Virus record (IMG/VR): IMGVR_UViG_3300028392_000072
Coordinates: 1 to 59,175 of that record
DNA length: 59,175 bases
Source of the DNA: a virus
Direction: 5' to 3' (one strand)
The notes below the pieces were generated by a model. That model was not told where the DNA came from. It saw nothing but the letters and a program-made list of their open reading frames with translations, and did no database searches. Both the position numbers and the translations under genes were made by a program. Shown in pieces: positions 1 through 59,175 of this stretch. The number at the start of each line of letters is the position of its first letter. Within the stretch, counting starts at the first letter, position 1.

Positions 1-12
1 ATTTTTTTCATA

Positions 13-324
13 TTAGTAGAAAATATACTTGTTTTCTTCTTTAATACAATAGATTGAAATAGGATACAATCTTACTTCTCCTTGTGTTTCATCAATCATG
101 AATCTCATAGATCCATCAATGATTTCTGGATTGTGTAACTTTACAGTCACACTATTCATGTCTTTGAAGATTGTGTAATGAATATCATCAGATTCATTAA
201 TTTTAATGAAGTGGTTTTTGCCAAGGATTTTTCCACCCATTCCTTCAGTAAAATAAGCTTTCTCAATAATGTTTTTTAGTTCTTCTGTGTTAGAGAAATC
301 TACTTTAATTTCATTTTTTACCAT
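13..324 (-). CDS. Hypothetical protein, 103 aa
   Basis: I do not recognise this protein. It is small and mixed in charge, with no signal peptide, membrane segment or known motif. The ATG start at 322-324 follows an AT-rich stretch without a Shine-Dalgarno, as is normal in this window. The stop lies two bases from another minus-strand ATG (9-11), which may be the start of the next gene leaving the window on the left. Confidence 0.6.
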   Translation of the reverse strand: MVKNEIKVDFSNTEELKNIIEKAYFTEGMGGKILGKNHFIKINESDDIHYTIFKDMNSVTVKLHNPEIIDGSMRFMIDETQGEVRLYPISIYCIKEENKYIFY

Positions 325-410
325 TTTGTTTGTTTTTTTAGTTTGACATTAATTTACTTATGTTTTATATTTTTAAAAAAGAAAGTTTATATTATTTATA
401 TATAATGTAT

Positions 411-500
411 GAACCGGAGGAGACAGCGATCTCCCAACTTAGGGCCGGTTATAGTTTAGGCTATAAGAGAACACCGAACTCGCTCCTCGGTGTTTTCGCT
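411..500 (+). ncRNA. Compact structured RNA with terminator hairpin
   Basis: This GC-richer patch lies between two minus-strand genes and has no ORF. Read on the plus strand it folds into an outer stem AACCGG/CCGGTT (412-417 with 445-450) enclosing GGAGA/TCTCC (419-423 with 430-434), then a hairpin TATAG/CTATA (450-454 with 461-465), then a 7-bp hairpin ACACCGA/TCGGTGT (471-477 with 487-493) followed by a T-rich tract. Loop bases AGCGA (425-429) are complementary to TCGCT (480-484) in the last hairpin loop, so a kissing interaction is possible. The T tract follows the hairpin only on the plus strand, which sets the direction. I cannot assign it to a known RNA family. Confidence 0.6.
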
Positions 501-501
501 T

Positions 502-921
502 TTAAATAAGTTGATTTAATAAAATATTTCTTAATTCTGATTTATCTAATTCCATTTCAGAAAATATTGATAAACTGAATTTAGCAGTAACATCACCATT
601 TCTGAATTTAGAAGTAATTGTTAATCCATCTAAATATGTTTCTAATTCCCAAAATTCATTCTGAACAACTTGAGAATGTGTATTCCAATTATCTTTATTT
701 CTTGATAATTCTCCTTTTTGAAGTAATAATTTAAATCTAAATATATCCTGTAATGTATTATTATCATTATCCAATTTAATATCTAATAAAATCTTATCAT
801 AGATATATTTGGGAAAGGTTAGTTTAATACTTATTGGTTCCATACTATACCAAGTATTTTTACCTTTCATTTCGGATTTAAATTTACAAGGATATCCTAT
901 ACCATCATAATATAATTTCAT
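502..921 (-). CDS. Hypothetical protein, 139 aa
   Basis: Unrecognised protein. I start it at the ATG at 919-921 (MKLYYDGIGYP) and not at a TTG 15 codons upstream, because a Bacteroidetes-type -7 box (TATATTTG on the minus strand, 927-934) sits just ahead of this ATG and inside the longer form. The spacing would give a very short or absent 5' leader. It may be part of a larger transcript with the endonuclease gene to its right. Confidence 0.55.
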   Translation of the reverse strand: MKLYYDGIGYPCKFKSEMKGKNTWYSMEPISIKLTFPKYIYDKILLDIKLDNDNNTLQDIFRFKLLLQKGELSRNKDNWNTHSQVVQNEFWELETYLDGLTITSKFRNGDVTAKFSLSIFSEMELDKSELRNILLNQLI

Positions 922-926
922 AGATA

Positions 927-934
927 CAAATATA
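927..934 (-). promoter_or_regulatory. Putative -7 promoter box TAnnTTTG
   Basis: The minus strand reads TATATTTG, matching the Bacteroidetes primary sigma factor -7 consensus TAnnTTTG, six bases before the ATG at 921. The same octamer precedes several other minus-strand genes here (for example at 35746, 45347, 57035 and 59054). No clear -33 TTG was identified for this copy. Confidence 0.4.
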
Positions 935-949
935 ATGAAAAAATATGAA

Positions 950-2698
950 TTAAATATTTTTTTCAAACTTTAATTGACCACAATCAAATATCTTATATGA
1001 TCCAAATTCATCTTCCATTATTTTAGATTCGGATAGTGATTTGTCATATCCAATTTTAACTAAATTAGACTTCTTATATCTTTGTTTATTAACTCGTCTT
1101 TTATCAATAAAGTATGAGTAGTTTGGATAACTGGTTGATGATAACTCAAATCCTAATTTAAAATAAAGACTACCATTTGACCAAGACCTATCGGCAAAAG
1201 ATATAATTCTTGTAGGAGTTTTTAGTTTAATAAAGTGGTTTAATAGCTTAGAAGCACCACCAATAACATTAACATTTAACTTGTTACAAAATCTGGATAA
1301 ATTCCACTCATCATCTTGCATTTTCTTACGACCTTCAAAATGATCAAATGTCATTAAACTAACTAATTCATTTTTATAAAAGAGTCCTATTTTTAATGAA
1401 GATGAAACATAACCCTGGATATGACTATCATTCAAAAATGTCTTTATCAGACTAACATCTTTAATTTCTTCAATTTTACATTTTCTAGCAAATATCTTAT
1501 TATCGGAAATTCCTATCCAGTTTCGTATTTGACTTTTTATTATATCACATTTAAATGACCAATCATCTTCCCAAATATTTATAATTCTTATACCTCTTTT
1601 TTTAAAATGATTTAACTTATCTAAATGATAGTTTTTTTGCTTAAATAATTCAGAGTGCCAATAAAGACCATTAAATTCAAATCCAATATTTAATTCGGGA
1701 AGATAGATATCAATTTCTAATCCATCTCTATAAGATCTAATAATCTCACCATTGTATATAGACCTTATAAATTCAAATATTTCAGTCTCTTTAAAAGATT
1801 GGGTATCTTCCACTTTATAACAAACGGTACATTGTTTATTGTTTATACCTTTTCTAGCATGATATAAATGTGAGTTTGTAACATAACTATGTTCTTTACC
1901 ACAATCACAATTCATTTCATATTTACCAAATCCAAGATACTTTATATAATTAATATCACTATTTAAATTTGTTTTTATATCACAGTTGTGATATTTATCA
2001 AACATTGTTTTTTTATATTCATCCGTTTTTGTGTAATTATCAACTCCCCATTTATATAGAGCTGTCTCTTTACATTTATTTATTATATCTTCAGATTTCA
2101 TTGGGTGATCAAAACCATATTTTATTAAATTTGAATTTTTAATTTTATCTTTTATTTCTTCAGATTGAAAAGGATTTTGGACACCATAGTTTTTTAATGT
2201 GGTTTTTATCTTTCTATCTTTTATTATATCTAATTTTGATATATTATCAACACCATACTTATCCATAAAAGTCTTTTTTGACTTTATATCTATTTCATTA
2301 TAATCTAAATTTAATTTAGATAGAGATATTTTATTTTTAACAGAATCTAATTCTGATGTATTTTCAACACCATACTTATTTAGGTTATTTTTCTTATAAT
2401 TTATTAATTTTTTTTCTATAAGATTTATATCTGAATTTGAACAGTATTTTGAACAATATTGTCTATATCCTCTTGACATAGATAAAAACTTTGTTTTGTT
2501 TTTACAAACCAAACACTCAACACTTGTATTATCCAGTAGGTATATTTTCTCAGATATACTTTCACCATCTTTATCTAAAATAAAATTATAAAGATTAGGC
2601 AAGTTAGATATAACCCAAGAATCCTTGACTGAGTTAACCTTCACTTTGGATAGGTAAGTATTATATTCTTTTTCAATTTCAAATGAACCGTTAAACAT
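950..2698 (-). CDS. Vsr/EDxHD-type homing endonuclease with KYGV repeats, 582 aa
   Basis: Likely a free-standing mobile endonuclease. An N-terminal zinc-binding patch (CLVC...YCSKYC) is followed by about five repeats of the type KYGVxNxSKxxxxKxKxxxT (roughly residues 100-225), a pattern seen in DNA-binding regions of phage homing nucleases. The middle (about 310-385) has EIDIYLPELNIGFEFNG, WHSE and IINIWEDDW, the signature of the Vsr-like nuclease fold. The C-terminal 150 residues (SSLKIGLFYKNELVSLMTF, GGASKLLNHF) resemble an acyltransferase-like domain often fused to these nucleases. I start at ATG 2696-2698 because the phage start-site motif TATATAC lies five bases upstream; a GTG start at 2743 would add 15 residues. 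It sits between unknown genes and nrdB, consistent with insertion. Confidence 0.8.
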   Translation of the reverse strand: MFNGSFEIEKEYNTYLSKVKVNSVKDSWVISNLPNLYNFILDKDGESISEKIYLLDNTSVECLVCKNKTKFLSMSRGYRQYCSKYCSNSDINLIEKKLINYKKNNLNKYGVENTSELDSVKNKISLSKLNLDYNEIDIKSKKTFMDKYGVDNISKLDIIKDRKIKTTLKNYGVQNPFQSEEIKDKIKNSNLIKYGFDHPMKSEDIINKCKETALYKWGVDNYTKTDEYKKTMFDKYHNCDIKTNLNSDINYIKYLGFGKYEMNCDCGKEHSYVTNSHLYHARKGINNKQCTVCYKVEDTQSFKETEIFEFIRSIYNGEIIRSYRDGLEIDIYLPELNIGFEFNGLYWHSELFKQKNYHLDKLNHFKKRGIRIINIWEDDWSFKCDIIKSQIRNWIGISDNKIFARKCKIEEIKDVSLIKTFLNDSHIQGYVSSSLKIGLFYKNELVSLMTFDHFEGRKKMQDDEWNLSRFCNKLNVNVIGGASKLLNHFIKLKTPTRIISFADRSWSNGSLYFKLGFELSSTSYPNYSYFIDKRRVNKQRYKKSNLVKIGYDKSLSESKIMEDEFGSYKIFDCGQLKFEKNI

Positions 2699-2806
2699 AA
2701 TGTATATATAAACTTTACCATCTCTCCTATCAAAAAACACCACAATAAAAACTATAATATATAATATATAAAATAAAACTTTTTACTAAAAAAAAATATA
2801 TTAGAT

Positions 2807-3766
2807 ATGAAAGAACACATATTAGAAGAAAATAAAGATAGATTTGTAATGTTTCCCTTAAAATATCATGATATTTGGGATATGTACAAAAATCAGCAAC
2901 ATTCATTTTGGACAGCTGAAGAGATTGATTTAGCTCAAGACTTAACAGATTGGAATGAAAAATTAAATGATAATGAAAAACACTTCATTAAAATGATACT
3001 GGCGTTCTTCGCAGCTAGTGACGGAATTGTTAATGAGAATCTGGCTGAAAACTTTTTGAAAGAAGTTCAATATCCAGAAGCAAAATCATTTTATGGTTTC
3101 CAAATTATGATGGAGAACATTCACTCTGAAACTTATTCATTATTAATTGATACATATATCAAGGATTCAGATGAAAAAGATAGATTGTTTCATGCTATTG
3201 ATAATTATGAATCTATTAAGAAGAAAGCTGATTGGGCCCTTAAATGGATTGAATCAGAATCATTTGCTGAAAGATTAATTGCTTTTGCAGCAGTTGAGGG
3301 TATCTTTTTCTCAGGATCATTTTGTTCAATCTTTTGGTTGAAGAAAAGAGGTTTAATGCCAGGGTTAGCTTTCTCTAATGAATTGATTTCAAGAGATGAA
3401 GGTTTACATTGTCAGTTTGCTTGTTTATTACACAACAAACATATTCAAAACAAAGTAACACCTGAAAGAATTAAAGAAATTATTTGTTCAGCGGTTGATA
3501 TTGAAAGAGTATTTATTACAGAATCTCTTCCAGTTTCATTAATTGGAATGAATGACAAATTGATGCAACAATACATTGAATATGTTGCTGACTTTTGGTT
3601 AGTTGAATTAGGATGTCAGAAAGTTTATAATTCTGAAAACCCGTTTGACTTTATGGAGATGTTATCTTTACAAAATAAAAGTAATTTCTTTGAGAAGCGT
3701 GTTGCTGAATATCAAAAAACTTCTGATAAAGAAATTGATTTTGATAAATTAGATGAAGATTTCTAA
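2807..3766 (+). CDS. nrdB: Ribonucleotide reductase class I beta subunit
   Basis: Carries the diiron-tyrosyl radical that class I ribonucleotide reductase uses to make deoxynucleotides for phage replication. The predicted metal ligands are all present: D72, E103, H106, E164, E198 and H201, with the radical tyrosine at Y110 ([16 protein letters not shown]). Blocks such as [20 protein letters not shown] and [18 protein letters not shown] are closer to eukaryotic/Bacteroidetes R2 than to E. coli NrdB. The length (319 aa) is normal and the acidic C-terminal tail ending DEDF fits the peptide that docks to the alpha subunit. No alpha-subunit gene is in this window. An intrinsic terminator follows at 3791. 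Confidence 0.96.
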
Positions 3767-3790
3767 TAGATAATTATTGTTTTTGTTAAA

Positions 3791-3815
3791 CCCCAGTCAA
3801 AAAACTGGGGTTTTT
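3791..3815 (+). terminator. Intrinsic terminator after nrdB
   Basis: CCCCAGT, a 6-base loop, ACTGGGG and TTTTT: a 7-bp GC-rich stem followed by five Ts. It separates nrdB from the small-gene array that starts at 3851. Confidence 0.92.
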
Positions 3816-3822
3816 ATTTTAA

Positions 3823-3829
3823 TATATAC
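3823..3829 (+). promoter_or_regulatory. TATATAC start-site motif, putative phage promoter
   Basis: TATATAC directly after a terminator and 21 bases before the ATG at 3851. The same TTTAATATATAC-like motif lies 5-25 bases before many genes on both strands (7767, 15972, 53274, 57066 on plus; near 39325 and 2705 on minus). It resembles a T4 late-type -10 element (TATAAATA). Its function is inferred from recurrence and position only. Confidence 0.45.
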
Positions 3830-3850
3830 TTTTATAAAATAATATCAACT

Positions 3851-4630
3851 ATGAAACATATTAAGAAACATCCAATAAATGATAAAGCTCAAAAGCTTTC
3901 TAAGGATATGAAGAAACAGGAATTGGTTAAACCAAAGACTGATAAGAAATTAGATGCTGATAAATCATTAAGTGATCCAGATGTTTCAATGAGAGTTTCT
4001 AAACCTTCTAATAAGAAATTAGATGGTGAAAAGTTTTTATCAGAAGGACTTAAACATTTAAAAAGATTTAATGAGATGTTAGATGATAAAAATAAAATTC
4101 ATATACCAATAGAATATAGTGGTGTGATAATGGAACTTGGAGAAGAGGTTGATCCAAATGATATTATCTCATTATATAATGAAATAGTTGAAGAAGGAAC
4201 TCCATTAGTTAGTTACTCTGAGTATGGAACTGAAGGAAAGTTTTATAATGAAGACGATGATGAGATACCTACAGATGTTATTCTCGATGAGTTGAATTAT
4301 GCTATTGGATTAGATGGTGAAAAGTTTTTGTTAGACCCAGAAGATGATTATAAATCACTATGGATTAATTTAGCTGAAGAACTTTGGGTTAAATTTGAAA
4401 AATGGTTATCTGAAAAAGACTTTGAATTATATGATGGTGGAGAGGATCTTCATAGAAAATTCATTGAGGTTGCTTCAAATGATGAGATATCATATGAGGA
4501 AAAATCAACAGAAATTGTTGGTTACTTAGAAGACAAGTGGGGATTATATGATGGTTACGAACAAACAAGGAACTATTTAGATTTCTTATTTTTAGAAGAA
4601 AATAATTTGGAGAATAATGAAAATAGTTAG
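3851..4630 (+). CDS. Hypothetical protein with capsid-targeting-like motifs, 259 aa
   Basis: First gene of the small-gene array. It is unusual in the family: the N-terminus MKHIKKHPIND is followed by a lysine-rich, probably disordered region with two copies of NKKLD(G/A)xKxLS, and a second tag-like segment, LKHLKRFNEML, occurs near residue 67. This suggests an extended or duplicated leader. The rest is acidic and unrecognised. It overlaps the next gene by 14 bases, so they are probably co-expressed. Packaging into the capsid is an inference from the shared N-terminus. Confidence 0.7.
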   Translation: MKHIKKHPINDKAQKLSKDMKKQELVKPKTDKKLDADKSLSDPDVSMRVSKPSNKKLDGEKFLSEGLKHLKRFNEMLDDKNKIHIPIEYSGVIMELGEEVDPNDIISLYNEIVEEGTPLVSYSEYGTEGKFYNEDDDEIPTDVILDELNYAIGLDGEKFLLDPEDDYKSLWINLAEELWVKFEKWLSEKDFELYDGGEDLHRKFIEVASNDEISYEEKSTEIVGYLEDKWGLYDGYEQTRNYLDFLFLEENNLENNENS

Positions 4631-5411
4631 AGCAAGATCTAAATACGGTGCTGAAAAAGAATATGTTTCTAATAAGACTGGAATTAGAAGAGTTATTAGA
4701 CAAAATAAGGCAACTGAATCATCTGAACAAGTTGATATACAATTTGTAATAAAAGATGGTGGTGTTTCTCGTGTTTGGGAATTTGGACCAGAAAATATTG
4801 AAACTGGAGATTTTAATAAGTTAGTTGATTTAGGAATTCTACCAATTGAAAATGGTGTAGGATTTGTTATATTTAATGAAGATGGTTCAATAGAATTTTC
4901 AGATTTTGAACCGACTAATGAGGCTCTACCTCGCAAACAATCGGTGGACCAACTTAAAAGAGTTATGAAGATGTCAGCTAAAACTGATATTGGTAATAGA
5001 ATCTCTGATATGAATAAACAAGGTGCTAATATTCAATACATACAAAATCCTATTAATTCTGGTATAGAATCATATGAGGACTTTGAGAAACATAATAAAA
5101 AGTTTATTCCTTCATGGAATTTAAAACATTTAATGAGTCCATTTTCAGGAGAATCAAAAAAGAAGAAACACTTAAATGAAGGATTATTCGGAAGCGATTT
5201 ATCTTTATTAGAAGTAATGTCTGCTTGGATGGCATATAATGGTTATAAAAAATATGGATTTGAGGGTATGCTTAAAAATCTTGGTAATAACATAAAAGAT
5301 TTAATGGCTAATTTCATTGAATATTCAACAACTATTTATGGCACACCTGTGAGTAAAGAGATAACTGAATATGAATTCAAAAGATTATTAGATAAGTTTA
5401 AAAATAAATAG
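4617..5411 (+). CDS. Hypothetical protein, 264 aa
   Basis: Unrecognised. A basic N-terminus (MKIVRARSKYG) leads to a mixed alpha/beta region; near residue 165 is WNLKHLMSPF followed by KKKKHLNEGLFG, which echoes the array's N-terminal tag and might mark a processing site. The C-terminal third is helical. It overlaps the upstream gene by 14 bases and is followed after 6 bases by the next tagged gene, indicating one operon. Confidence 0.65.
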   Translation: MKIVRARSKYGAEKEYVSNKTGIRRVIRQNKATESSEQVDIQFVIKDGGVSRVWEFGPENIETGDFNKLVDLGILPIENGVGFVIFNEDGSIEFSDFEPTNEALPRKQSVDQLKRVMKMSAKTDIGNRISDMNKQGANIQYIQNPINSGIESYEDFEKHNKKFIPSWNLKHLMSPFSGESKKKKHLNEGLFGSDLSLLEVMSAWMAYNGYKKYGFEGMLKNLGNNIKDLMANFIEYSTTIYGTPVSKEITEYEFKRLLDKFKNK

Positions 5412-5417
5412 ATAAAT

Positions 5418-5681
5418 ATGAAACACTTAAGGAAATATAATGAGTCAGAAGAAGAGTCTCAATATGGTCTAATGAAATCAAAAGAGATTAAAGATAATAT
5501 GGCAATGCAAGATAAAATAGTATCATCATATCAGGCTTTTTTATTTGGGTGTTTTTTATCAAACCCAAATGACTTCAAAATAGATGACAAAGGTAATCTC
5601 GTAGACGAAGGAGGTATCTTCACATCCGACTTTAATAAATGGTGGGAAGAAGGCGGAAAAGTTCCAAAACAATTTCAATAA
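5418..5681 (+). CDS. Small tagged protein, 87 aa
   Basis: Begins MKHLRKYNESEEES, one of the clearer examples of the shared N-terminal tag. The rest is short and acidic with no recognised domain (AFLFGCFLSNPNDFKID looks like a turn-rich loop). It sits 6 bases after the preceding gene and 19 before the next, in the same operon. Confidence 0.65.
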   Translation: MKHLRKYNESEEESQYGLMKSKEIKDNMAMQDKIVSSYQAFLFGCFLSNPNDFKIDDKGNLVDEGGIFTSDFNKWWEEGGKVPKQFQ

Positions 5682-5700
5682 AAATAAATAAAAAATAAAT

Positions 5701-5907
5701 ATGAAACATTTAAAGAAATTTAATGAGAACTTAGAATCATCTGATCAATCAAAAATCATGGCAGAAATTGAAGATATGTCTTCAGAATGGGCTTGGGTAT
5801 ATAGACAAGAAGGTGAATCAGATGAAAAATTCAACATAGCTAAAGAAAGTTTTATTGAAGGCGCTAAGGCTGTTTTTGATTTATTAAAAGATGAATCAGA
5901 ATTATAA
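5701..5907 (+). CDS. Small tagged protein, 68 aa
   Basis: Starts MKHLKKFNENLESSD, followed by a short acidic helical segment (IMAEIEDMSSEWAWVYRQ). The function is unknown. After removal of the tag only about 55 residues would remain, a size like that of T4 internal proteins. Confidence 0.65.
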   Translation: MKHLKKFNENLESSDQSKIMAEIEDMSSEWAWVYRQEGESDEKFNIAKESFIEGAKAVFDLLKDESEL

Positions 5908-5918
5908 AATAAATAACT

Positions 5919-6701
5919 ATGAAACTAATTAAATCATATAAACTTTTTTTAGAAAAATTAATAACTGATCCTAATAGATTACTAGCTCCTCAAATGGATC
6001 TTTATCACGAATCTATTGAATTATTTCATGTTGGTGAACATATTTGGGCAGTTAAAGTGGAAGACTCTCATTCAAGAGCTATGTTATTTTTAAGACCACA
6101 AGAATTTTATGAAAGTGCGTTTGAAGAAATAATCAGTAAACAATTCAAATTTTCAAGATTTCAAGAACTTTACAAACAACATTACGGTAAACAAGAATTT
6201 ACTTATGGTTCTGATTGGTCTGGATTTAATATACCATCTACTATTTTAGAAGAATGTATGTTTAATATACCAGAAGATGAAATTAATACTTATGATAAAA
6301 TAATGTTATCTATTATTAAAACTATAAAAGAAGTTGAAGGTGATAGTAAGTATTATTTATTAGGAGTTGATGAGTTATCAAATAGATTACTTGAACACGA
6401 ATTTGCTCATGCTATGTGGTTTACTTTATCTGATTATAAAGAAGCTATGTCTAAGTTAAATACTGAATGTGATGGAGTTGTTAAAGATTCAATGTATAAA
6501 TGTATAACTGATTATGGTTATGCTGACCACGTTTTACCTGATGAATTACAAGCTTATATGGCGACCGGACTTGCTTCTAAAATGGAAGATATGAATATTC
6601 CTAATATAGAAGAATGGCAACAAAAATACAGAGAAGTATTTGATCAACATTATAATAAGAGTTTATATTCTGATCCGAAAAAGGTGGATGTTAGTTTTTA
6701 A
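5919..6701 (+). CDS. Tagged HExxH protein, putative metalloprotease, 260 aa
   Basis: N-terminus MKLIKSYKLFLEKL belongs to the shared tag family. Residues 157-165 read RLLEHEFAH, a canonical HExxH zinc-protease motif (H160, E161, H164), and a glutamate in PDELQAY about 50 residues later could be the third ligand. Otherwise no family is recognised. If the tag directs packaging, this would be a protease carried in the head and delivered with the DNA; both points are inference. HExxH alone can occur by chance, but the flanking LLEHEFAHAMW pattern is typical of real sites. Confidence 0.65.
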   Translation: MKLIKSYKLFLEKLITDPNRLLAPQMDLYHESIELFHVGEHIWAVKVEDSHSRAMLFLRPQEFYESAFEEIISKQFKFSRFQELYKQHYGKQEFTYGSDWSGFNIPSTILEECMFNIPEDEINTYDKIMLSIIKTIKEVEGDSKYYLLGVDELSNRLLEHEFAHAMWFTLSDYKEAMSKLNTECDGVVKDSMYKCITDYGYADHVLPDELQAYMATGLASKMEDMNIPNIEEWQQKYREVFDQHYNKSLYSDPKKVDVSF

Positions 6702-6723
6702 TACAATTAAAAAAATATAATTT

Positions 6724-7503
6724 ATGAAAAAACAAGAAATAATATACAATGTTAATTTAACAAATGAGGTTTACTCTAAAGTAGATGAGATAAACTGGAT
6801 AAAATTAGGAATAAAAAGAGTAACTTGGATTAATAATAGTAAAACAGATACTCAAGGATTTACAGCACTTAGTGGTGATACTCTTTATATTGTTTGGAGA
6901 GGTAGTTCTTCACCAAAAGATTTCTTAAAAGATGCTCAAGTTAAAAAAGTAAATTTTGTAGAAACAGGTGAAAAAGTTCATAATGGTTTTTACACAGCTT
7001 TTAATTCTGTTAAAGAAGATTTATATAGTTCAATCAATTATATACTAAATACAACTAAATTTAATAAAACTAATCCAAATAGAATACAATCTGTTGTTAT
7101 TTGTGGACATAGTTTAGGGGCAGCTCTTACGGTTGTATCTTCTTATATGATTTGTAAAGATTTTCCACAGATTGCACATTTAGTTAAAAATGTGACCGTT
7201 GGTTGTCCAAGAGTTGGTAATTCAATATTCAGAGATAATTATAATAAATTAGTACCTAAGAGTATTAGAATAGTTAATGATAAAGATTTAGTTACAAGAA
7301 TACCTAAAATTGGATTCACACATATAAATGATGGAATTACACTTAATGAAAATGGAGAAGTAATTAAAACTTCATCTATCAATCCATTTAAGTATTTTAT
7401 GGAAATATTTGTATCTGATATTAGTGGTGAAGCCGCTAAAGATCATCTTGTAGATAGTTATCTACAAGTCATAAAAAAATGGGATGGTGTTATAGATAAA
7501 TAA
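6724..7503 (+). CDS. Class 3 lipase-like alpha/beta hydrolase, 259 aa
   Basis: Predicted lipase/esterase. The nucleophile elbow CGHSLGAAL places Ser130; Asp188 (NDKDLVTRIP) and His241 (KDHLVDSY) complete the triad in the usual order and spacing, and FTALSGDTLYIVWRGS matches the fungal lipase-3 N-terminal beta-strand and oxyanion region. There is no signal peptide and no tag like those of its neighbours, so it may act in the cytoplasm or during lysis on host lipids. Spacing of 22 bases from the previous gene puts it at the end of the first operon, closed by the hairpin at 7503. Confidence 0.85.
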   Translation: MKKQEIIYNVNLTNEVYSKVDEINWIKLGIKRVTWINNSKTDTQGFTALSGDTLYIVWRGSSSPKDFLKDAQVKKVNFVETGEKVHNGFYTAFNSVKEDLYSSINYILNTTKFNKTNPNRIQSVVICGHSLGAALTVVSSYMICKDFPQIAHLVKNVTVGCPRVGNSIFRDNYNKLVPKSIRIVNDKDLVTRIPKIGFTHINDGITLNENGEVIKTSSINPFKYFMEIFVSDISGEAAKDHLVDSYLQVIKKWDGVIDK

Positions 7504-7531
7504 AGAAAGAGGTCTTATTGACCTCTTTCTT
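7503..7531. terminator. Bidirectional terminator
   Basis: A 12-bp perfect stem (AAGAAAGAGGTC with GACCTCTTTCTT, loop TTATT) between convergent genes. It is T-rich on both sides, so it can end the lipase transcript and the small minus-strand gene. Confidence 0.85.
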
Positions 7532-7703
7532 ATTTTAAAACCATATACTTAACACCATCAACAATTTTGACTTTATACTTTCCAGTATCAGAAGACTTAA
7601 CTTTCTCAGTTGCTCTTTTTGTTGCTTTACTTCCTTTAACACTTTTTTCAGCTTCTCCGAACTTACTCTTAAGTGTTTCTCTCATTGAAAATCTTTCTGT
7701 CAT
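7530..7703 (-). CDS. Small basic protein, 57 aa
   Basis: Lysine-rich, with no recognised family; the C-terminus (KYKVKIVDGVKYMVLK) looks like a beta-hairpin. I use the ATG at 7701-7703 (MTERFSMRE) over a TTG eight codons upstream. It is the only minus-strand gene inside the plus-strand array. A basic protein of this size could bind nucleic acid, but nothing shows this directly. Confidence 0.5.
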   Translation of the reverse strand: MTERFSMRETLKSKFGEAEKSVKGSKATKRATEKVKSSDTGKYKVKIVDGVKYMVLK

Positions 7704-7766
7704 ATCTCTTATTTTTAATTTTATCAAAGATAAGTAATCTTTATAACTTTAACAAATATAAATTAA

Positions 7767-7773
7767 TATATAC
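7767..7773 (+). promoter_or_regulatory. TATATAC start-site motif
   Basis: TTAATATATAC lies four bases before the ATG at 7778. If this is a -10-like element the transcript would start at or very near the start codon, implying a leaderless or nearly leaderless mRNA. The same spacing recurs at 53274 and 57066. Confidence 0.4.
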
Positions 7774-7777
7774 TTTT

Positions 7778-8278
7778 ATGAAATATCTTAAAAAATTTAA
7801 TGAGAATATAGAAGAACAAATCTATAAACAAGTTCTTGATAGAATTAAGGAATGTTTCTTAGAGTTTGAAGATAATGGATGGCATTGGATAGCGGATGTG
7901 TTAGGTATAGGTATATCTATTTGGGAAAATCCAAACTTCAATTGTAGAATGATGCCTAAAGAGGAGGTTTATCAACCATCAGATAGAAGAGATTTATTAG
8001 ATTGGACTGGTGCAATAAATTCAGATGGTGAAATAACTTGGGACACTAAAGAACTAAAAGGACATAATTTAACAAAGAAAGTAGATAGTGATAATAATAC
8101 TACTTGGTCAATGTCTGAAAAAAAGGAAGAATTTAAAGAAGGTAGTAAGGAAAGAGAAGAAGCTGAAGATTTTTTAGTAGCTGTAAAAAGATTACAAAGT
8201 GAAATAGGAATAGGATTTGAATTCTCTTATAATAATAGAGGTGGTGAAAAAAGAATAATATTACAAGGTAGCATATGA
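7778..8278 (+). CDS. Tagged hypothetical protein, 166 aa
   Basis: First gene of the second array operon. It begins MKYLKKFNENIEEQ. The next stretch (QVLDRIKECFLEFEDNGW) resembles the segment after the tag in the genes at 8805, 10784 and 11422, suggesting duplicated domains. A longer frame starting at 7673 is unlikely because the start-site motif sits directly before 7778. The stop overlaps the next start as ATGA, so translation is probably coupled. Confidence 0.7.
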   Translation: MKYLKKFNENIEEQIYKQVLDRIKECFLEFEDNGWHWIADVLGIGISIWENPNFNCRMMPKEEVYQPSDRRDLLDWTGAINSDGEITWDTKELKGHNLTKKVDSDNNTTWSMSEKKEEFKEGSKEREEAEDFLVAVKRLQSEIGIGFEFSYNNRGGEKRIILQGSI

Positions 8279-8808
8279 AACTAAAGAAATATATTGAATT
8301 TATAAAAGAATCATCTGGATATGAATACGGATGTGTAATGATTGAAGTTCCAGTAAGTAATTGGGATGAATTAACCAATTCTATTGATCCTAAAGATGTT
8401 TATACAGGTGGTGATGATTCTCACGGTATCCAAGAATATCCACATTTAACGTTGCTGTATGGACTCGAAAAAGGGGTTACAGAAGAGGAAGTTAAATCTG
8501 TAATTGATAATTTTAAGGGTGAGATAAAAATTGAAATAGATGGTATAAATCTTTTTGAAAATGAACAATTTGATGTTTTGAAATTCAATGTTGTTTCAGA
8601 TGCTGGTCTACAACAACTACATGATGAGTTATCAAAACTACCCAATACTGATAAGTTTCCTATCTATAAACCACATATAACAATTGCTTATTTAAATAGG
8701 GGAGAAGGTAAGAAGTATGTAAATCCTAATTACAAATATTCAGTTAAGAATATTAACAAGATAGTTTACTCAAGACCGAATAGTGAAAAAGTTATCTTTG
8801 ATATATGA
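8275..8808 (+). CDS. Tagged 2H phosphoesterase (LigT/Acb1-like), 177 aa
   Basis: Two HxT motifs, H57-L-T59 (YPHLTLLYG) and H134-I-T136 (KPHITIAYL), define the 2H phosphoesterase superfamily, which cleaves or ligates 2',5' or cyclic phosphodiester bonds. Families include bacterial RNA 2',3'-cyclic phosphodiesterase (LigT/ThpR) and phage anti-CBASS protein 1 (Acb1, T4 gp57B), which destroys cyclic nucleotide alarm signals. The first residues, MKLKKYIEFIKESSG, carry the array's tag, so it may enter the host with the genome. Overlaps of ATGA at both ends show tight coupling. The 2H fold is well supported; the substrate is not known. Confidence 0.88.
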   Translation: MKLKKYIEFIKESSGYEYGCVMIEVPVSNWDELTNSIDPKDVYTGGDDSHGIQEYPHLTLLYGLEKGVTEEEVKSVIDNFKGEIKIEIDGINLFENEQFDVLKFNVVSDAGLQQLHDELSKLPNTDKFPIYKPHITIAYLNRGEGKKYVNPNYKYSVKNINKIVYSRPNSEKVIFDI

Positions 8809-9251
8809 AATACTTAAAGACATATAACATATTTGAATCTACTGATGATAGAAGTAGTATTATGCAAACTATAGAAGATATTATAATTGACTTCAAAGAA
8901 AAAGGATTTAAAACATTATTAGGTCAAGACCCCGGAGTTCCTTCAATATTCAAAAGTGATGATAAAGATGATAGAAGAATCATTCTTGATGTCAATAAGA
9001 TAAATAATGACTCATTTAAGTTAAGTGAAATAGAAGATGAAATACTACACATTGTTTCTTATGTGAGATCATTAAAATGGGGAATAAGTGCAACAGTATC
9101 AATTTCATCATATGGAAATCCATCAGTATTTCATGGAGATAAAAAAGATTTTGCTTACATATCAAGTCATAAAGATGGTAATTTCTTAGATGAGAATGGC
9201 GAAATAATTGATGATGTTATAAATTTAAATATTAAGGTAATTCCAAAATGA
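8805..9251 (+). CDS. Tagged hypothetical protein, 148 aa
   Basis: Begins MKYLKTYNIFESTDD. After the tag, MQTIEDIIIDFKEKGFKTLL matches the pattern of the genes at 10784 (LNIEDILLELDLLH) and 11422 (ENYVQDLLRDLEDNG), so these appear to be paralogues. The rest has alternating strands and a conserved-looking GYP/GNPS turn. Four-base ATGA overlaps link it to both neighbours. Confidence 0.7.
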   Translation: MKYLKTYNIFESTDDRSSIMQTIEDIIIDFKEKGFKTLLGQDPGVPSIFKSDDKDDRRIILDVNKINNDSFKLSEIEDEILHIVSYVRSLKWGISATVSISSYGNPSVFHGDKKDFAYISSHKDGNFLDENGEIIDDVINLNIKVIPK

Positions 9252-10132
9252 AACACTTAGAGAAATATAATTCCTTTTTGGAAAAGTCATCTACTCAATA
9301 TGGTATTTATGATTGGTTTGAAGATCTAAAAAGATATAAATGGAACCAAAATCAAAAATCAATGGTAAGTGAATCATCATTGAAAAAATGGTCAGATCAG
9401 TTTATTGGTGAAGGTTACTGGGAAAAGATTAAAGATTTAGTTGATAGAATGTTTGTTGCTATGTCTAAAGTAGACACTGATTATATTAATGATAGAATGT
9501 ATGATGTTTATGATGAGATACCATCTAGTAAGGAAAAATGGACAATGTGTTGTGTTGCTTATGGAGATTATGAAAATCATGATAAACCAAATAATAGAAA
9601 GTATAATGGGCTCCTATCTGTTCAGAAGCCAAAAGAAGATAATAAATTAAATATTATTATTTCAATATTAAAAGATATTATTTCACCAACTTTAAATATT
9701 GGTGGTTATCCAAGTGTTTTTCTTAGAAGAGATGATGATCAGTATTATGTAACTGATAAGAAATGGAATTGTGCTAACTTTGATATTGATAATTATGGAT
9801 TTAGATCAGGAGATTCTTTTGAAACATCTGAGGGTAAAAATTCAGTTATTCACAATTCAGATATTGATAAAAAGAAAAAGTATTCAGTAGATAAGATATT
9901 AGATATGTATAAGCCTTGTGTTACTATCAACATTGGTGGATATAGTGATTCACACTTAACTGGTAAAATGAATCTTAAAAAGTTAGAATCAGATATAGAT
10001 GAAATTTTACCATCTATTTTACCTACCTTAGATTATGAAGAAGTTATATTTGATTCTTCAAGATTTGACAGAATGTATGATGATGATACTGATATTAATG
10101 ATTATACAATTAAAATCTTACTTAACTTTTAA
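9248..10132 (+). CDS. Tagged hypothetical protein, 294 aa
   Basis: Starts MKHLEKYNSFLEKSS, giving the strongest resemblance to the T4 capsid-targeting sequence (MKTYQEFIAE). The C-terminal half (PTLNIGGYPSVFLRRDDDQYYVTDKKWNC, ITINIGG-like) shares the GYPS turn with the gene at 8805. No known domain. It is co-directional and ATGA-coupled to the gene before it. Confidence 0.7.
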   Translation: MKHLEKYNSFLEKSSTQYGIYDWFEDLKRYKWNQNQKSMVSESSLKKWSDQFIGEGYWEKIKDLVDRMFVAMSKVDTDYINDRMYDVYDEIPSSKEKWTMCCVAYGDYENHDKPNNRKYNGLLSVQKPKEDNKLNIIISILKDIISPTLNIGGYPSVFLRRDDDQYYVTDKKWNCANFDIDNYGFRSGDSFETSEGKNSVIHNSDIDKKKKYSVDKILDMYKPCVTINIGGYSDSHLTGKMNLKKLESDIDEILPSILPTLDYEEVIFDSSRFDRMYDDDTDINDYTIKILLNF

Positions 10133-10142
10133 TATATAGATA

Positions 10143-10787
10143 ATGAAATACTTAAAACTATATGAAAATTTTGGACATGGTATAAGTAGTATACCTGATA
10201 ACTTTATTAGATTAGATAGTATTGGTCATGTTTTAGATCCAGAAGAAGGTGTTATGTATGCTGTTTGGAAAAGAGGCGGATATGATAGTGAGAATCCATA
10301 TGAAATATGTGATAATGAAATAGAAAATTCCCAATATTGTCCGTATTTGGATATTTCTGATGAAGAAAAGAAAATAGTTGATAAGTTCTGGCTGTCTTGT
10401 GAAGATATTAAAAAAGGTGAGATAAACTGGAAATTAATAGAAATGGCTAAAGACCTTTCACTTGATTATTTAGATGAAGGTAATGAATTAAGAATAAATG
10501 TAGTTGTTACAGAAAACATAAATCGTGCTTTTACTTATGAAGATATTTTATTTGATGTTTACCGAGAAGTATTCTCACATAATGATGTTTTTAAAAAATG
10601 GTTTAAATACTTTCCAAGTAAAATGAATGTTATTAAAAATAAATCTTTATCATATAGATTTAATGTAGAACCAAAAAGAGGGTATTCTAAAAATTGGGGT
10701 TTAAAAGCTTGGGAACCTGAAATGACAAGAGAATTATCATCTAAATTGATAGAGATGTTCCCAGATGAAACAATAGTAAACAGATGA
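10143..10787 (+). CDS. Tagged hypothetical protein, 214 aa
   Basis: Begins MKYLKLYENFGHG, a shortened form of the tag without the usual final Glu-Ser. TATATAG lies just upstream at the end of the previous gene. The body is acidic with many aromatic residues and no recognised motif. It ends with an ATGA overlap into the next gene. Confidence 0.65.
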   Translation: MKYLKLYENFGHGISSIPDNFIRLDSIGHVLDPEEGVMYAVWKRGGYDSENPYEICDNEIENSQYCPYLDISDEEKKIVDKFWLSCEDIKKGEINWKLIEMAKDLSLDYLDEGNELRINVVVTENINRAFTYEDILFDVYREVFSHNDVFKKWFKYFPSKMNVIKNKSLSYRFNVEPKRGYSKNWGLKAWEPEMTRELSSKLIEMFPDETIVNR

Positions 10788-11425
10788 GATACTTAAAAAC
10801 ATATAAATTATTTGAATCAATAGATAACAATATAAAACTTAATATTGAAGATATCTTATTAGAATTAGATCTACTTCATATTGAATATGATATATCAGAA
10901 CTTAATTATTATAAAGATGGTATAAATCCTACAGATTGTTTAAGAGTTTATATTAAAGATAATCAAGATAGATTTTTTAGTTTAGAAGATATAATGGATG
11001 TTTTATTAAGAATAAAGGAATATCTAAAAGAAAGTGATTATTCAATTGATATTGGTATACCTAATTCTGATGATTATTTAGATATTGATAATTTTATGAA
11101 AGAGTTTTCAGGTGAAGAATTATATAACATTAATATTTTTATCTATCATAATCCAAGAATATCTGCTTTTAAGAGAAAATACACGGTTGATAAAGATATT
11201 TTTGAGGCTAAAAAAGAAGTTTCAAACTTAAAGTTTACTTTACAACCTAAAAAGAAAGGTGCTAAAACCGACACTTATAATGTTAATAAAGATGGTAATG
11301 TTATTGGACAAATCAAATGGTATTCAAGAATGAGAGGTTATGCCTTCCTACCTACACCGGATTGTAATGATGAAATAAAAGAATTCATTAAAGATTTAAT
11401 GAAGAAAAGAAGAGAAGAGAAATGA
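10784..11425 (+). CDS. Tagged hypothetical protein, 213 aa
   Basis: N-terminus MRYLKTYKLFESIDN, nearly identical to those of the two following genes, so this block arose by duplication. The middle is acidic; the C-terminus turns basic (FIKDLMKKRREEK). No recognised domain. ATGA overlaps on both sides. Confidence 0.7.
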   Translation: MRYLKTYKLFESIDNNIKLNIEDILLELDLLHIEYDISELNYYKDGINPTDCLRVYIKDNQDRFFSLEDIMDVLLRIKEYLKESDYSIDIGIPNSDDYLDIDNFMKEFSGEELYNINIFIYHNPRISAFKRKYTVDKDIFEAKKEVSNLKFTLQPKKKGAKTDTYNVNKDGNVIGQIKWYSRMRGYAFLPTPDCNDEIKEFIKDLMKKRREEK

Positions 11426-11934
11426 GATACTTAAAAACATATACTAAATTATTTGAATCCAGTATTGATGATCTTGAAAATTATGTTCAAGACCTTCTTC
11501 GTGATTTAGAAGATAATGGTCTTCAAGTTACCATTAGTAGAATTAGAAAAGATGTAGAGATAGAACCAGAGAAATTCTTCAATAAGTCGAGAACTGATAT
11601 CTATTTAGAAGTTTATATTAGTAGACCCTGGGGTTCTGAAAATAGAGAAATACCAGGAGTTGTAAATCCACAAGGTGGTTACCCTGGTAATCTTTTCTTT
11701 TGGTATGAGATAAAAGAAACTATTATTAGACTAACCGAGTGGTATTATTCAGTTTATGGAATGTATGATTCAATAGATAAAGATACAATCTATAGAACAG
11801 ATAAGGATAATTCTCCTTTAAGATTTTTTGCCAGTGGAATAGAGTTTTTAACTGGTTGTAGTAAAGAAGAAGATTTCAATGGAATTGGTGACTATACTTC
11901 TTTTGCAAACTTTAGATTAATGATAAAATTATGA
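11422..11934 (+). CDS. Tagged hypothetical protein, 170 aa
   Basis: N-terminus MRYLKTYTKLFESSIDD; the helix after the tag (ENYVQDLLRDLEDNGLQVTI) matches its paralogues at 8805 and 10784. The GGYPGN turn later in the protein again recalls the 8805 and 9248 proteins. Function unknown. ATGA overlaps on both sides. Confidence 0.7.
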   Translation: MRYLKTYTKLFESSIDDLENYVQDLLRDLEDNGLQVTISRIRKDVEIEPEKFFNKSRTDIYLEVYISRPWGSENREIPGVVNPQGGYPGNLFFWYEIKETIIRLTEWYYSVYGMYDSIDKDTIYRTDKDNSPLRFFASGIEFLTGCSKEEDFNGIGDYTSFANFRLMIKL

Positions 11935-12650
11935 AATATTTAAAAACATACAAAATATTTGAATCAGTTATTACTAAATCTGAATTTCCTACTGAATTGG
12001 ATATTCAAGAGTTATTCTATGATCTGACAGATGATGAACCACTATCTAAATGTAAATTATACGAATCAGGTTATCAATTCTTTACAACCGATAACATGAT
12101 AAAATCTAAATATAAATCCCGATCTATTAGAAGTCAATTATTTTCCGATATGAGTTTTGAAAAAAACTGGATAAATAAAGAATGTGAAGATACTCAAGAT
12201 ACTTGGAAAAATATGTTTATTGATTTATCTAAACCACAATCAGATGATATGATTTTTTTGGCTAGTAAAAACTACAATGATGTTTATTTTTCAGAAGTTG
12301 AGTCATCAAAAAATAGTGCTGGTAAAAGTTATCTTGAAAGATTACAAGAGAATATACTAAATGATATTATTCCTGGATATCCAATCATCTATTTGGACTT
12401 AGGTCAATTTAAACCAGATAAACTCCCAGTAGTTATAGATTGTCTAAGAAGGTTATATGAAGTAACTGGATTTAGACCAACCTCATCTATATGGAGTGAA
12501 GACTATATAGATGAAGATACAGGTGATATTGTTAGTCTTGTAAAAGCTGACTTACAACTTTATAAAGTAAGTGATACTGAATATAAGAACCTTTGTAAGA
12601 TTTTTAAGGTTGGTAATTATACACCTGAAATGGTTAATCATTTTCTATAA
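11931..12650 (+). CDS. Tagged hypothetical protein, 239 aa
   Basis: Last member of the array, starting MKYLKTYKIFESVIT. The body (LDIQELFYDLTDDEPL; PGYPIIYLDLGQFKPDKL) keeps the family's acidic helix and GYP turn but has no recognised domain. It is ATGA-coupled upstream and followed by about 50 bases before the HNH gene. Confidence 0.7.
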   Translation: MKYLKTYKIFESVITKSEFPTELDIQELFYDLTDDEPLSKCKLYESGYQFFTTDNMIKSKYKSRSIRSQLFSDMSFEKNWINKECEDTQDTWKNMFIDLSKPQSDDMIFLASKNYNDVYFSEVESSKNSAGKSYLERLQENILNDIIPGYPIIYLDLGQFKPDKLPVVIDCLRRLYEVTGFRPTSSIWSEDYIDEDTGDIVSLVKADLQLYKVSDTEYKNLCKIFKVGNYTPEMVNHFL

Positions 12651-12701
12651 TTATAGTAGAAAAAGTAGAAAAGGGAGAAGTTATATTTTTATATATAACT
12701 T

Positions 12702-13325
12702 ATGAAAACATGTTCAAAATGTGAAATTAAAAAAGATCTATCTGATTTCTATAAAAAGAAATCTTCTAAAGATGGACATAGAAGCGAGTGCAAGGAATGT
12801 GATTATCATTACTCAAAAGTATATAAAGAAAAGTATTATAATAAAAATAAAGATATATTAAAAAGTAATTTAGATAAGGATAAATTCAAATTATATATGG
12901 ATGATTATAGAAAATCAAATAAAGAATCTATAAGAGAAACAAGTAAAATATATCGAGAAAATAATAAAGAGAATTTAAATTATTTAAGAAAGGAGTATCG
13001 TAAGAATAAATTTTTATGTGATCCAATATACAAACTTCAACATAATATAAGATCCAATATATCAAATTCATTTAAAGGATATAGTAAAAATTCAAAAACA
13101 CAAGAAATACTAGGTTGTGAATTTAGTGTGTTCAAAAAATATATTGAAGACCAGTTCAGAGATGGTATGTCATGGGAAAATATTGGTGAGTGGCATCTAG
13201 ATCATAAGATTCCGATTTCTTGGGCTGAAACAGAAGAGAAAGTATATGAATTAAATCACTATACAAATTTTCAACCTTTATGGGCAAAAGATAATCTAAT
13301 AAAAGGAAACAAATGGTCTGATTAA
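12702..13325 (+). CDS. HNH endonuclease, 207 aa
   Basis: Probable mobile (homing-type) nuclease. The N-terminus has a CxxC...CxxC zinc ribbon (CSKCEIKK, CKECDYHY); the C-terminus has the HNH block WHLDHKIPISW, followed by LNHYTNFQPLWAKDNLIKGNK, typical of phage HNH enzymes. A lysine-rich coiled region links them. It is a single gene between the tagged array and the ssDNA-binding gene, an usual place for such elements. Confidence 0.9.
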   Translation: MKTCSKCEIKKDLSDFYKKKSSKDGHRSECKECDYHYSKVYKEKYYNKNKDILKSNLDKDKFKLYMDDYRKSNKESIRETSKIYRENNKENLNYLRKEYRKNKFLCDPIYKLQHNIRSNISNSFKGYSKNSKTQEILGCEFSVFKKYIEDQFRDGMSWENIGEWHLDHKIPISWAETEEKVYELNHYTNFQPLWAKDNLIKGNKWSD

Positions 13326-13338
13326 AATATAATATAAT

Positions 13339-13488
13339 ATGAAAGTTAAAAGTAAAAGAAAAATCAAAATCTATTTTTCGATGGATCCAGATTTATATGA
13401 GTCTTTTGAAAAACACATAGATGAAAATCTATTGGATAAATCAAAGGTAATTGAGAAGTTAATTGATGAATATATGAAAAACAAATAA
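13339..13488 (+). CDS. Small ribbon-helix-helix (Arc/CopG-like) protein, 49 aa
   Basis: A short ORF reading MKVKSKRKIKIYFSMDPDL, then YESFEKHIDE and SKVIEKLIDEYMKNK. The pattern of a basic N-terminal beta-strand (KIKIYFSM) followed by two amphipathic helices joined by a turn with DKSK is that of a ribbon-helix-helix DNA-binding dimer. It may regulate the adjacent gene for the ssDNA-binding protein, whose start is 78 bases downstream. The call rests on pattern only. Confidence 0.65.
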   Translation: MKVKSKRKIKIYFSMDPDLYESFEKHIDENLLDKSKVIEKLIDEYMKNK

Positions 13489-13507
13489 ACTTTTTAAAAC
13501 ATTAGAA

Positions 13508-13515
13508 TATAAATA
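13508..13515 (+). promoter_or_regulatory. T4 late-type TATAAATA box upstream of the SSB gene
   Basis: An exact TATAAATA, the T4 late promoter -10 consensus, lies 51 bases before the SSB start. The region also holds an imperfect GATAC/GTATC hairpin. In AT-rich DNA such an octamer can occur by chance, so this is weak evidence. Confidence 0.35.
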
Positions 13516-13565
13516 ATAATTGGATACAATAAAGTATCTAATATAAACAAAAATAAAAAGCAATT

Positions 13566-14540
13566 ATGGCAACAAATGATTTTGACGATTTATTTAATGG
13601 TAGTCTTGATACAAAGATGGACTTCTTAAATGAACAAAAAGCAACAAACAATGACGGTATTTACCGTGTAGATCTTTCTAAAGTGAAAGACAAAAAACGT
13701 GGGTGGAGATCTGTGGTAAGATTTTTACCTAATTTAACCAAAGATGGTAAGGTAGGTCAATCCGCGATCGAAAAAGTGACCCATTACGTGGATATTAAAC
13801 AACCAAGAGAATTATCAGGTTGGTTTGATTCACCAAAGAACTTCAATGAGAAGTGTCCTTTGACTGACTTATACTACACAATGCAGAATTCAAAAAATGC
13901 AATTTTGATTGAAAAATCAAAACAATTAAAATACTCTAAGAAGTATTATTCTTATGTATTAGTTATTGAAGATGAGCAACAACCAGAATTGGTTGGTAAA
14001 ATCCTTATCATGCAATATGGTAAAACAATTAAAGATAAAATTCAAGCTGAAAGAAACGGAGAAATCTCTGGAGTAGGTTGTAATGTTTTCTCTTTAGATT
14101 CAGGTAAAGATTTCGTTTTAGTAGTAAAAGAAATCCAAACTGGTGATGAAACTTATCCTGATTACAAGATGAGTATGTTTAAACCAGAAGCAACATCTCT
14201 TCCGATTTATTTCAAAGAGAAAGGAGCATTCAAAAATGCACCGTTAGTAGAAGGTAAAATTGATGCATCTGTTCAAGGTAAAGTAAAAGAATTTTTAATG
14301 GATCGTGAACACGATTTAGAAGAGTTCTCACCTAAGAAATTAACAGAAGAACAACAATCTAAGATTACTGAAATTTCAAATTTCTTAACTGGTAAATCTT
14401 CTTCTTCTTTCTCAGGAGCTAAGGCTGAAGCAAAACCATCATCTGATGATTTTGATTTTGATGATAACTTCGCAGAGAAAACTACAGCTAAAGCTAAATC
14501 AGCAGCTGAAGATGAAGACGACTTTTTTGCAGACATCTAA
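13566..14540 (+). CDS. T4 gp32-like single-stranded DNA-binding protein, 324 aa
   Basis: Coats single-stranded DNA during replication and recombination and recruits partners through its acidic tail. The core (RSVVRFLPNL, KCPLTDLYYTMQNS, YYSYVLVIEDEQQPELVGKILIMQYGKTIKDKI) follows T4 gp32. The zinc site of gp32 seems lost: only one of its clustered cysteines (in KCP) remains. The C-terminus is Ser/Ala-rich with DFDFDDNFAEK and ends DEDDFFADI, the expected acidic hydrophobic tip. A strong terminator follows. Codon use looks more restricted than in neighbours, which suggests high expression. Confidence 0.93.
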   Translation: MATNDFDDLFNGSLDTKMDFLNEQKATNNDGIYRVDLSKVKDKKRGWRSVVRFLPNLTKDGKVGQSAIEKVTHYVDIKQPRELSGWFDSPKNFNEKCPLTDLYYTMQNSKNAILIEKSKQLKYSKKYYSYVLVIEDEQQPELVGKILIMQYGKTIKDKIQAERNGEISGVGCNVFSLDSGKDFVLVVKEIQTGDETYPDYKMSMFKPEATSLPIYFKEKGAFKNAPLVEGKIDASVQGKVKEFLMDREHDLEEFSPKKLTEEQQSKITEISNFLTGKSSSSFSGAKAEAKPSSDDFDFDDNFAEKTTAKAKSAAEDEDDFFADI

Positions 14541-14554
14541 TATCTAATTATAAG

Positions 14555-14594
14555 AAAGGGATTGTCTTCAATATATAAGACAATCCCTTTTTTT
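14555..14594 (+). terminator. Strong intrinsic terminator after the SSB gene
   Basis: A 14-bp perfect stem (AAAGGGATTGTCTT with AAGACAATCCCTTT) and an 8-base loop followed by a run of T. One of the strongest hairpins in the window, matching a highly expressed single gene. Confidence 0.95.
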
Positions 14595-14617
14595 TAATTA
14601 AAAAAACTTATAATAAT

Positions 14618-15562
14618 ATGGACTTATCAAATAAATCATTTAAGGATAATCAAACTGGTGAAATAGTAAAGGTCATTGGATCTTTTGAAAACATTGCCAT
14701 TCTTGAAAATAAACAAAAAATTGATGTTAAAAGATTAATGGATGTAAATTTCTACACAGAACAAATAGATCCAAGTAATTTTTTCAACAATCAAGGTGCT
14801 TATAACAATCTAGCAGAAAAGATTAAAAGTATACCATCTGATAAAATCAGAGATGATGTATCAGGTGAGGTATCTATTAATATAGATGGTAGTAGTATAA
14901 ACAATACATTCAAACCCGCAATGAATGAACCTGTAACATTTATGACATCTGAAGAAGATGAAAGAGCTGAATTGGCTAGAAAATACGGAGTTAATACACC
15001 ACAAAATGATGTTGCTAAACAAAATGAGGCTTTTGCTAAAATTTTAGCAGATGATGAAGAATTACCTAAATCAGTTCAATCCCCAAGAGAAGAAGTTCAA
15101 AGAGTTGAGGTTAGAAGAGATGAACCACAGTATATTCAACCTAAAGTTGAAGATCCTATTATTACAATGTTTAAGAATGTTAAAAGAGTTAAAGAATTTT
15201 CTATATCTCTTGAGATTAAGAATAAAATTCCTAGACCTGACTTTATTGAAATGATGGAAGATTCTTATAATACAAGTATTATTGATTTCTTAGCATCTGA
15301 GTTTACAGACAACTTACTTAAAAATCCTCAAATCATAGAAGATATGATTAAACAAAAGATTAAAGAGTTAGTTTATGGAGCCGAAGTTAAGACTAAAATA
15401 AATGATCAAATAACAGATGCTGTTACTCAACTACATAATGAAAAAGTTGAAAAACATGAACCACTTTCTTTTGAGAAAGATCCGGTTTTAACAAAAGACC
15501 TTGAGACTCCAAAGAAAACAACTACTAAAAAGTCTAGAACTAAAAAAGAAATTACAGGATAA
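14618..15562 (+). CDS. Hypothetical protein, possibly structural, 314 aa
   Basis: Unrecognised. The N-terminal ~50 residues form a small beta-rich domain (FKDNQTGEIVKVIGSFENIAIL), the centre is charged and probably disordered, and residues ~185-270 are helical (KEFSISLEIKNKIPRPDFIEMMEDSYNTSIIDFLASEF). The lysine-rich end (KKTTTKKSRTKKEITG) is a basic tail. It starts an operon with the next three genes, which look like virion proteins, so a structural or assembly role is likely. Confidence 0.6.
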   Translation: MDLSNKSFKDNQTGEIVKVIGSFENIAILENKQKIDVKRLMDVNFYTEQIDPSNFFNNQGAYNNLAEKIKSIPSDKIRDDVSGEVSINIDGSSINNTFKPAMNEPVTFMTSEEDERAELARKYGVNTPQNDVAKQNEAFAKILADDEELPKSVQSPREEVQRVEVRRDEPQYIQPKVEDPIITMFKNVKRVKEFSISLEIKNKIPRPDFIEMMEDSYNTSIIDFLASEFTDNLLKNPQIIEDMIKQKIKELVYGAEVKTKINDQITDAVTQLHNEKVEKHEPLSFEKDPVLTKDLETPKKTTTKKSRTKKEITG

Positions 15563-15951
15563 TGATATCACAAATTTTCATAGAAAGAGCTATAGGCATT
15601 AGAAAAGAATATCTTTCTCTTAATAAAGACGCAAATAACTATCAAAAGTTAATTGAAAGTCTAAAAAATAAAGTTGAAGATACAATTGGTGGCTTAGAAG
15701 ATCTTATTAAAAACATTGATAATCTAACCGAAGATGAGTCAAAACAACAATCATTAAAATTTATTTTTGATTTAGAAGAAGAAACTCAAAAGATTCAAAA
15801 AATGGTAGATCCAATTAATGAAAAAATACAACAATTGGTTAAAGAAGAACAATCTTTATATGACCAAATAAAGTTAAATTACATTGAATTAAGTAATGAA
15901 GAAATTCTAACAATAATTCAAAATGAGTTGAAAAAAAGAAACCTTTCATAA
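15562..15951 (+). CDS. Coiled-coil protein, 129 aa
   Basis: Almost entirely helical with heptad-like spacing (LIESLKNKVEDTIGGLEDLIKNI; QKIQKMVDPINEKIQQLVKEEQSL). It shares one base with the preceding stop (TAATG), so it is translationally coupled to it. It may be a chaperone or a small virion component. A short hairpin with T-run (AAAGAAACC...GGTTTTTCTTT) follows at about 15937-15970. Confidence 0.6.
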   Translation: MISQIFIERAIGIRKEYLSLNKDANNYQKLIESLKNKVEDTIGGLEDLIKNIDNLTEDESKQQSLKFIFDLEEETQKIQKMVDPINEKIQQLVKEEQSLYDQIKLNYIELSNEEILTIIQNELKKRNLS

Positions 15952-15971
15952 TAGAAAGGTTTTTCTTTTTT

Positions 15972-15978
15972 ATATATA
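15972..15978 (+). promoter_or_regulatory. TATATAC motif upstream of a virion gene
   Basis: TATATAC lies 21 bases before the ATG at 16000, just after a hairpin that could terminate the previous transcript. The spacing is like that at 3823, more compatible with a promoter than the 4-5 base spacing seen elsewhere. Confidence 0.4.
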
Positions 15979-15999
15979 CTACAAAAGGAATACACTTTA

Positions 16000-17811
16000 A
16001 TGAAAATTTCAAAATTTGCAAAAGTAGATAGGGATGTTCTATTAGAATATGTTTATAATGACGGTAATTTATTAAGCGAGAAATATAAAATTCTATCTAA
16101 TGTAAAAGATAATATATCTTCTTTTCTATCAGGAGATGCAAGTGCAACAGGAAATATTAAAACAAATCAATTATTTAAGATTGATGCTGTTACTAATAAA
16201 TTTGGAAAGGCAGATACATCATACTATTCATTCTTAAAAGACGCTGATTATTCAGCAGGTATTCCAGTTAGATATGATACTATAAAGTTACACCTACCTA
16301 TTAATTATACATTTGGTGAACACATAGGTGCTTACATTAAAGTTTATACCTATGGTTATGATAATAAAACATTATTTGAACTTTCAAATTTTTATTTTGA
16401 CATATCAGATGTTAATCAATCTTACTTATTAAACTATACATCTCCTCCACTTTTCTTCCAAGAAAAACTATGGGGTAAAAACTTAACTATTGAAATACCA
16501 GCAGTTAATCAAGTTTCTAATCAAAGAGTTAATGGAGTTGTAAAAAATAATAGCATAAACTCTAATTTAACTGGTGGTATAGGTTTAAGTCTAACTTCTC
16601 CTATATTTATAGACTTTTACTTTATTAATAAGGCACAAACATTAAATAGTGTTAAAACTTATTTAATGTCTAGTAAGGTTACTGTTACTGTTCCACAAAC
16701 ACCAGAATTTGAACAATTAGGATTAAGAATAGACCATTCTGTTGATGGCGATTTCTTTGAGATATACGGAACATATAATGACACAATTGCTGAATTAAAA
16801 CTGTTCTTAGACAATTCGGTATCTCTTGGTAATAGATATTATATTGAATATACAATTACTTTATATGAGCAAAATATTAAAGGCAAGTCAATGAAAGTTT
16901 TAGTAAGTGATGACTTTAATGAAAAAATTGAATATAGACCTATTATAAAGTATTCAACAACTACAGCTATAATAGATGTTGAAATGCGTTTAATAGACGC
17001 TGTGGATGACTCCTATATAGTTAGAATGGCTTCTTATGGTATGTTACAAGATGAAGTATCAAAGTATAGTCTAAATCTTTCTAAAATTAATTTAAGAAAT
17101 GCTAATAAACCTAAAATCTATAATACTAGATCTGGATCTGGATTTGGAGATGCTAATTTAGGACTTGGAATGGGTAATGGAAATAATATAAATGTTTCTA
17201 CAATTAAAGTTCCTTTTCCAGTTATGATAGATAGATCATTTATTATTGGTAAATCAGATAATGTAGTTTTTCAAAAAAATAAATATTATGGAATAGGTAA
17301 ATTATTAATTAATGTATTTCCATTTGATAATATAATTAATTTTGTAATTGCTATTGACTTCACCGGAACTTCAGACACAACATCTCAAATTAAATATTTA
17401 GATATGAGTGGAATGAATGATATTAAGATGGAATTTAAAAATCCAGCGATTGATGTAAATGTTCCAATTTATAGAGATGCTGAAAACAATTTAGAACTTG
17501 GACAAGTTGTATTCAAAATACCTAAAAATAAAATACCTGATATTAGAAAAATCTATGAAAGTGGAATTAATGTATTTTACATCACAACAACAACTGATGA
17601 TGTAACAACTGTTATTTATACTGGATTATATAAAATGTATGATTCTGCTGGTAATGTTAATGATTTAAATCAAAATATACCAACAATATCAACAATATCT
17701 AGTAATCCAAGAATTATAGATGATCCAAATACTAAGAAAGAAACTGCAATTGTAACTAGAAAAAAAGTATTAAATTCAAATATATCTAATTCAATTAAAA
17801 AAGGTGGTTAA
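16000..17811 (+). CDS. Putative virion structural protein, 603 aa
   Basis: A long beta-rich protein with Asn/Thr/Ser-rich loops and no enzymatic motif, typical of phage neck, baseplate or fibre proteins. Repeated beta segments (FGEHIGAYIKVYTYGYDNKTLFEL; NKYYGIGKLLINVFPFDNIINFVIAI) suggest two or three jelly-roll-like domains. A glycine-rich stretch GSGSGFGDANLGLGMGNGNN-like near residue 375 would be a flexible linker. It is followed after 15 bases by another structural candidate. I cannot name the exact part. Confidence 0.6.
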   Translation: MKISKFAKVDRDVLLEYVYNDGNLLSEKYKILSNVKDNISSFLSGDASATGNIKTNQLFKIDAVTNKFGKADTSYYSFLKDADYSAGIPVRYDTIKLHLPINYTFGEHIGAYIKVYTYGYDNKTLFELSNFYFDISDVNQSYLLNYTSPPLFFQEKLWGKNLTIEIPAVNQVSNQRVNGVVKNNSINSNLTGGIGLSLTSPIFIDFYFINKAQTLNSVKTYLMSSKVTVTVPQTPEFEQLGLRIDHSVDGDFFEIYGTYNDTIAELKLFLDNSVSLGNRYYIEYTITLYEQNIKGKSMKVLVSDDFNEKIEYRPIIKYSTTTAIIDVEMRLIDAVDDSYIVRMASYGMLQDEVSKYSLNLSKINLRNANKPKIYNTRSGSGFGDANLGLGMGNGNNINVSTIKVPFPVMIDRSFIIGKSDNVVFQKNKYYGIGKLLINVFPFDNIINFVIAIDFTGTSDTTSQIKYLDMSGMNDIKMEFKNPAIDVNVPIYRDAENNLELGQVVFKIPKNKIPDIRKIYESGINVFYITTTTDDVTTVIYTGLYKMYDSAGNVNDLNQNIPTISTISSNPRIIDDPNTKKETAIVTRKKVLNSNISNSIKKGG

Positions 17812-17826
17812 AAAATAAAAAATTAA

Positions 17827-18426
17827 ATGAGATTAAGTAGTCAAAACTCCCAATTCGTATTTAACTTACCATCTGATTTTCTACCAGGTGAGATTATACC
17901 ACAATATGCTCCTATTTTAGAAAAGAATCATATTCAATATGAAAATATTATTGATTATCTTAACTCTACTATAAAGGCGGTCAACTTTCCAGGAATTGGA
18001 TTTGAAGCAGTTAAACAAATTTATCCAAGAGGTAAAGAGAAATACTATAAACCAGCAAAGAATGTTCAAGATATTATTACAACAAGAGAACTAACTGTTA
18101 CATTTAGATCTGTTGATTCTGACTTAAATTACTGGTTGATGTTTGATATTGTTACAAAACACTACTTAGATGTTGAAGAACTTTATGTTCATCCATTTTC
18201 TATAACTTGTGTTGATATACATAGAGATGGTATCTATAGACTTAATTTTAAGCAATTAATAATTAAGGCTTTATCAGATAATACATTTAACTATTCATCA
18301 ATGAGAGTAAATGCTAAGGAATTTACAATGACATTTATGTTTAATTTTTATGATATTGAATTCTTATTGGATAATAGAAAGGTATTAGAACTAGGTTCTC
18401 TACCTACAATTATTCAGAAGATTTAA
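17827..18426 (+). CDS. Putative tail tube/baseplate-tube protein, 199 aa
   Basis: Its size and the block LTVTFRSVDSDLNYWLMFDI followed by a C-terminal beta strand region recall T4-type tail-tube fold proteins (gp19/gp54 group). PGIGFEAVKQIYPRGKEKYYKPA would be the mobile loop. The similarity is by pattern only. It is the last gene of the plus-strand structural operon and meets the minus-strand glycan cluster at its 3' end (17-base overlap). Confidence 0.5.
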   Translation: MRLSSQNSQFVFNLPSDFLPGEIIPQYAPILEKNHIQYENIIDYLNSTIKAVNFPGIGFEAVKQIYPRGKEKYYKPAKNVQDIITTRELTVTFRSVDSDLNYWLMFDIVTKHYLDVEELYVHPFSITCVDIHRDGIYRLNFKQLIIKALSDNTFNYSSMRVNAKEFTMTFMFNFYDIEFLLDNRKVLELGSLPTIIQKI

Positions 18427-18613
18427 ATATCTTATTAATAGAGTTCATTCTTCTTTTATTTCTAGAATAAATACCCATACTTTTTAGAATCTCTTTATCT
18501 ATACTCTTAGCTAATTCCTCAGATAAAATTTTACTTAATTCATCAGCAGCATCAATTCCGTAATGTTTACTCAGTTCGTCTGCTTCTGGGTTTGAGTAAA
18601 TTTCACTTTTCAT
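18410..18613 (-). CDS. Small helical protein, 67 aa
   Basis: Starts at ATG 18611-18613 (MKSEIYSNPEADELS). The pattern DELSKILSEELAKSIDKEILKSM is an amphipathic helix similar to the N-terminal helix of some T4-type capsid proteins, but the protein is too short to be one. It overlaps the end of the upstream mutase gene by 11 bases and is thus part of the glycan operon. Function unknown. Confidence 0.55.
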   Translation of the reverse strand: MKSEIYSNPEADELSKHYGIDAADELSKILSEELAKSIDKEILKSMGIYSRNKRRMNSINKIFKSSE

Positions 18614-19706
18614 TTGACAGTTCTTTCTTTGCTTTAGTAAGGGCAGATCCAATTATCTGATGCATGTCATAATATTTATATTCTGATAATCTACCACCAA
18701 ATATAACATTTAATCCTTTAGATAGTTCTTTATACTTATTATACACAGTATTATTCTTTTCATCATTTATTGGATAATAAGGAGTTTCTCCTTTTTTATA
18801 ATCTAAAGGATATTCTTTTGTAATCCAAGTAACATCCGATTTAGAACCTTCAAAATGTTTATGCTCTGTTATTCTAGTATAAGGAATTTCATAATCTGTG
18901 TAATTAACAATTGAACAACCTTGATAATCTTCTACATCAATCTTTTGATTGACAAATTTTAAGGATCTATATTCTAATTCACCAAATTGATAATCAAAGA
19001 ATTCATCTATTTTACCTGTAAATACTATTTTATCAGCAAGTGAATTATAATACTCTTTATCAAAAAAATAATCTACACCTGTTCTAACTTCTATACCTTC
19101 TAACATTTTTTCAAATATTTGAGTATATCCACCAACTGGTATTCCTTGGTACTTATCAAAGAAGTAATTATCATCAAAACTAGTTCTAATAGGAAGTCTT
19201 TTTATTATAGATGTTGGTAAATCTTTAGGATCTTTATTCCATTGTTTCTGAGTATATCCTTTAATAAATATTTTATAAATATCTTCACCTACTTGAGATA
19301 AAATCCATTCTTCTAAATTTTGAGGATTATCATTTGGAATAGAAACTTCTTTTAGTTTATCTTGAGCTTCTTTTGGTGTTTTAACTCCCCATAATTGTTG
19401 TAATGTCATTAAATTAATTGGGAAAGAATATATATTACTATTATAAGAAACCTTAGGAGAGTGTTTATAATTATGAAATTCAGTAAATTGATTTATCCAT
19501 TCCCAAATTCCTTTATCATTAGTATGAAAAATATGAGGACCATATGTGTGTATATTTATACCATTTAAATTTTCAGTATAACAATTTCCACCTATGTGAT
19601 TTTTACTTTCAATTATAAGACATTTTTTACCAGCCTTTGTCATCTCATGTGCAAAAACTGATCCAAAAAGACCGGAACCAACTATTAGATAATCATATTT
19701 TACCAT
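18603..19706 (-). CDS. glf: UDP-galactopyranose mutase, 367 aa
   Basis: FAD enzyme that converts UDP-galactopyranose to UDP-galactofuranose for cell-surface glycans. The N-terminal Rossmann motif is DYLIVGSGLFGSVFAHE (G10, G12, G15), followed by IIESKNHIGGNCYTE and the conserved YGPHIFHTND segment that contacts flavin and substrate. The length is normal for bacterial Glf. It lies in a run of sugar genes and overlaps the gene on each side, so it belongs to that operon. The phage could use it to alter host surface polysaccharide or decorate its own virion. Confidence 0.95.
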   Translation of the reverse strand: MVKYDYLIVGSGLFGSVFAHEMTKAGKKCLIIESKNHIGGNCYTENLNGINIHTYGPHIFHTNDKGIWEWINQFTEFHNYKHSPKVSYNSNIYSFPINLMTLQQLWGVKTPKEAQDKLKEVSIPNDNPQNLEEWILSQVGEDIYKIFIKGYTQKQWNKDPKDLPTSIIKRLPIRTSFDDNYFFDKYQGIPVGGYTQIFEKMLEGIEVRTGVDYFFDKEYYNSLADKIVFTGKIDEFFDYQFGELEYRSLKFVNQKIDVEDYQGCSIVNYTDYEIPYTRITEHKHFEGSKSDVTWITKEYPLDYKKGETPYYPINDEKNNTVYNKYKELSKGLNVIFGGRLSEYKYYDMHQIIGSALTKAKKELSNEK

Positions 19707-20619
19707 TATTTATCTTTTCCTTTACTTCTTTATCAAATTTTGATTCTAGTATCTCCCATTTACTACCAACCTCTATTTCTTCTTTCCACCCATTATGCCA
19801 GTGCCAAGAAAAAACACCATCATATAAATTATTATTAGTAATTTCTGTTTTCTTAAATGGGTAAGTTATGAATTTGATAAGTTCTTCATTTTTAGGATCT
19901 TTTTTCTCTTCGGGTGATAAATATATTTGCCACTCTGTATTAAAAAAAGCACAAGGAAATACTGTCCAGTTTTTATTAAACTCACGAACCCTTTGATATA
20001 AATCAGTAGACCAAGCAGTTGTACCTGGCCTAGGTGGATTAAGTGACATTTGTGTTAACAAGTCTAAACCTAACTGACTACCTTTAAACATTCTCATAAC
20101 CGCACCATTAATCATTTCTTTTTGAAATGACCATTTATACATAAACTCTTGATTCAATAATGGAGAAAAGTCTCTTAGAAAAGCAACATCAAAATCAACA
20201 TAAAGGCCACCATAGTTATATAAAACTAATATTCTAAATAAATCACCAGCTGCCCAGTTATTACTATCATTAGCTTTCAATAAATTAAACTTATTCTCTA
20301 ATGGTGTATTTTTAGATTCTTCTATAGGATTCCAAATTTTAATATTTATATATGGTAGATAAGGCTTTATATAATCATTATCAGATAAATCTATATTAGA
20401 CCAAACATTCAATGTTGAATTACTTAGATTCTGTGTACATAAATAAGATTTAATTGGTAATAATTGTTTTCTTTCAAAAGGCAAACCAACATTCCAAAAG
20501 ATATGATACTCTGTTTTATCTTTATAAACTATATTATCTGGAATAGATTTACAAAATTCAACACATTTATCAACATCATAATATAAATCATGATTATTTT
20601 CCTCGTTAATATCTAACAT
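19693..20619 (-). CDS. GT32-type glycosyltransferase, 308 aa
   Basis: Predicted sugar transferase of the OCH1/capsule type. YHIFWNVGLPFERKQLLPI is the N-terminal nucleotide-binding strand, and WAAGDLFRILVLYNYGGLYVDFDVAFLRDF is the classic GT32 block with the metal-binding DFD (DxD). The acceptor and donor are not predictable. It overlaps its neighbours by about 14 bases on both sides, consistent with a single operon. Confidence 0.85.
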   Translation of the reverse strand: MLDINEENNHDLYYDVDKCVEFCKSIPDNIVYKDKTEYHIFWNVGLPFERKQLLPIKSYLCTQNLSNSTLNVWSNIDLSDNDYIKPYLPYINIKIWNPIEESKNTPLENKFNLLKANDSNNWAAGDLFRILVLYNYGGLYVDFDVAFLRDFSPLLNQEFMYKWSFQKEMINGAVMRMFKGSQLGLDLLTQMSLNPPRPGTTAWSTDLYQRVREFNKNWTVFPCAFFNTEWQIYLSPEEKKDPKNEELIKFITYPFKKTEITNNNLYDGVFSWHWHNGWKEEIEVGSKWEILESKFDKEVKEKINNGKI

Positions 20620-21277
20620 ATTTTTTTAATATTTTTTTTGTATAATCTTTTCTATCTATTGATAAGTCATTTATACTATCTTCAATCTCTACACAATTAG
20701 AACTTGGTAATATAGATTTTTTATCTATAAAACTTATTATTGATTTTTTGGATAATATATCTTCTAAAATTTCAACTATTTCAATTACAGGAGTAGATTC
20801 AATACCTGATACATTATAAATTTTATTATTAGTCTTGTTTTTAATAACATAAGATATTATACCAACAACATCATCAATATCAATTATACTTCTTTCCGAA
20901 TCTTTCCAAATTTCTATTCTTTTGTTATTCAAAATATTACTAACAAATAAATTAATAATATTATTAACATTACCACCATTTCCAATAATCTGAGGCATTC
21001 TAAAAATATAAAAATTACTATGATTATTCTTTATTAGATTTTCCATATCTCTTTTATGGTTAAAATATGGATTATCTATATTTGATGAAAATATACTGCT
21101 AAAATAAATCAATGGCTTATCTGTTGATAGTTTTTTTATTAAAAGGTTTTCTTCTCTCTTAAATTCATTTTCATCAGTAGTGTTAGAATTTGAAACACCA
21201 GATGCAAATATAAGATAATCATCAAATAATTTATTCTTACTAAAAGATTTAGCTATTAATCCACTACCAATAATCAT
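20606..21277 (-). CDS. Short NAD-dependent epimerase/dehydratase-like protein, 223 aa
   Basis: Extended short-chain dehydrogenase fold, but small. MIIGSGLIAKSF is a GxGxxA-like nucleotide-binding start; YFSSIFSSN and FRMPQIIGNGGNVNNIINLFV match the SDR core and substrate loop. The usual YxxxK is replaced by a less clear NPYFNHKRDME segment, so activity is uncertain. Probably makes or modifies an activated sugar with the neighbouring genes. Confidence 0.7.
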   Translation of the reverse strand: MIIGSGLIAKSFSKNKLFDDYLIFASGVSNSNTTDENEFKREENLLIKKLSTDKPLIYFSSIFSSNIDNPYFNHKRDMENLIKNNHSNFYIFRMPQIIGNGGNVNNIINLFVSNILNNKRIEIWKDSERSIIDIDDVVGIISYVIKNKTNNKIYNVSGIESTPVIEIVEILEDILSKKSIISFIDKKSILPSSNCVEIEDSINDLSIDRKDYTKKILKKYVRY

Positions 21278-21283
21278 TATAAA

Positions 21284-21925
21284 TTATATATTTTTAGATA
21301 TCAATAAAGAATCCCAATAGTTTTTACCTGATTCACCTGGTATACCTAAGTGTTGTTCTCTTTCATGTTTAACAAATGTATAATTATTTAGCTTTAATCT
21401 TAACTCATCATAATACATTTCATTATTTGGATAATAAGGATTCATTCCTCTAAAGTCATGAAACTCTATAGATATCTGTTTAGTTATATCAGAATCAATA
21501 GACATAAGAACTGAATATTCAGCACCTTCTATGTCTAATTTCAAAACATCTAATCTATCAATTTTATATTTATCCATTAGTTTTTTTAATGTAGTTGTCT
21601 CAACTGTTATAGTATTTTCTTTTCTTACAAAGGAAATATCATTATTAGTTTTTATTGTAGAAGCAGCATCTGTATCATTAAAGACATCTAAGCTTATAGA
21701 TTCTATAGATTCATCAGTAACTAAGGCTTTTCTCTCATAGAATAGGTTTTCTAATTGTGGAGTGTTTATTATATTTGGATTTGGATCAATACTTATAACC
21801 TTCATTCCCATTTCAATCATTTTCATTGAAAATGTGAAGTCTACTCCACACCCAAAATCCATTACCCACCCACCAGGTGTTAAGATGTCTGTCTCTATTG
21901 AATGTTCTGATATAATTATAATCAT
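21284..21925 (-). CDS. FkbM-family methyltransferase, 213 aa
   Basis: SAM-dependent O-methyltransferase. VMDFGCGVDFTFSMKM is motif I; IDPNP is the acidic residue that binds the SAM ribose; LDVLKLDIEGAEYSVL is the FkbM signature, followed by ISIEFHDF. Such enzymes methylate sugars in polysaccharides or polyketides. A second FkbM gene is at 23340 in the same operon. Confidence 0.88.
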   Translation of the reverse strand: MIIIISEHSIETDILTPGGWVMDFGCGVDFTFSMKMIEMGMKVISIDPNPNIINTPQLENLFYERKALVTDESIESISLDVFNDTDAASTIKTNNDISFVRKENTITVETTTLKKLMDKYKIDRLDVLKLDIEGAEYSVLMSIDSDITKQISIEFHDFRGMNPYYPNNEMYYDELRLKLNNYTFVKHEREQHLGIPGESGKNYWDSLLISKNI

Positions 21926-21953
21926 ATTTTATTATTTATTTTTTATTCAAATT

Positions 21954-22505
21954 TTACTTATATAAATAGATTGTGAAGTCATTTATTAAGTAGTCGTGTC
22001 TTATTGTAAATTTATTTGTAAGTTTATAGATAATAGGTAATATTTCTTCAATTTTTGTGTATTTCATATCACTCAGTCTTTCCTTAGTTGTTAAATCAGA
22101 TAAAAAATTAAAAGCTGTTCCTTTGTTAGAAGTATTAAACATTTTTTCAATAATACTTTCAGTTTCTTCCCAATTATTAATAAAGCAAAATATACCAGAC
22201 GCGAATACCCAATCATAAGTATCATTTATATCATAAATAGATTTTAATTCAAATTTAGCATCACTATACTTATTTCTAGACATTGTAATTGCATCCTCTC
22301 TCAAATCTATACCTAAATAGTCTACAAAATTTTTACTAAAATCACCATATCCACATCCAACATCTAATACAGAGTCATTAATATCCAGTCCAATATCAAG
22401 TAATATATCAAATCTTTTCTGTTGTGAATATTCACTACCCCATCCTAATGATTTAACACCTTCTAAATGTCCAAACTTTTCTTTATATTTTTTAGATAAA
22501 TTCAT
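21954..22505 (-). CDS. Class I SAM methyltransferase, 183 aa
   Basis: Small Rossmann methyltransferase. SVLDVGCGYGDFSKNF is motif I and YLGIDLREDAITMSR the motif II acidic loop, followed by YDWVFASGIFCFI. The substrate is unknown, but the position among glycan genes suggests a sugar or lipid intermediate. Only three bases separate it from the next gene upstream. Confidence 0.88.
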   Translation of the reverse strand: MNLSKKYKEKFGHLEGVKSLGWGSEYSQQKRFDILLDIGLDINDSVLDVGCGYGDFSKNFVDYLGIDLREDAITMSRNKYSDAKFELKSIYDINDTYDWVFASGIFCFINNWEETESIIEKMFNTSNKGTAFNFLSDLTTKERLSDMKYTKIEEILPIIYKLTNKFTIRHDYLINDFTIYLYK

Positions 22506-22507
22506 AA

Positions 22508-23335
22508 TTATATAATAACATCTTCCTTTTTTATATTCTCATCATTAAATATGTATTTAGCTATTGGTTCAATTAAGTGATAATGTTGTGAGAAAGGTCT
22601 TAAAAAGTTACAAATAACATACTCATCATTCTTTAGCATATTATGGTCTATTCTCCACCAAGATCTATCAATCCAGTATTTTTGAATATCAACACCTCTG
22701 TTTATAAAACAAAAATCATTTTCTGATATTTTATACCTATTCAAAAGAACTCTCCATAAAGACTCATCTGAAAATCCATTTAATCCACTAAGATCGGGTG
22801 TGTTATTTATTGATTCTTTGTGATCAAAAACTCTAATATTACACCAAGATTTAAATAAATCAACATGTGTTAAATTATCTGGATTGACTATTTTTTTAAA
22901 TAAAAAAGATTCTCCTGTAATATTACTTATTGGAAATTTACCCTCATCTGTTCCTTGTCCATTATAAACTTCTTTACCAATAAAAAGTATTTTACCTTTT
23001 TCTCTTTGAGAAAGTCTGTCTATAACAAAATTGGTTTGTAAAGGTATAGTATCTATATCTTCTAACATACAAATTTCTTCTCCAAAATTACCAGCCAAAA
23101 TATGTCTGGCCATTTTAGAAAGGTTTGCAGTCGGTATTCCTTCAACAACTGGAAATAAATGAACATCACCATATTTTCTCATTTTCTGAACTAATTCATC
23201 ATTCTCATTTCTATCAGTGACGAATGCTAAAGAAACTTTAGCATCTGGAAAATATTTACCCCATGCTTTGGAAACAATAGGCCAAAATTCTTTAAAGTGT
23301 GAATCATCACAACTAACTATTACTCTATCAAACAT
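22508..23335 (-). CDS. Putative glycosyltransferase, 276 aa
   Basis: FDRVIVSCDDSHFKEFWPIVSKAWGKYFP followed by VSLAFVTD and EEICMLEDIDTIPL is a GT-A-type layout with a DxD-like DID. FAMILY membership is not clear. I start at ATG 23333-23335; an ATG 12 codons upstream would overlap the previous gene by 32 bases. It probably adds a sugar in the pathway encoded by this operon. Confidence 0.7.
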   Translation of the reverse strand: MFDRVIVSCDDSHFKEFWPIVSKAWGKYFPDAKVSLAFVTDRNENDELVQKMRKYGDVHLFPVVEGIPTANLSKMARHILAGNFGEEICMLEDIDTIPLQTNFVIDRLSQREKGKILFIGKEVYNGQGTDEGKFPISNITGESFLFKKIVNPDNLTHVDLFKSWCNIRVFDHKESINNTPDLSGLNGFSDESLWRVLLNRYKISENDFCFINRGVDIQKYWIDRSWWRIDHNMLKNDEYVICNFLRPFSQHYHLIEPIAKYIFNDENIKKEDVII

Positions 23336-23339
23336 TATT

Positions 23340-24050
23340 TTAAATTTTATTTTTTGCAAAGATATATCCATCTCCTCCTAAACTACCAAATGGATAGTTT
23401 ATCATTATATTATATTCATTTTTTAATAAAAAATTCTCTATCTCTTTATGAATATATTGAGAGTGTGTAGCTATTACTATATTCAATATTTTTTTTGATT
23501 CAAATAAACTTGAGATGTAAAAAATTAATTGTAGCTCACTACCTTGTATATCCATATGTAATAAATCTATGATATCTAATTTTTCACTTTTAACTATTTC
23601 AAAAAAATTCAACTCTGGTCCAACAACATTATTGGTTTCTACGGATGATGGAATAAAATTTTTTAACTCAATATTTTCTCTTATATCATATTCTAAGTCA
23701 GCTTCTCTATTTTTAAAAGTACCTGATTCATTAAGAAAAAATCCACCGTGATATGAAGAATAATCAAATTCATTTAATTTGAAGTTATATTTTCCAACTT
23801 CTAACTGCCTCTTTCCTAATTCAATAAGAATATTTTTACCATCTTTAAATTTTTTTCTAAATAGCAAAGACCATAATGCCCAGAAACATCCGACTTCAAT
23901 CATTACAGGATTTTTCTTATTTTCTATTTCTTCAAGAATTGAATGAAATAAATTTATCTCATAAGTGTGTTGATAGATATTTCCACTACCTGGATGTGTA
24001 TTTATACCATCTAATATATTTAGATTATTGTAATTTATTATTTTATTCAT
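23340..24050 (-). CDS. FkbM-family methyltransferase, 236 aa
   Basis: PVMIEVGCFWALWSLLF is motif I, and DIIDLLHMDIQGSELQLI is the FkbM core block, here with DIQGSE in place of DIEGAE. It is a likely O-methyltransferase on a glycan. It is diverged from the other FkbM gene at 21284, so the two are unlikely to be recent duplicates. Confidence 0.82.
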   Translation of the reverse strand: MNKIINYNNLNILDGINTHPGSGNIYQHTYEINLFHSILEEIENKKNPVMIEVGCFWALWSLLFRKKFKDGKNILIELGKRQLEVGKYNFKLNEFDYSSYHGGFFLNESGTFKNREADLEYDIRENIELKNFIPSSVETNNVVGPELNFFEIVKSEKLDIIDLLHMDIQGSELQLIFYISSLFESKKILNIVIATHSQYIHKEIENFLLKNEYNIMINYPFGSLGGDGYIFAKNKI

Positions 24051-24056
24051 GATTTA

Positions 24057-24635
24057 TTATTTATTATTTTCTAATTTAAATTTTATAATATCTATTATAG
24101 GTTTTTTAATCATTTTAGTTTCATCTTGAAAAATCACCTTTATATTGTTATCATTAAATTTATCTAAATCCATGTATTTACTTCCTGATACTCCGGAAAT
24201 ATAGGTTTTTGCTCCATTTTTCAAACAAATATCAACAAGTCTTTCAGTTCCTTTCAATTCTGTTGGATAGTCAAAAATTATCTTTGTTTTTATATTTAAA
24301 ATGTCTTTAATTTTAAATATTATATTTGAATTCATTTTAGATAAATTACTATCAATACAATCATCAAATAAATCTAAAACACCTTTATACTCAGGTAACA
24401 TGTCCTTTATTCTTTTCCAATCCTTTTCAGGACTCAAATAGGTTTTAGTATAAATAGGATCTAGACCTTTATTAACACACATTGTATACCATTTTGAATC
24501 TTTATTAAATCTATTTTGAAAATTGTTCTTTTCAAATTGACAATGTGTTAGTATTACAAAAATATCAGCATCTTCCATTTTTTGAAAAAATGGATAATAT
24601 GCAAAAAAGTTTGGTTGATGTATTGTTACAATCAT
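24057..24635 (-). CDS. WbqC-like family protein, 192 aa
   Basis: Matches the WbqC family by MIVTIHQPNFFAYYPFFQKMEDADIFVIL (invariant HQP) and the following CQFEKNNFQNRF. These proteins occur in O-antigen gene clusters and are thought to act in synthesis of modified amino sugars; the reaction is not settled. Its place here strengthens the view that this is a surface-polysaccharide operon. Confidence 0.85.
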   Translation of the reverse strand: MIVTIHQPNFFAYYPFFQKMEDADIFVILTHCQFEKNNFQNRFNKDSKWYTMCVNKGLDPIYTKTYLSPEKDWKRIKDMLPEYKGVLDLFDDCIDSNLSKMNSNIIFKIKDILNIKTKIIFDYPTELKGTERLVDICLKNGAKTYISGVSGSKYMDLDKFNDNNIKVIFQDETKMIKKPIIDIIKFKLENNK

Positions 24636-24639
24636 TTTT

Positions 24640-25635
24640 TTAATTTTTTTTCCAAAAAGAGTACATACCCTTTTCTATTTCATAGGATTCCCAAATAAAT
24701 TGTTCTCTATTAGGTTGTGTTTTTGCCCAATTCCACATATTAGTTAGACCATCCTTTAAAGATGTCAGATGTTTAAAATTTAAAATATCTATAGACTTTT
24801 GATATGTTGGTATAGAATGTTTAACTTCATGTCTCGCTTCCTTATGTGTATAATTATCTGTTAGTAATATAGATCTTAATATCTCATTTGCATCATTTAT
24901 AGTATATTCCTCTATACCACCTAGATTAATTATTTCTTTAGATGCTGAGTGCAATATAGCTGAATTCCATAGTGGTTCTATTATATCATCAATATAACTA
25001 AAAGCTCTTGTTTGAAATCCATCTCCAAAAATAGTCATTGGATTTTCATTAAGATATTGATACATCCATATACCTAAAACATTTCTATACTTATCCCATA
25101 TATTTTGATTTATACCATATACATTATGTGGTCTTATGATGCACCAATCTAAATTGTGTTGTTCACCTGCGATTTGAATGTCCATCTCACATGCATATTT
25201 AGCAACACCATAAGGATCTATGGGTTTTGGTATTTGTTTTTCATCAAAAAAACCACCATAACCATGACCATAAACTGCCAAAGTAGATGTAAAGACTAAT
25301 CTTTTAACATCATTTTTAATACACTCATTTACAATTCTTGCGGTGGCTTTTAAATTATTATCATAATTATATGTTCTTATAAATGGTGATAAACCCTCAG
25401 CAGCATAGGCAGCAAAGTGAAAAACATAATCAAATTTATTTTCATAAAAACATTTATCTAAGTGATTATTAAAATCAATTAAATTGGTTTTTATAAATTT
25501 AACATCCTTTGGTATATTCTCTATATAACCACCACTCAAATCATCTATACCAACGACTTCAATATTTTTTTCTATTAAATAATTTGCCAATCTACTACCT
25601 AATAAACCAGCAACTCCTGTAATTAATACTCTCAT
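24640..25635 (-). CDS. NAD-dependent sugar epimerase (GalE-like), 331 aa
   Basis: Extended SDR. MRVLITGVAGLLGSRLANYL is the GxxGxxG NAD site, TSTLAVYG the active-site Ser/Thr strand, and DPYGVAKYACE supplies the YxxxK catalytic pair. Substrate-binding RPHNVYG is typical of UDP-glucose epimerases or dTDP-glucose dehydratases. ATG at 25633-25635 is chosen over a TTG three codons earlier. It overlaps the next gene by a few bases. Confidence 0.88.
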   Translation of the reverse strand: MRVLITGVAGLLGSRLANYLIEKNIEVVGIDDLSGGYIENIPKDVKFIKTNLIDFNNHLDKCFYENKFDYVFHFAAYAAEGLSPFIRTYNYDNNLKATARIVNECIKNDVKRLVFTSTLAVYGHGYGGFFDEKQIPKPIDPYGVAKYACEMDIQIAGEQHNLDWCIIRPHNVYGINQNIWDKYRNVLGIWMYQYLNENPMTIFGDGFQTRAFSYIDDIIEPLWNSAILHSASKEIINLGGIEEYTINDANEILRSILLTDNYTHKEARHEVKHSIPTYQKSIDILNFKHLTSLKDGLTNMWNWAKTQPNREQFIWESYEIEKGMYSFWKKN

Positions 25636-26426
25636 GAATTCCAATTTTTTTTACAGAAACTGATTATATCATCATAATTATTAAATCCATAGATATTTGA
25701 ATTACCTAATAATTTTAACCAAGAATCTGTTTTCCAAATACCTCTATTTGCGCCTAGTCCCTCAGGACTATCAAAGATTATCAAATCACCTCCAAAATAA
25801 GCGGCAACACAAGCATTACCACCAGACACCGAAATATGTTTTTCGGAACTAGCATGTATAGAGAATTGTAATGAATTATAATCCATTTGTGGATTTAAAT
25901 CTTGTAGTTGTTTTATTGTAATAACATCTGGGTGATTTTTTTTTAAAAAATCATAATCTTCAAATTCTAAAATTGTATTATCATCATAGTAATATGATTT
26001 TTCAATTGTTGCTGGTCTTATATAGATGATAGTATATTTTTCTTTATATTCGGTTATTATTTTATCTAAAAAATCTATAGGTAAATAATTAAAAACACCC
26101 TGACTCCATTCTATCGAATACTTATTCTGAATAACAATGACTGGTTTTTCAAATTTTAAAATATTTGAATATATTTCTTTTAGAGGTGGTGGGCACCAAT
26201 TTGTTCTTGTAAACAAAGGACTTTCATGTGTATATGTATCTTGTGGATTAATACCATTAAAAGAATCTGTTTCAAATACTTGACCATTAAATTTATTGTA
26301 AATATTTGATAAATTTTTTTTACAAGTTACTTTATAATCTATATTATTTTTATGTAAATAATAAACCATCGGCAGTGTTCTAACCATATCCCAGGTGAAC
26401 TCATTTAACTCTTGTATCGTCTTCAT
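25632..26426 (-). CDS. Hypothetical glycan-cluster protein, 264 aa
   Basis: Not recognised. It has alternating strands and helices and a glycine-rich patch SGGNACVAAYFGGDLIIFDSPEGLGANRG that could bind a nucleotide sugar, so it may be a GT-B-type glycosyltransferase. Its start and stop touch its neighbours' (shared base at 26426), so it is certainly part of the operon. Confidence 0.6.
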   Translation of the reverse strand: MKTIQELNEFTWDMVRTLPMVYYLHKNNIDYKVTCKKNLSNIYNKFNGQVFETDSFNGINPQDTYTHESPLFTRTNWCPPPLKEIYSNILKFEKPVIVIQNKYSIEWSQGVFNYLPIDFLDKIITEYKEKYTIIYIRPATIEKSYYYDDNTILEFEDYDFLKKNHPDVITIKQLQDLNPQMDYNSLQFSIHASSEKHISVSGGNACVAAYFGGDLIIFDSPEGLGANRGIWKTDSWLKLLGNSNIYGFNNYDDIISFCKKNWNS

Positions 26427-26977
26427 TAATTAAACCATTTTTTGAAATTTTCAAACGTAAATTCTCTAGCATGTAAATACCATTTATCCTGTTCTTCAAC
26501 ATATTCATTATATTCCATACATAACCAACCATCTTCAAATTTTATTAATTCTATTCCATTTTCTTTACAAATAGAGTCGGTATCTTTATTCCATTTATTA
26601 AATGGTGGAATAAATACCTTTGACTTAACTAAACTAGAGCTTATTAATATACTCATTTCTTGAGCTTCTTTTGTTAATAATCTATGATCAACATGAATTA
26701 ATCCATGTGATGCAAGTGTTGCGTATTCATTAAAATCAGGTAATCCAGCATTATCTACATTATAGAAAACTCTATAATCAGAATGTGCATTTAATATTTT
26801 TGGGAATATTCTTTGTTTTGATATATCTGACTTTTCATTAGACATATTATGAACCAGTGGTGAAACCCCCCACAAAACTTTACAACCAGGAAATCTATCA
26901 GCCAAGAAGTTAGTCATATCATTAATTAACTCCATATCTGCATTTATACAAACATCATCAAATCTAAATATTTTCAT
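26426..26977 (-). CDS. NodB-like polysaccharide deacetylase fold protein, 183 aa
   Basis: Looks like a divergent carbohydrate esterase family 4 enzyme. MKIFRFDDVC gives the metal-binding Asp of motif 1, SHGLIHVDHR a HxxxH-like motif 2, and FIPPFNKWN motif 3 (R/P-rich loop). These zinc enzymes remove N-acetyl groups from sugars. The protein is short for the family, so the barrel may be trimmed. Confidence 0.72.
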   Translation of the reverse strand: MKIFRFDDVCINADMELINDMTNFLADRFPGCKVLWGVSPLVHNMSNEKSDISKQRIFPKILNAHSDYRVFYNVDNAGLPDFNEYATLASHGLIHVDHRLLTKEAQEMSILISSSLVKSKVFIPPFNKWNKDTDSICKENGIELIKFEDGWLCMEYNEYVEEQDKWYLHAREFTFENFKKWFN

Positions 26978-26979
26978 TT

Positions 26980-27849
26980 TTATTTTTTATTATTTTTTAT
27001 TATATTTACTAAGGTTTTAGAACGCTCATAATATGTATGATCTTTTTTAGATCTTTCATATCCAGCTTTTGCTATCTTTTCTCTTTCTTCTTCATTCTCT
27101 AAATAATACTTTACTTTATTATCTAAATCATTTAAGTCATTATAAACAACTATTTCTTTATCAAAATCAAATAGTTTTTCAAGACCTGTTGTATAATTTG
27201 TTATCAGAAAAGTTCCACAACCAGTTGTTTCAAATGTTCTGTAATTAATATCATTTGATATATTACAATTTAAATGTATTTTATATGAGTTTATTGCATC
27301 TACCATATCATCACCAATAACAAATACATCTTTTTTTATACCATATTTATCAAGTGAGTTTATTACATGACCTCTATTTAAAACATTACCACAAAATCCA
27401 ACATCTATAGTTTTCTCTATATCCTTTGACAACATTAGCTCATCAGGATAAGAATTGGGAAACCAATATGATTTTTTTACTAATCCGTCAAAGTTTGGTA
27501 AATATGATTCTGTTGAGTTTAATAATATATCAATATTTAAAAGTCTACAAAGTTGTTTATGTTGTTCCAAAACACAATGGCTATCAATACTCCAAAATAT
27601 TTTTAATTTTTTGCTATTTGATATTTCATTAATTGGTAACCAATCAGATGTGTAATTTTCAATTACAAATATAACATCAGCCCATTGTTCAATTTCTGAA
27701 AAAGACATATTAAAGTCAGGATAATTTAATCCCCAAACTTTTGATTCTACTTCTTCAATTCTTGATAAAGCTCTATGTAGACACAAAGACTCTCTAAAGT
27801 TTTTATTCTTTTCATGCCTGCCAGCTTCTTGTATAATAACTATTTTCAT
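26980..27849 (-). CDS. CgeB-like GT-B glycosyltransferase, 289 aa
   Basis: The second half has the conserved nucleotide-sugar site of this group: DVGFCGNVLNRG, then YKIHLNCNISNDINYRTFETTGCGTFLITNY, then EEEREKIAKAGYERSKKDHTY. This is the spore-maturation CgeB-type transferase seen in many phages and polysaccharide loci. Substrates are unknown. It ends two bases before the deacetylase-like gene. Confidence 0.82.
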   Translation of the reverse strand: MKIVIIQEAGRHEKNKNFRESLCLHRALSRIEEVESKVWGLNYPDFNMSFSEIEQWADVIFVIENYTSDWLPINEISNSKKLKIFWSIDSHCVLEQHKQLCRLLNIDILLNSTESYLPNFDGLVKKSYWFPNSYPDELMLSKDIEKTIDVGFCGNVLNRGHVINSLDKYGIKKDVFVIGDDMVDAINSYKIHLNCNISNDINYRTFETTGCGTFLITNYTTGLEKLFDFDKEIVVYNDLNDLDNKVKYYLENEEEREKIAKAGYERSKKDHTYYERSKTLVNIIKNNKK

Positions 27850-28578
27850 TTAACCTATTACATTTTTTATTATTTTCCAATAATCTGGATGTCTTTGTTC
27901 ATTCTCATCAAAAACATCTCCGACAAATTCATAATTGTTTCTTATATATGGAAAAGGTCTTATTTCTTCACCAAATCTTAAATTAAACTCAGAGTGTTCC
28001 ATAACATTATTCTTTATTAAAGGATATACAATTTCTTTTAAAAAGTCTTGATCATCACCATAAGCATTAATTGAGTGTTGTCTATGACCAGATACCTTTA
28101 CAATATCTTGATGTCTTTTTAATCTCCATTCTTCAATCAACTTTAATAAGTTAATTTTACTCATTAAACCATTTTTAGATCCCCACATACCTCCTAAAAT
28201 TGGAACTGTATGATATGGATGATCTCTCATTATATGAAAATCTTTATTTGATAAAATCCATTCATTTACAGCTCTACCTTCTCTCTCTGAAAGTCTAGAA
28301 TCACAATCTCTGGATAAAAAAACATCAACATCTTCTTCTTGAGAGGCTTCAAACCTCCAATACATTCCTTGATATTCTTTATCTTTACCAACAAGAACAA
28401 TCTCAACATTATCTCCTTTTAATGTTTCAATTAAAATAGGGTCACATTGCGAGTCTATATAAAATCTACAAATAAATCCTGGAAAATACTTTTTAGATAG
28501 TTCTATATTAGAAAGTGCTCCTTTCCAGTAAATGGGTTTATCACCCCATAAACTATATGCTATTATATTTTTTTTCAT
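27850..28578 (-). CDS. Putative glycosyltransferase, 242 aa
   Basis: Begins MKKNIIAYSLWGDKPIYWKGAL and has VDVFLSRDCDSRLSEREG, in which DCDSR is a DxD metal site like that of phage and capsular GT families. HPYHTVPILGGMWG follows and probably forms the acceptor site. ATG at 28576-28578 is chosen since the ten codons before it in the frame overlap the previous gene. It abuts the CgeB-like gene. Confidence 0.75.
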   Translation of the reverse strand: MKKNIIAYSLWGDKPIYWKGALSNIELSKKYFPGFICRFYIDSQCDPILIETLKGDNVEIVLVGKDKEYQGMYWRFEASQEEDVDVFLSRDCDSRLSEREGRAVNEWILSNKDFHIMRDHPYHTVPILGGMWGSKNGLMSKINLLKLIEEWRLKRHQDIVKVSGHRQHSINAYGDDQDFLKEIVYPLIKNNVMEHSEFNLRFGEEIRPFPYIRNNYEFVGDVFDENEQRHPDYWKIIKNVIG

Positions 28579-29225
28579 AATTCTAATGTAAATAAACTTT
28601 GTCCCCAATTTGCTTTTAATTTATAGAAGTAAATTTCTGGATAATATTCTAATACGCGCGTTATTTTTGTTCCGTAAATACTATCATCAGGATTTGTAAT
28701 AATTCTATTCCTACTATATACAAATCCTTTATCTTTTAAAAATATATCTTCATCTTTAATTACAGAAGCTTTTAATTTTAAAATATCATCTGGTGAATTA
28801 GATTCATTTTTATAGTTTAACAATCTATCTCTAATTGATAATAAATAGCTGTGTTTATATGAACCCATATTCATGCTTAAGTCATCAGTTAATGGTACGG
28901 TATCAGTTGTTATATTATAAGACATAAGCTTATTATAAAAATTCTCAGCAACATAACATGTATCATGTATCGCAAACCAATAATCACTTTCTAAACCAAT
29001 ATCTAGAACAGAGATAAGATTCGTAAAGTCCATAGAATTATGAGGAGCTGTATAAATATTTATACCATCTTTTGATATATTTTCATATTTATCATATCCT
29101 CCTATAAAAAAATAAATATCCTCTGATGGAACACCACTTTTTATCAAGCTATCTACTAGAATCGGATATGTTTTTTCATATGACTTAATATGAGAACTTA
29201 TACATATTTTAATTTTCATATTCAT
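28575..29225 (-). CDS. Putative glycosyltransferase-associated protein, 216 aa
   Basis: Alpha/beta protein with KIKICISSHIKSYEKTYPILVDSLI at the start and DYWFAIHDTCYVAENFYNKLM in the middle, resembling GT-A folds with HDTC in the place of DxD. The assignment to a family is uncertain. It overlaps the next gene by 17 bases. Confidence 0.6.
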   Translation of the reverse strand: MNMKIKICISSHIKSYEKTYPILVDSLIKSGVPSEDIYFFIGGYDKYENISKDGINIYTAPHNSMDFTNLISVLDIGLESDYWFAIHDTCYVAENFYNKLMSYNITTDTVPLTDDLSMNMGSYKHSYLLSIRDRLLNYKNESNSPDDILKLKASVIKDEDIFLKDKGFVYSRNRIITNPDDSIYGTKITRVLEYYPEIYFYKLKANWGQSLFTLEL

Positions 29226-30006
29226 TTGTGAATTTAATTTTTGTAATATCTATACCCATATTATCTAAAAAGGTAATATCATTTTTATTTATTTTTTCTA
29301 AAGGGAATCCTATCCATTTTCTACTATCTCTATCTTTTGACAAAAGATAGTATTTATCAGTGCTTATTTGAACTTTGTTTTTACTAGACTTTGTGAATAG
29401 ATATGTCATATATTGTTCTGGATTCCAGAACTTATTAATAATACACTCATTAATTGGAAATGATATTAATTTTAAAACCTCAGAACTTTCACCAAAAACA
29501 AAATGGTCATTAGTAAAGTTTGAATTATATCTACAACCACCCCAGAAACATTCAAATGTTAATAACTGATTACTTGCATTAAATTTAGTTATATCATTCT
29601 CATTAAAATCAAAAACTAAATCAGCTCTAGACTTCAAAATATAATCATACTGACTAAATAAGTCTTTATTTTTAAAGATTGTATCAGGAGCAAGCCCAAA
29701 TAAAATTAAGTGACCTAATGATATTCTTTTAGTCAACTCAATATCATTTGAGTAGTTACTTACTTGTTGAACACTTCTTGGAAAATTAAAAACAATATCA
29801 GAGTCTATAGTTGGTCTCTTAAAAGATAGGTTTTTAATATTATTATTTGTTACTAATTTAATATCATCAAATGATATTAAATATATATCCGTCTCAATCT
29901 CACTATTATACTTATTGATAAGATTTAAACAAGACTTAATAGAACTATCTATATAATCAGTTCTATCACCAGTTATTAGAACTAAAGCACATTTTTTCTT
30001 ACTCAT
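29209..30006 (-). CDS. WavE-like lipopolysaccharide synthesis protein, 265 aa
   Basis: CALVLITGDRTDYIDSSIKSCLNLI opens a GT-A-like fold; YDYILKSRADLVFDF carries a possible DLVFD metal site, as in WavE-type lipopolysaccharide transferases. LLTFECFWGG and NKFWNPEQYMTYLF are further conserved-looking blocks. It probably builds the same surface glycan as the rest of the operon. Confidence 0.65.
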   Translation of the reverse strand: MSKKKCALVLITGDRTDYIDSSIKSCLNLINKYNSEIETDIYLISFDDIKLVTNNNIKNLSFKRPTIDSDIVFNFPRSVQQVSNYSNDIELTKRISLGHLILFGLAPDTIFKNKDLFSQYDYILKSRADLVFDFNENDITKFNASNQLLTFECFWGGCRYNSNFTNDHFVFGESSEVLKLISFPINECIINKFWNPEQYMTYLFTKSSKNKVQISTDKYYLLSKDRDSRKWIGFPLEKINKNDITFLDNMGIDITKIKFTNEYEN

Positions 30007-30007
30007 C

Positions 30008-30832
30008 TTAATTAAATATTTTATATAAGAATGACTTTATATTTTCAATCTTATTATTATCTGGTATTTGATTATTATTAAACCATGGTTCTCTCAGAAC
30101 TTCCATATATTTACTATCATTTGTGTCCAATTCTATAATATATTCTATTGCTTCTTCTTCTGAAGTAAAGTCATGGATATTAATGAAAGATTTAGTATTA
30201 AATTCTTCATTTATTTTTGATCCTCCTTTATAAATAGGAATTGAATTTACACACATAGATTCAAATGGCTTCTCTGTAATATACCATTCATATCCTGGTC
30301 TATAAGCATTATTCTCAAAAGCTATTGAAAATTTATATTCTGATTGAAATTTTCTTTTATCAGAAACTGGTTGACCTATATTATTCATAAACCTACCACC
30401 AGAATCTACTTTTTTATATTTAGATAACTCTGTAAAAAACCGATTTCTATCTTGGCAATTCCCATTTGATGCTACAAAATTACAAAACTTTCTTTTAGCA
30501 AAAGATTCATCTATAATCTTCTCTCTTTGTAATTCATAATATCCATCATATAATAAATAATGAGGAAGTCTATAATTTCTTGAATCATCTAAATAATCAA
30601 ATGAAAATGACCAATCACAATATTGTAATGGTGGTGCAACATTCTCACCTGTATAAAATATCTTTTTACATTTAAATTGCTGATGTGCATTACCAAAAAC
30701 TGAAAAGAATAGATAATCTGGATTATTTGATATTTCAATATCAAACTCATCTTTCAATAAATTATAGAAGTAGTTATTTTTTTTATCAAATCCTGACCAC
30801 CAATCAGTAAAGTTAATTTTTATCTTCTTCAT
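30008..30832 (-). CDS. GT10 alpha-1,3-fucosyltransferase-like protein, 274 aa
   Basis: Transfers fucose from GDP-fucose. KIFYTGENVAPP is the N-terminal GT10 block, and FSIAFENNAYRPGYEWYITEKPFESMCVNSIPIYKG contains the signature FEN...YxTEKxxxxxxxxxxPIYxG donor site. It is well conserved, so activity is likely. Bacterial relatives make Lewis-type antigens. It overlaps the next gene by four bases (ATGA). Confidence 0.88.
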   Translation of the reverse strand: MKKIKINFTDWWSGFDKKNNYFYNLLKDEFDIEISNNPDYLFFSVFGNAHQQFKCKKIFYTGENVAPPLQYCDWSFSFDYLDDSRNYRLPHYLLYDGYYELQREKIIDESFAKRKFCNFVASNGNCQDRNRFFTELSKYKKVDSGGRFMNNIGQPVSDKRKFQSEYKFSIAFENNAYRPGYEWYITEKPFESMCVNSIPIYKGGSKINEEFNTKSFINIHDFTSEEEAIEYIIELDTNDSKYMEVLREPWFNNNQIPDNNKIENIKSFLYKIFN

Positions 30833-31530
30833 ATTTTAATTCTTTCTTCTACTGGTAATAATTTTCTCTTATTCCAAGTTATTTCATCATCTTTCCATTT
30901 AGCATTATAAGCTTGGTCTGCCTGGTCAGCATTTCTCTTATTTGCTGCATAATGTAAATGTTCAAATATTATAGTATCATTCATCCTATCATCATATAAT
31001 AGACCTAATTCTTTTAAGTTATTATATAATTCACAATCGGAGAACATATGATTATAAGAAGGATGATAAATAACCATATTCATTTTCTTCAAACACCCAT
31101 AAGTCATAATTGGAATAGTGATAGCGGCATGTAACATATTAGAAGAATCCGGTAACTGATAACCATCTCTAACCATTAAACCAACATCTCCCTTACCATT
31201 AAACTTATTTAATAAATAAGTGTCCCATCCTTGAGGTGCCATAAAATCATCCGAAGCAAAAATAACAATATCATCATCTTTAGCCACTCCCATTTTAATA
31301 CCTAAGTTAGAACTTAATTGATAAGATGGATAACAAACGCCAATTTTGTTTGTATTCAATGTTATTAAAAAATTTGATTTTAGATATTCTCTTAGAATAT
31401 CAGAGTGTTGTTGCCAATTAACAGCTACATAAGTTTGAATATTTTGTGGATTATCAGCTCTTTTAATCCATTCAGAATGTGCTGATTTAAATTGCTCGGG
31501 TCTTAATGTACACCATAGTATATGTATCAT
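30829..31530 (-). CDS. GT2-like glycosyltransferase, 233 aa
   Basis: First gene of the glycan operon. MIHILWCTLRPEQFKSAHSEWIKRA is a strand-helix start; DIVIFASDDFMAPQGWDTYLL is the DDxxxPxGW block common to phage GT2-like proteins, with the SDD acting as DxD. NMVIYHPSYNHMFSDCELYNNLKELGLL completes the fold. It starts after a terminator that ends the clpC-type gene. Confidence 0.78.
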   Translation of the reverse strand: MIHILWCTLRPEQFKSAHSEWIKRADNPQNIQTYVAVNWQQHSDILREYLKSNFLITLNTNKIGVCYPSYQLSSNLGIKMGVAKDDDIVIFASDDFMAPQGWDTYLLNKFNGKGDVGLMVRDGYQLPDSSNMLHAAITIPIMTYGCLKKMNMVIYHPSYNHMFSDCELYNNLKELGLLYDDRMNDTIIFEHLHYAANKRNADQADQAYNAKWKDDEITWNKRKLLPVEERIKI

Positions 31531-31582
31531 GTAATAGAATACTTTTTATCTTATAGTCTATACACCACTAATAGTTTAAAAC

Positions 31583-31614
31583 AAAAAAGAGAAAGTTCAC
31601 ACTTTCTCTTTTTT
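31583..31614. terminator. Terminator between the ClpC-like gene and the glycan operon
   Basis: AAAAAAGAGAAAGT, loop TCAC, ACTTTCTCTTTTTT: a 14-bp stem with A/T tracts on both sides. It can end the minus-strand ClpC-like transcript just before the glycan operon begins. Confidence 0.9.
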
Positions 31615-31633
31615 GGATATGAATTAATTCATA

Positions 31634-33769
31634 TTACTTGTCGTCTTTTTTCTTAGGAGATTTTTTCTTAACAACTTTAGTTTCGTGAGGAGTGATTTGA
31701 ACAATCATCTTCTCTTCTTCTTTGTTGTAACTTAAAGAAAGTTTAGATCCTTTATCAGGATTACTTTGGATAATTTCTTCAGTTAAAACATCTTCAACTA
31801 ATCTTTGAATTGCTCTTTTCAAAGGTCTTGCTCCATATTCTGGGTCAAATCCTTCAGATGCGATATAATCAACAGCTTCTGGTGTGATGTCTAAAGTGTA
31901 TTCCATTTCTTCAACACGGGTTACTAACTTTTCTAACTCAATTTCAATAATTTTGTTAATGTCTTCTTTTACAAGAGAGTTAAACATTACAACATCATCA
32001 ATACGGTTTAAGAATTCTGGTGCGAATTTCTTTTTTAATTCCTTATCAATAACAGCATTTGACTCTTCTTGTCCTTTACTTTCTCTATTCTTAGTAGAGA
32101 AACCAACACCAGTTCCAAAGTCTTTTAACTGACGAGAACCTGTATTAGAAGTCATAATGATGATAGAGTTTTTGAAATTAACTTTTCTACCCAATGAATC
32201 TGTTAATTGACCATCATCTAAAACTTGAAGTAATAGATTAAATACCTCAGGATGAGCCTTCTCAATTTCATCAAGAAGAATAACTGAATAAGGTTTGCGT
32301 CTAACTTTTTCAGTTAATTGACCACCTTCATCATGTCCAACATATCCTGGAGGAGCTCCAATTAAACGAGACACTGCAAATTTCTCCATATACTCAGACA
32401 TATCAATTCTAATTAAAGAATCTTCTGAATCAAATAGATACTTAGCAAGTACCTTAGCCAATTGTGTTTTACCTACACCTGTTGGTCCTAAGAACATAAA
32501 TGAACCAATTGGTTTGTTTGGATCTTTCAAACCAACACGACCTCTTTGAATTGCTTTAACAATCTTTTTAACAGCCTCATCTTGACCAATTACTTTACCA
32601 ATGATAGACTCTTGCATTTTACCTAACTTATTAGTTTCATTAAGAGTTACTTTTTGTAAAGGAATACCAGTCATCATAGAAACAACTTCAGCAACATTAT
32701 CTTCTGTAACAGTTTGTCTGTTTTTAGAAGAGTCTTCTTCCCAAATTTTTCTAGCAGATTCTAAAGACTCATTTAATTGTCTCTCAACATCTCTTAGTTT
32801 AGCAGCTTCTTCATACTTTTGAGAACGAATTACTTCATTCTTTTTATCCTTGATATCTACAATTTTATTTTCAATATCAGTGATTTCTTTAGGAACTACA
32901 ATGTTTGAGATATGAACACGAGACCCAGCCTCATCTAAAGCGTCAATAGCTTTATCTGGAAGGAATCTATCATTCATATAACGAGAAGTTAAATCAACGC
33001 AAGCTTTGATTGCTTCTTCAGTATAAGTAACATTGTGATGTGACTCATACTTATCCTTAATGTTAGAAATGATTTGTAAAGTTTCTTCTGGAGAAGCTGG
33101 TTCAACCATAACCTTTTGAAATCTTCTTTCCAAGGCTCCATCTTTTTCAATGTGTTTACGGTATTCATCCAAAGTAGTAGCACCAATGATTTGAATTTCA
33201 CCTCTTGCTAAAGCGGGTTTGAACATATTAGAAGCATCTAATGATCCAGATGCACCACCAGCACCAATCATAGTATGAATCTCATCAATGAAAAGAATTA
33301 CATTTGGTTCTTTTTCAAGTTCACTCATTAAAGCCTTAACTCTTTCTTCAAATTGACCACGGTATTTAGTACCAGCAACCATTGAAGCTAAGTCCAACAT
33401 TACAACTCTTTTGTTAAAAAGAAGTCTACTTACTTTTCTTTGGATGATACGAAGTGCTAATCCTTCAGCAATTGAAGACTTACCCACACCTGGCTCACCA
33501 ATTAAAATTGGGTTATTTTTCTTTCTACGAGAAAGAATTTGAGAAACTCTTTCAATTTCTTTTTCTCTACCAACAATAGGGTCTAGTTTTCCCTCTTCAG
33601 CCATTTTAGTTAAGTCACGGCTATAAGTATCTAAAACCGGAGTTTTAGACTTACTGTCTGGTTTTTTAGAACTAAAAGATTTATCTTCGTCCTCATCATC
33701 TTCTAATGATGCTTTAACATCGGGAAGATTTTTTAGGTATTCACTACCATCTAATTTCTTATTCATCAT
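31634..33769 (-). CDS. clpC: ClpC-type AAA+ unfoldase without N-domain, 711 aa
   Basis: Two-ring AAA+ unfoldase. The first module has Walker A GEPGVGKS (residues 91-98) and VILFIDEIHT; a UVR-like coiled segment (QKYEEAAKLRDVERQLNE) typical of ClpC sits in the middle; the second module has GPTGVGKT and ILLDEIEKAHPEVF. The usual N-terminal Clp repeat domain is absent: the ATPase starts after only ~50 disordered residues. FGTGVGFST near the end contains a VGF tripeptide matching the ClpP-docking loop, so it may capture host ClpP. No clpP is in this window. Confidence 0.93.
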   Translation of the reverse strand: MMNKKLDGSEYLKNLPDVKASLEDDEDEDKSFSSKKPDSKSKTPVLDTYSRDLTKMAEEGKLDPIVGREKEIERVSQILSRRKKNNPILIGEPGVGKSSIAEGLALRIIQRKVSRLLFNKRVVMLDLASMVAGTKYRGQFEERVKALMSELEKEPNVILFIDEIHTMIGAGGASGSLDASNMFKPALARGEIQIIGATTLDEYRKHIEKDGALERRFQKVMVEPASPEETLQIISNIKDKYESHHNVTYTEEAIKACVDLTSRYMNDRFLPDKAIDALDEAGSRVHISNIVVPKEITDIENKIVDIKDKKNEVIRSQKYEEAAKLRDVERQLNESLESARKIWEEDSSKNRQTVTEDNVAEVVSMMTGIPLQKVTLNETNKLGKMQESIIGKVIGQDEAVKKIVKAIQRGRVGLKDPNKPIGSFMFLGPTGVGKTQLAKVLAKYLFDSEDSLIRIDMSEYMEKFAVSRLIGAPPGYVGHDEGGQLTEKVRRKPYSVILLDEIEKAHPEVFNLLLQVLDDGQLTDSLGRKVNFKNSIIIMTSNTGSRQLKDFGTGVGFSTKNRESKGQEESNAVIDKELKKKFAPEFLNRIDDVVMFNSLVKEDINKIIEIELEKLVTRVEEMEYTLDITPEAVDYIASEGFDPEYGARPLKRAIQRLVEDVLTEEIIQSNPDKGSKLSLSYNKEEEKMIVQITPHETKVVKKKSPKKKDDK

Positions 33770-33789
33770 AGTTACATTAATTATTTATT

Positions 33790-34167
33790 TTATATTGTTT
33801 TATTTTCAGAAGTTTTGTTATTTAACAACTCATCTATTATTTCTTCTCTTCTTTCTTGTATATTTACAGGATTAAAAATATCAGATTTAATAGTTAGATT
33901 CATATTTGAATCAAAATCAACATCAATAGATTTAATTAAAGAACCTGGTGCTACAAATTTAATACTACTCATAGTAAAAGAACTATGATTTTCATACAGA
34001 TTTGTGAAGTATTTTAAATAATTAGTATTTTTATTTATATCAAGTGATATATAAGTTGTTGTATGAGATCCAATAGAAAGTTGAACTGTTACATCAACAA
34101 CATCAAATACATCATTATCTATTTTTACCCAAATAATATTTTCTTTATGTGGTGGTGTATATCTCAT
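33790..34167 (-). CDS. Hypothetical protein, 125 aa
   Basis: Unrecognised beta-rich protein (VKIDNDVFDVVDVTVQLSIGSHTTTYISLDI). It shares one base with the next gene at 34167 and is thus co-translated with the PTH2-like protein. It could be a small virion or scaffold protein; no motif supports either. Confidence 0.55.
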   Translation of the reverse strand: MRYTPPHKENIIWVKIDNDVFDVVDVTVQLSIGSHTTTYISLDINKNTNYLKYFTNLYENHSSFTMSSIKFVAPGSLIKSIDVDFDSNMNLTIKSDIFNPVNIQERREEIIDELLNNKTSENKTI

Positions 34168-34754
34168 TATGCTAATCTAAAGTTTTTTAAGAAGTCTCTC
34201 AAGAAAACATTCTTTTCACCTCCAATAATTTTAACCCAGGATTGATAAACCTTTTGGTCTTCCTTACTATTTGATTCTTTAATTCTTCTAGTAATTGGAT
34301 ATGCTTTACCATCACCTATAATTAAATCACCATAGTTCTCTATAACCCAGTCTTCGAAGTCTGGATATTTTTTCTTATTAAAAACTCGTTCATCAACAAT
34401 AAAAACAATAGCAGATAACATATCATTTAAATCCGGTTCGTAAAAGGTAGCAATCTCAATACCATTTTGTTCCAATAAAACTAAATTTGATTCCATTGAA
34501 CCAACAAATGCTTCATCGGTTTGATGATATCTATTTATAGAGTGATTACTAATTCCACCATTTAGTATAATAAATGTTTTCCAGTTATCAGCCCAATCAT
34601 TATACTGAGTATTTAGTGATTGGTTATGTTCACCAAGATACTTCATTTTTTGACCATATTCAACTACAGCATGTCCAAATTGTATTCCAATTTGTATACC
34701 ACTTAATTGATAAGGAGTTAGCCCATACATTCTTAATTCTAATTTATTGCTCAT
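34167..34754 (-). CDS. Peptidyl-tRNA hydrolase 2-like protein, 195 aa
   Basis: Residues ~12-45 (LTPYQLSGIQIGIQFGHAVVEYG) resemble the PTH2 segment with the QxxHA active-site helix, and ETATFYEPDLNDMLSAIVFIVDE-like sequence (IEIATFYEPDLNDMLSAIVF) resembles its second half. PTH2 enzymes release tRNA from stalled peptidyl-tRNA, fitting a phage that invests heavily in tRNA. An N-terminal extension from a TTG (34892) is rejected in favour of ATG 34752-34754. The family call is tentative. Confidence 0.6.
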   Translation of the reverse strand: MSNKLELRMYGLTPYQLSGIQIGIQFGHAVVEYGQKMKYLGEHNQSLNTQYNDWADNWKTFIILNGGISNHSINRYHQTDEAFVGSMESNLVLLEQNGIEIATFYEPDLNDMLSAIVFIVDERVFNKKKYPDFEDWVIENYGDLIIGDGKAYPITRRIKESNSKEDQKVYQSWVKIIGGEKNVFLRDFLKNFRLA

Positions 34755-34764
34755 ATTTTTTATA

Positions 34765-35253
34765 TTAAATTTTATTAGATAGATTTCTATTACTGAATTG
34801 TTTAAAATCTGTAACTTCCATAAGAAGTTTATCTTTAATAAAATCAGGTATATTAACTTTGAATGACTTTTTAGGAATTTCAATTTCAGCAACTATCAAA
34901 TGGTGACCACTATTAAACATATCAACTTCCCACTTAAGATCATCATCAGGATAAATCCATCTTTCTTTTGAAATAAATTTAGCATCTTCTCCAGGAGTAT
35001 TACATCTTTTAGTGAAGAATTCATATTCTTCTTTTGTAAGATTATGCTCATCTTCAATATTAATACCTTTTGCTACAGACTTTTTAATAGTATGTATCCA
35101 AGATACTCCATTAATATTAGAATCCCAAGACCTGGCTCTTTCCCAGACACCTTTTGAGTTTTTCCAATACCATTGGTCAATTTTAACAATTTCAGATGGT
35201 GTCTTATCAGGCATTGCCTTTAGTAAGAATTTTCGTTCGATTTCTAGTTTCAT
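34765..35253 (-). CDS. CYTH-domain protein, 162 aa
   Basis: The N-terminus MKLEIERKFLL gives the ExExK signature (E4, E6, K8) of CYTH enzymes, which bind triphosphates with divalent metal (inorganic triphosphatase, thiamine triphosphatase, class IV adenylyl cyclase). Later basic and acidic strands (ERARSW, HTIKKS, EVDMF, IVAEIE) complete the tunnel. The substrate cannot be deduced. Its stop and the MgtC start are within a few bases, so they share a transcript. Confidence 0.88.
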   Translation of the reverse strand: MKLEIERKFLLKAMPDKTPSEIVKIDQWYWKNSKGVWERARSWDSNINGVSWIHTIKKSVAKGINIEDEHNLTKEEYEFFTKRCNTPGEDAKFISKERWIYPDDDLKWEVDMFNSGHHLIVAEIEIPKKSFKVNIPDFIKDKLLMEVTDFKQFSNRNLSNKI

Positions 35254-40983: not shown

Positions 40984-42870
40984 ATGATTAGTAAATATAA
41001 TAGTTTTTTATCTGAGTTATTGTTAGAAAGGGCAATAAATGAGTCTATACTTTATTATTCGCCTGATTTAAGAAAGATTATTAATAAAATAGATTCTGAT
41101 ATTGCTTTAGATTTAAGGAAATCAGAAACTACTGATATTAAACCAGATGTTACTTTTGTTGATTTAGATCAAGAAGGATATTTAAGTTTCTCAACTATGA
41201 GAAATGCTAAAAAGAATATTATTGAAAAATTTCCACATATAGATGATATTGATACTAAAGTTGATAAAGATTTAGCAGATGAACTTTTTGATTTAGATAA
41301 AAGAGGTTCATCAAGAGCTAGTGGTGTTTCAACTAAATCAAGAAGTCAAATTGGAATAGGTAAATTTATTAATAAATTATTTCCTGGTAAATATAATGAC
41401 AAACAAAGAGAAGATTTTGTTAATTCATTTAAAGCTGCTTTAGTAAAAGTTGCTGAGAAATTTGAAGTTGTTGAAGGAGTTGATATTGGATTTTGGTACA
41501 ATTCTAGAAACTATGCTCAGGTATCTGGAACACTTGGTAGTTCTTGTATGGCAGAAAAGAATAGTTCTATATTTAGAATTTATGAAATGAATCCTGAAGT
41601 ATGTAAAATGCTTATTCTAAAAGAAGATGATAAGATTTTAGGAAGAGCTCTTGTTTGGAAATTAAAATCTATCAGAAGTTTAGGTAGACCGGTAGAAGGT
41701 ATTGAATATTTTATGGATAGACAATACACTATAAAAGATTCCGATGTTCAAAAATTCAGAAACTACGCTAAAGAACAAGGATGGTGTTATAAATCTTATA
41801 ACAACCATCACAGTTGTGAAACAGTTAATATAGAGGGAGTAGACAAAAATGTAGGAATGACTGTAAAGGTTAAACCTTTTAAAGTTTCTGGAGTGATTGA
41901 AGATTATGATTATTCTAAATATCCTTATATGGATACTTTTAGAAGATATAATCCAAATAATGGTTATTTTTATAATGATAGTGATACAGATGAAAACGAA
42001 GGACAATATATTTTAGATTCAACAACTGGTGGATATAATGAAATAGAAGGTGGTGTTTATTCTGAATGGCATGATAGAAGAATACCAGAAGATGATGCTG
42101 TTTATTCTGACAGACTTGGTGATTATCTTCTAAGGGATTCTGCTGTTGAAGTTACTATGGGTAATAGAAGACATAGAGGTTGGTATCCATCTGATTATGA
42201 TGATATTGTATTTGATGAATCTATTGATGAATATTTACATTTTGATGATACAGTATACTCAGAAGCTAAAGGTTATCACATATACACAGATAATGCTTGT
42301 AAAGTAATTAATAAAGTTTATTCAGATGGTAGTATTGAAAATTATGATGATGCTGATTGGTATTATGATGAAGATCCAAATATTATTAGAATAGATGAGA
42401 GTTCTTATTGGTTTGAAAAATTATCAGCTAGATGGAATGAATGGAATGAATACTCTTATATTTTAAAATCAATAATGACTAAAGATTACAATAATAAGTG
42501 GATTCCTAAGACCATATCAACTAATGTATATTTAGTAACTGAACCAAATAAAGATGATTCTATTGATTTAATGGGTATTGACTACTTAACTGAAGTTGAT
42601 GCTTTCTTATTAGGATATGATATTGATAAAAATGACAAAATAGTAATTGATAAATTTTCATATCAATTAAATTTAGAACAAATTATAAAGCCATTAGCAT
42701 TAAGATATAAATCCGAAACTACAAAATTAAGAGATATTCTAACAAATAAAGGTCAATTAAAATTAGAATTAGGATTTGAAGATGAAGAGGAATATAAAGT
42801 TGAGATAAAAAAGAGATTAATTAAATTATCTGACAGATTTGAAGAGTTAGAAGATGGTATTTGGTCTTAA
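40984..42870 (+). CDS. Large tagged protein with SCM/RALxW domain, 628 aa
   Basis: Starts MISKYNSFLSELLLERA, a variant of the capsid-targeting-like tag. Residues ~180-240 read GTLGSSCMAEKNSSIFRIYEMNPEVCKMLIL and ILGRALVWKL, a conserved-looking module found in other large phage proteins, of unknown function. Residues ~330-470 hold repeated acidic/aromatic units (YSEWHDRRIPEDDAVYSDRLGDYLL; YSEAKGYHIYTDNACKV) that look like short WG/YD-type repeats. It is alone on the plus strand between two minus-strand blocks, with TATATAG directly upstream. Its size suggests an effector comparable in position to T4 Alt, but no ADP-ribosyltransferase motif is visible. Confidence 0.7.
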   Translation: MISKYNSFLSELLLERAINESILYYSPDLRKIINKIDSDIALDLRKSETTDIKPDVTFVDLDQEGYLSFSTMRNAKKNIIEKFPHIDDIDTKVDKDLADELFDLDKRGSSRASGVSTKSRSQIGIGKFINKLFPGKYNDKQREDFVNSFKAALVKVAEKFEVVEGVDIGFWYNSRNYAQVSGTLGSSCMAEKNSSIFRIYEMNPEVCKMLILKEDDKILGRALVWKLKSIRSLGRPVEGIEYFMDRQYTIKDSDVQKFRNYAKEQGWCYKSYNNHHSCETVNIEGVDKNVGMTVKVKPFKVSGVIEDYDYSKYPYMDTFRRYNPNNGYFYNDSDTDENEGQYILDSTTGGYNEIEGGVYSEWHDRRIPEDDAVYSDRLGDYLLRDSAVEVTMGNRRHRGWYPSDYDDIVFDESIDEYLHFDDTVYSEAKGYHIYTDNACKVINKVYSDGSIENYDDADWYYDEDPNIIRIDESSYWFEKLSARWNEWNEYSYILKSIMTKDYNNKWIPKTISTNVYLVTEPNKDDSIDLMGIDYLTEVDAFLLGYDIDKNDKIVIDKFSYQLNLEQIIKPLALRYKSETTKLRDILTNKGQLKLELGFEDEEEYKVEIKKRLIKLSDRFEELEDGIWS

Positions 42871-42909
42871 ATTCCAATATCTTCTAAAGCCTTATTTCTT
42901 AACCATTGT

Positions 42910-43290
42910 TTAAATTTCACTTTGATATTTCTGGTCATGTTGATTAATTGTATTAACAAAATCAGACTCAATTATTTTACCTACTGAATTTACTTTAATA
43001 AAATGTATTGTTCTACCATCATTAAATCTTCTATTAAATTTAACATAAATTTCATAATATTTATCTCTTTTATTAGTAAAAATAAAATTAATATGAGTTT
43101 TCCACCATTTAGGTATCATTAATTTTATTTGTCTTCTAACTACAATAGAAAGATATATCTTATGAATAGTAAATGTTCTTGTAAATAAAAAAAACCCTGT
43201 TTCATATATTAAAAAACACAGAAAAATAAGACCGAAAACTCCACTGATAGAGAATCCGATATTATTTCCATCATGAAAGAAGTTAATCAT
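42910..43290 (-). CDS. Hypothetical membrane protein, 126 aa
   Basis: One clear hydrophobic segment near the N-terminus (IGFSISGVFGLIFLCFLIYETGFFLF) predicts a membrane anchor with a basic cytoplasmic domain (RRQIKLMIPKWWKTHINFIF). No family is recognised. It overlaps the next gene by four bases (ATGA). Confidence 0.6.
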   Translation of the reverse strand: MINFFHDGNNIGFSISGVFGLIFLCFLIYETGFFLFTRTFTIHKIYLSIVVRRQIKLMIPKWWKTHINFIFTNKRDKYYEIYVKFNRRFNDGRTIHFIKVNSVGKIIESDFVNTINQHDQKYQSEI

Positions 43291-44006
43291 TTTGCTATTA
43301 AAACTTTAATTAAATCACCATCAAATTTATAGACACGGTGATATCCATCTATTAATCTAAACTTACCATCTTTTTCTTTAACAATACCTCTGATACCAGA
43401 ATAATTCTTATTAGAATAATGTTCTAACTTTTCCATTTGTATTTTTCTATAATGACCATCACTTCCAAATATAATATCTGATTTTTTAATCTCCACTATT
43501 TCATATTTAGAATTAACTAACTCTGGTAAAATATATCCATATTCAATATTTAAAATAAATTCAATTCTTTTATCTAAATCATCAATATCAAAAGCCAAAT
43601 CTAAATCTCTTTCAATTCTTTTAGCAAGTGACTCAATTATTTTTATATCTCCTAATTCCTCACCATAATAACCACCTTCAATTGAAATATCCCAATTATC
43701 AGATTTCCAAATTTTATGAGCACGAACAATTCTATCTATAGTATAAATATCTATTTCCTTGCCCATTCCATATAAAATGGAATTGATAGTATTATGTCTT
43801 TTAGTAGATTTTGAATTATCAAAATATAAATCATAAATCTTATCTACAATTATTTTAACATCAACATTTTCAACACGAGCATTTTCTATCGTAGAACAAC
43901 GACAAATTCCTTCATCATCACAAGCATGTTCATCACAATTACTTTGAGTATTATAGTCATATTGTAAACCATATCCTTTAAAATCCTTATTTACTAACTT
44001 GCTCAT
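43287..44006 (-). CDS. ParB-like nuclease-fold protein, 239 aa
   Basis: The C-terminal part has GIVKEKDGKFRLIDGYHRVYKFD, a match to the ParB/sulfiredoxin DGxHRxxA-type block used for nucleotide or DNA binding. An N-terminal CDEHACDDEGICRC cluster could bind zinc. The middle is helical. A role in DNA or nucleotide processing is likely but unspecified. It lies in a minus-strand operon of small genes. Confidence 0.62.
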   Translation of the reverse strand: MSKLVNKDFKGYGLQYDYNTQSNCDEHACDDEGICRCSTIENARVENVDVKIIVDKIYDLYFDNSKSTKRHNTINSILYGMGKEIDIYTIDRIVRAHKIWKSDNWDISIEGGYYGEELGDIKIIESLAKRIERDLDLAFDIDDLDKRIEFILNIEYGYILPELVNSKYEIVEIKKSDIIFGSDGHYRKIQMEKLEHYSNKNYSGIRGIVKEKDGKFRLIDGYHRVYKFDGDLIKVLIAK

Positions 44007-44301
44007 TTCTTATTCTTGTTTTACAATCTTTACCATTTACTTTTTTATAAATATAAAATTTATTGTTTTTAATTTTATCTAAAATCTCTACAAGAGTTCC
44101 ACCTTGTAAAGTATACCAACTATACGGTAGTATTTCTTCTGTCATATAAGGGTTCCATCTGTTAAATCTGTTAATCTTTTTCACACCATTACTAACTGGA
44201 ATATCAAAGTAATAGAAACTCTCATGCTTTAAAATAGATTGTTTCTTTTTTATCTCTGATTCTATTTTACTTATTATATGCCTTGTTATAAAGTTACTCA
44301 T
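43987..44301 (-). CDS. Hypothetical protein, 104 aa
   Basis: Unrecognised basic protein (FITRHIISKIESEIKKKQSIL; GTLVEILDKIKNNKFYIYKKVNG looks like an SH3-like strand pair). It overlaps both neighbours, consistent with one operon running 42910-45320. Confidence 0.58.
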   Translation of the reverse strand: MSNFITRHIISKIESEIKKKQSILKHESFYYFDIPVSNGVKKINRFNRWNPYMTEEILPYSWYTLQGGTLVEILDKIKNNKFYIYKKVNGKDCKTRIRNEQVSK

Positions 44302-44711
44302 ACCATTTTACCATTTAAAATTCCATTATGAAAATATCTAAAATCAGAAATATCAAATCCTTCTACATTTTTTAAGTAAGAATTGATAGCACCAATTATA
44401 TTTTGACGACCAGATGTATTATCAGTATGTGCATACCAACTTGGAAACTTTTTACCATTATCTAAACAGTAATTAATTAAGTAATCAGCAGCTGTTTTAC
44501 CAGTATATTCTTGTCCATCTTTAACACAAGCAAGGTCATGATCAAATGAAACTAATTCAATTTCATCAAAATGTTTATTCACAATATCAACAAATTGGAA
44601 GTAATCTCTAACGATAACCCATTTGTTTTTATCAGAATAATCTGAACCCAAACCTTTACCAGATTTATGTGACATATCCGGAGTACGGATGTCGTCTATA
44701 AAAACATTCAT
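44298..44711 (-). CDS. Cyclic-phosphate-processing receiver (cREC) domain protein, 137 aa
   Basis: Receiver-like fold in which MNVFIDDIRTPD supplies the acidic pair, VIVRDYFQFVDIV the second strand, LVSFDHDLA the FDHDL motif, TGKTAADYLINYC the helix and SWYAHTDNTSGRQNI the histidine/RxNI loop. This family is predicted to handle 2',3'-cyclic phosphates in RNA repair. With the polynucleotide-kinase-like gene at 40400 it could form a tRNA repair set. It overlaps the next gene by four bases. Confidence 0.8.
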   Translation of the reverse strand: MNVFIDDIRTPDMSHKSGKGLGSDYSDKNKWVIVRDYFQFVDIVNKHFDEIELVSFDHDLACVKDGQEYTGKTAADYLINYCLDNGKKFPSWYAHTDNTSGRQNIIGAINSYLKNVEGFDISDFRYFHNGILNGKMV

Positions 44712-44712
44712 A

Positions 44713-44868
44713 TTAATTTAAATAAATACCTTTTCTAATACAGAAATCATCAAGATTTAGACCTTGTGAAACCCAAAAATTAAATTCGGAATCTGTTTGA
44801 GATTCTTGAACATTTTTAATAATTTTGTCAGCCCATTTTTGAGCTATTTTAGTGATTATATTTTTCAT
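44713..44868 (-). CDS. Small hypothetical protein, 51 aa
   Basis: A short ORF starting MKNIITKIAQKWADKIIKNV, ending IRKGIYLN. It fills the gap between two overlapping genes exactly: its start overlaps the upstream stop by four bases (ATGA-type) and its stop is one base from the next start. This spacing is the best support for it being real. Predicted amphipathic helix; function unknown. Confidence 0.6.
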   Translation of the reverse strand: MKNIITKIAQKWADKIIKNVQESQTDSEFNFWVSQGLNLDDFCIRKGIYLN

Positions 44869-45320
44869 ATTTTATAGTTTTTAAGAAAATCTTTTTCTAC
44901 TTCTTTTAAATTGTTCATTCCTACTTCTGATATTCTATCAAGGATAATATCAATATCTATATTTTCCATTGTCCAATAATTAATACCTTCCATAAAGATA
45001 TTAAATTTTATCTGACTTGTTGGTAAATATTTATCTTTTAATAAAATCTCTACATCAATTTTACCTTTTAATACACTTTTAGATATATCTTTTAATTCAA
45101 ATTTAATTAAATTATTTTTCAATATAGAAATATATTTTTCGATTTCAAAGTTTGATGTAATCAAAATACAAGTATATTTATCATCTTCATCGTCATAATC
45201 AAAAAATGATTCTACATCAATATTAGAAATAACTTCTTTTTCATAATCATCCAATCTATCATAATCATCATTTAAGAAGTCGGAATTTTTATCGAATTTT
45301 ATTTTGAATATAGAGGTCAT
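44865..45320 (-). CDS. Hypothetical protein, 151 aa
   Basis: Unrecognised acidic protein (DSDFLNDDYDRLDDYEKEVISNI-like N-terminal region; SQIKFNIFMEGINYWTMENIDIDIIL). First gene of the minus-strand operon. A TATATTTG box about 25 bases upstream (near 45340-45347) is a plausible promoter. Confidence 0.6.
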   Translation of the reverse strand: MTSIFKIKFDKNSDFLNDDYDRLDDYEKEVISNIDVESFFDYDDEDDKYTCILITSNFEIEKYISILKNNLIKFELKDISKSVLKGKIDVEILLKDKYLPTSQIKFNIFMEGINYWTMENIDIDIILDRISEVGMNNLKEVEKDFLKNYKI

Positions 45321-45433
45321 TAAATTATATATTAATTACAAATATAAACAAAAATATTTACTAATAAAAGCAAATTCATGTATCATCATGATATACTTTT
45401 ATAAACATTATATATATTATTAATATAATTTTT

Positions 45434-45814
45434 ATGGAAAAGAAAATGCCTGATAGTTTTGTAGAAAACAGATTATCTAAAAGATATCCAACGGAAGTTG
45501 GTGGTCCAAAATTTGAGCCTGATAATATCAGTCTTTTCAAATTAGAAAAAACTAGTAAAGTAAAAAAATACTATTCTTCTAAGTTTGAAGAAATGACTAA
45601 AGAATATGAATCATTAATGAATGAGATTAGTATCAATGAAAGACTTTATAAATCTAGTCATAACTTTGAACCAGTAACTGGTGAAATTTATCACTTATAT
45701 AAAAAAGAATCCGGTGAAGAATTTCTTTCTTTAATATCTCCTGATCAATGGAAGAAATGTGAGTTTATCGGATCTTATAAATTTTTATCAGACGGAAGAT
45801 GGGAGGTAGCTTAA
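45434..45814 (+). CDS. DUF2452-like protein, 126 aa
   Basis: Resembles the Bacteroidetes family DUF2452: FEPVTGEIYHLYKKESGEEFLSLISPDQWKK followed by FIGSYKFLSDGRWEV is its characteristic C-terminal block, and PTEVGGPKFEPDN its N-terminal turn. The function of the family is unknown. Its presence supports gene exchange with a Bacteroidetes host. Confidence 0.72.
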   Translation: MEKKMPDSFVENRLSKRYPTEVGGPKFEPDNISLFKLEKTSKVKKYYSSKFEEMTKEYESLMNEISINERLYKSSHNFEPVTGEIYHLYKKESGEEFLSLISPDQWKKCEFIGSYKFLSDGRWEVA

Positions 45815-45948
45815 CTTCTAATAAAATAAAAGTAAATAAATGGAGAGGAAAATCTTAATACAACCTCTAATATTCTAATAATATTTTTACCATTTTTTCT
45901 AGTAATTTTTTTTACTATATTTTCTTTTGGATCAAAAATTTCTATCAT
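45811..45948 (-). CDS. Small ORF, 45 aa, doubtful
   Basis: MIEIFDPKENIVKKITRKNG, followed by a hydrophobic tail. It converges with the DUF2452-like gene and overlaps its stop by four bases. No conserved feature supports it beyond an ATG and a plausible composition, so it may not be expressed. Confidence 0.35.
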   Translation of the reverse strand: MIEIFDPKENIVKKITRKNGKNIIRILEVVLRFSSPFIYFYFIRS

Positions 45949-46145
45949 ATTAAGTTTTTAATTTTATGTAAGATTACTTACTACTTAATATGATATCAGA
46001 AGTATTTTTGTTTTTAACCAGGTATTGTTATTAGCTTTATAAACTCATCAAAATCACATTCCATATAGGCTTTATCAATATCAAATTGATCATCATAATC
46101 AACCATTACAAATCTTACAACCTTTTTAATAATGACACCGAAGTA
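45949..46145. other. Intergenic region after glnS
   Basis: About 200 bases with no confident gene. A 30-codon minus-strand ORF (MVDYDDQFDIDKAYMECDF, near 46017-46110) lies just after glnS and might be a small co-transcribed gene. I see no clear terminator or repeat. Confidence 0.3.
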
Positions 46146-47783
46146 TTAGACTAAAGAAAAACCTTCTTTCAAACTTACCGTTTTATTGAAACTTTTACCA
46201 TCAGTATCTAAAATATAATACCCCTTTCTCATCATTTGAACTGGCTCCTTGACGTTTAAAACGTGTGGTTCAAAGATTGCCTTATCATTAATTATAAGTG
46301 AATCTGTGTTGATGTAATTGATAAAATCATCTTCATTTTTATCCGGTGATTCATCATTGAATAATCTATCATATTCATTTACATTAACTCTAACTCCATG
46401 TTCAGCAGATACCCAGTGAATAGTTCCTTTAATCTTTCTTTCAAAAGTCATACCAGATCTTGTTAAAGGGTCGTAAGTACATCTAATTTCAATAACTTCT
46501 CCACTATCATTCTTGATAACTTCATTCGCTTTAATAACATAAGCACCTTTCAATCTTACTTCACCACCCAACTTTAATCTGTGGAATTTGTTATTAGCTT
46601 CTTCTCTGAAATCTTCCGATTCAATAAATAACTCACCACTAAAAGGAATCATTCTAGTACCAGCACTTTCATCACCAGGATTGTTTTCAACTTCAACCAT
46701 TTCAGTTCCATCATCCCAATTAGTAATAACTAACTTAACGGGATTCATTACACCCATCAATCTATTAGCAACTACATTCAAATCAGTTCTCAAACATTCT
46801 TCTAAAAGCAAGTAAGAAACAACTGACTCTTTTCTAGTAACAGAAATTCTATCACAGAAATCTTTAATAGCATTTGGTGTAAAACCTCTTCTTCTTAAAC
46901 CAGAAATAGTTGGCATTCTTGGATCATTCCAACCATCTACAAATCCTTCTTCAACTAATCTTTTTAATTTTCTCTTTGACATAACTGTATAGTCAATGTT
47001 CAAACGAGCAAACTCAGTTTCTTCTGGAAGTGGATTTTCTAAATCACAATTTTCCAAGACCCACATATATAAAGGTCTATGAACTTCAAATTCTAAAGTA
47101 CATAAAGAATCAGTGATACCTTCTTTATAATCTGAAAGTGGATGAGCAAAGTCATACATTGGATAAATCTTCCAAGTATCACCAGTTCTGTGGTGTGACT
47201 TACTGATAATTCTATAAAGAACCGGATCTCTTAAAATCATATTAGGAGAAGTCATATCAATATTGGCTCTCAAGATTTTAGAACCTTCAGAGAATTCACC
47301 TAATATCATTCTATTAAATAGGTCTAAGTTTTCTTCTATACTTCTAGATTTATAAGGTGAGTCTTTACCAACTGAAGTTGGTGTTCCTTTTAAGTTAGCA
47401 ATTTCTTCAGATGTTGAATCATCAACATAAGCTAATCCTTTCTTAATTAAAGTAACAGCACATTCATAAAGAAAATCAAAATAATCAGAGGTGTATCTGA
47501 TTTCACTTGGAGTATAACCAAGCCATTTTATATCTTCAATCATTGAATCTACAAACTCTTTTCTTTCAGTTGTTGGATTCGTGTCGTCAAATCTTAACAC
47601 ACACGGAGCATTATACTTTTCTGCTAATCCAAAATTTAATATAATGGATTTAGCGTGACCTAAGTGAAGACCACCCACAACTCTACCATCGTTTAGTATA
47701 GCTCCATTTGGTTCTGGTGGAAAACGAAGTTTTAACTTATCAAGATTTCCTTTTTCTAATATTTTTTCTTCTATGAAATTCAT
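46146..47783 (-). CDS. glnS: Glutaminyl-tRNA synthetase, 545 aa
   Basis: Attaches glutamine to tRNA-Gln. LRFPPEPNG and GLHLGHAKSI form the HIGH region (H40-LG-H43) and YTVMSKRKL the KMSKS loop. LRFDDTNPTTE and YDFAHPLSDYKEGITDSLCTLEF are GlnRS-specific blocks, and the C-terminal anticodon-binding beta-barrels are complete. About nine residues (ILNDGRVVG) are inserted between PNG and HLGH, where cellular enzymes have one or two. It is the last gene of an operon: leader peptide, terminator, two UUG tRNAs, glnS. Confidence 0.95.
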   Translation of the reverse strand: MNFIEEKILEKGNLDKLKLRFPPEPNGAILNDGRVVGGLHLGHAKSIILNFGLAEKYNAPCVLRFDDTNPTTERKEFVDSMIEDIKWLGYTPSEIRYTSDYFDFLYECAVTLIKKGLAYVDDSTSEEIANLKGTPTSVGKDSPYKSRSIEENLDLFNRMILGEFSEGSKILRANIDMTSPNMILRDPVLYRIISKSHHRTGDTWKIYPMYDFAHPLSDYKEGITDSLCTLEFEVHRPLYMWVLENCDLENPLPEETEFARLNIDYTVMSKRKLKRLVEEGFVDGWNDPRMPTISGLRRRGFTPNAIKDFCDRISVTRKESVVSYLLLEECLRTDLNVVANRLMGVMNPVKLVITNWDDGTEMVEVENNPGDESAGTRMIPFSGELFIESEDFREEANNKFHRLKLGGEVRLKGAYVIKANEVIKNDSGEVIEIRCTYDPLTRSGMTFERKIKGTIHWVSAEHGVRVNVNEYDRLFNDESPDKNEDDFINYINTDSLIINDKAIFEPHVLNVKEPVQMMRKGYYILDTDGKSFNKTVSLKEGFSLV

Positions 47784-47811
47784 AATGTTTATATTTTTAT
47801 ATGTTGTTTAG

Positions 47812-47883
47812 TTGGAAAAACAGGGATCGAACCTGTATCTTCTGATTCAAAGTCAGAAATAATAACCATTATACTATTTTCCA
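47812..47883 (-). tRNA. tRNA-Gln (UUG)
   Basis: Acceptor TGGAAAA/TTTTCCA with the Gln-typical T1-A72 pair, anticodon arm TCTGA-CTTTGAA-TCAGA giving UUG, and T-arm ACAGG-TTCGATC-CCTGT. A normal type I tRNA of 72 nt. It sits 29 bases before glnS and 27 bases after the type II tRNA, in the same transcript. Confidence 0.9.
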
Positions 47884-47910
47884 ATATTACTACTATCTAG
47901 AGTAGTTTTG

Positions 47911-47991
47911 CTATCCGGGTAGGACTCGAACCTACACGCCTTTCGGCATCCGCTTCAAAGGCGGATGTGGCTGCCATTTCACCACCGGACA
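47911..47991 (-). tRNA. Type II tRNA with UUG anticodon (Gln by anticodon, Leu-like body)
   Basis: Acceptor TGTCCGG/CCGGATA, D-arm GTG-AAATGGCAGC-CAC, anticodon arm TCCGC-CTTTGAA-GCGGA (UUG), a long variable arm GCC-GAAA-GGC, and T-arm GTAGG-TTCGAGT-CCTAC. The body (TGGTGAAATGG...CAC and a long variable arm) is that of tRNA-Leu, but UUG reads Gln codons and the discriminator is G73, not the A73 needed for Leu. T1-A72 and G73 suit GlnRS; a long variable arm with G73 could also suit SerRS. The Gln-rich leader and the adjacent glnS favour glutamine. Confidence 0.8.
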
Positions 47992-48048
47992 ATTTGTTAT
48001 ATTAAATTTCTAAATGTCAAACTCATTCTACCGGAATTTGTATGAAAT

Positions 48049-48083
48049 AAAAAAACCCTGTCCAAAAAGATTGAACAGGGTTT
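48049..48083 (-). terminator. Attenuator terminator of the tRNA-Gln/glnS operon
   Basis: On the minus strand AAACCCTGT...ACAGGGTTT forms a 9-bp stem followed by a run of T. It lies between the leader ORF and the first tRNA. The segment CTGTTC (48073-48078 on plus as GAACAG) spanning arm and loop is complementary to GAACAG in leader codons 14-16 (48117-48122), giving a competing pairing. Confidence 0.88.
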
Positions 48084-48111
48084 GTAAAGTTTACACAATA
48101 CTATTCCATTA

Positions 48112-48162
48112 TCAATCTGTTCGATTAATTTGTTGTTGCTGGAATTGTGTTGTTGTTCTCAT
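48112..48162 (-). CDS. Leader peptide 1, Gln-rich (MRTTTQFQQQQINRTD)
   Basis: A 16-codon ORF in the transcript leader, with five glutamine codons at positions 6 and 8-11 (CAA, CAG, CAA, CAA, CAA). It is followed by a terminator, then two UUG tRNAs and glnS. A ribosome that stalls at the Gln run for lack of Gln-tRNA would leave codons 14-16 free to pair with the terminator and so allow readthrough. The Gln content and the position are seen; the mechanism is inferred from amino-acid operon attenuators. Confidence 0.78.
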   Translation of the reverse strand: MRTTTQFQQQQINRTD

Positions 48163-48196
48163 TTTAATTTCTTTTTTTACAATATTAGTTATATTT

Positions 48197-49024
48197 TTAT
48201 TCATACAAAGATATAAAATTTTTTCCATATTTACCGACCACATAGTCTAAATATATCTTTATGTCTTTCTTGTATATAACTTTTATTTCATATGGGAAAT
48301 ATGAAATTTTAGCATTTGTTAAATCCGATTCAAAGTTCTTAATTTCCACATACTCATCATTAACTATAAAATCTGGATAAAATAAATGTTTTTTATTTTT
48401 ATAAAAATATTCAAATCCTTTTTTATTTCTTTCAATTTTTATATTATGATCAATACAATATATTAAATATGCTAATTCATAACTACTATCCAACCAATAA
48501 CCTTTATACCACCCTGACTTACCTCTACTACTTCCTTTTTTAATACCACCTGATATCTCTAACCAACATTTTTTATGATACTTTTGTTCTCTGTATTTTT
48601 GATTAACTCCACATTCTCCACATTTTAAACAAGTAAATTGTATTATCTTCTTATCTCTTTTAGGCGGGATAAACATATTTCCATTTAAAATTAACGAATT
48701 TCTTATTTTACTTTTTGTTTCTTCAGATAGTGTTCTTTGTCTAGAACATTTATCAGAACAATATTTTCTTAAAATTTGTTTATTTTTATCTCTTTCAAAT
48801 TCAGATATCGTAGATTCAACCTCAAATTTAGTATTACATCTTAAACAATTTCTAATTTCTACAACTCTATCAACTTTATTACAACCTTTAAATAACTTAC
48901 TAAGATTTTCTTTTCTTTTCTCAAAATTTGGATTTTCATCACAACACGCAACATGTGAAGCAAATCCTTGTTGTTTTTCAACGAATATTAATTTTTTACA
49001 CCATTTACATTCTTTTATATACAT
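48197..49024 (-). CDS. PD-(D/E)XK homing endonuclease with zinc fingers, 275 aa
   Basis: Three or four CxxC zinc-binding pairs (CKWCKKL, CLRCNTKF, KYCSDKC, CLKCGECG) are interspersed with a NUMOD3-like segment (LSEETKSKIRNSLI). The nuclease domain at the C-terminus has WLDSSYELAYLIYCIDHNIKIERN, then YPDFIVNDEYVEIKNF, giving PD...ExK catalytic residues. It sits between two tRNA operons, a common site for phage homing nucleases, and its 3' end carries the glnS-operon promoter. Confidence 0.85.
   Translation of the reverse strand: MYIKECKWCKKLIFVEKQQGFASHVACCDENPNFEKRKENLSKLFKGCNKVDRVVEIRNCLRCNTKFEVESTISEFERDKNKQILRKYCSDKCSRQRTLSEETKSKIRNSLILNGNMFIPPKRDKKIIQFTCLKCGECGVNQKYREQKYHKKCWLEISGGIKKGSSRGKSGWYKGYWLDSSYELAYLIYCIDHNIKIERNKKGFEYFYKNKKHLFYPDFIVNDEYVEIKNFESDLTNAKISYFPYEIKVIYKKDIKIYLDYVVGKYGKNFISLYE
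48206..48238 (-). promoter_or_regulatory. Promoter of the tRNA-Gln/glnS operon
   Basis: Minus strand TATCTTTG (48206-48213) fits the -7 box; the -33 region reads GTCGG (48234-48238), weaker than the TTxGG seen at the other tRNA promoters and shifted by one base. It overlaps the 3' end of the endonuclease gene that starts at 49024. Confidence 0.55.
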
Positions 49025-49076
49025 AGATTATATATTAAAAATTAAACGGTCCCTATCAAAAACGAACCCAAACATG

Positions 49077-49152
49077 CGGATCTAATGGGATTCGAACCCA
49101 CCTGATCTTCCGAGTGACAGTCGGACGGACACACCAAGCATCCCCTAGATCC
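49077..49152 (-). tRNA. tRNA-Asp (GUC)
   Basis: Acceptor GGATCTA/TAGATCC, anticodon arm TCCGA-CTGTCAC-TCGGA (GUC), T-arm GTGGG-TTCGAAT-CCCAT, discriminator G73 as expected for Asp. Position 8 is G in place of the near-universal U8, and the variable loop has 7 nt. Last tRNA of the Gln-Pro-Asp operon. Confidence 0.9.
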
Positions 49153-49161
49153 ATATTTTTG

Positions 49162-49235
49162 TCTAAGTGACAGGGTTCGAACCTGCGGCCTGAGAGTCCC
49201 AAACTCCCCGCTCTACCAAACTGAGCTACACCTAG
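49162..49235 (-). tRNA. tRNA-Pro (UGG)
   Basis: Acceptor CTAGGTG/CACTTAG with the C1-G72 pair typical of tRNA-Pro, D-arm GCTC-AGTTTGGTA-GAGC, anticodon arm GGGAG-TTTGGGA-CTCTC (UGG) and T-arm GCAGG-TTCGAAC-CCTGT. Ten bases from tRNA-Asp. Confidence 0.92.
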
Positions 49236-49297
49236 TTTTTGAGAATTCTTTTACTCTATTCCCAAAAGAGTACGTTTCTGTCCAATTATACTTCGTG

Positions 49298-49370
49298 TTG
49301 TCCCACAAGGGTTCGAACCTCGACTCTTCGGTACCAAAAACCGACGTGTTGCCAATTACACCATAAGACA
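49298..49370 (-). tRNA. tRNA-Gln (UUG)
   Basis: Acceptor TGTCTTA/TGGGACA, D-arm GTGT-AATTGGCA-ACAC, anticodon arm TCGGT-TTTTGGT-ACCGA (UUG), T-arm CGAGG-TTCGAAC-CCTTG. The body is close to Bacteroidetes tRNA-Gln, unlike the other two UUG tRNAs at 47812 and 47911. First tRNA after the attenuator of leader 2. Confidence 0.9.
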
Positions 49371-49372
49371 AT

Positions 49373-49407
49373 AAAAAACCCTCATAAGAACTAACTTATG
49401 AGGGTTT
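49373..49407 (-). terminator. Attenuator terminator of the Gln-Pro-Asp tRNA operon
   Basis: A 13-bp perfect stem AAACCCTCATAAG/CTTATGAGGGTTT with a 6-base loop and a T-run on the minus strand, just before tRNA-Gln. The 5' arm and loop (minus-strand CATAAGTTAGT, 49390-49400) are complementary, with one bulge, to ACTAACTATG in the leader ORF (49447-49456). Confidence 0.92.
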
Positions 49408-49429
49408 ACAAATCGTTTAATGTTTTTAA

Positions 49430-49525
49430 TTAACTTATTGTAAAGACATAGTTAGTCACTTCCTTAGAATCCTGATCCTGAGGTTGCGGGTTAACTTGTG
49501 CGATATTTACGTTAATTGTTTTCAT
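49430..49525 (-). CDS. Leader peptide 2 with Gln/Pro/Asp run, 31 aa
   Basis: Starts MKTINVNIA; residues 10-19 read QVNPQPQDQD, so eight of ten residues are Gln, Pro or Asp. These are exactly the three tRNAs downstream (Gln-UUG, Pro-UGG, Asp-GUC). Codons 24-27 (ACT AAC TAT G) can pair with the terminator's 5' arm and loop. If ribosomes stall in the Q/P/D run, this antiterminator would form and the tRNAs would be transcribed. No homologous protein is recognised, and the peptide itself is probably without function. Confidence 0.82.
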   Translation of the reverse strand: MKTINVNIAQVNPQPQDQDSKEVTNYVFTIS

Positions 49526-49579
49526 TTTATTATATAGTAAATTGTTTATGTCTCTTTTAATGTTTATTCTTATTTTATA

Positions 49580-49611
49580 CAAATATAGATAAAAGTTTTA
49601 TATCTGCCTAA
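49580..49611 (-). promoter_or_regulatory. Proximal promoter of the Gln-Pro-Asp tRNA operon
   Basis: Minus strand TTAGG (49607-49611), 19 bases starting CAGATATAAAACTTTTAT, TATATTTG (49580-49587). It is about 55 bases upstream of the leader ORF. The same sequence, nearly base for base, drives the large tRNA operon (58842-58873). Confidence 0.78.
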
Positions 49612-49666
49612 TTTATTTTGTAAAAAAATTGAGACTTGTATCTGAATCGTTTCCCATCCCAATTCA

Positions 49667-49698
49667 CAAAAATAAGGTAGGTTTTTTAATCCACCAAA
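49667..49698 (-). promoter_or_regulatory. Distal promoter of the Gln-Pro-Asp tRNA operon
   Basis: Minus strand TTTGG (49694-49698), 19 bases starting TGGATTAAAAAACC, TATTTTTG (49667-49674). It begins one base after the stop of the gene at 49699 and lies 87 bases from the proximal copy, repeating the tandem layout of the ncRNA locus. Confidence 0.7.
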
Positions 49699-50415
49699 TT
49701 ATTCTGTATCTTTTTTAAAATCATTATATCTTTTAATTTTATCACCACCTTTTAAATTATCAACCTTTGACTTCATTTCGTCATCCATAATCATAGGTAT
49801 TAACCTATTACCGATTGTCTTAGGGTCCTTTAGATATTTTTCAGTAGGTCTCTTATAATCATAACTATCTATATCACTATCTATAAATTTATAATCACCA
49901 GTAGTTGTTTCAAATCCAAATCTATTGAAGAAGGTAACTAATTCTTTTAGTGATTCATCAGAAAAACCAAAATATGTTTCAGGATCATATAAAGAATCTT
50001 TACCATTATAATGATGCACATTTACTTTATTTGGATAATCAATTGTAAACTCATACATCATTGAGTCACCATATGTTAAGTCAATGTTTAATCTTAGTGA
50101 ATTTGAAGGATTAGATTCTGTTCCATCATTATCTTTAACCATAGTAATATCAAATTGTAAGTTGTCTGGTTCACCATCTGCTGTTGGATCATCATCTTTT
50201 TTATCAAGAGTACTCTGAGAGTACATAACCGAAACACAATTCATTAAATTATAAATACCAGGGTATCCATCATCTCCAGGTTCCAAACTTTTCACATCTA
50301 ATGTAAACTCACCATTTTGATTAATAATAGTTAGTTTTTTAGGCAAAAGTTTTACCCATTCAGAAGAGTCAAAAATAGATATTTTATTCTCATTGAACTT
50401 TTTAATATATTTCAT
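49699..50415 (-). CDS. Tagged hypothetical protein, 238 aa, paralogue of 57076 gene
   Basis: Begins MKYIKKFNENKISIFDS, the shared tag. The middle (SLRLNIDLTYGDSMMYEFTIDYPNKVNVHHYNG and DESLKELVTFFNRFGFETTTGDYKFID) matches the 57076 protein closely (ITYGDAMACEFSIEEPNKIKV; LESFIKFLNRFDGMKLKREDFKFLD). So these are diverged duplicates placed beside two different tRNA operons. No known domain. TATATAG just upstream of the ATG is the phage start-site motif. Confidence 0.7.
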   Translation of the reverse strand: MKYIKKFNENKISIFDSSEWVKLLPKKLTIINQNGEFTLDVKSLEPGDDGYPGIYNLMNCVSVMYSQSTLDKKDDDPTADGEPDNLQFDITMVKDNDGTESNPSNSLRLNIDLTYGDSMMYEFTIDYPNKVNVHHYNGKDSLYDPETYFGFSDESLKELVTFFNRFGFETTTGDYKFIDSDIDSYDYKRPTEKYLKDPKTIGNRLIPMIMDDEMKSKVDNLKGGDKIKRYNDFKKDTE

Positions 50416-50440
50416 ATTCTATATATTAAATTTTTATCAT

Positions 50441-50466
50441 AAAAAAACCTACTTTAAAGTGGGTTT
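50441..50466 (-). terminator. Terminator-like hairpin before the tagged gene
   Basis: AAACCTACTT...AAGTGGGTTT, a stem of about 10 bp with one mismatch on the minus strand, followed there by seven Ts. It overlaps the stop codon of the gene at 50465. Confidence 0.7.
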
Positions 50467-50878
50467 ATATTCCTAAATCTTTCAATTTTTTATCTCTCAT
50501 TTTCGAGACATCATGAATAGCATATATAGAATTCTTTGTGATAATTATATTCTCATCAATTATATTGATAACAGTAGTTGTAGACCAAGATCCATTACCA
50601 AGAGTAAATGACTTACCAACTTGTGGATAGTCATCAAACTTACCAACATAAGAGTCACCTTCGCCTATTCTACCAGCGACTCTTGTAGAGAATCTATCTG
50701 AAATAATAGATTTTTCTGTTCTTAGAAAGTTATAATCATTTTTACATTCTTCTTTAAGAATATTAACATAGTAATCATATATTGGACCACAATCATAAAC
50801 AACCATTGCTGTTGACTTATTTCCTTTAATAGGTGGTAGGATTTTACCTATTTTTAATATCTCAATTTCTTTAGTCAT
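50465..50878 (-). CDS. Hypothetical protein, 137 aa
   Basis: Starts MTKEIEILKIGKILPPIKG (ATG 50876-50878); a longer frame would overlap the peptidase gene by 46 bases. SFTLGNGSWSTTTVINII and YVNILKEECKNDYNFLR are its visible features, perhaps a small beta-barrel. Unrecognised. It overlaps the peptidase stop by eight bases, so they are co-translated. Confidence 0.6.
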   Translation of the reverse strand: MTKEIEILKIGKILPPIKGNKSTAMVVYDCGPIYDYYVNILKEECKNDYNFLRTEKSIISDRFSTRVAGRIGEGDSYVGKFDDYPQVGKSFTLGNGSWSTTTVINIIDENIIITKNSIYAIHDVSKMRDKKLKDLGI

Positions 50879-52124
50879 ATAGGTCTTCACAATATCCACT
50901 GATTGAATCATTATCAACAGGTCTATAGGTTGGTTTATTAGTTGGCTTTAATTTTGATTTTGATTCTACTTTAGAAAATACTTCATCACCATAGTCTTTT
51001 AACTCTTCAATTTCTTTATAATCTAAAACTGGTAGATATTCAATTAAATCATTTCTATCACAATCAGATGAGTGGTCAAATTCATAGTAAACTTTTAATT
51101 TGAATCCATCCCATTCAGATCTAATATAGTGTAGTTCAAGTTGAACAAGTACTTTATCAATCATTTCTTGCTCAAGAGCAATTCTTTCTTTACAAAGATC
51201 TACAGAAACAACTCTTTTAGTTAAAGTATTAATCTCAACACTTGAAACATAATTAAACTTAGCATCATGAAACCAAGTTTTTTCAGTTCTATCAACCGGG
51301 GTAGTTGGATTAGTCCAAGTTTTGTAACCATAATCATAGTCATAATCATATTCACTTCCCCATCTTCCACCATAAGAACCATAATTGTATTCAGTTTTAG
51401 AAGGATCTCTATCAACAGGTAAGTTATTCCAATCTACTTTCAAACAAGCTTCAGCTAATTTTTCTAAGTGTTCAATATTTTGAACTTCGGAAAATGTGTG
51501 TTCATTTTGATATCCAACAGAAATATTAGTACACTCTGGGTATAATTTAACAAATTGAATAGAGTCAGTTAAAAGTCCAGTAGTGTCATTTTTATAAGAA
51601 AATGTGTCATTTGCTAAATTTAATTGTTTTGATAATTCATCACCAAATTTATCTGAACAACATCTACTTCCACTTTGATAAGTTATAATTGATGTAGTAC
51701 CTCTACGGTCAAATGAAATTACTTTGTTTATACCTTCTTGTTTTTCTTCTTTGTATTTAGTAGCAACTTTTCTAGAACCAACACAACCAACTTCTTCACC
51801 TAAGAAAAAGTAATAAAGACCTGGTATGTTATTTTCAATCATATGTAACATAATAGTCACACCCGCTTTATCATCTGCTCCAAGAATAGATTTACCGTCT
51901 GTTTTAATATTAACACCTTCAAAAACATGAACAACTTCACTAAGTGCTGATGTTGCTGTATCTAAGTGAGCAGTAAACATAACATCACTTTCACCGATTT
52001 TAATAAACAAGTTACCAAATTCATCTTCTTTAAGATCTGAATTTAATAAAGGAAATATATCCTTTTCAGTACCGTGTGGGTAGGTTCTGCTAGTCAAAGA
52101 CAGAAACATATTCTTAATATTCAT
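50871..52124 (-). CDS. Zinc aminopeptidase (M20/M42/M28-like), 417 aa
   Basis: Metallopeptidase with a di-zinc site: VMFTAHLDTATS (H, D), ILGADDKAGVTIMLHMI (bridging D), FFLGEEVGCVGS (catalytic EE) and VISFDRRGT (D) in the order of peptidase T / M42 enzymes; the last ligand would be the His in YQNEHTFSEVQ. An acidic, Tyr-rich insert (GSEYDYDYDYGYKTW) and a C-terminal extension of about 130 residues are unusual. It is an unexpected enzyme for a phage and may degrade peptides during infection. Confidence 0.85.
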   Translation of the reverse strand: MNIKNMFLSLTSRTYPHGTEKDIFPLLNSDLKEDEFGNLFIKIGESDVMFTAHLDTATSALSEVVHVFEGVNIKTDGKSILGADDKAGVTIMLHMIENNIPGLYYFFLGEEVGCVGSRKVATKYKEEKQEGINKVISFDRRGTTSIITYQSGSRCCSDKFGDELSKQLNLANDTFSYKNDTTGLLTDSIQFVKLYPECTNISVGYQNEHTFSEVQNIEHLEKLAEACLKVDWNNLPVDRDPSKTEYNYGSYGGRWGSEYDYDYDYGYKTWTNPTTPVDRTEKTWFHDAKFNYVSSVEINTLTKRVVSVDLCKERIALEQEMIDKVLVQLELHYIRSEWDGFKLKVYYEFDHSSDCDRNDLIEYLPVLDYKEIEELKDYGDEVFSKVESKSKLKPTNKPTYRPVDNDSISGYCEDLYD

Positions 52125-52175
52125 AGTATAAATTTTTTGTTATACAAATATAGTAATTTTTATAATATAAAACTA

Positions 52176-53240
52176 CTATTTATTTTTATATTTCTTTAAA
52201 TATTCAGATTCCCATATAGATATAATTTTATACCCCATACTTTTTAGATATTCCTCTTTAATTATTGTATTTCTATATAATTCTCCAAATGTTTTACCAA
52301 TAACACTATTAACTATATTAGATTCAAAAATATTAGGGTTTCCGTGCCAGAAGTCACCATTAAACTCATATATAATATTATTAACTTTATCTACACCATC
52401 TACTACATATTTTCCTATACTAACTTGTCTATCTTTTTTTTCTATTCCAATAACATCTAACCAATCATTTTCCATCAAACCATACTTTAATCCACAAATT
52501 TGACACCCTCTTCCGTTTAGATGTTTATTAGGAGTTTGAATAAACTCACCATGTTGTCTACATATTATCCGTACTTTAGTTAGAGCATTTTTGTAATCAA
52601 CTAATGAATAATCATATCTATTATTATGTATAATATTTGACTTATAAGAGAAGTCATCAGTTGATGATTTTAAATTACCAGCACATATTTTACAACCATA
52701 TCCAATTAGGTGATTTCTTGCAACTTGATTAAAAATACCATGCAGATTACAAATAATAGATACCGTGGTTATATTATTAATATATTTAACCAGTGAATAA
52801 TCATATTTATTTCCATGTTTTAGATTAGATTTTTTAATAAAATCCGAAATATTTAATTTAAAACTTTTATCACATTTAGGACAACCCTGTCCTTTTAGGT
52901 GATTATTTGGTGATTGGTTGAATTCACCGTGTTCTTTACATATTATACTTACTTTATTTTTATCATTGACATAATCAACTAATGAATAGTCAAATATACC
53001 ATTATGTTTTAATTTTGACTTCTCTATAAACTCAATAGTATTCGATTTTCTATTAACTCTACAAAAAGGGCATTTTTGACCACTTAAATGATTGTTAGGT
53101 GTTTGATAAAAAACACCATGTTCTTTACATATTATCTTTACTTTTGTTTGGCTATTTACATAATCAACTAATGAATAGTCAAATATACCATTATGTTTTA
53201 ATTTTGACTTCTCTATAAAAGTCCTACTTATTGTCTCCAT
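52176..53240 (-). CDS. Repeat-containing Vsr-like homing endonuclease, 354 aa
   Basis: Four tandem repeats of about 55 residues, each of the form FIEKSKLKHNGIFDYSLVDY followed by a KVxIICxxHGxFxQxPNNHL and CPxC unit, form a zinc-binding DNA-recognition array. The C-terminal part (VVDGVDKVNNIIYEFNGDFWHG and SMGYKIISIWESEYL) is the Vsr/EDxHD-like nuclease. ATG 53238-53240 (METISRTF) is preceded by the TTTAATATATAA start-site motif; a longer frame from a non-ATG codon is rejected. The first and second repeats are near-identical in DNA, which suggests recent expansion. Confidence 0.85.
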   Translation of the reverse strand: METISRTFIEKSKLKHNGIFDYSLVDYVNSQTKVKIICKEHGVFYQTPNNHLSGQKCPFCRVNRKSNTIEFIEKSKLKHNGIFDYSLVDYVNDKNKVSIICKEHGEFNQSPNNHLKGQGCPKCDKSFKLNISDFIKKSNLKHGNKYDYSLVKYINNITTVSIICNLHGIFNQVARNHLIGYGCKICAGNLKSSTDDFSYKSNIIHNNRYDYSLVDYKNALTKVRIICRQHGEFIQTPNKHLNGRGCQICGLKYGLMENDWLDVIGIEKKDRQVSIGKYVVDGVDKVNNIIYEFNGDFWHGNPNIFESNIVNSVIGKTFGELYRNTIIKEEYLKSMGYKIISIWESEYLKKYKNK

Positions 53241-53273
53241 AAATTTATATATTAAAACTGAAAAGCATATTTT

Positions 53274-53280
53274 AATATAT
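53274..53280 (+). promoter_or_regulatory. TATATAC motif before the 745-aa virion gene
   Basis: TTTTAATATATACATTATG: the motif lies five bases before the ATG at 53286. On the other strand a related motif serves the divergent endonuclease gene. Function inferred from recurrence. Confidence 0.4.
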
Positions 53281-53285
53281 ACATT

Positions 53286-55523
53286 ATGCAACAAATAATA
53301 TCAGATACATTAAATGGAACTTTATCTATATCAGATCAATTTAGTATAACAGCTGCTACTTCATCTTCTGAATCAACTCCTATTTTTTATAAATCAGGTG
53401 ATGAATATACAATAAGTTTTGTAGATATAATGGATGTTAATAAACTTACAACATTTTCATATGATACTTTAGGATCAACTGATACAAGATTTTTAACAAC
53501 AACTTATAGATTATCTAGAAATTCAACATCTTGGAGTGATTTTCAAGAACTGAAATCTGATATTGATAATTTTCCACCATTTGATCCAAAAGATCCTTTA
53601 TATGTGGATGTTAAATGGACCAGAGGTGGATCATCAACAATAGGTATTATTAGATTATTAGAATATAAATTAAGTGGATTGCTTGAAGTAAATATTGAAA
53701 CAGGTGATGTGCCTATTAAATTAAAAGTAGGTGAATCAACTATATTAAAAGCTCCTTATATTTATAAAGTATTCAAAGTAGATGATATTGAAATTATATC
53801 ATCATCAGTTCTTACAGATGTTAATATTAAGTATAGATTCTCACAAGATAGTAGTAGAACTTTTTCAGGTTGGGAACCATTTACTAAAGAAAATATCACA
53901 TCATTGAGAATAAATCCTATTAGATTTTTTCAAGTTGAATATTCAATAGAAAATAATTCAACTTCTAATATAACAATTCAAGATGTTAATTTAATTGGAG
54001 ACTTTCAAAATGTAAGTAAAGATTATTTCAAAACCAATTTATATGGTATCAGAGAATGTTGTCAATCTAATGTTTCTGGTTACTATGATGCAAATGGTAC
54101 TTTTATACCAAACACATCATCAACTGGAGTTTCAAATTCAGGTGGGCAATGTGATACAACAAATGCTTTATATGGTCTTACATCAGAAGATAAATCACAA
54201 CTATATAATCCTTACCAACAAAATACAGCTATTAATTTATTAAATAAGTTAAGTACTGACGCTCAACAAATATTTGGTCATAGAGTTATTTACTTTGTTA
54301 CTGATCCAGATAAACAAGGACAAGATCATTCTTTACATGAGTATCAATTATACAATGTTGTTTGTAATGGAGATATTAAAGTTTCAATTGAAGGTAATAA
54401 CTTTCCAGATTCTCAAATAATGATGAATCAATTCGATTTGAATTTATTTGAAACAATGGAAGCACATATTACTAAACAACAATTTAAAGAAATATTTGGA
54501 CCTCAAAGAAGACCAAGTAAAGAAGACTTTTTATTCTTCTGTGATCTGAACAGAATGTATCAAGTAGAACATGCTCAACAATTTAGAAATTTCAATAACT
54601 CTGCAATTTATTATAAATTGATATTGAAAAAATACACTCAGAAAGCAAATGTCAAGGCTGGTACACCAGAAATTAAAAATAAACTTGCTGAACTTACTAA
54701 GAATACAACTATTGAAGAGTTATTTGGTGTTGAAATTAAACAAGATAAAGATGCCGTAGCTAACAAGGAACAATATACAACATTAACAAAGGATCCAATT
54801 AGAATGGACTACTTTGCTCAAATAGATAAAGAACTAATTGAGAATTCAAGTAATATTATTTCTAAGTCAAATTATGATTTAGCAACAATTGATTTAGGAT
54901 CAGTTGCAGTTAGATATAAAAATATGGACACTTATATTAAAAAAGGAGATAATATTGGATATATGGCTTGGTTTAATATACATAACTATGTTGTAGATGA
55001 TGTTTATAACTTATTTAATTTATATGATTCTACAAATAATTTAGGATGGAAATCAAATTTAATTAATGATGAATTAATAGTTAATATAAGTGGATCTACT
55101 TATAGTTATAATATAACTGGATCTAATTTACCAGATACTGTTGCTTTTGATGAAGATACTTGGTATTGTTACTTATTAAATATAGACCAAAGATTAAGAA
55201 CTATAACTCAATATATCTATAAGAGAAATGTTGATGATGAAGATGATGCTCAGAACTTACAAAGTACTTTACTTCAATTAGTTTATGAAAATACTCAAGA
55301 TATGACTCCAGTTGAATTCCAATTAGAAGGAGTATTTGCTGAGATATTTGCTTCTGATATGAAAATGACTAATATCAGATTATTTACAGATATTATTCCT
55401 AAAGAAGAACATAATAAGATGTTAAATCAAGCTATTATTGGAGAAGCATCTAAATACTTAGTTTTTGCGGATAACGCTAATACAAGATTAAGTTTACCAA
55501 ACTTTCCACTTGGAAATGAATAA
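53286..55523 (+). CDS. Putative virion structural protein with lectin-like domain, 745 aa
   Basis: A long beta-rich protein rich in Asn, Ser and Thr. The N-terminal half has repeated beta-sandwich segments; around residues 240-330 a Gly/Asn/Cys-containing loop (IRECCQSNVSGYYDANGTF) precedes a conserved-looking segment IFGHRVIYFVTDPDKQGQDHSLHEYQLYNVV. The C-terminal ~200 residues (NIGYMAWFNIHNYVVDDVYNLFNLYDS...WYCYLLNIDQRLRTITQYIY) resemble a concanavalin-like LamG fold. It is likely a baseplate, neck or fibre protein; the exact part is not clear. Confidence 0.62.
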   Translation: MQQIISDTLNGTLSISDQFSITAATSSSESTPIFYKSGDEYTISFVDIMDVNKLTTFSYDTLGSTDTRFLTTTYRLSRNSTSWSDFQELKSDIDNFPPFDPKDPLYVDVKWTRGGSSTIGIIRLLEYKLSGLLEVNIETGDVPIKLKVGESTILKAPYIYKVFKVDDIEIISSSVLTDVNIKYRFSQDSSRTFSGWEPFTKENITSLRINPIRFFQVEYSIENNSTSNITIQDVNLIGDFQNVSKDYFKTNLYGIRECCQSNVSGYYDANGTFIPNTSSTGVSNSGGQCDTTNALYGLTSEDKSQLYNPYQQNTAINLLNKLSTDAQQIFGHRVIYFVTDPDKQGQDHSLHEYQLYNVVCNGDIKVSIEGNNFPDSQIMMNQFDLNLFETMEAHITKQQFKEIFGPQRRPSKEDFLFFCDLNRMYQVEHAQQFRNFNNSAIYYKLILKKYTQKANVKAGTPEIKNKLAELTKNTTIEELFGVEIKQDKDAVANKEQYTTLTKDPIRMDYFAQIDKELIENSSNIISKSNYDLATIDLGSVAVRYKNMDTYIKKGDNIGYMAWFNIHNYVVDDVYNLFNLYDSTNNLGWKSNLINDELIVNISGSTYSYNITGSNLPDTVAFDEDTWYCYLLNIDQRLRTITQYIYKRNVDDEDDAQNLQSTLLQLVYENTQDMTPVEFQLEGVFAEIFASDMKMTNIRLFTDIIPKEEHNKMLNQAIIGEASKYLVFADNANTRLSLPNFPLGNE

Positions 55524-55530
55524 ATATAAA

Positions 55531-55556
55531 AAAACCTCTGAATATTCAGAGGTTTT
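55531..55556. terminator. Bidirectional terminator
   Basis: AAAACCTCTGAATATTCAGAGGTTTT, a near-perfect palindrome with A/T tracts on both sides, between the convergent virion and gltX genes. Confidence 0.92.
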
Positions 55557-55561
55557 TTATT

Positions 55562-57019
55562 TTATACAGTAACTGTTTTAGTAGAATTAAGAATTCTCAA
55601 TTTCACTTGGTCTTTACCGAGAATTGACATTGTAGTCATTAAATCCGGACCAGCAATTCCACCAACTAAAGCAATTCTCAAACCAGGCATCACTTTACCA
55701 ATCTTAATTCCAAAACCATCACAGATAGAAGAAATAGTTAATTTAATACTATCATTATTACTAAAATCAACAGAATCAATATTATCAACAAAACTCGACA
55801 TAACTTTTGTATAGTTATCATCAATTTTTGAGTAATCGGTGATAACAGGAGTATCAAAAAACAAATCCACAATATGATTCAAATCCGTCTTAAAAGTAGA
55901 TCTATCCTTAGCCAAAGTAATAATCTTATCTAATCTATCATCAGAGTATCTCCCATCTTTTATGTTGATAAAGTCAATTAAATCTTTGTTATCAGTAGCC
56001 TTTAGATAATGAGAGTTAATCCATTTAGCTTTATCAATATCAAAACGAGCACCGGCCTTATGAACTCTATCTAATGAGAATGAATTAATCATATCATCTA
56101 AATTCATAACTTCAATATCCTTACCAGGATTCCAACCAATTAAAGCAAGTGAGTTAATAAAGGCTTTAGGATCATAACCTAAATCTTTCCAACCTGGAAT
56201 ATAAACCCCGCTATCATCAGTATAACCAAGTGGTGCAATAGGAATGCCATATTTAGCGGCCGTTCTTTTCGCTAACTTACCTTTGCCATCAGGATTCATA
56301 ATTAAAGGAAGATGAGAAAAAGTGGGAATATCCCATCCAAATGCTTTATACATAAGAATATGAAAAGGAGTAGAATTTACCCACTCTTGTCCACGAAGAA
56401 CATGAGTAACCTTCATATCATGATCGTCACAAACATTACAAAGATGATAAGAACCAATACCATTGGATTTGATTAAAACTTTATCATCTAAAGTATTTGT
56501 ATTAATAGTAATACTACCTAATATAGCATCATCAAAAGCTATATCAACATCTGGAGTTACAGCAAAACGAACAACATAAGGAACTGAATTAATATCAGTA
56601 TCAGGATTTGTCAAGGAGTTATTCATAGACATACGAGTTGTTGAATCATATTTAAGACCTTTTGATTTTAAAATATCTAAATCATCTTTAGTATCAAAAG
56701 CATAATAAGCCAATCCATTATCTAATAGAAATTTAACCTTATCAGAATAATCTCTTTCTGATTGAATAAAAGAACCAATTGCTGGGTCTGGATTCCAAAA
56801 AGAGTAATCTGGTACAATATCTAACCAATCACAAGTATCTTTAAAATATTGTAAAAATTCTGGAGTATAACGGTCTTGATCCGTGTCCTCGAGCCTCACA
56901 AGAAATTTACCACCGTGTCTTTTAGCAAGAAAGTAGTTATAAAGTAAGGTTCTTAAATTTCCCAAATGGACAAATTTTCCGGTTGGTGAAGGCGCGATTC
57001 TTGTTACAATGTTTTTCAT
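55562..57019 (-). CDS. gltX: Glutamyl-tRNA synthetase, 485 aa
   Basis: Attaches glutamate to tRNA-Glu. TRIAPSPTGKFVHLGNLRTLLYNYF contains the HIGH-type motif (H18-LGN), LVRLEDTDQDRYTP the ATP-pocket block, THVLRGQEWVNSTPFHILMYKAF the class I core, and GKLAKR the KMSKS loop (with A for the first S, as in some GluRS). The C-terminal anticodon-binding domain is present. ATG 57017-57019 is chosen because TATATTTG at 57035-57042 would lie inside the longer TTG frame. It pairs functionally with the two tRNA-Glu genes near 36 kb. Confidence 0.94.
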   Translation of the reverse strand: MKNIVTRIAPSPTGKFVHLGNLRTLLYNYFLAKRHGGKFLVRLEDTDQDRYTPEFLQYFKDTCDWLDIVPDYSFWNPDPAIGSFIQSERDYSDKVKFLLDNGLAYYAFDTKDDLDILKSKGLKYDSTTRMSMNNSLTNPDTDINSVPYVVRFAVTPDVDIAFDDAILGSITINTNTLDDKVLIKSNGIGSYHLCNVCDDHDMKVTHVLRGQEWVNSTPFHILMYKAFGWDIPTFSHLPLIMNPDGKGKLAKRTAAKYGIPIAPLGYTDDSGVYIPGWKDLGYDPKAFINSLALIGWNPGKDIEVMNLDDMINSFSLDRVHKAGARFDIDKAKWINSHYLKATDNKDLIDFINIKDGRYSDDRLDKIITLAKDRSTFKTDLNHIVDLFFDTPVITDYSKIDDNYTKVMSSFVDNIDSVDFSNNDSIKLTISSICDGFGIKIGKVMPGLRIALVGGIAGPDLMTTMSILGKDQVKLRILNSTKTVTV

Positions 57020-57034
57020 TTTATAAATTTTATA

Positions 57035-57042
57035 CAAATATA
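57035..57042 (-). promoter_or_regulatory. -7 box of the gltX promoter
   Basis: Minus strand TATATTTG 15 bases before the gltX ATG, a perfect TAnnTTTG. The leader would be about ten bases long. Confidence 0.5.
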
Positions 57043-57075
57043 AGAAAAGAATTATAGAAAACAAATATATACATT

Positions 57076-57726
57076 ATGAAATATTTAAGAAGATTTAATG
57101 AAGATATTGAAGCAACAATTAAAGCTAATGGTAATATAAAACCTAATATAGATAGTAAGACTAATACTTTAGATACTATCTATGATAAAAGATGGGAAAA
57201 TGAATTATCAGAATTCATTACAATAAATTATCACAATAATCTTTATAAATTTAAGAAAGATAATATAATGTTACATTCTGATATGGTTCAAATAACTTAT
57301 GCTTCCACACCTCTTTATAGTGAAGAGTCTGAAGAAATATGGGGAGCACCTGATACTTTAGAATTTGATATTTATTTTGCTAAAGATGATAAAGATGGTA
57401 ATATAACATTAACTATTGATATTACTTATGGAGATGCTATGGCTTGTGAATTTAGTATTGAAGAACCTAATAAAATAAAAGTTATACAATATACATCACA
57501 TCATTCTAAATTTGATCCAAGTAATACAGTATTTGCCTTAGTAGATGATTCTTTAGAATCATTTATAAAGTTTCTAAATAGATTTGATGGAATGAAACTT
57601 AAAAGAGAAGATTTTAAGTTCTTGGACCAATATGATAATTATAATCCTAAACAGTTTCCAAAACATGCTAAAGATCCTAACATAGTTAATAAGACTAAGT
57701 TAGGATATCCTAATAAAATTAATTAG
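57076..57726 (+). CDS. Tagged hypothetical protein, 216 aa, paralogue of 49699 gene
   Basis: Starts MKYLRRFNEDIEATIK with the shared tag, preceded by TATATAC (57066-57072). The region from ~110 to 190 (TLTIDITYGDAMACEFSIEE; SFIKFLNRFDGMKLKREDFKFLD) matches the 49699 protein. Both lie beside tRNA operons. Unknown function. The gene ends two bases before the last tRNA of the convergent cluster. Confidence 0.7.
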   Translation: MKYLRRFNEDIEATIKANGNIKPNIDSKTNTLDTIYDKRWENELSEFITINYHNNLYKFKKDNIMLHSDMVQITYASTPLYSEESEEIWGAPDTLEFDIYFAKDDKDGNITLTIDITYGDAMACEFSIEEPNKIKVIQYTSHHSKFDPSNTVFALVDDSLESFIKFLNRFDGMKLKREDFKFLDQYDNYNPKQFPKHAKDPNIVNKTKLGYPNKIN

Positions 57727-57798
57727 TAGCGATACCAGGAATCGAACCTGGTCCTCAAGGATATGAGCCGAGTGAGCTTGCCGTTACACCATATCGCC
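57727..57798 (-). tRNA. tRNA-Met (CAU), elongator-type or Ile2
   Basis: Acceptor GGCGATA/TATCGCT, T-arm CCAGG-TTCGATT-CCTGG and a CTCATAT anticodon loop (CAU). The anticodon stem is irregular: GG/CC next to the loop and CTC/GAG outside it, with two unpaired Ts between. It lacks initiator features. A lysidine-modified Ile tRNA with CAU is possible. Last tRNA of the large operon. Confidence 0.78.
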
Positions 57799-57804
57799 AT
57801 TTAG

Positions 57805-57891
57805 TACTTCTGATCGGACTTGAACCGATACGGACCTTCCGGTCCAAGGGATTTTAAGTCCCTCGCGTGCTGCCAATTTCGCCACAGAAGC
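57805..57891 (-). tRNA. tRNA-Leu (UAA)
   Basis: Type II tRNA: acceptor GCTTCTG/CAGAAGT, D-arm GCG...CGC, anticodon arm AGGGA-CTTAAAA-TCCCT (UAA), long variable arm GGACC-GGAA-GGTCC, T-arm ATCGG-TTCAAGT-CCGAT, A73. Well formed. Confidence 0.93.
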
Positions 57892-57898
57892 TTTTTAG

Positions 57899-57970
57899 AG
57901 CTCTCTACCGGTAACGATCCGATTTATTTAGTTTACAAGACTAACGCATCACCATTAATGCTTAGAGAGC
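57899..57970 (-). tRNA. tRNA-Thr (UGU) with atypical T-loop
   Basis: Acceptor GCTCTCT/AGAGAGC, D-arm GCAT-TAATGGTG-ATGC, anticodon arm TTAGT-CTTGTAA-ACTAA (UGU) and T-stem ATCGG/CCGGT. The T-loop is ATCGTTA where TTCRANY is expected, and position 8 is A in place of U. tRNA-Asn of the same cluster shows the same pair of changes, so they may be linked. Confidence 0.85.
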
Positions 57971-57976
57971 TTATTG

Positions 57977-58059
57977 AGCACCTGGAGGGATTCGAACCCC
58001 CGTGACTGAGTTTGCAATCCAGTGCCTTTCGTATTTCTACTCCACTCGACCACAGGTGC
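57977..58059 (-). tRNA. tRNA-Cys (GCA) with hairpin in the D-loop
   Basis: Acceptor GCACCTG/CAGGTGC and T-arm GGGGG-TTCGAAT-CCCTC, with U73 as needed for Cys. The anticodon loop is TTGCAAA (GCA) on a stem CTGGA/CTCAG with an A-C mismatch next to the loop. The D-arm (GTC/GGC) holds about 13 extra nucleotides that form GTA-GAAA-TAC (58031-58040), a mini-hairpin with a GNRA tetraloop. Confidence 0.82.
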
Positions 58060-58066
58060 TTATTAG

Positions 58067-58139
58067 TAGTCCTGACCGGGATTGAACCGATGACCTTCTC
58101 GATGTAAGCGAGTTGCTGCTACCGCTGAGCTACAGGACT
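58067..58139 (-). tRNA. tRNA-Val (UAC)
   Basis: Acceptor AGTCCTG/CAGGACT, anticodon arm ACTCG-CTTACAT-CGAGA (UAC; outermost pair A-A mismatched), T-arm ATCGG-TTCAATC-CCGGT, A73. The D-stem is imperfect (GCT/AGC within GCTCAGCGGTAGCAGC). Confidence 0.88.
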
Positions 58140-58146
58140 ATTTTTG

Positions 58147-58230
58147 TACCGGAGGTGGGACTCGAACCCACACGTCATATAGACACTAGCTTCTAAGGCT
58201 AGCGCGTATTAACCATTTCGCCACTCCGGC
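58147..58230 (-). tRNA. tRNA-Leu (UAG)
   Basis: Type II tRNA: acceptor GCCGGAG/CTCCGGT, D-arm GCG-AAATGGTTAATA-CGC, anticodon arm CTAGC-CTTAGAA-GCTAG (UAG), variable arm GTC-TATAT-GAC, T-arm GTGGG-TTCGAGT-CCCAC, A73. Well formed. Confidence 0.93.
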
Positions 58231-58234
58231 ATTT

Positions 58235-58338
58235 TGTGAATGTGGTAGGGTATTCTCCTACAGATGTGGTGGTTATCTACTTTCCATTATCCACTCTAGT
58301 CATTCGGCTAGTGCTGTTGTAGTTTATCAGCATTCACA
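58235..58338 (-). ncRNA. tRNA-like structure, about 104 nt
   Basis: Sits between tRNA-Leu and tRNA-Arg and has tRNA-like geometry but no canonical tRNA sequence. TGTGAATG/CATTCACA makes an 8-bp acceptor-like stem, CTG/CAG a D-arm, CTAG-CCGAATGA-CTAG an anticodon-like hairpin, GTGG...CCAC a long variable arm and GTAGG-AGAATAC-CCTAC a T-arm whose loop lacks TTCRANY. The anticodon-like loop has no U33. It is either a decaying tRNA gene or a structural RNA that uses tRNA processing. Confidence 0.55.
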
Positions 58339-58348
58339 CATTCTTTTG

Positions 58349-58427
58349 TACCCCAGGTAGGATTCGAACCTACATTTTCAGTTCCGTTACGATTAGTCGC
58401 TTAGAAGGCGACCTCGGCTACTGAGGC
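58349..58427 (-). tRNA. tRNA-Arg (UCU) lacking a normal D-arm
   Basis: Acceptor GCCTCAG/CTGGGGT, anticodon arm GTCGC-CTTCTAA-GCGAC (UCU), T-arm GTAGG-TTCGAAT-CCTAC, A73. Only eight nucleotides (TAGCCGAG) connect acceptor and anticodon stems, too few for a D-arm, while the variable region has 22 nt (containing TCGTAACGG). CCG in the linker is complementary to CGG in the variable region, so this pairing may replace the D-arm. It shares this layout with the neighbouring tRNA-Ile. Confidence 0.78.
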
Positions 58428-58433
58428 ATTTTG

Positions 58434-58512
58434 TCGGTACGATAGGACTTGAACCTACATTTGCAACACCATTACGAATATCCACATTATCAGTGTGGCT
58501 CGGTACGCACCG
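58434..58512 (-). tRNA. tRNA-Ile (GAU) lacking a normal D-arm
   Basis: Acceptor CGGTGCG/CGTACCG, anticodon arm CCACA-CTGATAA-TGTGG (GAU), T-arm GTAGG-TTCAAGT-CCTAT, A73. The linker between acceptor and anticodon stems is seven nt (TACCGAG) and the variable region 23 nt (containing TCGTAATGG). ACC in the linker can pair with GGT in the variable region, a compensatory version of the CCG/CGG pairing of tRNA-Arg. The linker resembles the start of a Ser-type D-arm (GCCGAG). Confidence 0.75.
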
Positions 58513-58527
58513 TTTTATTTCTTTTTG

Positions 58528-58598
58528 AGGACCGGGTGGGTTACGATCCCACTTACTACACGTTAACAGCGTGTTGCTTGCCACTAAGCTTCCAGTCC
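58528..58598 (-). tRNA. tRNA-Asn (GUU) with atypical T-loop
   Basis: Acceptor GGACTGG/CCGGTCC, D-arm GCTT-AGTGGCA-AGC, anticodon arm ACACG-CTGTTAA-CGTGT (GUU), T-stem GTGGG/CCCAC. The T-loop is ATCGTAA and position 8 is A, as in tRNA-Thr of this cluster. First tRNA after the attenuator of leader 3, whose most frequent residue is Asn. Confidence 0.85.
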
Positions 58599-58611
58599 AA
58601 ATTTCAAACAT

Positions 58612-58643
58612 AAAAAAACCCTCAGTTTTTGACTGAGGGTTTT
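58612..58643 (-). terminator. Attenuator terminator of the nine-tRNA operon
   Basis: AAAACCCTCAGT/ACTGAGGGTTTT, a 12-bp stem with loop of 5 and a T-run on the minus strand,14 bases before tRNA-Asn. Its 5' arm (minus-strand CAAAACCCTCA, 58634-58644) is perfectly complementary over 11 bases to TGAGGGTTTTG inside the leader ORF (58698-58708), an evident antiterminator. Confidence 0.93.
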
Positions 58644-58671
58644 GGATATCTTTTATAAAAATTTGTTTACA

Positions 58672-58782
58672 TTAATTGACAAATCCTTTAAATAGATCAA
58701 AACCCTCACAAGGTCTAATACATAACGTATTATTCACCACTGTCAGTGTATTCATGTTCATATTTAAATTAATTGTTGTCAT
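58672..58782 (-). CDS. Leader peptide 3, Asn/Thr-rich, 36 aa
   Basis: A 36-codon ORF in the leader of the large tRNA operon, beginning MTTINLNMNMN. Residues 1-23 consist only of M, T, I, N, L, V, C and R (six Asn and five Thr), exactly the eight amino acids served by the nine downstream tRNAs. Residues 24-36 then use other amino acids (P, E, G, F, D, K) and their codons 25-28 encode the antiterminator segment. A ribosome delayed anywhere in the first 23 codons would expose it; one that translates through would cover it and let the terminator form. Confidence 0.85.
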   Translation of the reverse strand: MTTINLNMNMNTLTVVNNTLCIRPCEGFDLFKGFVN

Positions 58783-58841
58783 TGTGTATATATATATTAA
58801 AAAGGGTTTGTTCCTTTTGGTTATTTTGTTATTATTTTATA

Positions 58842-58873
58842 CAAAAATAGATAAAAGTTTTATATCTGCCTAA
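58842..58873 (-). promoter_or_regulatory. Promoter of the nine-tRNA operon
   Basis: Minus strand TTAGG (58869-58873), the spacer CAGATATAAAACTTTTATC, then TATTTTTG (58842-58849). It is almost identical to the proximal promoter at 49580. About 55 bases separate it from the leader ORF, the same distance as in that operon. Confidence 0.78.
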
Positions 58874-58890
58874 TATTTTTAATTTTTATT

Positions 58891-59049
58891 TTAAATTGTC
58901 ATTGGTCTATTTAATTTACTCCAATCATCAATCTGCCTTTTCTTTTCAATTAGTTCTATTTGTAACTGAAGTTCTTCAATAATCTTATCAAATTCTTCAC
59001 CTTTAATTACCTTATCAGGGTCAAATTTAATATCTTCTATTTTTTTCAT
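58891..59049 (-). CDS. Small hypothetical protein, 52 aa
   Basis: Starts MKKIEDIKFDPDKVIKGEEF and continues as an amphipathic, probably coiled-coil helix (IIEELQLQIELIEKKRQI). A TATATTTG box (59054-59061) precedes the ATG by four bases. It ends 18 bases before the -33 box of the tRNA operon promoter. Function unknown. Confidence 0.6.
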   Translation of the reverse strand: MKKIEDIKFDPDKVIKGEEFDKIIEELQLQIELIEKKRQIDDWSKLNRPMTI

Positions 59050-59072
59050 AATACAAATATAGTAATTTAATT

Positions 59073-59175
59073 TTAAATATCTTTATTTTTTTGTTTAGAT
59101 TTCCAAATTTCAATATCTCTTTCCATAAACTTTCTTAGTCTCTTTGAGATATTAATAGAATTTTCATCACAGAAT
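59073..59175 (-). CDS. Partial CDS, C-terminal 33 residues
   Basis: An open frame enters from the right edge and ends at 59073 (SKRLRKFMERDIEIWKSKQK, then a basic end). Only the basic helical C-terminus is visible, so nothing can be said about function. Confidence 0.5.
   Translation of the reverse strand, partial: FCDENSINISKRLRKFMERDIEIWKSKQKNKDI

Follow-up and report, generated by a model that had tools for sequence, protein, structure and literature searches.

A putative ribosome-mediated attenuator before viral tRNA-Gln, tRNA-Pro and tRNA-Asp genes and a predicted regulon of tRNA and aminoacyl-tRNA synthetase operons in huge phages

Leader-peptide attenuation is a classical mechanism of gene control. 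The attenuators of biosynthesis operons (trp, his, leu, ilv, thr and pheA; His_leader and Phe_leader in Rfam) have a short leader ORF with cognate control codons and an intrinsic terminator, as do the phage leaders considered here, and also share the alternative pairing after the control codons and the biased codon choice. In E. coli, the pheST attenuator places a leader peptide before phenylalanyl-tRNA synthetase. T-box riboswitches bind uncharged tRNA directly through a long conserved RNA.

For huge phages, Al-Shayeb et al. 2020 (PMC7162821) give maxima of 67 tRNAs and 15 synthetases in a genome, and the main text of that paper mentions neither attenuation nor leader peptides. The presence of tRNA genes in phages has been a matter of debate for more than 50 years, with codon compensation set against evasion of tRNA-cleaving defences (PMC10264068). 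The window analysed here is the whole stretch of 59,175 nucleotides of IMG/VR virus record IMGVR_UViG_3300028392_000072 and, together with LR745206, LR756500-LR756502 and LR756504, it appears to be of the huge-phage kind described in PMC7162821. The window holds three leader/terminator units (A, B and C), all on the minus strand. Unit A comprises the following features.

49529-49536, minus strand: AT box TATATAAT just 5' of the leader A ATG, promoter-like (inferred)
49525-49430, minus strand: leader ORF A, 31 codons, MKTINVNIAQVNPQPQDQDSKEVTNYVFTIS and then a stop (ORF list)
49457-49447, minus strand: antiterminator segment (region 2) GACTAACTATG within leader A, forming a duplex with the terminator 5' arm and loop
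49407-49376, minus strand: intrinsic terminator A (regions 3 and 4), 13-bp stem, 6-nt loop and T-rich tail
49370-49297, minus strand: tRNA-Gln (TTG) (ARAGORN, Rfam)
49235-49161, minus strand: tRNA-Pro (TGG) (ARAGORN, Rfam)
49152-49076, minus strand: tRNA-Asp (GTC) (ARAGORN, Rfam)

An earlier note on this DNA had described a 31-codon leader with QVNPQPQDQD at residues 10-19, followed by tRNA-Gln, tRNA-Pro and tRNA-Asp in that order, and we confirmed both the sequence and the coordinates. These ten residues, encoded by CAA GTT AAC CCG CAA CCT CAG GAT CAG GAT, are the control codons of leader A. The 13-bp terminator said to intervene is present and reads AAACCCTCATAAG-TTAGTT-CTTATGAGGGTTT followed by TTTATT, and the reported pairing of ACTAACTATG with its 5' arm and loop exists: the antiterminator pairs with CATAAGTTAGTT (49400-49389), with one bulge, at -9.1 kcal/mol. 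The ORF, the terminator and this alternative pairing are thereby shown at the level of sequence. Counted from the first base of the final control codon, the antiterminator begins 14 nt further on; it ends 15 nt short of the stop codon, so that a ribosome at the stop codon would cover it at most partly. Orthologues of leader A precede Asp/Pro(/Gln) tRNAs in LR745206, LR756502 and IMG/VR contigs. A 275-aa gene (48197-49024, minus strand) separates the Gln/Pro/Asp tRNAs from Gln leader B; it has a weak endonuclease match (PHROG 15427, E 5.5e-4) and is possibly a homing-type gene in a tRNA operon. Elsewhere in the window (37392-39323, minus strand), an FMN-reductase/flavodoxin-like ORF is split by an intein bearing a LAGLIDADG-type domain (Pfam).

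The features of the sister units B and C are as follows.

48162-48112, minus strand: leader ORF B, MRTTTQFQQQQINRTD, with Gln control codons
48083-48053, minus strand: intrinsic terminator B, 13-bp stem
47991-47910, minus strand: tRNA-Gln (TTG), the first under leader B (ARAGORN, Rfam)
47883-47811, minus strand: tRNA-Gln (TTG), the second under leader B (ARAGORN, Rfam)
47783-46146, minus strand: glutaminyl-tRNA synthetase gene under leader B (Pfam PF00749 1.6e-92, PF03950, PF20974)
58782-58672, minus strand: leader ORF C, MTTINLNMNMNTLTVVNNTLCIRPCEGFDLFKGFVN, an Asn/Leu/Thr/Val/Met leader
58708-58699, minus strand: leader C antiterminator TGAGGGTTTT
58643-58615, minus strand: intrinsic terminator C
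58598-57726, minus strand: tRNA array under leader C (Asn, Ile-like, Arg-like, Leu, Val, Thr, Leu, Met)

In unit B, the last 7 nt of the leader, AGATTGA (48118-48112), pair with the 5' arm of terminator B. Within the array of unit C, the Ile(GAT)-like and Arg(TCT)-like tRNAs were seen by Rfam only and their anticodons were read by eye.

Across 57 leaders, the best-pairing segment lies in the late part of the ORF or just after it, and it pairs with the terminator 5' arm of its own unit at a mean of -12.75 kcal/mol, compared with -8.04 kcal/mol for swapped arms. No permutation of the arms did as well, neither in LR745206 (0/100,000) nor in further lineages (0/100,000), which meets the prediction of the attenuator reading that the leader sequesters the 5' arm. 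The segment is found after most control codons. Its start has a median distance of 11 nt (mode 13-14 nt) from the nearest control codon upstream, and this geometry is that of trp- and his-type attenuators, in which a ribosome halted at a control codon would reach to just before the antiterminator. A number of leaders have some of their cognate codons within or beyond the pairing segment. An attenuator needs its antiterminator downstream of control codons, and the leaders satisfy this, though in several of them some cognate codons stand further downstream. A short ORF, cognate control codons, an intrinsic terminator and a mutually exclusive antiterminator, the defining parts of an attenuator, are all present, while the transcript start has not been mapped. 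Prediction of both alternative folds had been proposed as a check in the earlier note: the alternative pairing was found, and static folding favours the terminator over the antiterminator, so the switch must be kinetic. In ribosome-free folds of some leaders (for example AsnRS, ValRS and LeuRS), the control-codon region pairs with the antiterminator, and it is possible that this represents a 1:2 protector, although only single folds are available.

Codon bias in attenuator leaders has been discussed before (PMC1183508). Control codons of the phage leaders favour rare synonyms (GTG 0.71 vs 0.06 genome-wide, CCG 0.50 vs 0.07, GCG 0.70 vs 0.07; the counts include orthologues), and the rare GC-rich synonyms enriched in the control codons of this AT-rich genome are GTG, CCG, GCG, GGC, GGG and CGC. 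An AT box of the AATATATA type stands before 37 of the 57 leaders, compared with 514 of 3031 long ORFs; such a box near the ATG points to a promoter and a 5' UTR of very small length, although this is inferred.

Loci of relatives were taken from IMG/VR and a phage collection, and several contigs of 108-642 kb were covered in large part or by near-complete tilings. In several huge-phage lineages, nearly every tRNA gene cluster is preceded by a leader ORF and a terminator, with the cognate residues in the peptide, and most of the leaders combine codons for two to seven amino acids. Within the window's own lineage (LR745206, LR756502 and IMG/VR contigs), a HKNFSKSHKWFS leader precedes His/Phe/Trp/Lys tRNAs and an SSSRSSS leader precedes Arg/Ser tRNAs. 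Where Glu/Tyr and Ile/Gly tRNAs form separate operons, the leaders are YESYYEE and ISIAVIGNGAGAI, respectively, and a merged Glu/Tyr/Gly/Ile/Ala operon has the leader IYIGYIAEGGYEAG; judged by these sequences, operon rearrangement is accompanied by leader change. Further lineages were retrieved only after the hypothesis had been formed, and there the tRNAs are grouped differently and the leader residues change accordingly. On a 482-kb contig, the leaders are TTGTTTTTKTGKGK before Met/Thr/Lys/Gly/Asn tRNAs, ADCADE before Asp/Cys/Glu/Ala, LSLSLSLSLSLS before Leu/Ser, NNNNQQQYQQNNY before Asn/Gln/Tyr, PQFQFVVPF before Pro/Phe/Val, HIHKHQIWH before Trp/His and RIIRIRRR before Ile/Arg. Trp/His/Phe/Lys/Ser tRNAs follow SKHSKHFSSSSKWF in LR756501, His/Glu/Val/Trp tRNAs follow VHIIHIWEHLLEEV in LR756500, and Glu/Ala/Ile/Val/Gly tRNAs follow IAIVEIAVIGGAEEG in LR756504, while another further lineage has LYYLYLYLY before Tyr/Leu and PRPERPTEVTTIVVEETA before Glu/Arg/Pro/Thr/Ala/Val tRNAs. 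The pN/pS of leader ORFs is 0.49-0.79, below 1 in nine families, which argues for mild coding constraint. We also observed CUA-anticodon (amber-reading) tRNAs (ARAGORN 'Pyl', anticodon CTA) at loci L124, L178, L078, L232 and L233; TAG recoding or suppression is possible in several of these huge phages.

As the attenuator reading predicts, cognate leaders also precede synthetase genes, namely those of the Gln, Asn, Asp, Ile, Leu, Val and PheS-like enzymes. The leader residues are IIII for IleRS, LLL or LLLLLL for LeuRS, VVV for ValRS, NNNNHN for AsnRS, DD for AspRS and FNFFF for the PheS-like gene. Synthetase identities were assigned by NCBIfam; as the phage enzymes are short or divergent, several of them score below the full-length cut-off of their family. 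On a distant contig, the GlnRS gene is still behind a Gln leader at a locus without tRNA-Gln. A HisRS-like operon (L043 5154-7909 in LR745206; L105 7230-9931 in LR756502) has a leader, MRALHTYKITIDLG or MKTLHTYKNVIDWM, with a single His codon, and a terminator; it also encodes RNA ligases, with two PF09414 proteins in LR745206. The H, Y, N and D residues of this leader recall queuosine-type tRNAs.

We are highly confident that the element is a ribosome-mediated transcription attenuator and a member of a viral tRNA/synthetase regulon, in which stalling and readthrough are inferred. RNA polymerase would start just 5' of the leader ORF, itself an inferred start, with a ribosome trailing it. With ample charging of Gln-, Pro- and Asp-tRNA, the ribosome would pass the QVNPQPQDQD codons and cover the antiterminator at 49457-49447, whereupon the 13-bp hairpin at 49407-49376 would form and transcription would end ahead of the tRNAs. 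If one charged tRNA is scarce, the ribosome would stall at that codon, the antiterminator left exposed ahead of it would pair with the 5' arm and loop of the terminator (49400-49389), and transcription would then enter tRNA-Gln, tRNA-Pro and tRNA-Asp. In such a regulon, every tRNA operon and several synthetase genes would have their own leader with their own amino-acid codons, and the virus would replenish the charged tRNA classes that run short. The leaders resemble built-in sensors, each turning on its tRNA set only under a shortage of the matching charged tRNA; no transcript, footprint or reporter data bear on these steps. There are exceptions to the rule. Asp/Pro leaders have Gln codons even without a tRNA-Gln directly behind, and the Gln operon lies just downstream of Asp/Pro units in several genomes. 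One operon of genome G003 includes tRNA-Glu behind a leader without Glu, and leaders are mostly missing before single Met, Arg, Cys and CUA tRNAs.

It could be argued that a small gene of the ordinary kind, with a terminator of its own, happens to stand before the tRNAs, and that the residue match reflects chance or low-complexity bias. The example in the window would by itself leave room for this, as leader A has 8 Q, P or D residues in 30 where 3.9 are expected (binomial P = 0.035), and its own pairing is equalled or bettered by 16% of terminator arms from other families. The earlier note, which held that the match of three residues made chance unlikely, thus overestimated what this single case can carry. 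Small ORFs are also numerous in these genomes, and strong T-tailed hairpins are common elsewhere (for instance at L118 13964-13933), in many cases without a tRNA or synthetase downstream; the presence of a terminator alone is therefore no evidence, and hence a comparison set of 1062 other terminators was used. In the huge-phage contigs sampled, a leader ORF defined by a fixed rule stands at 65 of 67 terminators before tRNAs, compared with 224 (21%) of the comparison set (Fisher P ~1e-38). Each of 15 leaders taken from five further lineages contains all isotypes of its own operon (63% in other leaders), and none of 200,000 permutations matched residues to operons as well. The cognate sets of this test came automatically from ARAGORN, and the leaders themselves were picked from ORFs; the test was therefore repeated by fixed rule without picking, and all 66 rule-based ORFs gave z = 16.8 and 0/20,000 permutations. 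We give less weight to the earlier test (z 8.1, 0/200,000 in LR745206), for which the 57 leaders and their cognate sets were curated by hand, the reason for which the automated test was added. Since the genomes are related and pooled counts are inflated, the per-genome tests are the conservative figures (41/200,000 for LR745206 with automatic sets and 41/200,000 for the 482-kb contig). Leader residues are thus observed to follow operon content across lineages, in support of the attenuator reading. The same match recurs before the Ile, Leu, Val, Asn, Asp and Gln synthetases, and the leaders pair better with their own terminator arm than with swapped arms. Leader A alone is weak evidence that does not exclude chance, and it is the comparison of sequences that does so; with a chance match ruled out by the permutation tests and the rule-based census, we regard the ordinary-gene explanation as very improbable.

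Translation of the leader could also gate the terminator in response to general translation speed or inhibition, rather than to the charging of a specific tRNA. As inferred from the folds, the same RNA switch would answer any slowdown of the ribosome on the leader, but a general sensor needs no operon-matched codons, and the matching persists across regrouped operons, which leaves this explanation only a slight chance. The hairpins might instead serve RNA processing or mark tRNA-operon boundaries, with the leader peptide acting as a codon decoy or a functional micro-protein. tRNA precursors do require processing, and some leader tails are conserved, such as TLC.IRP.EG in Asn-type leaders. However, the terminators have T tails, the conserved tails coincide with the antiterminator segment, and leaders precede synthetase genes with no tRNA to process; we consider this explanation next to negligible.

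If the attenuator reading is accepted, the cause of tRNA depletion during infection is still a matter of inference, with demand, starvation and host tRNA-cleaving defence as candidates. We tentatively propose, as a possibility that we do not favour over others, that the regulon is an isotype-resolved damage sensor: host tRNA-cleaving defences would deplete particular tRNAs, ribosomes would stall at the cognate leader, and the virus would induce just those tRNAs and synthetases that replace what was lost. This proposal would also cover the HisRS-like gene and then the RNA ligases behind leader MRALHTYKITIDLG, and the two RNA ligases near that gene fit such a reading without showing it.

With respect to distribution, the earlier note underestimated the scope of the attenuator, which by sequence comparison is a putative regulon in many huge phages. 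No such leaders were found at distant phage GlnRS genes (L015-L025), at G007/L013 or in a 40-kb stretch of Lak phage B1, and the system is therefore not universal among phages with tRNAs or GlnRS. An IMG/VR scan for IleRS relatives yielded nothing further, and LeuRS, IleRS and AsnRS searches of the phage collection found no close cultured relatives, matching mostly contigs labelled Listeria, Staphylococcus or Enterococcus phage with bacterial-looking DNA. Records so labelled (H39-H107) carry several bacterial-type aminoacyl-tRNA synthetases and are probably bacterial contamination.

A leader that reads the charging state for each operon makes the question of phage tRNAs directly testable, as the inducer of each operon would reveal what the virus compensates for. 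In addition, natural leaders with codons for up to seven amino acids would be useful as ready-made tRNA-charging sensors. A literature search, which did not extend to bioRxiv as a collection or to most subscription journals, returned no earlier report, and within that literature neither leader-peptide attenuation of tRNA genes nor a viral regulon of this kind appears to have been described before. As far as the literature searched shows, what is new is the use of attenuation by viruses and on tRNA genes, with leaders that join up to seven amino acids, as well as a single regulon over most tRNA operons and several synthetases of a genome.

None of the Rfam leader families matched at its cut-off. 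Besides tRNA, the best sub-threshold match to 49484-49370 was His_leader (RF00514), full length, at 31.0 bits (E 0.093) compared with a cut-off of 49 bits, and the T-box covariance model had no Rfam match at E <= 1 in window positions 46000-59175; identity with a T-box or a known Rfam leader was rejected for want of a qualifying match. T-box riboswitches resemble the phage leaders in that they sense the charging of specific tRNAs and control synthetases by transcription termination. Unlike the attenuators of biosynthesis operons, the phage leaders are viral, would control tRNA genes and synthetases, and mostly have codons for two to seven amino acids. The pheST attenuator shares with them the control of a synthetase by a leader peptide, whereas the phage leaders cover seven synthetase types together with tRNA operons, and do so in viruses.

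What the first reader, a model, noticed from the sequence alone, without database searches (positions are those of the whole stretch)
58349..58512. tRNA-Arg and tRNA-Ile without a D-arm, with a compensating pairing
Both have only 7-8 nt between acceptor and anticodon stems and 22-23 nt variable regions with a common TCGTAAYGG core. The linker pairs with the variable region as CCG/CGG in one and ACC/GGT in the other, a covariation consistent with a new tertiary brace. D-armless tRNAs are mainly known from mitochondria.
Basis: partly seen in the sequence, partly recalled or inferred. Interest (0 to 1): 0.75.

Follow-up and report, generated by a model that had tools for sequence, protein, structure and literature searches.

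The report
Phage tRNAs with relocated D-loop
Many phages carry arginine and isoleucine tRNAs that lack the usual D-arm but appear to rebuild its job with a differently wired RNA chain, a tRNA layout not found in any bacterial or phage description I could reach.

Summary
Two adjacent minus-strand tRNA genes, Ile(GAU) 58512-58434 and Arg(UCU) 58427-58349, lack a D-arm. ARAGORN misses both; Rfam's tRNA model accepts both with the D-arm deleted. They are not oddities. I found about 138 distinct relatives on about 100 viral loci, plus unannotated or misannotated copies in cultured phages (Mildred21, PAK_P2, Cosmo, XacN1, P. putida phages). None turned up in about 1,090 sampled bacterial genomes.

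Linker CNN pairs with the NNG at the start of the 'TCGTAAYGG' core. The central pair is Watson-Crick in 138/138 members, of all four types; 54/54 disjoint contrasting pairs change both sides. The proposed CCG/CGG and ACC/GGT registers show no covariation.

What follows the brace looks like a D-loop moved to the 3' side of the anticodon arm: T-A14-R15-Y-G18-G19-N20. R15 covaries with the base before the T-stem (A-U 118, G-C 17, 3 exceptions), as the canonical 15-48 pair does. N20 is A in nearly all Arg members and never A in Ile members. Best reading: functional tRNAs whose 10-21 segment is transposed, keeping the L-fold. Untested experimentally.

The parts
58434..58512 (-). D-armless tRNA-Ile(GAU) gene, no encoded CCA
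   Evidence: Rfam RF00005 35.8 bits with D-arm deleted; family model R1 79.4 bits (a training sequence); homologues in 634- and 642-kb phages
58349..58427 (-). D-armless tRNA-Arg(UCU) gene, no encoded CCA
   Evidence: Rfam RF00005 36.7 bits with D-arm deleted; family model R1 64.5 bits
58500..58502 (-). tRNA-Ile brace, 5' strand CGA in the linker (canonical 23-25 equivalent)
   Evidence: covariation
58475..58477 (-). tRNA-Ile brace, 3' strand TCG in the variable region (canonical 10-12 equivalent)
   Evidence: covariation
58468..58474 (-). tRNA-Ile relocated D-loop TAATGGT (T13 A14 A15 U16 G18 G19 U20)
   Evidence: 15-48 covariation and N20/anticodon correlation; canonical Ile D-loops mostly carry GGT
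58459..58459 (-). tRNA-Ile Y48 equivalent (U), partner of A15
58489..58491 (-). tRNA-Ile anticodon GAU
   Evidence: sequence
58414..58416 (-). tRNA-Arg brace, 5' strand CGA in the linker
   Evidence: covariation; also in the minimum-free-energy fold
58390..58392 (-). tRNA-Arg brace, 3' strand TCG in the variable region
   Evidence: covariation
58383..58389 (-). tRNA-Arg relocated D-loop TAACGGA (T13 A14 A15 C16 G18 G19 A20)
   Evidence: A20 is the main ArgRS determinant in E. coli (PMC9976931)
58374..58374 (-). tRNA-Arg Y48 equivalent (U), partner of A15
58403..58405 (-). tRNA-Arg anticodon UCU
   Evidence: sequence
57726..58598 (-). tRNA array that holds the two genes (Asn, Ile, Arg, unannotated class-II-like RNA, Leu, Val, Cys, Thr, Leu, Met)
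   Evidence: ARAGORN and Rfam; Cys read by eye

Best explanation
These are functional elongator tRNAs with a re-threaded core. Relative to a canonical tRNA, the segment 10-21 (5' strand of the D-stem plus the D-loop) is missing from its normal place between 9 and 22 and sits instead between the anticodon arm and the T-arm. The order is acceptor - T8 A9 - N - [23-25] - 26 - anticodon arm - 3-5 nt - [10-12] - T13 A14 R15 Y G18 G19 N20 - spacer - A - Y48 - T-arm. The linker strand and the variable-region strand form a 3-bp helix that replaces the D-stem and can stack on the anticodon stem. The D-loop-like segment can then dock as usual (8-14, 15-48, 18/19 with T-loop 55/56) and present N20 to the synthetase. 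The molecule would keep the L shape with different chain connectivity, be charged by host ArgRS/IleRS, and read AGR/CGN or AUH codons for the phage. Shown: D-arm absence, covarying brace, covarying 15-48 pair, N20/anticodon correlation, conservation across unrelated phages. Inferred: the 3D docking, charging, use in translation, and any advantage.
For: Brace: 40 members aligned by sequence give 91.7% paired cells and covariation score 0.717, against 0.133 for shuffles and at most 0.151 for slid registers. The central pair is GC 17, AU 11, CG 11, UA 1. Over 138 distinct members, 54/54 disjoint contrasting pairs change both sides and stay paired. The first pair also switches C-G to U-A or A-U. 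15-48: A-U 118, G-C 17, three exceptions (Fisher p 1e-20; 16 AU/GC contrasts in disjoint pairs); 40/40 in A2, and no slide reproduces it. N20: among members not matched by any search pattern, 34/35 Arg anticodons have A and 0/20 Ile anticodons do (p 4e-14). Canonical Arg D-loops on the same contigs are often TAAYGGA-like and canonical Ile D-loops mostly carry GGT. A20 is the main Arg determinant in E. coli, and the discriminator base is a strong Ile determinant; all 41 Ile-type members have A73. T8A9 is constant, TTC T-loops are nearly so, and about a third encode CCA. In Mildred21, ARAGORN finds only Arg(CCU); the D-armless genes add UCU, UCG and ACG. 27 of 28 carrier records lack an ArgRS match over the family cut-off, so host enzymes must act. 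E. coli machinery accepts an engineered D-armless tRNA-His (PMC11551756).
Against: No expression, charging or structure data. The third brace pair is not standard in about a fifth of members. The 13-22 pair is absent. The spacer between G19 and Y48 varies from 4 to 21 nt, so a defined route of the chain is assumed. Many Arg members have U73 rather than A/G73. Some T-loops deviate (CTCAGAA). A few members have C33. Parts of the consensus (GTAAYGG, anticodon classes, N20 in two patterns) were fixed by the search patterns, so only the pattern-free subset is unbiased for N20.
Confidence: 0.8

Rival explanations
1. Truly D-armless tRNAs of the mitochondrial tRNA-Ser(AGY) or mini-HisT type: no D-loop/T-loop contact, a Y-like or flexible fold, with the linker/variable helix acting only as a stiffener.
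For: Secondary structure has no D-arm; a helix that extends the anticodon stem would stiffen it; bacterial machinery tolerates D-arm loss.
Against: It does not explain the R15-Y48 covariation, the A14/G18G19 signature, or N20 tracking Arg versus Ile as in canonical D-loops.
Confidence: 0.11
2. Decoys or regulatory RNAs (for example baits for tRNA-cutting defences) that keep a tRNA look but do not decode.
For: Phage tRNAs are known to counter tRNA-targeting defences (PMC12409363); canonical isoacceptors coexist on some of these genomes (L002).
Against: Acceptor stem, A73 in Ile members, A20 in Arg members, anticodon loop and encoded CCA all fit charging and decoding. In Mildred21 they fill gaps in the Arg codon set.
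Confidence: 0.08
3. Decaying tRNA pseudogenes, or introns/insertions misread as D-arm loss.
For: Standard finders miss or mislabel them.
Against: The members keep all helices by double changes: 97.6% of cells paired with 330 double changes in 40 sequences. The same architecture occurs on unrelated phage genomes.
Confidence: 0.01

Closest known systems
Canonical cloverleaf tRNA (Rfam RF00005)
   Same: 7-bp acceptor, 5-bp anticodon and T stems, 7-nt loops, U33, TTC T-loop, discriminator and CCA; signatures of T8, A14, R15-Y48, G18G19 and N20
   Different: No D-arm hairpin. The D-stem is a helix between the linker and the variable region, and the D-loop lies 3' of the anticodon arm
Metazoan mitochondrial D-armless tRNA-Ser and nematode D-armless tRNAs
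   Same: No D-arm in the secondary structure
   Different: Those lack D/T-loop contacts and have a reshaped T-arm, and many are shortened. These are 75-90 nt, phage-encoded, mostly Arg/Ile, with a covarying brace and D-loop signature
Engineered mini HisT, D-arm-less E. coli tRNA-His (PMC11551756)
   Same: D-arm removed; accepted by bacterial HisRS, EF-Tu and ribosome
   Different: Artificial deletion without brace or relocated D-loop; needed a pnp mutation in vivo
Permuted tRNA genes of red/green algae and archaea (recalled, not tested)
   Same: Segments of a tRNA occur in an unusual order in the gene
   Different: Those are processed into an ordinary cloverleaf; here the acceptor halves are in normal order and only the internal region is swapped in the mature RNA

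Membership tests
tRNA (Rfam RF00005) | Score above the curated threshold | tested here: met
   36.7 and 35.8 bits, gathering 29
tRNA (Rfam RF00005) | Cloverleaf with a D-arm hairpin | tested here: not met
   D-arm deleted in the alignment; linker only 7-8 nt
tRNA (Rfam RF00005) | Acceptor, anticodon and T stems supported by covariation | tested here: met
   16 of 17 pairs change on both sides; 97.5-99% of cells paired
tRNA (Rfam RF00005) | 15-48 (Levitt) pair | tested here: met
   A-U 118, G-C 17, three exceptions; 40/40 in A2
tRNA (Rfam RF00005) | Charged by a synthetase and used by the ribosome | not testable with these tools
   identity bases fit but nothing was measured
Mitochondrial-type D-armless tRNA | No D-arm | tested here: met
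Mitochondrial-type D-armless tRNA | No D-loop/T-loop elbow contact | tested here: inconclusive
   D-loop signature and 15-48 covariation argue against it; no 3D data
Permuted tRNA gene | 3' half upstream of 5' half, rejoined by processing | tested here: not met
   acceptor strands in normal order, 75-90 nt continuous gene

The most novel reading that the evidence does not exclude
A new way to build a tRNA core: a widespread phage tRNA class in which the D-stem 5' strand and D-loop are transposed behind the anticodon arm (an internal circular permutation of 10-45). It keeps the L-fold and synthetase identity with a new chain topology, and may escape host nucleases or enzymes that read the D-arm.
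Probability: 0.75. Interest if true: 0.92.

Novelty: new variant of a known kind. Interest (0 to 1): 0.88.

Why it matters
[quoted passage not shown] If these are functional, tRNA topology is not fixed even in bacterial cytoplasm, and tRNA annotation of phages is systematically incomplete: genes are missed, called 'tRNA-OTHER', or called tRNA-Phe. They also offer a naturally evolved scaffold for orthogonal tRNAs, and a direct test of which features host synthetases, RNase P and tRNA-targeting defences really read. Members sit in cultured phages of lab strains, so the test is immediate.

Tried and rejected
Pseudogene or intron: rejected by covariation. Cellular origin: none found among 1,092 genomes sampled with the model from the phyla of a Flavobacteriia, an Alteromonadales and a lactobacillus genome. 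The best matches there score at most 42.8 bits, and those I checked with ARAGORN lie at canonical tRNAs. Only 12-16 candidates per genome were scored, so this is not exhaustive. The genome contigs pattern scan gave seven matches with no family member among them, and it tested only the linker-8 class, because I set the gap too short. Phage-encoded ArgRS/IleRS partner: absent in most carriers. The first MAFFT alignment A1 misplaced the linker gap, so only linker-7 members were used for A2. Plasmid search empty. The literature library holds open-access papers only, so an earlier description elsewhere cannot be excluded.

Full report
What is there. The window (an IMG/VR virus record) ends with a minus-strand tRNA array at 57.7-58.6 kb. 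ARAGORN lists Met, Leu, Thr, Val, Leu and Asn there and leaves holes. Two holes are tRNA-Ile(GAU) 58512-58434 and tRNA-Arg(UCU) 58427-58349. Rfam's tRNA model matches both above its gathering score, with the D-arm region deleted and a 22-23 nt variable region. The closest records are uncultured phages of 634,780 and 642,428 bp. These fit the 634- and 642-kb genomes of the huge-phage study PMC7162821, which places its largest genomes in the Mahaphage clade with predicted Bacteroidetes hosts (matching by size is my inference). Both carry the same Ile-Arg pair of D-armless genes.

The family. Pattern scans of 2.9 million viral contigs, a structural descriptor and a covariance model R1 built from 40 members, run over whole records, give about 138 distinct sequences on about 100 viral loci. 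In the records, which were chosen because they carry members, all listed matches score at least 43.9 bits. In the first scan the bulk of weaker matches, taken to be canonical tRNAs, score below about 37. Anticodons are Arg (UCU, UCG, ACG, CCU, CCG, GCG) and Ile (GAU, UAU, CAU), plus one CCA (Trp, L292) and one UCA (L123).

Cultured carriers. Streptomyces phage Mildred21 has four: Arg UCU 86379, labelled tRNA-OTHER; Arg UCG 91367, labelled tRNA-Phe(gaa); and, without annotation, Arg ACG 94857 and Ile GAU 73703. Others are Streptomyces phage Moab, Stenotrophomonas SOVA965 and CM1, Agrobacterium Atu_ph04, Mesorhizobium Cp1R7A-A1, Vibrio D260, Pseudomonas PAK_P2 and vB_PpuM-Amme-3, Limnohabitans DC31, Mycobacterium Cosmo, Xanthomonas XacN1 (one per terminal repeat) and Rhizobium RHph_I1_18 (two).

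The brace. In 40 members with a 7-nt linker, aligned by sequence alone, linker columns 11-13 pair with variable-region columns 36-38. The central pair is G-C, A-U, C-G or U-A in 40 of 40. Shuffled and slid controls stay far below. Using disjoint closest pairs of sequences that differ at this pair, 54 of 54 differ on both sides and stay paired. The outer pair, mostly C-G, becomes U-A or A-U in several members. The inner pair is looser.

The relocated D-loop. The brace is followed by T-A-[A/G], usually one or two pyrimidines, then G-G-N. The third base covaries with the last base before the T-stem: A with U 118 times, G with C 17 times, three exceptions. No neighbouring column reproduces this. 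This is the behaviour of the canonical 15-48 pair. The base after GG is A in all but one Arg member and U, C or G in Ile members. In the 55 Arg/Ile members that no search pattern selected, A is found in 34 of 35 Arg and 0 of 20 Ile. Canonical Arg tRNAs on the same contigs have D-loops such as TAATGGA, and canonical Ile tRNAs mostly GGT. A20 is the chief ArgRS determinant in E. coli (PMC9976931). The simplest reading is that canonical segment 10-21 has moved to between 45 and 46. In canonical tRNA, residues 9, 45, 46 and 21 contact the 12-23, 10-25, 13-22 and 8-14 pairs (textbook knowledge), so the new joins connect points that are already neighbours in space. I could not model this in 3D.

Function. 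The records examined mostly lack ArgRS and IleRS, so host enzymes would have to charge these tRNAs. Mildred21 has a broad tRNA set, but ARAGORN finds only Arg(CCU); the three D-armless Arg genes would complete Arg decoding. Its Ile copy looks redundant, since canonical Ile(GAU) and Ile(UAU) are present. The 634-kb phage carries both canonical and D-armless isoacceptors. Escape from D-arm-reading nucleases is attractive, since AriB cleavage was impaired by a D-loop substitution (PMC12409363), but is only an idea.

Limits. No experiment was possible. Some conserved letters were imposed by the search patterns, which is why the brace, the Y48 base and the pattern-free subset carry the argument. 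Window Ile is a training sequence of R1; window Arg is not. Bacterial genomes were only sampled. The literature search covers open-access papers only; it found no phage D-armless tRNA.

Noticed in passing
window 58345-58236 (-): A 110-nt unannotated class-II tRNA-like RNA between Arg and Leu: acceptor-like stem, D-like arm, 4-bp anticodon-like arm with 8-nt loop CCGAAUGA, variable arm, T-arm with loop AGAAUAC; fold z-score -3.0. Not found by Rfam or ARAGORN.
   Followed up: partly
window 58527-58598, 57898-57970; L002, L003, L035, L049: Apparently canonical tRNAs with T-loop ATCGTNA instead of TTCRANN: the 54-58 reverse Hoogsteen pair looks inverted from U-A to A-U.
   Followed up: partly
window 36063-36468 and 35976-36052 (-): A GOLLD RNA (265 bits) next to an ARAGORN tRNA of undetermined type with a 4-base anticodon call.
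   Followed up: no
L123 position 440 (5.3-kb contig): A D-armless tRNA with anticodon UCA (reads UGA) beside a D-armless Arg(UCU): possible opal suppressor or recoding.
   Followed up: no
L292 (416-kb virus record G005:87299-87377): A D-armless tRNA with anticodon CCA (Trp), the only clear specificity outside Arg/Ile.
   Followed up: no
L396 (Mycobacterium phage Cosmo 61106) and L358 (G030:34408): D-armless Arg members with C33 in place of the nearly universal U33.
   Followed up: no
window about 58058-57977 (-): A tRNA-Cys(GCA) with a long D-loop, read by eye and missed by ARAGORN; Rfam gives only 19.6 bits.
   Followed up: no

Follow-up and report, generated by a model that had tools for sequence, protein, structure and literature searches.

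What controls the tRNA genes of huge phages, and under which conditions are their products made? The purpose of tRNA genes in phages has been a matter of debate for 50 years (PMC10264068), and huge phages encode up to 67 tRNAs in addition to synthetases (PMC7162821). Phage tRNAs replace host tRNAs that are depleted by tRNA-targeting defences, and the main text of the study that reports this describes no control of phage tRNA genes (PMC10264068); the tRNA genes of huge phages have likewise been listed without mention of attenuation (PMC7162821). We addressed this question in a 59,175-nucleotide stretch of viral DNA (IMG/VR record IMGVR_UViG_3300028392_000072, hereafter the window), for which a first-pass annotation made from the sequence alone had proposed that nine tRNA genes are controlled by ribosome-mediated attenuation, through a leader peptide whose codons match the tRNAs.

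The promoter, the 36-codon ORF (encoding MTTINLNMNMNTLTVVNNTLCIRPCEGFDLFKGFVN) and the 12-bp terminator that had been claimed for this operon (operon 1) are all present, and so is the 11-bp antiterminator complementarity, in which TGAGGGTTTTG (58708-58698) is perfectly complementary to CAAAACCCTCA (58644-58634) with a pairing energy of -19.6 kcal/mol (z -6.3). The partner of the antiterminator strand is the 5′ arm of the terminator, extended by position 58644. Eight of the nine tRNAs are backed by ARAGORN or by cmscan scores above the Rfam cutoff, whereas the call of the tRNA-Cys is weaker; this candidate has a good acceptor stem and GCA within the anticodon loop, and relatives contain Cys(gca) in the same operon. 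Between the Arg and Leu genes lies a degenerate tRNA-like sequence (58236-58345, minus strand), in which the acceptor and T arm are still recognisable. As first noted, residues 1-23 of the leader are confined to M, T, I, N, L, V, C and R, a set identical to that of the nine tRNAs. These amino acids account for about 41% of residues in the window's own gene composition and 22 successive residues of the leader belong to them (p ~3e-9); since the length of this stretch was chosen by the earlier reader, we consider the comparative test described below to be decisive.

Transcription of operon 1 would start from a promoter with a TAnnTTTG element, which we take to be of the Bacteroidota type. The promoter block is common to related phages and to a second operon of the window, where it repeats at 49618-49503, and TAnnTTTG is found at -100 to -30 of 44 of 70 leaders compared with 7% of random stretches. 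The promoter type suggests that the host of the window's clade belongs to the Bacteroidota, as does a report that glutamyl-tRNA synthetases of huge phages show affinity to Bacteroidetes (PMC7162821). Many leaders have in common a 5′ UTR element, AAAAGGGAC...CTTTTTAATATATAAGAAATAATG (58781-58840 and 49526-49575 in the window, minus strand), which may form a small hairpin or be an element of the start site.

Two further leaders in the window had been overlooked (Table 1). Leader 2 (MKTINVNIAQVNPQPQDQDSK...) stands ahead of tRNA-Gln, tRNA-Pro and tRNA-Asp, and leader 3 precedes two tRNA-Gln genes that are followed in the same operon by a gene for glutaminyl-tRNA synthetase. The antiterminators of operons 2 and 3 are weak in our model (z about -1.7). 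The window covers part of a larger phage genome; six or seven operons of this kind are present in relatives with long contigs.

Table 1. Features of the three tRNA operons in the window
Feature	Position	Strand	Details
Promoter of operon 1	58842..58873	minus	TATTTTTG at 58849-58842; TTAGG element upstream, 58873-58869
Leader ORF 1, 36 aa	58672..58782	minus	M, T, I, N, L, V, C, R only in residues 1-23
Segment 2 (antiterminator strand in tail of leader ORF 1)	58698..58708	minus	
Intrinsic terminator 1	58615..58643	minus	12-bp stem and T run
tRNA-Asn(GUU)	58527..58598	minus	ARAGORN
tRNA-Ile(GAU)	58434..58512	minus	cmscan, above Rfam cutoff
tRNA-Arg(UCU)	58349..58427	minus	cmscan, above Rfam cutoff
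tRNA-Leu(UAG)	58146..58230	minus	ARAGORN
tRNA-Val(UAC)	58066..58139	minus	ARAGORN
Probable tRNA-Cys(GCA)	about 57976..58060	minus	cmscan 19.6 bits, below Rfam cutoff
tRNA-Thr(UGU)	57898..57970	minus	ARAGORN
tRNA-Leu(UAA)	57804..57891	minus	ARAGORN
tRNA-Met(CAU)	57726..57798	minus	ARAGORN
Promoter -7 element of operon 2	49580..49587	minus	TATATTTG
Leader ORF 2	49430..49525	minus	MKTINVNIAQVNPQPQDQDSKEVTNYVFTIS; rich in Q, P, D
Intrinsic terminator 2	49376..49407	minus	
tRNA-Gln(UUG), operon 2	49297..49370	minus	ARAGORN
tRNA-Pro(UGG), operon 2	49161..49235	minus	ARAGORN
tRNA-Asp(GUC), operon 2	49076..49152	minus	ARAGORN
Candidate promoter -7 element of operon 3	48206..48213	minus	TATCTTTG
Leader ORF 3	48112..48162	minus	MRTTTQFQQQQINRTD; five Gln codons
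Intrinsic terminator 3	48053..48083	minus	
tRNA-Gln(UUG), operon 3, first	47910..47991	minus	ARAGORN
tRNA-Gln(UUG), operon 3, second	47811..47883	minus	ARAGORN
Glutaminyl-tRNA synthetase gene, operon 3	46146..47783	minus	PF00749, 1.6e-92

To compare leaders across genomes, we collected ten IMG/VR contigs of up to 508 kb using a promoter-pattern scan and glutaminyl-tRNA synthetase, and the GenBank huge phages LR745206, LR756502 and LR756501, and later LR756504 and LR756500, using DNA similarity. Leaders were called by a rule blind to composition, which required a terminator before a tRNA cluster and an ATG-initiated ORF ending 15-50 nt before that terminator. This rule found a leader ahead of every tRNA cluster with a strong terminator. 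A short ORF lies directly 5′ of an intrinsic terminator in 71 operons on 17 contigs and in a further 10 operons on two more contigs; in all, about 80 leaders stand ahead of tRNA arrays on 18 huge-phage contigs, some related and some distant. The main exceptions in the positive phages are single Met tRNAs and CUA suppressors, for which no leader was detected, nor was one detected for a single Ile/Cys/Asp/Asn/Tyr/His group in LR756501. The lone CUA-anticodon, suppressor-type tRNA genes (about 370132 in G001:C1, 121630 in G005:C1, 54412 in G008:C1 and 690663 in LR756501) lie outside the attenuated operons and are a possible sign of TAG recoding. Some leaders begin about 30-50 nt past the last tRNA of the preceding array (L033 7600-7760, L049 11580-11700 and similar cases); such attenuators may lie in tandem on one transcript. 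Outside this group of phages, 23 tRNA clusters in five unrelated tRNA-rich phages (of Vibrio, Roseobacter, Erwinia, Mycobacterium and Synechococcus) contain no leader, and the regions read in Prevotella Lak phages contain no tRNA-matched leader. A search of viral contigs with a D/P leader pattern gave no match, and the pattern HKHF..KWF matched genomes of bacteria and archaea once, at a site that is not a leader.

Related phages that keep the tRNAs have matching leaders, the composition of which changes with tRNA content; this is the opposite of the outcome that the first-pass annotation had named as refuting. In related phages, MTTSFQQQQQQQINRTD is found ahead of four Gln tRNAs, MNTIFSSSRSSFNFEIRR ahead of Ser/Arg/Ser, MKHFSSHKHSFKFWF.. 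ahead of His/His/Trp/Phe, MNTITNIASYESYYEEGN.. ahead of Glu/Tyr, MKNLNNISIAVIGNGAGA.. ahead of Ile/Gly/Ala and MNNILHINLLNSLCLLG.. ahead of five Leu tRNAs. Where arrays are fused, so are the leaders: the Glu/Tyr and Ile/Gly/Ala arrays are separate in G001, W01, W02 and G003, joined in G005 and V44639, and in G008 and G010 Glu/Tyr is joined to Gly/Ala with leaders that are fused too. The distant phages LR756504 and LR756500 have other, independent tRNA groupings (Leu/Ser/Cys, Tyr/Gln/Lys, Glu/Ala/Ile/Val/Gly, His/Phe, Thr/Asn/Arg and Arg/Ile/Met in LR756504), and their leaders again match, with MKAMILSLCLSLSLSL.. before Leu/Ser/Cys, MKTKKQQYKQYQPQY.. before Tyr/Gln/Lys and MKTLSTYPLGQAQTLGTPP.. 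before Ala/Leu/Pro/Tyr/Gln/Gly/Thr. In LR756500, all seven tRNA amino acids are present in one leader even though the tRNA genes are spread over 4 kb. The six or seven leaders of a genome together cover all 20 amino acids, which refines the original single-operon reading to a network of several operons per genome.

Since orthologous operons are not independent, the matching was evaluated within genomes. When leaders were shuffled among the operons of each genome (60 operons, 11 genomes), none of 20000 permutations reached the observed match, with a summed z of 233 compared with a permuted mean of 11 (sd 17, maximum 84); this set included the lone tRNA-Arg entry of LR756502, which is probably not a leader and was excluded from later tests. 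The true assignment is the sole best permutation in each of the 11 genomes (1/5040 in four, 1/40320 in one, 1/720 in two, 1/24 in one, 1/6 in two and 1/2 in one). For LR756504 and LR756500, where the assignment of leaders and tRNA sets was manual, it is the best of 720 and of 24 permutations, respectively. AT-rich DNA could by chance contain short ORFs in which Asn, Thr, Ile and Leu abound, next to hairpins that are ordinary terminators of upstream genes; the leader of operon 1 is indeed rich in Asn, Thr and Leu, and many leaders begin with MKTI or MKNL regardless of their tRNAs. However, the same genomes hold His/Phe/Lys/Trp, Ser/Arg, Gln-run and Pro/Gln/Asp leaders, and the permutation test, together with the control clusters described above, refutes this explanation, the probability of which we regard as negligible.

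The matching extends to individual isoacceptors. AUA accounts for 17 of 24 Ile codons where the tRNA of the operon has the anticodon UAU compared with 0 of 9 where it is GAU (Fisher p 3e-4), and AGR for 10 of 11 Arg codons where the anticodon is UCU or CCU compared with 4 of 18 where the anticodon is ACG and CGN predominates (Fisher p 5e-4), the codons of related leaders being not fully independent in these counts. Leu codons follow the same direction without reaching significance (p 0.10). We also considered enrichment of rare codons as a sign of tuning and found it only partly specific, since rare codons are also enriched in non-cognate leader residues (12%), so that codon rarity alone is not a specific sign.

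Analysis of RNA pairing supports a switch between two alternative structures. The ORF tails pair with the 5′ arm of the terminator better than shuffled tails do (mean z -3.0 in 71 leaders, 60 of which lie below -1.65), and they pair more strongly with their own terminator than with those of other operons in the same genome (-13.7 compared with -8.6 kcal/mol); the own terminator is the best partner in 53 of 69 leaders. Compensatory changes occur in five of seven antiterminator pairs of the His/Phe/Lys/Trp class (93.6% paired; 0/500 shuffles on score) and in seven of 11 terminator pairs (96.8% paired). The antiterminator pairing is kept in related phages, and one and the same 5′ arm thus covaries with two partners, which is the signature of an attenuator. 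Covariation was weaker in alignment A2 than in alignment A1, and A1 was therefore taken as the main case. These data also bear on the idea that the short ORFs encode functional micropeptides whose likeness to the tRNAs is incidental or reflects codon adaptation. Within classes the ORFs keep their position and part of their sequence, as would be expected of a micropeptide, yet their composition changes with tRNA content, their conserved tails encode an antiterminator strand with base-pair covariation, and no peptide sequence is common to all classes. Permutation and covariation together lead us to reject this interpretation as improbable. Similarly, a tRNA-binding T-box leader could take the place of a translated one, since antitermination by T-boxes adjusts the expression of tRNA-related genes to the state of tRNA, but T-boxes bind tRNA directly without a translated leader, whereas the matching observed here follows a reading frame across many codons. 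Rfam scans, including permissive ones, gave no T-box match, and we consider a riboswitch of this type very improbable indeed. The Rfam His_leader and Phe_leader models scored 31.0 and 26.4 bits, below their gathering cutoffs of 49 and 55 bits, respectively.

Measured from where the stop codon ends, segment 2 has a median position of -28 to -13 nt, which agrees with its being masked by a ribosome that has reached this codon. In a model with a 12-nt downstream ribosome footprint, the probability that the 5′ arm is sequestered is 0.78 when the ribosome is on the matching codons and 0.10 when it is at the stop codon, compared with 0.42 in a tail-shuffled control; the two ribosome positions differ by more than 0.2 in 69 of 70 leaders. 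In enterobacterial attenuators, a strong 1:2 hairpin terminates untranslated leaders. Here, modelled sequestration without a ribosome averages 0.61 (below 0.4 in 16 of 70 leaders), which implies that a strong 1:2 protector hairpin is mostly absent. Strong termination would therefore not be expected of untranslated leaders, in contrast to E. coli trp, and on this modelling the lack of a general protector hairpin would mark a variant of the attenuator.

The anatomy, the matching of codons to tRNAs, and the covariation and position of the alternative pairings strongly support attenuation by ribosome position, the mechanism first suggested for operon 1. Judging from sequence and modelling, we are highly confident that a ribosome-mediated transcription attenuator of the classical kind lies ahead of each tRNA array and that the network supplies phage tRNAs as they are needed; that transcripts terminate or read through in vivo is what we infer from the sequences. 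In the proposed mechanism, RNA polymerase would start upstream and a ribosome would follow on the short leader ORF, in whose first two thirds most codons are those decoded by the downstream tRNAs. When all these charged tRNAs are plentiful, the ribosome would proceed to the stop codon and cover segment 2, which would let segments 3:4 fold into the terminator hairpin and keep the tRNA genes silent. When any of them is scarce, the ribosome would stall upstream of segment 2, which would then pair with the 5′ arm of the terminator and let the polymerase enter the tRNA genes. With the tRNA complement split over several operons, each would act as a separate multi-amino-acid OR-gate, and the phage would make those tRNAs that translation lacks.

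The switch is probably triggered less by amino-acid starvation than by loss of host tRNAs, as might follow from shut-off or from defences that cleave tRNA. We favour replacement of lost tRNAs on demand because an added tRNA helps when the tRNA, not the amino acid, is missing, and because cleavage of host tRNA is a known antiphage strategy that is countered by phage tRNAs (PMC10264068). The most sensible refinement of the earlier reading is thus that the leaders respond to tRNA loss, charged tRNA included, and not to amino-acid shortage as such. Plain tRNA homeostasis is another possible trigger. Alternatively, the same attenuators might signal amino-acid starvation through uncharged tRNA, with extra tRNA and glutaminyl-tRNA synthetase improving use of the scarce amino acid. 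This would be in keeping with the charging sensed by classical attenuators and with the presence of the synthetase as well as tRNA-Gln in operon 3. However, extra tRNA supplies no amino acid, and both the grouping of up to eight chemically unrelated amino acids under one leader and the dependence of codons on the isoacceptor, not only on the amino acid, suit tRNA loss better; we therefore regard starvation as a possible but rather unlikely signal. A more far-reaching form of the tRNA-loss reading, which we consider to be evenly balanced, is that the leaders form a genome-wide, codon-level sensor array that monitors each amino acid, and sometimes each isoacceptor, and makes tRNAs only upon their loss, as an inducible counter to host tRNA-cleaving immunity.

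Attenuators of amino-acid operons (trp, his, thr, ilv) likewise combine a leader ORF containing control codons, an antiterminator in its tail and an intrinsic terminator, and stalling leads to readthrough; leaders of the ilv type read several amino acids. The phage-borne systems differ in that the downstream genes encode tRNAs instead of biosynthetic enzymes, several leaders per genome together cover all 20 amino acids, and a strong 1:2 hairpin seems to be mostly absent. Attenuation is also known for synthetase genes, namely pheST in gamma-proteobacteria and trpS and leuS in Streptomyces (PMC1262725). These resemble operon 3, with its glutaminyl-tRNA synthetase, in placing a translation-supply gene under codons for its own amino acid, whereas in the phages tRNAs are the main products and the leaders are multi-amino-acid. 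We found no description of attenuated tRNA operons, phage or cellular, in open-access full texts (subscription journals and preprints lay outside this search). The mechanism is therefore known, and its use on phage tRNA genes, with 20 amino acids split over multi-codon leaders, appears to be new. It would extend classical attenuation to tRNA genes and viruses, with the widest multi-amino-acid leaders known to us, and would supply natural sensors of individual tRNA isoacceptors as well as a signature by which regulated tRNA operons could be predicted from metagenomic sequence. If the regulator does sense scarcity of exactly the tRNAs it controls, the phage would need them conditionally and not as a constant codon supplement, and the purpose of phage tRNAs would become directly testable.

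The window contains several other features. A GOLLD RNA (Rfam RF02032, 265 bits) at 36063-36468 on the minus strand, probably extending to about 36910, adjoins tRNA-like genes and lies 0.8 kb from a tRNA-Met; similar tRNA calls are found in the relative G001 (L047). More than 10 unrelated-looking proteins, adjacent or scattered (5919-12650, 40400-42870, 49699-50415 and 57076-57726), have a common N-terminal motif like MKYLKTYKIFES, which resembles the capsid-targeting peptides of T4 internal proteins, and they may be a set of packaged, injected proteins. A gene resembling FMN reductase/flavodoxin (37392-39323, minus strand) is split by an intein with a LAGLIDADG domain, and a 189-bp unit occurs four times in tandem at 52493-53244 within a gene of Cys-rich repeats (KSKLKHNGIFDYSLVDYVN...). 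Finally, judged by translations only, 18603-31530 on the minus strand holds a long run of glycosyltransferase-, methyltransferase-, epimerase- and UDP-galactopyranose-mutase-like genes.
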